The translations under genes were made by a program, and so were the position numbers. Below are positions 1 through 22,317 of a DNA stretch of 22,317 nucleotides, piece after piece. The stretch comes from a virus. Location of the stretch: positions 1-22,317 of IMG/VR virus record IMGVR_UViG_3300009790_000083, one strand, 5' to 3'. Every line of letters starts with the position of its first letter. Position 1 is the first letter of the stretch. Below the pieces are notes generated by a model, which had not been told where the DNA came from, did no database searches, and worked only from the letters and a program-made list of their open reading frames with translations.

Positions 1-10
1 GGGATCAACT

Positions 11-145
11 ATGATTAAAAGAGTTATATCAATGCAAGAATATGTAAATGATGTTTATACTCGTATCAACGAATTTAAGTACGTTGATAATAACGTAGAT
101 CACTCAAATGTGCCACAATTTGTATCAAACTACAAGGAGGATTAA
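11..145 (+). CDS. Small hypothetical protein (44 aa)
   Basis: A short open frame from ATG 11 to TAA 143-145 encodes 44 residues beginning MIKRVISMQEYVNDV and ending VSNYKED. I do not recognise a family. Its last codons contain the AAGGAGG Shine-Dalgarno sequence of the next gene, and only one base separates its stop from that gene's ATG, so the two look translationally coupled. A later ATG at 32 would remove seven residues. The gene upstream of the window may end in the first bases, since both other frames stop at 12-14 or 16-18, overlapping this start. The protein is charged, with no obvious membrane segment. Support is only tight packing and composition. Confidence 0.5.
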   Translation: MIKRVISMQEYVNDVYTRINEFKYVDNNVDHSNVPQFVSNYKED

Positions 146-146
146 C

Positions 147-311
147 ATGAGAGTAACTAAACAACAACTCAAAGATTGTCTTCATTGTATTGCAACAACT
201 AAACAGCAATATGATGGTGTTAATGCTCAAGAATTGCAAGAGACTTGGGACGCTATTTCACAAATAGTATATCAATCTAACCCTAATAAAAAGTATTTTG
301 AGGTAAATTAA
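147..311 (+). CDS. Small hypothetical protein (54 aa)
   Basis: Encodes 54 residues starting MRVTKQQLKDCLHC. The frame is open further upstream to an ATG at 108, but I choose ATG 147 because a perfect AAGGAGG (134-140) lies six bases before it, and because the longer version would overlap the preceding small gene by 38 bases. The predicted protein is hydrophilic, probably helical, and has two cysteines near the N-terminus (CLHC). No family is recognised. The next gene starts one base after this stop, so this belongs to a tightly packed run of small phage genes. Confidence 0.7.
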   Translation: MRVTKQQLKDCLHCIATTKQQYDGVNAQELQETWDAISQIVYQSNPNKKYFEVN

Positions 312-312
312 C

Positions 313-540
313 ATGTTTAAATCTGAAACATTTGGTAGAATTTTCTGGGTTGATGATAACAACGATTTCAAATCTTGCCCACAAAATATAGACGGAACAG
401 GTGATTTTACCTGTGAAGATTATGTTTGTGACTGGACAGATTGGGAGGGCGTAGATATGGATAAACTCTTTAATATTCATCAATCATGTGTACTTAACAA
501 GAACAATTACGCTGGTTCATTAACTATCAATGGGGTGTAA
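313..540 (+). CDS. Small hypothetical protein (75 aa), acidic, Trp/Cys-rich
   Basis: Encodes 75 residues starting MFKSETFGRIFWVDD. The start lies one base after the upstream stop, with GAGG at 299-302 as a likely ribosome binding site. The protein is acidic, has several tryptophans (including a DWTDWEG stretch) and four cysteines, and has no membrane segment. It resembles the many small conserved proteins of unknown role in T4-like cyanophages, but I cannot name a domain. A weak terminator-like hairpin follows, so it may be the last gene of its transcript. Confidence 0.65.
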   Translation: MFKSETFGRIFWVDDNNDFKSCPQNIDGTGDFTCEDYVCDWTDWEGVDMDKLFNIHQSCVLNKNNYAGSLTINGV

Positions 541-553
541 TTATCCCACTAAA

Positions 554-578
554 TGTGGTTAGTCGCCACGATTTTTTT
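554..578 (+). terminator. Weak terminator-like hairpin
   Basis: GTGG at 555-558 pairs with CCAC at 566-569, extended by G-T wobbles on both sides (554/570 and 559/565). A run of seven T begins at 572. The stem is short, so termination may be partial. It sits in the 52-base gap between two small genes, the right place for a terminator. Confidence 0.4.
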
Positions 579-592
579 CACTAATTAACATT

Positions 593-910
593 ATGCCAGA
601 GGTAATTATCACCCCTGATATACATACAACAGAGAAATCTTCACCTATGCCAGTATATCGAGATTACGAAATCACTATTAATTTGAATGAATTAGTAGAG
701 CATACTATCCCCTTATGTGATGTTAGACATCCTGACCATTGTTTAACATCAGAGCAGATAGATGAACTTGCCCATGATCTACGAGGATCATTAGATTTCG
801 ACCCTATCTTTCAACAAGCAAAACAAATTATCGGTGAGTATGTTAAAAAGAGTGGTGCAGAATTGCCATCTAATAATGTTAATTATTCGACAGATTTGCA
901 CTACAATTAA
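593..910 (+). CDS. Hypothetical protein (105 aa)
   Basis: Encodes 105 residues starting MPEVIITPDIHTTEK. No clear Shine-Dalgarno sequence precedes the ATG, which is common in these phages. The central part (about residues 22-80) looks like a mixed alpha/beta domain with two cysteines and a histidine close together (LCDVRHPDHC), which could bind a metal, but this is only a guess from composition. The stop overlaps the next ATG by one base (TAATG), implying coupling. No family is recognised. An internal ATG at residue 19 is a possible alternative start. Confidence 0.6.
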   Translation: MPEVIITPDIHTTEKSSPMPVYRDYEITINLNELVEHTIPLCDVRHPDHCLTSEQIDELAHDLRGSLDFDPIFQQAKQIIGEYVKKSGAELPSNNVNYSTDLHYN

Positions 911-1143
911 TGTCTCACCCTATCCTAATTCCCTGGAATATATTAACAACGGGATTTGATAGTTATGCCCACCAATTTAACAACAACGACACTATGACTT
1001 ACCTTGATTTGTTAACAGAACTTGAAAATCTTCCTGAAGAAGAGTTACTTAAACCAGTACAAGTTTATGATGAAGATGTTAACGACTTTTCTAATGTGAG
1101 GCGAATAACTAATAAGAATGGTAGTACGAATTTAATCATCTAA
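910..1143 (+). CDS. Small hypothetical protein (77 aa; possibly 49 aa)
   Basis: Encodes 77 residues from ATG 910, which overlaps the upstream stop by one base. An internal ATG at 994 would give a 49-residue protein starting MTYLDLLTELENLPEEEL, which reads like the N-terminus of a common small phage protein type (a helix followed by a valine-rich strand, KPVQVYDEDVNDF). I keep the longer start because of the TAATG overlap, but the shorter one is quite possible. Function is unknown. The stop codon lies inside a CTAAATA motif that may serve as a late promoter for the next gene. Confidence 0.55.
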   Translation: MSHPILIPWNILTTGFDSYAHQFNNNDTMTYLDLLTELENLPEEELLKPVQVYDEDVNDFSNVRRITNKNGSTNLII

Positions 1144-1146
1144 ATA
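1140..1146 (+). promoter_or_regulatory. Possible T4-type late promoter (CTAAATA)
   Basis: CTAAATA resembles the -10-only late promoter of T4-like phages (TATAAATA in T4, with C/ATAAATA-like variants reported in cyanophages). It overlaps the stop codon of the upstream gene and lies 20 bases before the next ATG. In AT-rich DNA such a 7-mer arises easily, so support is weak. Confidence 0.3.
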
Positions 1147-1165
1147 TCATTTTACCCTTACTAAT

Positions 1166-1444
1166 ATGAAGTACAAAGAGTTTAAAAAGGGTCAAAAGAT
1201 TAAATGGAAAGATGAAATCGGAGAGGTTAATTTTATCGACAAAATGTATATAACTATTACATTACGTAGATGGAAGAAATCCCCAGAATTAGCAGAACAT
1301 TCTTGTTATCCTTATGGCGAAGTTAACCTATTATGTAATAACAAATACTGGGATGATTTGGAGTTGTTAAATGATACGGAAGAGAAGGAAATTGCATCCG
1401 CTATGTATAAATCACAGGAGGGAAGATATGAGGATGTTCAATGA
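1166..1444 (+). CDS. Hypothetical protein (92 aa), lysine-rich
   Basis: Encodes 92 residues starting MKYKEFKKGQKIKWK. The first 60 residues alternate charged and hydrophobic residues (GQKIKWKDEIGEVNFID, then MYITITLRRW), which suggests a small beta-barrel of SH3-like type. The C-terminus is acidic and helical. I cannot assign a family. Its stop overlaps the next ATG (ATGA at 1441-1444), and GAGGA at 1430-1434 near its end is the likely binding site for that gene. Confidence 0.6.
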   Translation: MKYKEFKKGQKIKWKDEIGEVNFIDKMYITITLRRWKKSPELAEHSCYPYGEVNLLCNNKYWDDLELLNDTEEKEIASAMYKSQEGRYEDVQ

Positions 1445-1581
1445 TAAATAACGAGAACAAAGAGTATGACTTAAATGTTACTCACGGAGAACAAATTGAT
1501 AAGGTATTCTTAATACTTAAGGAGTTAATTATTCTTAAGTGGGAGTATATCAGAAAACATAGATTATGGGTTACTAAATGA
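1441..1581 (+). CDS. Small hypothetical protein (46 aa)
   Basis: Encodes 46 residues starting MINNENKEYDLNV. ATG 1441 overlaps the upstream stop by four bases and is preceded by GAGGA with a six-base spacing, good evidence that it is translated. The C-terminal half (IDKVFLILKELIILKWEYIR) looks like one amphipathic or weakly hydrophobic helix with a basic end. No family is recognised. The TTTTCCACA box cluster begins four bases after its stop. Confidence 0.5.
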   Translation: MINNENKEYDLNVTHGEQIDKVFLILKELIILKWEYIRKHRLWVTK

Positions 1582-1584
1582 TAC

Positions 1585-1679
1585 TTTTCCACAGGTAATC
1601 GTCTTTTTGTGGAAAACAATTAAATGGTTAAATAAACTATGTTAAGTGTTAATTACCTTGTGGAAATCCCTGTGGAAAA
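1585..1679. promoter_or_regulatory. Cluster of TTTTCCACA (DnaA-box-like) motifs
   Basis: Three exact copies of the 9-mer TTTTCCACA lie within 95 bases: 1585-1593 on the plus strand, and 1608-1616 and 1671-1679 on the minus strand. A fourth near-copy (8 of 9) lies at 1659-1667 on the minus strand. TTTTCCACA matches, as I recall, the DnaA box described for cyanobacterial origins. The first and last copies extend to an 11-bp inverted pair (TTTTCCACAGG / CCTGTGGAAAA). The first two could also form a 9-bp hairpin with a 14-base loop. An AT-rich tract and a strong promoter follow. Possible roles are a replication origin, host DnaA binding, or control of the promoter at 1738. The two rightmost copies fall within a possible 48-codon frame. 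Confidence 0.5.
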
Positions 1680-1785
1680 TGTACTCTTAGCACGTAATCT
1701 ACCGACTGTCAATGTATATGAGAAAATCGCAATATTCTTGACAAATTATCATAAATCGCTTATAATTAACCTTGTGAGAGGTTAA
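1639..1785 (+). CDS. Possible small protein (48 aa), doubtful
   Basis: An open frame of 48 codons starts MLSVNYLVEIPVENV and ends SLIINLVRG. It has no Shine-Dalgarno sequence, contains two of the DnaA-like boxes (which encode the repeated VE residues) and contains the whole sigma70 promoter at 1738-1766. The amino-acid mix is plausible for a small protein, so it cannot be excluded. I consider the stretch more likely to be regulatory DNA with a chance open frame. Confidence 0.25.
   Translation: MLSVNYLVEIPVENVLLARNLPTVNVYEKIAIFLTNYHKSLIINLVRG
1738..1766 (+). promoter_or_regulatory. Consensus sigma70 promoter
   Basis: TTGACA at 1738-1743 and TATAAT at 1761-1766 are both perfect consensus hexamers with a 17-base spacer. 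This is the ideal arrangement for host sigma70-type RNA polymerase, as used by early genes of T4-like phages. Transcription should start near 1773. It would read the genes at 1801 and 2066 and stop at the terminator at 2306-2333. Confidence 0.8.
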
Positions 1786-1800
1786 ACAATCGTATGGCAA

Positions 1801-1986
1801 ATGCAGTATCTAATTGAAGATGAACAGGGCAAATTGCATGGGACATTTGAGTCAGTAACTGACCTCGAATTATACATGGACGGTGTTAGAAACTCTAGGG
1901 GAGATAGGTATAAAGAATTACCTAGATTTTCATGTTTCGATTATATCAAGTCAATTGGATGGCATATGACAATCAAGGACAGTTGA
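1801..1986 (+). CDS. Small hypothetical protein (61 aa), first gene after early promoter
   Basis: Encodes 61 residues starting MQYLIEDEQGKLHGTF. It begins about 28 bases after the expected transcription start of the sigma70 promoter, so it is probably expressed early. GAGAGG at 1776-1781 is rather distant for a ribosome binding site; it fits better the ATG at 1794, which opens only a seven-codon frame. The N-terminus (YLIEDEQGKLHGTFESVTDL) reads as a small beta-hairpin plus helix. No family is recognised. It is followed by a 79-base gap before the next gene. Confidence 0.6.
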   Translation: MQYLIEDEQGKLHGTFESVTDLELYMDGVRNSRGDRYKELPRFSCFDYIKSIGWHMTIKDS

Positions 1987-2065
1987 CAAACTGGCACAGG
2001 CAATGTATGCAATAGGGGTTGAATGCACTATAATAAGTGTATAACAAACAAAGGATCATTACCAA

Positions 2066-2296
2066 ATGAAACTAACACCAATTGCTGCTAATCAGAACGA
2101 AGTTACTATCAACGACGGAACTCAAATCTTCTTCAGTTATAGAACACCAGTTGCAGCATATTTACCTTCTGAAGGTTATGTTAGGACATCTAAATTCTGG
2201 TCAGTTACTACATCTCGCCACATAAATAAGTGGTTGAAAAATGTTACAAACGTGACAGAGATTGACCAGTCAGTTCTTGACAATCTAGCAGCATGA
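2066..2296 (+). CDS. Small conserved phage protein (76 aa), likely DUF8033-type
   Basis: Encodes 76 residues. AAGGA at 2051-2055 is the probable ribosome binding site. The sequence pattern matches a small protein type common in T4-like cyanophages: an N-terminal beta segment (PIAANQNEVTINDG), then FFSYRTPVAAYL, then a TTSRHINKWL motif. I believe this family is catalogued as DUF8033, from memory, and its function is unknown. It is the last gene of the short early-type unit started by the promoter at 1738, and a strong intrinsic terminator begins nine bases after its stop. A TATAAT at 2029-2034 lies upstream without a good -35 partner. Confidence 0.8.
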   Translation: MKLTPIAANQNEVTINDGTQIFFSYRTPVAAYLPSEGYVRTSKFWSVTTSRHINKWLKNVTNVTEIDQSVLDNLAA

Positions 2297-2305
2297 TTGT
2301 ATAAT

Positions 2306-2333
2306 GGGAGTAACAACAATTACTCCCTTTTTT
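2306..2333 (+). terminator. Strong intrinsic terminator
   Basis: GGGAGTAA (2306-2313) pairs perfectly with TTACTCCC (2320-2327) around a six-base loop, directly followed by six T (2328-2333). This is a textbook Rho-independent terminator closing the unit that starts at the sigma70 promoter. It should also insulate the late structural genes downstream from early transcription. Confidence 0.9.
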
Positions 2334-2412
2334 ATGCCCCAAAGTAACATCCAAGGACAGTTAATTACATGTACTAAATGTTAATTAGTGCCCCTAATCA
2401 TTAAATATAATA

Positions 2413-2419
2413 ATAAATA
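2413..2419 (+). promoter_or_regulatory. Possible T4-type late promoter (ATAAATA)
   Basis: ATAAATA within AATAATAAATAG resembles the T4-like late promoter core. It lies in the only long non-coding gap after the terminator, upstream of the run of genes leading into the virion genes, where a late start would be expected. The rest of the 2334-2556 gap shows an AACC/GGTT mini-hairpin near 2490 and a poly-A tract before the 2557 gene, but no RNA gene that I can recognise. Confidence 0.4.
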
Positions 2420-2470
2420 GTCGAAATCGCAGTGTATGACTGGGATGTTTCATGTTATGCGGCCCATATT

Positions 2471-2533
2471 ATGCCTTTCACTACCCTAACCTACAAAGGT
2501 TCCCAAACGCAAGTGATATATAAAAATTTTTAA
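2471..2533 (+). CDS. Possible 20-aa peptide with LTYKG motif, doubtful
   Basis: A 20-codon frame reads MPFTTLTYKGSQTQVIYKNF. The LTYKG element recalls the LTYRG repeats of small DUF4278-type proteins found in cyanobacteria and cyanophages. The same frame is open upstream to about 2417 without an ATG, though a GTG exists at 2432. There is no Shine-Dalgarno sequence. It may be a remnant of such a gene or chance. Confidence 0.25.
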   Translation: MPFTTLTYKGSQTQVIYKNF

Positions 2534-2556
2534 AAAAAATTCTCAGGAAAAAAACC

Positions 2557-2772
2557 ATGACACCTACTTTTCGCCAAGACACTCAAGATGATCGCACATG
2601 GGTATTAGAACAGTTAATTAAGTATGAGGGAGGTCTTGATAATCGAATGTATGAGTGTGCCACTAGATGTGTAGATTGGAATATTATAAATGATGTTAAG
2701 GATGTTATTAAAACTTGGGAAGATTATAAAACTAAGTTCCCTTCTAGTATCCCTATTAGTAATCGATTATGA
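2557..2772 (+). CDS. Small hypothetical protein (71 aa)
   Basis: Encodes 71 residues starting MTPTFRQDTQDDRTW. AGGA at 2545-2548 lies eight bases before the ATG, a good ribosome binding site. The protein looks all-helical with acidic and aromatic residues and two cysteines (ECATRC). I recognise no family. It is the first gene after the non-coding gap with a late-promoter-like motif, and probably heads the transcript leading into the virion genes. Confidence 0.65.
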   Translation: MTPTFRQDTQDDRTWVLEQLIKYEGGLDNRMYECATRCVDWNIINDVKDVIKTWEDYKTKFPSSIPISNRL

Positions 2773-2781
2773 AAACTGAAT

Positions 2782-2940
2782 ATGTCAAAACGCTTTACAT
2801 TAACTATCCAAGAAGACGAGTATGGTGATCCTATCATTTACTTACCTAATGAAGTAATAGAAGAATTAGACTGGACAATTAATGATACTTTGGAGTATAA
2901 TACAGACAATGACGCTCTTAATCTAAAACGAGATGGGTAA
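2782..2940 (+). CDS. AbrB/SpoVT-like small protein (52 aa)
   Basis: Encodes 52 residues starting MSKRFTLTIQEDEYG. The pattern of a beta strand, then IIYLPNEVIEELDWTIND, then a second strand (LEYNTDNDALNLKR) matches the swapped-hairpin AbrB/MazE/SpoVT fold: a proline followed by a helix, a tryptophan, then a turn with D-T-L-E. Small proteins of this type are common in T4-like cyanophages; bacterial members bind DNA as dimers. Its role here is unknown, and DNA binding is inferred from the fold only. It starts nine bases after the previous stop and its end overlaps the next gene by eight bases. It is too short for usual ORF cut-offs. Confidence 0.65.
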   Translation: MSKRFTLTIQEDEYGDPIIYLPNEVIEELDWTINDTLEYNTDNDALNLKRDG

Positions 2941-3241
2941 ACTAAAAGAAAAAGTAATGGAGAATGATATCTCTAAAGCATTATTATCAATTAACGATGT
3001 GTTATTGGCACTTGGTAAGCGTATTGAAGACTTAGAAAAGTACGTTTCAGAGTTACCTACCCCTGATAAGACATATTATCAACCAAAAGGGTATGAAGAA
3101 TACTTAAATATTAAGGGGAACTATGATGAGATATATCGTAGAATAACCGAATTGGAAGGTATGTCACATAAAGCACCTTCTACAGATCATGGTAAACGAC
3201 TTACTGCTCTAGAGGAAAAGATAGATGGGATGCAATCTTAA
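2933..3241 (+). CDS. Coiled-coil hypothetical protein (102 aa)
   Basis: Encodes 102 residues starting MGKLKEKVMENDISK. Residues 10-45 (ALLSINDVLLALGKRIEDLE) and 68-100 (IYRRITELEG, GKRLTALEEKIDGM) show heptad-like spacing of leucine and isoleucine, suggesting two coiled-coil helices around a tyrosine-rich linker. It overlaps the upstream gene by eight bases and the large virion gene downstream by 17, so it may be co-translated with, and possibly assemble with, that product. An ATG at 2957 would remove eight residues. No specific family is recognised. Confidence 0.7.
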   Translation: MGKLKEKVMENDISKALLSINDVLLALGKRIEDLEKYVSELPTPDKTYYQPKGYEEYLNIKGNYDEIYRRITELEGMSHKAPSTDHGKRLTALEEKIDGMQS

Positions 3242-5639
3242 TAACGATAATGATACAAGTAGTTGTATTAGGTATCAAGCACCATCTGGGTCAGGAGGTG
3301 TTACTACAGAGTTTACTGAGTACCCAACACATGTATCACGAACAGGGAATTATAATATTTTAAACAGAGAAGGTATTGCAGTAATGTATCCTTCTATAGA
3401 AGTTTATACAGGTGGTAGTACATACTTTCCTACCAGTGCTAATTGTGGAAAACCTACTCGACCTGCACAGTTTGATAGTGATTATGTCTTTGCATATGAT
3501 AACTACCCTACTGGGTTATCTTTTGACATGGGTGTATCAGATAGTTATTTTTGCTATTTGTACGATACATCTGATGATCAGGGTGTAATTGGACGACCTT
3601 GTTATCATATTGAGGATCAGTTTTCAGTTACTAGTAACAATGATGGTTCTCCTGGTGGAGGTACAGTAGGTTCAAGTGAGTGTTTTCCTTGTAGTGGATT
3701 TACGTGTACCCCCGCAAGCACCACATTAACTTATACTACTGGGAAGAATGGTCTTGAACCTGCTCTAGGAGACGATCCTGAGTGTCCTCATCCGAATGTA
3801 TGGGGAATTGGTACCTCAAGTAATAAATTGATGTTCTCGTACGATAGTTTATCGACTACTCAACCTGATGGAGTATCTGATTTTAGTCTATCTTATGATG
3901 GTGTAACCTATACTGACGTGTGGGAAGAAGACCAAGCGGTATCCACACCTTATACGACTACTCAAAACCCTCCATACCAAAGTGGCGACGAGACGTTCGA
4001 TGACTTTCAAATCTATGATTTAAACAGTGGTACTCAAACTGGGTTTAGAATTAAGGTAAGAATTAAGGCAGTATATGACGATAGTGGTGCATCTACAGTA
4101 TTCTCAGGTACTTCATGGGAAGTATTAGAGATATTATCACCTGGTGCTAACTATAACGTTAATACTGTATTCCCTTTAACATATACTCACACCCTTCCTG
4201 ATAACTCAACTGCTACATTAACTGTTAATTTAAAAGTAACTGCTGTTGCCCCACAACCATCTGTAGCAGGTCAAACTAATTTTGATGTTCTATTAATAGG
4301 TGATACCCTTAATGGGCATACTATAAAATATGTTTGGCATAGTGATTTGGACAATTTTCCGTATCATGTACTATATGTGGACGGAAATGGTAGTAATTTC
4401 ACTAAGGACACACAATATACGTCTAGTAGGGGTAATGTAATTACCGCAAAAGCAGGAAAAGGTATAGCAGATAGAGCAGCGTTGGTTGGAATGTATGAAT
4501 TTCTAGAAAAATCAACGCAATATGTTACTGTAGACGTAGATAAGAACGCACCAGACATCTTTAATCTATTACAACAACCAGAAGTTACACCTACACTCAC
4601 AAATGGAGTAATTACTGATCTTACTATAGTCAGTGGAGGATCTGGATGGGCTAGTTATAATCGTACTCCTCAAGTTGTGATATCACCCCCGTTGATCACC
4701 ACAGGTACTCAAGCAACTTGTAAGGCAGAATTTACTGGTGGAGTGTTAACTGCTATAAAAGTAGACATACCTGGAAGTGGATATTCGTCTACAAACCTCC
4801 CACAAATCTATGTAACTAACGTTCATAAGGAAACTACTACTGTTTTAGAGAATGATGCGTATATTCCCGATGAATTTGAGAAATTTAAGAAGGATATTTA
4901 CGATAATATACCTGGATTAGACTTCCAAGCGGATGATTTAGCGAAATTAGAGGCTACACACATGACTCAGAAGGAAAAAACCATTGTAAATGACTTTGAT
5001 CCTTCTTATAAAGTAAAATTAGACACTAATAGGAACAGAGTTGACAAATTACCGCAACGAAAATACGCAAAATCAAAGACACAGCACTTATATGAGAAAA
5101 CTGAGGTCAAACATACCTTAGATAGTATTAAAGACATTGAAGAATTGCCTAATTCTTACATTGATTTGATGCAAAAGAACCAAATTGATGATAATAATGC
5201 GTATAGAAGGAAAGATATTGCCGATATTACGCAGGAAACCGTACCTGATGTTACAGTTCACCGTGAAAGTTACGTAGAAACCGTACAAGGTACCATGTCT
5301 GATCTTCCTTATTCCTCACAATACACAAAATACCTCATGAGGCAGTACAGACCTGATACGAGAAGTGTTATAGATATAAATGTAACTCTATCTTGCACTC
5401 CTGTTAACGCAGGTTGTTCACATTTTGCTTGTAGTGCTCCTGCAGGTTCCACTGGAGGTACGACTGATAACGGAGATGGTACTTCAACTACCATATCTTA
5501 TCAAATGTCTGGACTATTAGGTGACGGTTGTAAGGCATGGACTGCAACTGGTACCATGAAAATGTGGAATGAGTATACCAATCAACGGAATACTTGGAAA
5601 AGTGCAGTAACTTTAAACGGAAATCCCTATAATCCTTAA
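3225..5639 (+). CDS. Putative virion structural protein (804 aa), cysteine-rich
   Basis: Encodes 804 residues from ATG 3225, preceded by AGAGGA (3211-3216) at an eight-base spacing; it overlaps the previous gene by 17 bases. Composition is typical of phage tail or fibre proteins: rich in Thr, Ser, Gly, Tyr and Asp, with no signal peptide. Residues about 300-345 and 455-520 hold beta repeats with G-A-N-Y, G-G-S-G-W and G-S-G-Y turns, the same repeat type as in the giant protein at 10071. Residues about 540-680 are charged and helical (a stalk or linker). A C-terminal beta domain holds four cysteines (SCTPVNAGCSHFAC and GDGC). About a dozen cysteines occur overall, many for a cytoplasmically assembled protein. 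Placed directly before a PAAR protein and near gp25/gp6, it is probably a baseplate or tail-tip component. I see no lysozyme or gp5 OB-fold motif. Confidence 0.75.
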   Translation: MGCNLNNDNDTSSCIRYQAPSGSGGVTTEFTEYPTHVSRTGNYNILNREGIAVMYPSIEVYTGGSTYFPTSANCGKPTRPAQFDSDYVFAYDNYPTGLSFDMGVSDSYFCYLYDTSDDQGVIGRPCYHIEDQFSVTSNNDGSPGGGTVGSSECFPCSGFTCTPASTTLTYTTGKNGLEPALGDDPECPHPNVWGIGTSSNKLMFSYDSLSTTQPDGVSDFSLSYDGVTYTDVWEEDQAVSTPYTTTQNPPYQSGDETFDDFQIYDLNSGTQTGFRIKVRIKAVYDDSGASTVFSGTSWEVLEILSPGANYNVNTVFPLTYTHTLPDNSTATLTVNLKVTAVAPQPSVAGQTNFDVLLIGDTLNGHTIKYVWHSDLDNFPYHVLYVDGNGSNFTKDTQYTSSRGNVITAKAGKGIADRAALVGMYEFLEKSTQYVTVDVDKNAPDIFNLLQQPEVTPTLTNGVITDLTIVSGGSGWASYNRTPQVVISPPLITTGTQATCKAEFTGGVLTAIKVDIPGSGYSSTNLPQIYVTNVHKETTTVLENDAYIPDEFEKFKKDIYDNIPGLDFQADDLAKLEATHMTQKEKTIVNDFDPSYKVKLDTNRNRVDKLPQRKYAKSKTQHLYEKTEVKHTLDSIKDIEELPNSYIDLMQKNQIDDNNAYRRKDIADITQETVPDVTVHRESYVETVQGTMSDLPYSSQYTKYLMRQYRPDTRSVIDINVTLSCTPVNAGCSHFACSAPAGSTGGTTDNGDGTSTTISYQMSGLLGDGCKAWTATGTMKMWNEYTNQRNTWKSAVTLNGNPYNP

Positions 5640-5641
5640 AA

Positions 5642-6178
5642 ATGTCATCTCCAGCAGCAATTTATGGCGGTATGTGTAGTGGGCATGGTACTGGAATGTG
5701 TTCTTCACACCATCAAGGTTTAGGTGGTGGTATCCTTGGTGGGTGTCCTCACTCTCCTACCGACGCACGGATAATACCAGTTGCAGTAGCAGCGATGAAT
5801 GCTACTACGCTTTGGCCACCTTTAGTATTAGGTCCAGTTATGGCCTTTTCAAATGTGGTAATTAATGGTAGTATACCTATACGTGATCAAGATATTATCA
5901 CTCCTCATCCTACTGCCAGTGTACATGCTACAACATCTGCAGGATATAAGTGTTACTTTACTACAACAACCCCTGCTTGGCATTGTACAATAGGTGTTGC
6001 TGCTGGAAGAGAGACTGCTGCTGGACACTCAAGGAAGTTATTTGCGACAACTAAGACTGTTTGGATCAATGGGATGAGGGCAGGTAAGGTAGGTGATTTA
6101 TTAGGAGATGCTACTCCCGCATTTCCTTGTACATCTGTCGTAGCAAAAGGGAGTATTAATGTATTTGTTGGTGTTTAA
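5642..6178 (+). CDS. PAAR-like tail-tip (spike) protein (178 aa)
   Basis: Encodes 178 residues. Two copies of the PAAR-type strand-turn pattern are visible: VVINGSIPIRDQDIITPHP (residues 72-90) and VWINGMRAGKVGDLLGD (140-156), the latter close to the classic V-x-I-N-G-x-x-A-x-x-G-D form, ending with a beta strand SINVFVGV. PAAR proteins form a metal-stabilised cone that sharpens the tip of the phage central spike (gp5 in T4) or the T6SS VgrG. Candidate metal ligands include His37, His89, His95, His114 and Cys163. The N-terminus adds a Gly/Cys/His-rich stretch (Cys12, His15, Cys20, His23, His24, Cys35), more than a minimal PAAR domain needs. It starts two bases after the 804-residue virion gene and lies two bases before the next gene, so all are probably made together late in infection. 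Confidence 0.8.
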   Translation: MSSPAAIYGGMCSGHGTGMCSSHHQGLGGGILGGCPHSPTDARIIPVAVAAMNATTLWPPLVLGPVMAFSNVVINGSIPIRDQDIITPHPTASVHATTSAGYKCYFTTTTPAWHCTIGVAAGRETAAGHSRKLFATTKTVWINGMRAGKVGDLLGDATPAFPCTSVVAKGSINVFVGV

Positions 6179-6180
6179 TT

Positions 6181-6330
6181 ATGGCAAAATCTAGTACAGG
6201 TTCTTGGGCAACGGGAAATTATGTACCCGCAAGACCTAAAAAAACGAGACAAGGTAGGAGTCAAAACACAAATTTCTCTGCTTCTTCTCGAAATAACGCA
6301 AAAAAACGATATAGAGGTCAAGGAAGATGA
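6181..6330 (+). CDS. Small basic protein (49 aa)
   Basis: Encodes 49 residues starting MAKSSTGSWATGNYV and ending KKRYRGQGR. It is strongly basic (Arg/Lys-rich with almost no acidic residues) and low in hydrophobic residues, so it is likely disordered and able to bind nucleic acid or an acidic partner. It follows the PAAR gene by two bases and overlaps the heme oxygenase start in an ATGA (6327-6330). The tight junctions on both sides are the main evidence for a real gene. Family unknown. Confidence 0.7.
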   Translation: MAKSSTGSWATGNYVPARPKKTRQGRSQNTNFSASSRNNAKKRYRGQGR

Positions 6331-6974
6331 GTTTACGTGAAGCAACTGCTGAAAATCATAAAAATGCGGAAAAACAACCGTTTGTAGGCATTATGTTTGG
6401 TGGAAAACTGCCAGATGAGGTATATGCAATATATTTGTGGAATTTATACCTACAATATGAAACTTTAGAGACATTTGCTCACGAAGCTGGAGTTCTTAAT
6501 ACAGATGAACTAGCGGAATTGTATCGAGCACCTAAAATTAAGGAAGATTATAAGGAATTGTGGCACAGACCTACAAATCCACCTACTCTTCAGACTACTT
6601 TAGACTTTAAAAAGCATCTTCAGGGCATATCTGATGATCCAAAGGCACTTATGGCACATTGTTACACTCGTCACATGGGTGATTTGAGTGGTGGACAAAT
6701 GTTAAAAGCAAGAGTACCTGGTTCTGCTAGAATGTACGAATTTGAAAATACTGATGAATTAAAAGGAAAAATCCGTGAAAAACTCAGTGATGATCTTGAA
6801 GATGAGGTAAAAATCGCATATGACTTTGCTACTAAGATGTTTGCGGAGATGTTAATGTATCTTCCACCAGAATTACATAAACCTGCAGATGCACCTCCAG
6901 TAAATAAGGCAAATTCAGAAAGACCTGCGGATGGTGAAGTTTCTTGGGAACCTGAAGAGGAGGAAGAAGAGTAA
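6327..6974 (+). CDS. ho1: Heme oxygenase (biliverdin-producing), 215 aa
   Basis: Encodes a heme oxygenase, which opens heme to biliverdin, CO and iron using reduced ferredoxin in cyanobacteria; cyanophages use such enzymes for bilin synthesis. The N-terminal LREATAENHKNAE matches the proximal helix, making His11 the likely axial heme ligand. ALMAHCYTRHMGDLSGGQ (residues 107-124) is the family signature, with Asp119 equivalent to the catalytic distal-helix Asp. The residue before M-G-D is His where Tyr is usual. The catalytic core ends near residue 184, followed by a Pro-rich linker and an acidic tail (WEPEEEEEE) that I do not know from cyanobacterial HO1. It is somewhat shorter than the roughly 240 residues of cyanobacterial enzymes. 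The start overlaps the upstream gene in ATGA, with GAGG at 6314-6317. The neighbours are tail genes and an Fe(II) oxygenase, with no bilin reductase visible in the window. Confidence 0.88.
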   Translation: MSLREATAENHKNAEKQPFVGIMFGGKLPDEVYAIYLWNLYLQYETLETFAHEAGVLNTDELAELYRAPKIKEDYKELWHRPTNPPTLQTTLDFKKHLQGISDDPKALMAHCYTRHMGDLSGGQMLKARVPGSARMYEFENTDELKGKIREKLSDDLEDEVKIAYDFATKMFAEMLMYLPPELHKPADAPPVNKANSERPADGEVSWEPEEEEEE

Positions 6975-6976
6975 TT

Positions 6977-7588
6977 ATGGCAGTTGAAATGTTTAATCCT
7001 CGGTGGTATTATCGAGGAGATGTGAAACCTGAAGGTCAAAAACAAATTAAGGATTTATTTGAGAAATATTTAAATGATCCTCGATATTTCAATAAACCCG
7101 AAAGTTGGGAATGTACATGTTCAAGTTCTTGGGAAAGACCCGAAAATGAGGAACTTCCTTGGATACAATGGTTAGAGGTATTAAAACCTCATCTGAATGA
7201 ATTTGTAGAGGAAATGAAACCTAAAACACATATTCAGATAATTCCTCAACAAGCTTGGGCAAATCATTACGATACTGGTCATTATCAAGAATACCATAAA
7301 CATAGTGGTGTTTCTACTAATATCAGTGTTGTTTACTTTTATGATATTCCTGAAGATGATTGTGGGTTCAGATTTAATAATGATGAGTTCTATGAATACG
7401 ATGGTTCTGGGTTAGATTCCCTTTTTGAACTTCCTGTAGGGTTTTATGTAACACCAAAGGATATTAAAACTGGAAGTGTTGTGATGTTCCCCTCTCATTA
7501 TGCTCATTCTGTAGTTCCTAATAGGTCAAATAAGAGAAGAACTACCATGTCTGCTAATATATTCATAATTCCCCAAAATCCAGCATAA
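6977..7588 (+). CDS. 2-oxoglutarate/Fe(II)-dependent oxygenase-like protein (203 aa)
   Basis: Encodes 203 residues with the double-stranded beta-helix pattern of 2OG-Fe(II) oxygenases, closest by eye to the 2OG-FeII_Oxy_5 type common in cyanophages. EYHKHSGVSTNISVVYFYD (residues 105-123) carries an H-x-H pair (His107, His109) where most superfamily members have H-x-D/E. The distal ligand is probably His177 in FPSHYAHSVVPN, with Arg187/Arg188 placed to bind 2-oxoglutarate. Such enzymes hydroxylate or demethylate protein, nucleic acid or small molecules; the substrate here is unknown. The N-terminal 80 residues are helical and Trp-rich. It starts two bases after the heme oxygenase, whose acidic-tail codons supply GGAGG (6959-6963) upstream of this ATG. 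Both enzymes use iron chemistry and O2, but a functional link is inference. Confidence 0.75.
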   Translation: MAVEMFNPRWYYRGDVKPEGQKQIKDLFEKYLNDPRYFNKPESWECTCSSSWERPENEELPWIQWLEVLKPHLNEFVEEMKPKTHIQIIPQQAWANHYDTGHYQEYHKHSGVSTNISVVYFYDIPEDDCGFRFNNDEFYEYDGSGLDSLFELPVGFYVTPKDIKTGSVVMFPSHYAHSVVPNRSNKRRTTMSANIFIIPQNPA

Positions 7589-7591
7589 ATA
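7585..7591 (+). promoter_or_regulatory. Possible T4-type late promoter (ATAAATA)
   Basis: ATAAATA overlaps the stop codon of the upstream oxygenase gene and lies 28 bases before the gp25 ATG, in one of the few true gaps (30 bases) between virion genes. It resembles the late promoter core of T4-like phages. A late start serving gp25, gp6 and the giant gene would fit. Confidence 0.45.
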
Positions 7592-7618
7592 ATAATTGCA
7601 AGGGGTTTTTATGGTTAA

Positions 7619-8038
7619 ATGGCATTCAAAGAGGTTACAGGTAAGGATTTAAAGTTATCTCGTAGTTTTAAAGACATAAACCTTAGTATGGGGAGTAATC
7701 CTTTTACTAAGGATGTTTCTGTGGTCAAAAATAATAATGCTATAAAACAATCCATACGGAATTTAGTTCTGACTTCTCCTGGTGAAAAATTATTTCAACC
7801 TTGGTTGGGATGTAGAGTAAAAGAGATGCTTTTCGAGCCTCTAGACATGTTTACGGCCCAAAGTATTCAAGATGAGATAATAAATACCATTAACCAACAT
7901 GATGAGCGTATACAGTTGCAAAGTGTAGAAGTTATCCCCAATATAGGGAATGACAGATTAAATATTAGTATTGAATATAAAATTGTAGGTATACCAATAG
8001 TTGAAACAGTCGATTTCGTACTACAGAGACCTGAATAA
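7619..8038 (+). CDS. 25: Baseplate wedge subunit gp25 (139 aa)
   Basis: Encodes the gp25-like baseplate wedge protein, length close to T4 gp25. gp25 forms the core bundle with gp6 and gp53 and is thought to start sheath assembly; it shares a fold with T6SS TssE. Visible hallmarks are the N-terminal strand with DINLSMGSNPFTKDVSVV, the helix NAIKQSIRNLVLTSPGEKLF (residues 40-59), and the loop FEPLD at 72-76, equivalent to the conserved E-P-R of the family with Leu in place of Arg. The C-terminal strands (residues about 100-137) end in ETVDFVLQRPE. The start is ATG 7619; AAGGGG at 7601-7606 is better spaced for an ATG at 7611, which opens only a 13-codon frame. The stop overlaps the gp6 start (TAATG). 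Confidence 0.93.
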   Translation: MAFKEVTGKDLKLSRSFKDINLSMGSNPFTKDVSVVKNNNAIKQSIRNLVLTSPGEKLFQPWLGCRVKEMLFEPLDMFTAQSIQDEIINTINQHDERIQLQSVEVIPNIGNDRLNISIEYKIVGIPIVETVDFVLQRPE

Positions 8039-10065
8039 TGCAACCGAATAATTTAACAGCATTAGATTTTGAAGATGTTAAAGCTTCCATTAAATCGTAT
8101 CTTAGAACTAGAAATGAGTTCTCTGATTATGATTTTGAGGGGTCTGCTTTATCTTATCTGGTAGATACTTTAGCATATAACACATATTATACGGCATTTA
8201 ACGCTAATATGTCGATGAATGAGGCATTTTTGCCGTCTGCTACAGTAAGGGACAATGTTGTTAATATTGCCAAACTTTTAAATTATGTCCCTAGATCAAT
8301 ACTTGCTTCTAAGGCATGTTTAACGTTCTCTGTGCAGACACAACAGACAAATGGGGCATATCCCTCAACTGTTACTTTAAGGAAAGGTCCAGTGGCATCT
8401 GGAGGTAATTTTATTTGGAATATTCTCGAATCAAAAACAGCAGAAGTTAATACTACAACAGGTGTTGCGTTATTTGATAATGTTGAGGTAAAAGAGGGAT
8501 CTATTATCAATTATGAGTATGTTGTTAATACATTCCAAACACAGAATTTTATAGTACCATCAGAAGACGTTGATATTAATACTTTAGTTGTTAAAGTCAA
8601 GGCAAACGAAACTTCTACAACATCCGACCTCTATAATAAGGTAGATACAGTTACTAATTTAACTGCTACTACAAGGGTTTATTTCCTCTCTGAAGGTGAG
8701 GATATGAGATATGAATTGAGATTTGGTGATGATAGTGTAGGTAGAAAACTTAAAGATGGTGAGGTTATCGAATTAGAATATCTGGTAACTTCAGGAACCG
8801 AAGCAAATGAGATTAATGATTTTGATTATATCGGTAATATAACTGATAATTTAGGTATTACCTATGCTACAGGAAATATAACAGTAGGTATGAAGCAAAA
8901 ATCCCAATTGGGTGAAATTGCTGAAACTATAGAATCTATCAAATATAATGCTCCAAGATACTACTCTTCTCAGTATAGAGCAGTAACAGCACAAGATTAT
9001 GCTGTTATTACTAAAAACATCTATTCTAATGCAGATAGTGTTATTGCTTATGGTGGAGATGCATTACAACCCCCAATTTACGGTAAAGTTTACATTGCAG
9101 TAAAAACTAAGACGGGATCTATGCTTAATGATGCAACTAAAAAGAGTATTGCTGCAGATCTTAGAAAATATGCGATGGCATCTATTGATCCTGTAATTAT
9201 TGACCCAGACGATCTATACATCTATCCAAAACTATTTGTTTTATACGATACTGGTGTTACCAATAATACTTCCCAAATAAAGACTGATATTCAATCAGCA
9301 ATTAATGATTGGGCATCTCAAACACAAATTAATAACTTTAACTCAACATTTAAGAGTCAACAATTCCAGAAAGCAGTTACTTTAGCAAATAAAGCAATTA
9401 GTGACGTTTCTCTTCAGTTGACTATCCTAAAATACATTAAACCAATCACTAACCAGACAAATACTTATTGTGTATCTACTGGTTCTAGTCTTTATAATAG
9501 TGCTCCGAGTAATACAGACGGAACAGCATGTAAGAAAGAACCTGTAATCCTCTCAGGAACCTTTAGAACTGCTGATAGACCAGGAATTGATCAACAGTTT
9601 GAAGATGATGGTTTCGGCAAACTCAGGACGTTTTATAACACAGGTAATAAGAAAGTTTACACTAATAACTCTGCTGGTACTGTAAATTATGATACTGGTG
9701 AAATTTGTATTGGACCAATTACTTGTGTAGGTGCTGGAGATGATGTCCCACTTACAACTAACTTAAATCTTACTGATAGTGTAACTGGAACAGGATCTGT
9801 TATTGATACTGGTCTTTTAGCGACTGATTTATCAATTCCTGTTCTATTCATACCGTCAAACATATCAGCAATTCCAGCATCAACCCCTGGAACTATTCTT
9901 AGTATTGTAAGTCCAGAAGTTACTGTAGCCGCTATTGGCACACCACCACCTTCGACTATACCACTAAATAGTTTGACACCAACAGTCTTCGCTCAACCAC
10001 CTACTACTATCGTGGTCGATGCTATAACCAACACTGGTTCACTAACCACTTCGAGTTGTTTCTAA
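8038..10065 (+). CDS. 6: Baseplate wedge subunit gp6 (675 aa)
   Basis: Encodes the gp6/baseplate-J-type wedge protein, the ring-forming structural core of the T4 baseplate. The N-terminus (residues 1-95) is characteristic: LTALDFEDVKASIKSYL, then DYDFEGSALSYLVDTLAYNT and NVVNIAKLLNYVPRS. Central beta domains include YELRFGDDSVGRKLKDGE (about residues 225-242) and the helical SQYRAVTAQDYAVITKNI segment (about 314-331). Residues 515-565 (ADRPGIDQQFEDDGFGKL, then NYDTGEICIGPI) look like the usual C-terminal domain. The last 100 or so residues are a Pro/Thr/Ile-rich low-complexity extension ending SSCF. Length is near T4 gp6 (about 660). It is coupled to gp25 by a TAATG overlap and followed five bases later by the giant gp7-like gene. 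Confidence 0.92.
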   Translation: MQPNNLTALDFEDVKASIKSYLRTRNEFSDYDFEGSALSYLVDTLAYNTYYTAFNANMSMNEAFLPSATVRDNVVNIAKLLNYVPRSILASKACLTFSVQTQQTNGAYPSTVTLRKGPVASGGNFIWNILESKTAEVNTTTGVALFDNVEVKEGSIINYEYVVNTFQTQNFIVPSEDVDINTLVVKVKANETSTTSDLYNKVDTVTNLTATTRVYFLSEGEDMRYELRFGDDSVGRKLKDGEVIELEYLVTSGTEANEINDFDYIGNITDNLGITYATGNITVGMKQKSQLGEIAETIESIKYNAPRYYSSQYRAVTAQDYAVITKNIYSNADSVIAYGGDALQPPIYGKVYIAVKTKTGSMLNDATKKSIAADLRKYAMASIDPVIIDPDDLYIYPKLFVLYDTGVTNNTSQIKTDIQSAINDWASQTQINNFNSTFKSQQFQKAVTLANKAISDVSLQLTILKYIKPITNQTNTYCVSTGSSLYNSAPSNTDGTACKKEPVILSGTFRTADRPGIDQQFEDDGFGKLRTFYNTGNKKVYTNNSAGTVNYDTGEICIGPITCVGAGDDVPLTTNLNLTDSVTGTGSVIDTGLLATDLSIPVLFIPSNISAIPASTPGTILSIVSPEVTVAAIGTPPPSTIPLNSLTPTVFAQPPTTIVVDAITNTGSLTTSSCF

Positions 10066-10070
10066 GTTAG

Positions 10071-13000
10071 ATGACAAATATCAATAAGGTTTCTCAGGCA
10101 ATTAATGCCCAAACACCTGAGTTTATCAGGAGTGATTATACTTTATTCAATAAATTTATTGAATATTACTATAGATCACAGGAAAAAACTGGTTTAGGGC
10201 AGAATTTACTTAACAACTTCCTTCAGTATCTTGATATTGATAAGTTGGATATTAGTATACTCGATGGTGCGACTAAGGTAGTAGAAGATGTAAAATCAAC
10301 AGACGAAACGATAGTAGTAGAATCAATTGATACATTTTTAGAGAAGAATGGATCAGTATTGATAGGTGATGAGGTAATATATTACGAGAAAACGACTTCT
10401 GCTCCAAATATAGCGTTAAGTCCAGGTATTTCATATAATCAGGTAAAATTAAAGTGGACTGGTCTTGCCAATCCCCTTAGATCTTTTGATGGTACAACTA
10501 GATCATTCCCATTAACTTCACAGAATAATCCAGTTGCTCCACCTTCTGCACAACACTTGATTGTTAGTGTTTATGGTGAAACTTTAATTCCAAATACTGA
10601 TTATACTATTAGTGGAACCAATATTGTATTTACAACTGCTCCTAGACAAAAATTAGCATCTGATGGAGAGAGTTTTACTTATATTACTTACTTAAGTGGT
10701 TTTGTTGAGAATACTATTGTTGGAACAGATAATATTTCTAATACTTTTGGTGATAATAAGAGACAATTTACTCTTACTAGGAATGGTGTAAGATATGCAC
10801 CAGAAATTACCGAATATGTTGTTGCTGTATATGATAATAAACTTTTAATACCTAAAGTAGACTTCTTCCTTGATGATGATCAGTTTATATTTAAAGATGC
10901 TCCTCTAAATGGTAGGGCATTATCAGTATATTGTATTGAGGCACCTATTCCTTCTTTCGGTTCTAATGCTGTAGGATATTCTCGTGTTAATGATGCTGGT
11001 AATGTTACTAGTATTGCAATTAACGCAAATGGTACTAATTATAGATTTGAGTATCCACCAAAAGTCTCTATTAACTCAGATACTGGTAGTGGTGCTTCTG
11101 CAACTGCTTTAGTTAATGGTATTAAGAGTGTTTCTCTTCTAGATGGTGGTAAAGGTTATAGTGATACTAACCCACCTACTGTTGTTATTCAATCTCCAAC
11201 TAAAACTGGATCTAGTATAGCATCTGTTAAGGCAACTGTTACTAATGGTGAGGTTTCTGGACTTGAAGTTACCAATTCTGGTAGTGGATATACTTTTACT
11301 CCTAGACTTACTTTCTTACAACCTGGCGGTGCTATATTAGGTGCTCCAACGGTTACTAGTGGTCAAATAACTGGTACTATACCAATTACTAATGCTGGTC
11401 AAGGATATACAACAGTTCCAACCATTTATGTTGATGAACCAACTGGTGCTAACCCAATTAAGGCAAATTTAAGAGCAGTTTTAACAGATGGAAAGGTTAC
11501 TGGTGTTACTATAATAAATGCTGGTCAAGGATATGAAACTGTACCTAGAATAGCAATTATCGACCCAGTTGGTGCTCAAATTCTTCAAACATCGGTTGAT
11601 GGTGATGGTCGTGTTATCAATATTGAGATTTTAAGTGGTGGTAGTGGATATGAAGATACTCCATCGGTTTATATTGTAGATGATAGAGTAAATGATCAAG
11701 GAACCTATATTGGTGGTACTGGAGCAACTGCTATAGCATCAATTTTCAATGGTCAGATCATTGATATCAATATTACCAACTTTGGTACTGGATATAGTGC
11801 TGTAACACCTCCTAAAATTGTAATTCAGGCACCACCTTCTGCAGAAGCATCTGCTACTATTGGTTTGAATGAAGTTACTGGATTTACTGTAAATCAGCAA
11901 GGTAGTGGATATACAAAGGCACAATTTGAAGGATGTGCTAGAGCAGCAAGTGCAATTAAGGAATATACCGAAGATGGTAACGCAGTATTCTCTAATAACA
12001 CTATTGCAGCAGCTGCAACTAAAGATACTGCTGTTAAGTGTCTAGATGCTGTATTTGTTAAAAGATTACTTGATAAGTACACAGAACAGTTCTTACCTGA
12101 TGTTCCTAGTTTAGATTATACAAAAATTGATGTTAGAAACTCCATTAAGACAATTAAGGATTTCTATTCATCTAAAGGTACTTCTTATAGTATTGCTTAC
12201 TTATTTAAGTTACTATATGGTGAAACAGTAAGTATTTCTTATCCAAAAGATCAAATAATCAAACCTTCTGATGCTACTTGGTCTATTGACACTATTCTTC
12301 GTGCAACTTTAGTTAGTGGCAATCCTGACAATATTAGAGATGGTTTATTAACTCAAGATGCTGATATTGCAGATACTAATGTATTAGCAGCAAGTGCTTT
12401 AATAGAAAACTTTATTTCTATTAAAACATCAGAAACAGAGATATTTGAGTTAGTTTTATCTGAAGAAACTATTTCTGGGACATTTACCGTACCTTATAAG
12501 ACAAGACTTGCCGAACCATTATCTACAACTGCTGGAATTATTACGGTTGACTCTACTATTGGTTGGCCAGAAAGAAATGGTGAATTTGTTATAGGTTCAG
12601 GTGCTACAGCAGAAATTGTACAATATAAGGAAAAATCACTTAACCAGTTTATAGAATGTACTCGTTCTGTAAATGGTATTGTTGAAGATTGGGATTCTGC
12701 TACTGAAATAGCATCAAACTTCAAAGTATATGTTAATAAAGGGACTTCTCAAGAAGTTGTGATGAATATTGTTGGTATTGTTGACGCAGAGCAAACAACA
12801 CTAACAGATACTGGATCTTACTACTTACCAGGTGATAAACTAACTGTTTCTAAGTTAGGTGGTACTGGTGATGGTTCAGACTTAAAAACTTGGTTATATA
12901 ACGTTAAAAAGTTGATTACTGTGACATCTATCAGTTATGGTGGTGTTAATAATCAATCTGCAACTGTTACATGTGCTAATGCTCATGGTCTTCTTGTTGG

Positions 13001-16000
13001 TGATCAGGTAACTGTATATGGTGCTAACCCTATTATCTACAACGGATCTTTCTTTGTAACATCTAGAGATAGTGCTACTGTTTTCCAGTATCAATTACCT
13101 CAACCTGCTACAGTTGTACCTCAAGGTAATATTCTTGTATCTGTTGACCTTAATAAAGGTAAGTCGGATAATACTGCTATTTTAAATGTTATTGGACCTT
13201 ATACAACTAACGTCCAGAATACATTTTTCAACGATACTCATGTATATGTTGCTTCTACAGGTATTCCAAACTATGAAATTGGACCTTTTCCAGGATCTGC
13301 TCTTCTTCCAGGTAACCAACGTAAATTAAATAGGTTCCCTAAGACTTCACAGACAATTTCAACTAAAAATTTAATATCAAGTAATGTACCTGTTGGTACA
13401 TGGGTAAACGGTGTTTCTATATGGTCTTATAAGTCTAAATTAACCAAAACCTTTGGTGCTGTAACTGCAATTGCAATTACTACAGCAGGTAAAGATTATG
13501 ATGCTGCTTCTCCTCCAGCTATGACAATAGATGGTGGTGGTGGATCTGGTGCTACTGCAAGTGTAACGGTTGATGGTTCTATTTCTGAAATAACAGTCAC
13601 ATCTGGTGGATCTGGTTATACATCATCACCATTGGTGTCTATAGTCGGTGGTAATGGTGCTGGTGCTGCAGCAACTGCTATTATTACTAAAGGTGTTGTT
13701 TCACGTATTCTAATTAATGATGGTGGTAAAGGTTATACTTCACAACCTCAAATAACAATTGTTGGAGGTGGTGGATCTGGTGCAAATGCTACAGCATCTG
13801 TTCGTGGTCCAATTAAATCTGTTGCTATTACAAGTGGTGGTGCATCTTATACTTCAGTACCAACAGTAAGTCTAAGTTCTGGTAGTGGTGCTGTTGCACA
13901 AGCAATTGTTAATGACGGTAGAATTATTTCTATTGCTATTATTTCTGCTGGATCTGGATATACTACTGCACCAACAGTAACTATTCAAGGTGTTGGATTT
14001 GGTGCTATTGCTAGAGCAACTATCGATACTGATGGAGAAAATGCTGGAAGAGTAACTAATATTGAGATTGTTAATAAGGGTATTAACTATGTTCAAGGAA
14101 CTACACTTATCAATTTAACTTCTATTGGATCTGAAGCTACTTTCACACCATCTGTGTTCCAGTGGACTTACAACCTTCAAGCAACATCGACATTTGATGC
14201 TGCGAAAGGTGCTGTATTTGAAGGTTATAATAACGAATATGGTGGTGAATATGCTCATTTATCCAATCCTCAAAAATTAAGATATATTCTCGGTGATAAC
14301 TTATTCCAAAATACAGATGGTGCTATTAAGGAACAAGAGACACAATTAGCACACTCACCTATTATTGGTTGGGCATTTGATGGTAATCCAATATATGGAC
14401 CTTATGGATATACTGATCCTACTGATCAAACCTCTACTATTACAAAATTAAACACATCATACAGATTAAAGACAAATTTAGTTTATGATGTAATCAACAA
14501 CCCATATCCTTCTAGAACTGCTGGTCCTCTTCTAACAGATGAAACTGCTGGTAATTTTGTTGAAGATTATGAGTATGTCTTTGGTTTAGGTGCTTTAGAT
14601 CAATATAATGGACGTTTTTGTAAGACACCTGACTTCCCAGATGGTAGATATGTATATTTTGTAACTATCGATGCTACAGAGGATGGTAATCCCCTATTCC
14701 CTTATGTTATTGGTCCTAGTTACAACTCTGTTGTTGATACTTGGAACTTAAGTCCTAATGCTATTCAACAGAACATTCCTACTGGTGTTGTTAGATATAG
14801 AGATCCATATGAGAATGTTGATATTGATGTTGAAAGAACTCCAAATGCAGCATCAAATGCATTAACTATGGAGAATGGTGATATTCTCTTATTTGATGCA
14901 GAGGATGATAACCGTGATGGTGTTATCGAATCTGATGAAGTACCAAGACAAATGTACGAGGAATCTCCTTTACAACTCTTTGATTACTTCCCTAAAGTTA
15001 AATTTGACTCTAAAGTTGATATTGAAGTTGAGACTACTACTAAATTTGAAGATGCATCTGTTACTGGATTTACAGTTGAAAACCCAGGTAAAAACTATCA
15101 GGTAGATGATCGTCTTGTATTTGATAATGCAGGTACTGATGGATCTGGTGTTTCTGCACGTGTTTCTAGAATTACAGGTGAAACAGTTTCTGCTTATACA
15201 TTTGAAAATATTAGTGGATTGAATTATGGTGTTCTAAAAACTGAGGTACCTCATAATATTGTTGCTGGTGATCAGGTATTTGTTGATTATACACCTATAA
15301 TGGCGAATACAAATAAGACATTTATTGTTCGTCAATTTAAAGGTATTGAGCAAATTGTCGTTGATCAAACAGGATCAGGATATAATACTGATATTCCTCC
15401 ATCAGTTATTATTGATGGTGATGGATCATCTGGAAAATTAGAAGCTATTGTTAGTTCTGTAGGATCTATTGATACTATTAATATCCTAAATTCAGGATCT
15501 GGTTATACTAAGAACCCTAGAGTTATATTAACTCATCCACAGATCTTTAAAAAGGCAGATTATTACATTTCTAAGATATCAAATAACAATTATGTTAGAA
15601 TTAATGATGTTCATGTAGCAGATAATAAAGAATCATACCTTTGTGGTATGACTAAGGATGCTAGTGGAAATCAAGTTGCTTTTGTTGCTAAAGTTTCAGC
15701 AACTGGTGTTAAGCAATGGGAAAGAACTTTAGAAAGTAATACAGGTCAAAATTACACCGAATTCCAGAAAATTTTCGTTGATGGTAATAATATATGGGTA
15801 GTTGGTGGTAATAAACCAAATGGTAATATGCTATCAGCATATAACCCTGATATAATCTTAGCAAAATATACACAAGCAGAAAATGGTCTAAGTGCTACAT
15901 TAACTTTCCAAAAGGGATATGCTGGTATTTCAGGTTCTACTCGTGCTGATTATGTAACTTCACTTAAGAAATATTCAGATACTCGTTTCATTATTGCTGG

Positions 16001-19000
16001 TTATACTAATACTAACTCAGGAGCTCCTTTTGATGCTTGGATTGCATCTATTGATACCACAGGTAATTTTGCTATTAAGAGAAAATTAGCAACTACTAAT
16101 GCATCTGAGAAAATTACAGATGTAATTGTTAATGGTACAGATATCTACTTGTGTATGGAAGTTGCTACAACTTCTACTGAAGGAGATGTTGATCCTGCCA
16201 TTGCTAAGGTAACACTTGGAGTAAATGCATTTACAGTTGATTGGATTAAGCAATACACAAATGTTCTTTATTCTACTCTTGATACAAGCATATGTATTGA
16301 TGAATTTAATGAAATCTATCTTACAGCAACTTTAAGACTTAAATCTGATGATACTACTAGAGATAGTTTCTGGGTAGGTAAAGTAGATGCTACAGGAGAT
16401 TTACTATGGAACTATCGTTATGTTGCTCCAGGTAGAGACATATCACTTGCTAAGAAATCTGTTATTGACATTTTTGGTGATTTAAACGTTGCATTTACTA
16501 GGACAAATAATACAAACACTTATAAGACTGTAGATTCAGTTAAAATTGGTTATGATGGTAAAGTTAAGAACCATAGTACAAATTCATTTACTAATGATAA
16601 TGTAGAAGGTCTTACTGTACATTCATTAGATGTTGATAATTCAGGTGATATCCATCTTTATGGACAGACTAATTACAATAGAAACGAATTTATATTTGAT
16701 TTTGCTAGTAACGAACTTGTTGATGTTACAGGTCATTACACTCTCAATAGTACAGGTGCAACTAATGCAATTACTCTTAGTGGTAATCTTGCTAAGATTT
16801 ACGGTTATAACCCTGCTGGACTTAATTCAAGTTGGATTAATGCTTATCTTGATGTATCTTCTGCTTCATTGGGTACAAAGTTAGGAAATGATTGGACTTT
16901 AGAATTCTTTGTTCATAGAGTAAGTTCAGAATCTCAAACTTTATCACAAACTAATCAAACTCTATTTGGTATCGGTGGAGCACAAGACGCTACTGGTGGA
17001 TTATGGTTAGGGTATGATATGAGTTCTGGTAAGTTGCAATTTGCAGCAACTAACAATACAACTGCATTAAGTGGTGCTACACCAGTAGAATCTACACAAA
17101 CCAACATGTTTGCTAACAATAGTTGGCAGGTTATTGGTGTTAAGAAAGAAGGTAACGATTTTAAAGTATATGTTAATGGTATTCAGGTAATTACTGGTAT
17201 TATTTCTAATACTGCTCTAGGTGGTAAGACATTATACTTTGGTAACCAAGTAGGCTGGGGTACTGGTGCTGGAGACTTTAAGAAAGAGAGACAAGGACAA
17301 TTCTATATTGATAATATTAGACTTAGAAATAGAGCAGTTGTACCAACAGTTCCTAATGATATTCAAAACTTACCTCCAACTGATACCTTTGCATTAGGTT
17401 ATACTTGGAATGATACATCATGGTTTACTACTAATTTAAACAGATATGATTATATCGATTATGTTGGTTGGGGATTAAAAGTTGATAAAGATGCTGATGC
17501 TGCAAGAATTGGTACTCAAAGTACTCAAACTAATACTCAAATTGGATTTACTAGAACTGCTGTAAGTCCTGTAACTGGAAGTGTATTAACTGTCACAACA
17601 ACTGGAATATCTCTAGCATCTGCTGGATTACAGTCATTGGATTATGATGATGCAACTATATCACTTCTTCAAGATACCGAGACATTAACTTACACTCAGG
17701 ATACATGGAGTTCTAGAACAGCAACAGTTCCTTCACCAGGTTCTCAAAAACTTAAGGTATCTGCTGTAGTTAAAGATCGTTACTTCTTCAAGGTTACAAA
17801 TACAATCAAAATTGACAATGTTCAAGAATTAACTGTAAATCAGGCATTTAACTTCACTGTTGGTGCAAAATTAAGATTGAATAATGATTCTGGTACATTT
17901 GTTAATAGTGGTTACATAATTAAGACAGATACTGTTAATAATAAGGTATATCTTGCTGTTAATAACAATGCTTGGTCAGACGATTTAAATACTGGAAAAT
18001 TAGTTACAGAACAGTTTAATGAGCAAAGTACTTATGGTATTGTAGGACCAATTCCAAATGATACTAATATTATACAGAATTATGTCTTTTCAATGGTCAA
18101 TAATACCACTCCTGGTACTTTTGACATAGATTTAGATGATTATAATTTAGATGGTACTGGTTATAATGCTGGTGGTGGTCAGAACCTAGATGGATTTGCT
18201 AAGTTTAAACCATTCCAAGTTGCTGATTATTCAGTTAAAATTGAGGAAGTTGCTGGTGGGTCACCATATATTGTTGGATCTGTTGTTAATATTGCTGCTA
18301 GTAATATTTCATTCAATGCAACATATACAACTGCTCAAGTTACAGGTCTAACTGCAGTTACTAAGATTACTTTAACTGCTAATTTAAATAAGACACTTCA
18401 AGTAACTGCTGTTGCTAATACTAATGAAGTATACGTTATTACAGCAACAAGTCATTATTTAAATAAGAGTGAAATAATATACGTTGATGGTAACCCATCA
18501 CAGACAGTTGGTGGTACTGTATACGATGAATATGATGGTGCATTTGCTGTAGATACTATAGTAAGTCCTTTAGAATTTACATATAAATTACCAACTGTTG
18601 CAATTACTGACCCTGCAACATCTGCAGGTACTGTAAGTATCTTTGTTAAGTCACCAACTCTTAAGATGTATTATGGTCATCAGTATTTGTTTGACCTAAG
18701 TCACTCTTCTCTTGTAGGTGGTAACTTATCCTTCTCTAAGGATAACTTATACAAACTAGAGTATTCATTCAACTCTATTGAAAGAATAGGTATTCCTGGT
18801 GTTACGGGTGGTGGACAACCAAGTCCTTCTGTTAAATTAAAAATTGATAAGGATATTGTTACTAATATTTCATATTACTTTGATCCATCTAGAACAGGAG
18901 ATACTTCACCTGTTGTTGCTGGTAGTTACTTAGATGTTGTAGAATCTCCTTATAAAGGAACCTTTGATATTACATCTACTTCAGGACAAACTATTACCAA

Positions 19001-22000
19001 AGGACCAGATACATTCAAATTCTTACTTGCTAATGAACCTGAAGGAAATGCTTCTATATCTCAAACATCTTATAGTACCAGTTCACTTAAAGCAGTTGGT
19101 TCTATAAACGCTATTAGAATTGTTAATCCAGGTGGTTTCTATACTAAGTTACCTATTGTTACTGGTATTACATCAACTAGAAAGATTGAACGAGCAACTA
19201 TTGAAGAACCAGGAACTGAATATGCTGTAGGAACTTATAATGGTGTTCCTATAGCTGGAGACGGTGAAGGTGGTCTTGTACAAATTACTGTTCAAGATGG
19301 ACTTGATGATGATGGTGTAACAATTCCAGGTCAAATTACTTCTGTTGTAGTTACTGCAGCAGGTAAAGGATATACTACTGCAACTGTAGACATTGATTCA
19401 GTACCAGGAATTCTTGGAGCTGGATTGACTGGATCAGGAGCAAAAGTAAATGTAATTATTCCACCTTTCGGTACTGAAGCATCTATCTTTACTAAAGGTG
19501 ATAAAGTTGGTAAGATTAAGAAACTTAAGAACAATAACTTTGGTTATGATTATCCTCATGACTATACTTTACGTCCTGAGATTACATTCCCATTAAATGC
19601 TCAGTTAACTTCTACAAGTATTCTTTCTAGCATTACAGTAACTAACCCAGGTTCTGGGTATTCATTAGCACCTGCTGTAATTATTACAGGTGGTGGTGGA
19701 ACTGGTGCTACTGCAGAATCGAGTATTAAAAATGGTCGATTAGATAATATTGTCGTTAAAGATCCTGGTGCTGGTTATTCATCAACACCAACTATTAGTT
19801 TGAGGTCTTCCTTTAACTATGTTGTAAACCTTGACTTAGGTTTATTACAGTTTGCTTATCCTCATGGTATTGTTAATGGTGCTGCAGTAAGTGTAGCAGT
19901 TACTGATACTGGAGATGGTGCTGATTTCCCTCTCGCTGCTGGTGCTATTGGTCGTCTTAACGCAACTACTACCTATTATGCAATTGCTGGTGCTGCAAAC
20001 TCATTAGAAGCAGATCAGTTAAAACTTGCTATTACTTCTTCTAATGCTGCTCTTGGAGATGCAATTTCCTTCGTTAACGCTGGTGAAGGTCGTCAGAGTG
20101 TATTAACCGAATCATTTGGTGGTGCTGCTGAAGCAAATGTTATTACTTCTACCTTCCTAGAAGGTGAATTAGTTTATCAGGGTGATACATTAGATGTTGC
20201 TACTGCAACTGGATATGTTTCTACAAACTCTGGTTGGCAGATTGGACCTAGAATTCTTAAGATTGTTGATTATACAGGAACCTTTGCTAATGGGCAAAAG
20301 ATTACAGGTGTTATTTCTAAGTCTTCTGGTACTATAAGTGATCTTAAAGTTGCTCGTGGTGTTCTAGAAATTGGTTCTATTACCAAAACTACAGGTCAGT
20401 TTATCGATGATGTTGGTAAACCATCTGAAATTATTCAAAAGATCCAAGACTCTTACTATTATCAGGACTTCTCTTATGCTGTTAAGTCTGCAGTTTCTAT
20501 TAGTGATTGGAAAGAAATTCTTATTAGAAACGTACACCCTGCATCATTTAAGGTATTTGGTGAGTTAAATCTTAACGAATATGGTCAAATTCCTAATAAG
20601 GATACCTTCTTCCAATTAACTAAGTCTGTTGAACTTGCACAAGAAGCAATTGTTCCTAATATTCAGAACTTTGCTCTAGTTGAACCAATATACACAGAGT
20701 TTAATAATACTGAGGTTTTATTCCGTCAGAAGAGATTGACATCTTCAGAGAACATTTTAACCTCTGTTGTACAACGTATTGATGATATTTCTAATCTATT
20801 TGATGGTGAAAGGATTGCATTCCCTCTAACTGTCAACCAAAACAACGTTGTTGCTAACGCTAATCAGTTAATGATCGTTCTTAACGGTGTTGTACAAAAC
20901 CCAGAGACATCATTTAATATCCAACAGGATTCTATAGTATTCAGCGAACCACCTTCACCACCTGCAAGTGTCAAGTATGCTAATATAACAGTTTCTCAAA
21001 TTCAAACTGTTGCTTTCACTTTCACTAATATTAGTGGTATTTTCCCTAATATTGGAAATCCTCTTGTTGGTAGTAGTTCAAATGCAAGATTAATCGTAAC
21101 TAACGTTACTGGTAATACTGTTTCTGGTTATATTACAGAAGGAACATTTGTTATAGGTGAATTAGTTAGTGTTGGTGCAACAGGGTTCTCTGCTATCTTA
21201 GCAACAAATACTGCTGTATCAAATATTGGTCTATTTACATTTGGTGAGAATGTAACTAACTTAACTGGAGATACTGCAAAAGTTGAACAGATTAACTTAG
21301 CAACAGGTCAAGAAACTCCATCAGCACAATTACGTTATGCAGTTGGACCTTCAACTACAAGTATTGAGGTAATTCCTTATGGAGGTGCTTCATTATCACC
21401 AGTTGCTGCTGGAACTTTTGAAACAACTAAGAATTATCAGTTTGGATCTGAGATATTCCTAGTCAATAGTATTACTGATAATGCAGAATCCACAACTCTT
21501 GGGGTATCAAGAGGACAGGTTGGAACTCAGGCAGTAGCACAACAAGAAAATACACCAATTTATAGCACTGTCATTGCTGTTACTAATTCATTAACATTAA
21601 GTAAGACTGCTGGTACATATAAGTCAACTCCTGGATTATTTGATATTCAGTTGAATGATGTTATAATTGGTGCTCAATCAGGGGTAGTTGCTAGTGTTGC
21701 ATCTACTAGTGCATATCAAGATCCTACAACTAATGAGTTTATAGGACAGGTTAATATTTCTCCTGGATCTTCTTTCTTTGGATTATTATTCAACAGAATT
21801 ACTTCTTCATCATATCCTAATGTTGTTCTTGATAACATTTCACAATCTCAAGTTAATGTTGTAGATTTCACTGATAATGCAACTGCATTTGACAGTAAGT
21901 TCCCTGCAAATGAATTAATCAATAATTACGTAATACCTTATGATAATGCTGTAGGAAGTATAGTTCAGGATGAATATGTACGTAATTACAAGATTAATTA

Positions 22001-22317
22001 TGGTAATAACGTTGGAGACTTTACTTCTGCAGAAGATGGAAGAGTAAGAAAACTATCTTTCTATGACAAGCAAGGAACTGGTTTCTTTAATAGTGGTCAA
22101 ATTATAAGAAGTAGAGATACTAAAGCAGAAGTTATTGGTTATAATCAAGCACGTGATATTGTTTATCTTGGTAAGATAGGCAGAACTCAGTCAAATGGTG
22201 AAGATTATTACAACTTTACCTTTAGTGCAGATGCTAAATTAGATACTACACAGAAGAAATTTGGTTTAACTTCATTAGAACTTGCTGCAGCAGATTATAT
22301 TAGCACTCCATCAACTA
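10071..22317 (+). CDS. Giant gp7-like baseplate/virion structural protein (at least 4,082 aa, 3' end outside window)
   Basis: I read this frame codon by codon from ATG 10071 to the right edge and found no stop. Three segments resemble the conserved C-terminal part of T4 gp7. Residues about 10-60 have TPEFIRSDYTLFNKFIEYY. Residues about 665-730 have KDFYSSKGTSYSIAYLFKLL. Residues 3461-3500 have YYYQDFSYAVKS and NVHPASFKVFGEL. Between and after them lie beta-rich modules: FDG-type modules (10470-10940 and near 20796-20998), G-x-G-Y repeat arrays, a YHYH domain (residues about 1375-1550), a propeller-like region (about 1829-2223), a LamG-like domain (about 2224-2427), a GHQYLFDLSHSS element (2869) and a second LamG-like start (from 4051). 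gp7 is a peripheral wedge arm in T4, and the gene position after 25-6 agrees. It begins five bases after gp6 with no clear ribosome binding site, suggesting coupling. No signal peptide is seen. Confidence 0.9.
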   Translation, partial: MTNINKVSQAINAQTPEFIRSDYTLFNKFIEYYYRSQEKTGLGQNLLNNFLQYLDIDKLDISILDGATKVVEDVKSTDETIVVESIDTFLEKNGSVLIGDEVIYYEKTTSAPNIALSPGISYNQVKLKWTGLANPLRSFDGTTRSFPLTSQNNPVAPPSAQHLIVSVYGETLIPNTDYTISGTNIVFTTAPRQKLASDGESFTYITYLSGFVENTIVGTDNISNTFGDNKRQFTLTRNGVRYAPEITEYVVAVYDNKLLIPKVDFFLDDDQFIFKDAPLNGRALSVYCIEAPIPSFGSNAVGYSRVNDAGNVTSIAINANGTNYRFEYPPKVSINSDTGSGASATALVNGIKSVSLLDGGKGYSDTNPPTVVIQSPTKTGSSIASVKATVTNGEVSGLEVTNSGSGYTFTPRLTFLQPGGAILGAPTVTSGQITGTIPITNAGQGYTTVPTIYVDEPTGANPIKANLRAVLTDGKVTGVTIINAGQGYETVPRIAIIDPVGAQILQTSVDGDGRVINIEILSGGSGYEDTPSVYIVDDRVNDQGTYIGGTGATAIASIFNGQIIDINITNFGTGYSAVTPPKIVIQAPPSAEASATIGLNEVTGFTVNQQGSGYTKAQFEGCARAASAIKEYTEDGNAVFSNNTIAAAATKDTAVKCLDAVFVKRLLDKYTEQFLPDVPSLDYTKIDVRNSIKTIKDFYSSKGTSYSIAYLFKLLYGETVSISYPKDQIIKPSDATWSIDTILRATLVSGNPDNIRDGLLTQDADIADTNVLAASALIENFISIKTSETEIFELVLSEETISGTFTVPYKTRLAEPLSTTAGIITVDSTIGWPERNGEFVIGSGATAEIVQYKEKSLNQFIECTRSVNGIVEDWDSATEIASNFKVYVNKGTSQEVVMNIVGIVDAEQTTLTDTGSYYLPGDKLTVSKLGGTGDGSDLKTWLYNVKKLITVTSISYGGVNNQSATVTCANAHGLLVGDQVTVYGANPIIYNGSFFVTSRDSATVFQYQLPQPATVVPQGNILVSVDLNKGKSDNTAILNVIGPYTTNVQNTFFNDTHVYVASTGIPNYEIGPFPGSALLPGNQRKLNRFPKTSQTISTKNLISSNVPVGTWVNGVSIWSYKSKLTKTFGAVTAIAITTAGKDYDAASPPAMTIDGGGGSGATASVTVDGSISEITVTSGGSGYTSSPLVSIVGGNGAGAAATAIITKGVVSRILINDGGKGYTSQPQITIVGGGGSGANATASVRGPIKSVAITSGGASYTSVPTVSLSSGSGAVAQAIVNDGRIISIAIISAGSGYTTAPTVTIQGVGFGAIARATIDTDGENAGRVTNIEIVNKGINYVQGTTLINLTSIGSEATFTPSVFQWTYNLQATSTFDAAKGAVFEGYNNEYGGEYAHLSNPQKLRYILGDNLFQNTDGAIKEQETQLAHSPIIGWAFDGNPIYGPYGYTDPTDQTSTITKLNTSYRLKTNLVYDVINNPYPSRTAGPLLTDETAGNFVEDYEYVFGLGALDQYNGRFCKTPDFPDGRYVYFVTIDATEDGNPLFPYVIGPSYNSVVDTWNLSPNAIQQNIPTGVVRYRDPYENVDIDVERTPNAASNALTMENGDILLFDAEDDNRDGVIESDEVPRQMYEESPLQLFDYFPKVKFDSKVDIEVETTTKFEDASVTGFTVENPGKNYQVDDRLVFDNAGTDGSGVSARVSRITGETVSAYTFENISGLNYGVLKTEVPHNIVAGDQVFVDYTPIMANTNKTFIVRQFKGIEQIVVDQTGSGYNTDIPPSVIIDGDGSSGKLEAIVSSVGSIDTINILNSGSGYTKNPRVILTHPQIFKKADYYISKISNNNYVRINDVHVADNKESYLCGMTKDASGNQVAFVAKVSATGVKQWERTLESNTGQNYTEFQKIFVDGNNIWVVGGNKPNGNMLSAYNPDIILAKYTQAENGLSATLTFQKGYAGISGSTRADYVTSLKKYSDTRFIIAGYTNTNSGAPFDAWIASIDTTGNFAIKRKLATTNASEKITDVIVNGTDIYLCMEVATTSTEGDVDPAIAKVTLGVNAFTVDWIKQYTNVLYSTLDTSICIDEFNEIYLTATLRLKSDDTTRDSFWVGKVDATGDLLWNYRYVAPGRDISLAKKSVIDIFGDLNVAFTRTNNTNTYKTVDSVKIGYDGKVKNHSTNSFTNDNVEGLTVHSLDVDNSGDIHLYGQTNYNRNEFIFDFASNELVDVTGHYTLNSTGATNAITLSGNLAKIYGYNPAGLNSSWINAYLDVSSASLGTKLGNDWTLEFFVHRVSSESQTLSQTNQTLFGIGGAQDATGGLWLGYDMSSGKLQFAATNNTTALSGATPVESTQTNMFANNSWQVIGVKKEGNDFKVYVNGIQVITGIISNTALGGKTLYFGNQVGWGTGAGDFKKERQGQFYIDNIRLRNRAVVPTVPNDIQNLPPTDTFALGYTWNDTSWFTTNLNRYDYIDYVGWGLKVDKDADAARIGTQSTQTNTQIGFTRTAVSPVTGSVLTVTTTGISLASAGLQSLDYDDATISLLQDTETLTYTQDTWSSRTATVPSPGSQKLKVSAVVKDRYFFKVTNTIKIDNVQELTVNQAFNFTVGAKLRLNNDSGTFVNSGYIIKTDTVNNKVYLAVNNNAWSDDLNTGKLVTEQFNEQSTYGIVGPIPNDTNIIQNYVFSMVNNTTPGTFDIDLDDYNLDGTGYNAGGGQNLDGFAKFKPFQVADYSVKIEEVAGGSPYIVGSVVNIAASNISFNATYTTAQVTGLTAVTKITLTANLNKTLQVTAVANTNEVYVITATSHYLNKSEIIYVDGNPSQTVGGTVYDEYDGAFAVDTIVSPLEFTYKLPTVAITDPATSAGTVSIFVKSPTLKMYYGHQYLFDLSHSSLVGGNLSFSKDNLYKLEYSFNSIERIGIPGVTGGGQPSPSVKLKIDKDIVTNISYYFDPSRTGDTSPVVAGSYLDVVESPYKGTFDITSTSGQTITKGPDTFKFLLANEPEGNASISQTSYSTSSLKAVGSINAIRIVNPGGFYTKLPIVTGITSTRKIERATIEEPGTEYAVGTYNGVPIAGDGEGGLVQITVQDGLDDDGVTIPGQITSVVVTAAGKGYTTATVDIDSVPGILGAGLTGSGAKVNVIIPPFGTEASIFTKGDKVGKIKKLKNNNFGYDYPHDYTLRPEITFPLNAQLTSTSILSSITVTNPGSGYSLAPAVIITGGGGTGATAESSIKNGRLDNIVVKDPGAGYSSTPTISLRSSFNYVVNLDLGLLQFAYPHGIVNGAAVSVAVTDTGDGADFPLAAGAIGRLNATTTYYAIAGAANSLEADQLKLAITSSNAALGDAISFVNAGEGRQSVLTESFGGAAEANVITSTFLEGELVYQGDTLDVATATGYVSTNSGWQIGPRILKIVDYTGTFANGQKITGVISKSSGTISDLKVARGVLEIGSITKTTGQFIDDVGKPSEIIQKIQDSYYYQDFSYAVKSAVSISDWKEILIRNVHPASFKVFGELNLNEYGQIPNKDTFFQLTKSVELAQEAIVPNIQNFALVEPIYTEFNNTEVLFRQKRLTSSENILTSVVQRIDDISNLFDGERIAFPLTVNQNNVVANANQLMIVLNGVVQNPETSFNIQQDSIVFSEPPSPPASVKYANITVSQIQTVAFTFTNISGIFPNIGNPLVGSSSNARLIVTNVTGNTVSGYITEGTFVIGELVSVGATGFSAILATNTAVSNIGLFTFGENVTNLTGDTAKVEQINLATGQETPSAQLRYAVGPSTTSIEVIPYGGASLSPVAAGTFETTKNYQFGSEIFLVNSITDNAESTTLGVSRGQVGTQAVAQQENTPIYSTVIAVTNSLTLSKTAGTYKSTPGLFDIQLNDVIIGAQSGVVASVASTSAYQDPTTNEFIGQVNISPGSSFFGLLFNRITSSSYPNVVLDNISQSQVNVVDFTDNATAFDSKFPANELINNYVIPYDNAVGSIVQDEYVRNYKINYGNNVGDFTSAEDGRVRKLSFYDKQGTGFFNSGQIIRSRDTKAEVIGYNQARDIVYLGKIGRTQSNGEDYYNFTFSADAKLDTTQKKFGLTSLELAAADYISTPST
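10144..10165. repeat. 22-bp perfect palindrome inside the giant gene
   Basis: The 22 bases centred between 10154 and 10155 are perfectly self-complementary (core TTCAATAAATTTATTGAA). They encode LFNKFIEY, part of the first gp7-like segment, so protein constraint explains the codons but not the symmetry. The palindrome lies 73 bases after the start codon. It could form an mRNA hairpin or bind a dimeric protein, or be chance in AT-rich DNA. Confidence 0.6.
11019..11925 (+). repeat. Array A of G-x-G-Y beta repeats
   Basis: At least seven protein repeats of 39-48 residues occur here, each with a pattern like V-x-I-x-N-x-G-x-G-Y-x-x-x-P-x-I-x-I followed by a G-A-x-A strand. The Gly of the G-Y turn falls at 11154, 11286, 11403, 11529, 11646, 11790 and 11907. 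Adjacent units keep nucleotide identity, for example the same 18 bases at 11391-11408 and 11517-11534, 126 bases apart, suggesting fairly recent tandem duplication. A regular beta structure is inferred. Confidence 0.75.
13464..14115 (+). repeat. Array B of G-x-G-Y beta repeats
   Basis: Six units of about 35-38 residues, with turns AGKDY, GGSGY, GGKGY, GGASY, AGSGY and KGINY, separated by glycine-rich G-G-G-G-S-G-A loops. It is more regular than array A and lies directly before the YHYH domain, perhaps as a stalk holding it. Confidence 0.75.
14190..14715 (+). other. YHYH-type domain inside the giant protein
   Basis: Residues about 1375-1550 contain SPIIGWAFDGNPIYGPYGY (from 14355) and NGRFCKTPDFPDGRYVYF (from 14607), followed by FPYVIGPSY. 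These match the hallmark motifs I know from YHYH-domain proteins (G-x-A-x-D-G-x-P-I-Y-G and a later N-G-R-F...Y...Y-F element). The function of YHYH domains is not established; several occur in phage structural and bacterial secreted proteins. Confidence 0.75.
15066..15540 (+). repeat. Array C: three dispersed G-x-G-Y-type repeats
   Basis: Three repeat units with turns PGKNY, TGSGY and SGSGY. The first is separated from the other two by a PHNIVAGDQVFV module of the kind also seen near 12966 and 18440. This short array links the YHYH domain to the propeller-like region. Confidence 0.6.
15555..16740 (+). other. Propeller-like region of the giant protein
   Basis: Residues about 1829-2223 show repeated blade-like strands: IWVVGGNKPNG, FIIAGYTNTNSGAPFDAWIA, IYLCMEVATT, EIYLTATLRL and FWVGKVDATGDLLW, each followed by a short A-K-x or K-x-D turn. 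This recalls SBBP/Kelch-like beta-propellers. Blade count and closure cannot be judged by eye. Confidence 0.5.
16740..17350 (+). other. LamG/concanavalin-A-like domain of the giant protein
   Basis: Residues about 2224-2427 contain DWTLEFFVHR, then NSWQVIGVKKEGNDFKVYVN, LYFGNQVGWGTG and GQFYIDNIRL. This series of strands is typical of Laminin_G_3-type jelly-roll domains, often used for carbohydrate or surface binding. A second copy appears to begin at 22221 (ADAKLDTTQKKFGLTSLEL) and runs off the window. Confidence 0.7.
19095..19800 (+). repeat. Array D of G-x-G-Y-type repeats
   Basis: About five units with turns PGGFY, PGTEY, AGKGY, PGSGY and PGAGY, the third enclosing a longer acidic loop (QDGLDDDGVT). 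It precedes the third gp7-like segment by roughly 210 residues. Confidence 0.65.
20796..20998 (+). repeat. FDG-type fibre module, third copy
   Basis: LFDGERIAFPLTVNQNN, then QLMIVLNGVVQNPETSFNI and SIVFSEPP form a module (about 65 residues) that also occurs twice near the N-terminus: 10470-10695 (SFDGTTRSFPLTS, LIVSVYGETLIP) and 10735-10942 (TFGDNKRQFTLTR, YVVAVYDNKLLIP). Such modules are frequent in cyanophage tail fibre proteins, as I recall. Confidence 0.6.

Follow-up and report, generated by a model that had tools for sequence, protein, structure and literature searches.

A giant gp7-type baseplate wedge protein of a T4-like marine cyanophage, with its core split into three segments

A giant frame at the gene 7 position

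The giant reading frame that follows the gp25 and gp6 genes of a T4-like marine cyanophage is homologous to the baseplate wedge protein gp7 of T4, and it carries three segments of the gp7 core in order, separated by very large insertions. It is very probable (roughly 0.88 by our estimate) that this frame encodes the gp7 of the phage, with a split core of ~200 residues expected to act as the wedge scaffold and inserts that may act as host-contacting arms. The window, meaning the whole stretch of DNA that was analysed, is a virus record of 22,317 bases and a fragment of such a phage. Its nearest named phages by megablast were Prochlorococcus phage P-RSM4 and the cyanophages S-TIM4 and S-SSM5 (~74.7% identity over 64% of the window), all of which are T4-like marine cyanophages, with P-RSM4 filed under Kyanoviridae.

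The gene for a gp25-like baseplate wedge protein or sheath initiator (7619..8038, + strand; PF04965, 54.9 bits; phrog_261, E 1e-61) is followed by that for a gp6-like baseplate wedge subunit of 675 aa (8038..10065, + strand; PF21379, 61.7 bits; phrog_219, E 2e-227). The giant frame starts with an ATG at 10071 and is free of stops for 4,082 codons up to the window end (10071..22317, + strand), where it is cut off, giving a gp7-type wedge protein of at least 4,082 codons. In T4, gene 7 is located directly after gp6, and the giant occupies the same place after gp25-gp6. The same order of gp25, gp6 and then the counterpart of the giant was found in all examined relatives that have an annotated gp25/gp6 neighbourhood.

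The initial annotation had described an uninterrupted frame of at least 4,082 codons after gp25-gp6, and this was confirmed by the ORF, by Pfam and PHROGs, and by alignment with an IMG/VR relative, G001. This alignment was gapless over all 4,082 codons, with 95.6% amino-acid identity and a dN/dS of 0.155, indicating that the giant frame is a genuine gene and is subject to purifying selection. The complete orthologous frame in G001 encodes 7,974 aa (853 kDa); for scale, and with no claim to a size record, a survey of huge phages gave predicted proteins of up to 7,694 aa (PMC7162821). Between the window and G001 there were no amino-acid changes in core segments 2 and 3, while the inserts were 91-97% identical; as these segments have only 90 codons each, their invariance is supportive rather than strong.

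Other genes of the window lie 5' of gp25. A gene for an 804-aa protein (3225-5639), filed as 'baseplate wedge subunit' (phrog_719), is followed by a match to a PAAR-motif family (phrog_281; 5642-6178). The wedge label of the 804-aa protein is doubtful, because phrog_719 weakly matches the repeats of the giant and Pfam found no domain in this protein, which may belong to the spike. A heme oxygenase-like gene (6327-6974; PF01126, 75 bits), likely a host-derived metabolic gene, is located between the tail genes, and a 2OG-Fe(II) oxygenase-like gene (6977-7588; PF13759; phrog_81) is found just 5' of gp25.

Profile evidence for the three core segments

Core models assigned residues 7-52, 661-731 and 3452-3502 of the window protein to the three segments. 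The intervening stretches of 608 and 2,720 residues are close to the spacing of about 600 and about 2,750 proposed from inspection of the sequence. The equivalent segments of T4 gp7 occupy residues 647-687, 693-765 and 849-897, with gaps of 5 and 83 residues, and are preceded by an N-terminal part of 646 residues. The window was among the seeds of the core models, so the E-values that these models give for seed members are not independent. The profile comparisons below were run with hhalign, in place of HHpred.

Core segment 1 (residues 5-66; 10083..10268, + strand) is predicted to form a helix-turn-helix, as expected for the core-bundle helices of gp7, and matched minimal gp7 proteins at E 5e-10. 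Against T4-type gp7 this segment alone reached only about 0.006-0.012, below significance, so on sequence grounds it appears to be linked to T4 gp7 only through intermediates. Core segment 2 (residues 656-745; 12036..12305, + strand), with the motif DFYSSKGT...YLFKLLYGE...YPKD, gave E-values of 7e-10 against T4-type gp7 and 2e-13 against minimal gp7, and residues 682-729 matched the Pfam family PF23786 (Baseplate_wedge) at 31.6 bits with a cut-off of 27. For core segment 3 (residues 3448-3508; 20412..20594, + strand), which carries the motif YYQDFSYAVKS...W...VHPASFKVFGE, the values were 1e-6 and 1e-9, respectively.

A scan of the giant was performed with 69 overlapping tiles of 115 residues, each compared with gp7 profiles. 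The only strong matches to the Straboviridae gp7 profile were from the segment-2 tiles (E 3e-11 and 4e-10) and the segment-3 tile (3e-6). With the minimal-gp7 profile, the strong matches were segment 2 (2e-14), segment 1 (5e-10) and segment 3 (5e-8), in order along the protein. The proposal that three segments stand at these places and in this order was therefore borne out, as the scan found only those regions.

When the segments of ten Kyanoviridae giants, including that of the window, were joined, they aligned with the gp7 core of Straboviridae over 185 columns (5-202 against 42-292; E 3.1e-13), and with minimal gp7s at E 3.7e-28. The native order ranked top of the six permutations of segment order, and the reversed sequence of the joined core gave E-values of 0.66 and 0.005. 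Because pairwise hhalign E-values cover one comparison each, the tile and reversal controls matter here. The permutations also revealed that much of the joined score comes from segment 2, and the assignment to gp7 rests for this reason on the order of the segments and on the intermediates, and not just on the joined score. The profile match expected by the initial annotation thus held for the joined segments and for segments 2 and 3, but not for segment 1 alone against T4.

For the minimal family itself, hhalign to the gp7 core of Straboviridae gave E 1.2e-6 across 174 columns. The best PDB match of this family was T4 gp7, a weak one (E 0.018; residues 650-759), with a second, sub-threshold stretch of T4 gp7 at 851-892, in the right order. 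A phmmer search of the giant itself against PDB sequences gave nothing at E 1. When whole records were searched with the minimal-gp7 profile, the giant or its post-gp6 counterpart was the sole protein matched in P-RSM4, Syn9, S-SSM7, HTVC008M and Melnitz-1, as was gp7 in T4; no second gp7 was found by profile in these five complete records, the window being a fragment.

The domains that accompany the core in T4 gp7 were also searched for. PF21428, PF21427 and PF21456 (Gp7 helical, V and VI) all match T4 gp7, and none was found in the giant at E 1e-3. The N-terminal ~640 residues that characterise T4-type gp7 (phrog_964) were not detected, as the giant begins at segment 1. The suggestion that the core was kept while huge inserts entered its loops is supported, with the qualification that the giant should not be described as a T4-type gp7 carrying inserts.

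In the structure predictions the core had low confidence. AlphaFold of a minimal gp7, run with a shallow alignment of 17 sequences, had a mean pLDDT of 34.7, and in a single-chain model of residues 1-810 of the window protein core segments 1 and 2 were below 50. The latter low values may reflect a core that folds only together with gp6. The same model contained helices at 4-64, beta structure at 68-640 and helices at 660-780, with a pLDDT of 85-93 over ~350-590, within insertion 1. A Foldseek search of this model against the PDB had a single hit with E <0.001, to immunoglobulin domains of contactin, which was dismissed as not meaningful (probability 0.23; TM 0.07-0.09).

Insertions, C-terminal extension and the size series at the locus

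Insertion 1 (residues 67-655; 10269..12035, + strand) is all-beta in the model and had no similarity to gp7 in the tile scan. Insertion 2 (residues 746-3447; 12306..20411, + strand) separates segments 2 and 3 and consists of beta-rich modules. It contains a YHYH domain (residues 1355-1535; 14133..14675, + strand; PF14240, 111.5 bits with a cut-off of 25), a type of domain for which other work proposes activity as a tail-associated metal-dependent hydrolase, this function being only a prediction (PMC7824862). In P-RSM4 a hypothetical protein of 1,380 aa, encoded between gp9 and gp8 (37166-41308), bears a further YHYH domain (60 bits), which makes two in the same tail operon. A possible laminin-G/lectin-like module lies further along insertion 2 (residues 2307-2393; 16989..17249, + strand), with a weak PF00054 match below the cut-off (E 0.09). 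PDB searches with alignments of the inserts (YHYH; residues 1765-2125; residues 2125-2345) gave nothing convincing.

Just before segment 3 there is a beta module (residues 3362-3427; 20154..20351, + strand) that aligned at T4-core columns 208-235, the place expected for domain V of T4 gp7. Its hhalign E-value alone is only 0.012, and the alignment is suggestive of an equivalent of domain V. Beyond the two loops, the C-terminus is a third site of expansion, starting at residue 3509 (20595..22317, + strand), with at least 580 residues in the window, 3,102 in P-RSM4 and 4,472 by the core models in G001 (~4,470 residues). The extension of G001 includes many repeats and a laminin-G/lectin domain at residues 4074-4214 (PF13385, 81-85 bits). 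After this lectin domain, and beyond the point at which the window ends, a long run of imperfect repeats carrying the motif [ST]L.F.C (14 matches) occupies residues ~4300-6200 of the G001 giant.

Similar short modules were observed in the giant after core segments 1 and 3, at residues 139-195 and 3567-3628. They recur near the C-terminus of the P-RSM4 giant (window residues 136-407 against 6299-6570, E 7e-8), and this similarity suggests an internal duplication of modules at the insertion sites.

The counterparts of the giant after gp6 form a series from 316 to 7,974 aa, whose anatomy is given here from the core models as three lengths: those of the first gap (segments 1 to 2), the second gap (segments 2 to 3) and the C-terminal part. 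The smaller ones are those of C48C1 (316 aa; 12/12/120), YB07 (503 aa; 0/264/65), Melnitz-1 (896 aa; 104/394/224), HTVC008M (1,016 aa; 123/527/204) and S-B68 (1,915 aa). Mid-size counterparts were found in S-SSM7 (3,007 aa; 105/2196/539), S-PM2 (3,048 aa; 117/1597/1181), Bellamy (4,067 aa; 118/2239/1552) and ACG-2014f (4,225 aa). The largest are in Syn9 (6,076 aa), P-RSM4 (6,603 aa; 608/2720/3102), S-WAM1 (6,737 aa; 622/2812/3134) and G001 (7,974 aa; 608/2720/4472), and the window protein has 608/2720 followed by at least 580 residues. For T4 the figures are 5/83/135, with 646 residues ahead of segment 1.

The small homologues carry the core without large interruptions, and in C48C1, whose homologue has 88 related stretches in IMG/VR, the core is uninterrupted. 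Insertions are confined to two fixed loops and the C-terminus, and the core is kept over a ~25-fold range of size. From the sequences of this series, Straboviridae and marine phages appear to have enlarged one core of ~200 residues at different places, the former at its N-terminus and the latter in two loops and at the C-terminus. The small form of gp7 could be ancestral, and the gp7 orthologue of Vibrio phage XM1, at 242 aa, supports this view (PMC10457771).

Alternative readings and comparison with known systems

The scaffold of the wedge is a (gp6)2-gp7 heterotrimer, common to TssF2-TssG of the T6SS (PMC6300606). The core of the giant would pair with two gp6 chains in such a scaffold, with six copies per baseplate, while two loops of the core and its C-terminus have come to accommodate very large beta-rich modules (YHYH, lectin-like and repeats). 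Judging from these domain types and by analogy, the inserts could be exposed at the baseplate periphery as covalently built-in, host-contacting arms, standing where simpler phages hang separate spikes on gp7 loops and where T4 has domains V and VI. T4 genes 10, 11 and 12 have been reported missing in cyanomyoviruses (PMC2984593), and the inserts may therefore do their work. Tentatively, wedge scaffold and host recognition could have been merged in one chain of 6,000-8,000 residues, whose inserted modules would do the work of gp10-gp12 (pins and short tail fibres) and could pass receptor contact directly to the core that triggers contraction of the sheath. If this were true, each virion would have a built-in adhesin of ~5 MDa (six copies of 853 kDa).

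Published work describes these phages differently. According to a comparison of pelagimyophages, neither they nor cyanomyophages have T4 gp7, its place being taken by VrlC, a large protein of the baseplate whose gene lies further downstream (PMC7029224); in the main comparison of cyanophages, gp7 is grouped with the non-cyanophage core (PMC3037559). The giant would then be an unrelated structural or fibre protein, in line with the annotation of the Syn9 giant as 'putative fiber'. This is very unlikely, given that the gp7 profile matches the post-gp6 giant in P-RSM4, Syn9 and S-SSM7, and a 1,016-aa 'putative structural protein' in HTVC008M. The VrlC of HTVC008M had no match to the gp7 profile and contains a DUF4815 domain instead, leaving VrlC unsupported as a substitute for gp7. 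These results contradict the statement that gp7 is absent.

Even if derived from gp7, the giant might have lost or come to share its wedge role and now be mainly a fibre with the core segments as relics, since the core accounts for ~200 of 4,000-8,000 residues and was not modelled with confidence by AlphaFold. We regard this as improbable, because a core without any amino-acid change in segments 2 and 3 between the window and G001 is kept across a ~25-fold size range, and no other gp7 was found in the complete relatives searched. A short convergent motif (DFYSxKG...) in place of homology is hardly credible: direct BLASTP of the window protein against T4 gp7 was indeed limited to the second segment (56% identity over 27 residues, E 0.15), but three segments occur in order, their joined core reached E 3e-13 with a negative reversed control, and intermediates connect both ends.

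Assignment of the giant as the gp7 of this phage also bears on existing annotations. Some relatives are already labelled gp7 or wedge initiator in GenBank, and close orthologues of the giant are otherwise called 'structural protein' or 'putative fiber'; against the assignment, the PHROGs category of the family is 'head and packaging'. The minimal gp7 of C48C1 (1850-2800; phrog_460) is annotated 'head closure Hc2', the same label as that of phrog_3465, which the HTVC008M counterpart matches over its full length, and this looks like a propagated misannotation. In S-SSM7 two genes are annotated gp7 (15584-24607, and 25673 onward), of which the gp7 profile matches the first only. A Stenotrophomonas phage gp7 was tabulated at 4-7% identity with cyanophage counterparts (PMC5349666), and no description of a split core was found in the open-access literature. 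Correction is offered here for records labelled 'head closure Hc2', 'putative fiber' and 'head and packaging'.

T4-like phages of marine origin rank among the most abundant viruses. Their baseplate had been described as being without gp7. With gp7 located in the largest gene, the (gp6)2-gp7 rule for the wedge would be restored for these phages. The series at one locus represents a structural core that has stayed conserved even where thousands of residues interrupt it, and the two loops and the C-terminus are sites to inspect for host-range determinants.

Compared with T4 gp7 (PDB 5IV5/5HX2; 1,032 aa), the giant has the locus after gp6 and the three ordered core segments in common. Two expansion sites are also shared, as domain V of T4 gp7 (766-861) is located between segments 2 and 3 and domain VI (920-1012) is C-terminal. 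They differ in that T4 gp7 has the 646-residue N-terminal part and gaps of 5/83, whereas the giant begins at segment 1 and has gaps of 608/2,720. P-RSM4 PRSM4_106, Syn9 gp101, the S-WAM1 giant and phrog_701 are orthologues with identical insertion points and inserts of near-equal size; identity to the window in aligned stretches (BLASTP) was 73% for P-RSM4, 65% for Syn9 and 42-45% for S-WAM1. These three giants have other C-terminal extensions, and are labelled only 'structural protein' or 'putative fiber'. S-SSM7 SSSM7_101 and the counterparts in ACG-2014f and Bellamy (3,007-4,225 aa), which are gp7 or 'baseplate wedge initiator' in GenBank, have the locus and the core in common with the giant, but a much shorter insertion 1, of about 105-118 residues, and an insertion 2 of ~2,200. 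The locus after gp6 and the core are also shared by C48C1 YFHUAIHA_CDS0192 (316 aa) with its relatives and by YB07 (503 aa), which lack large insertions.

In Vibrio phage XM1, by its published description, the wedge is of the (gp6)2-gp7 type, and the gp7 orthologue gp17 (242 aa) likewise holds host-contacting parts at a loop and at the C-terminus; the loop 80-106 and the C-terminus 201-242 lie within the density of the tail spikes, with one set of six spikes on each (PMC10457771). The spikes of XM1 are separate proteins on short loops, whereas in the giant the host-contacting modules would be built into the gp7 chain.
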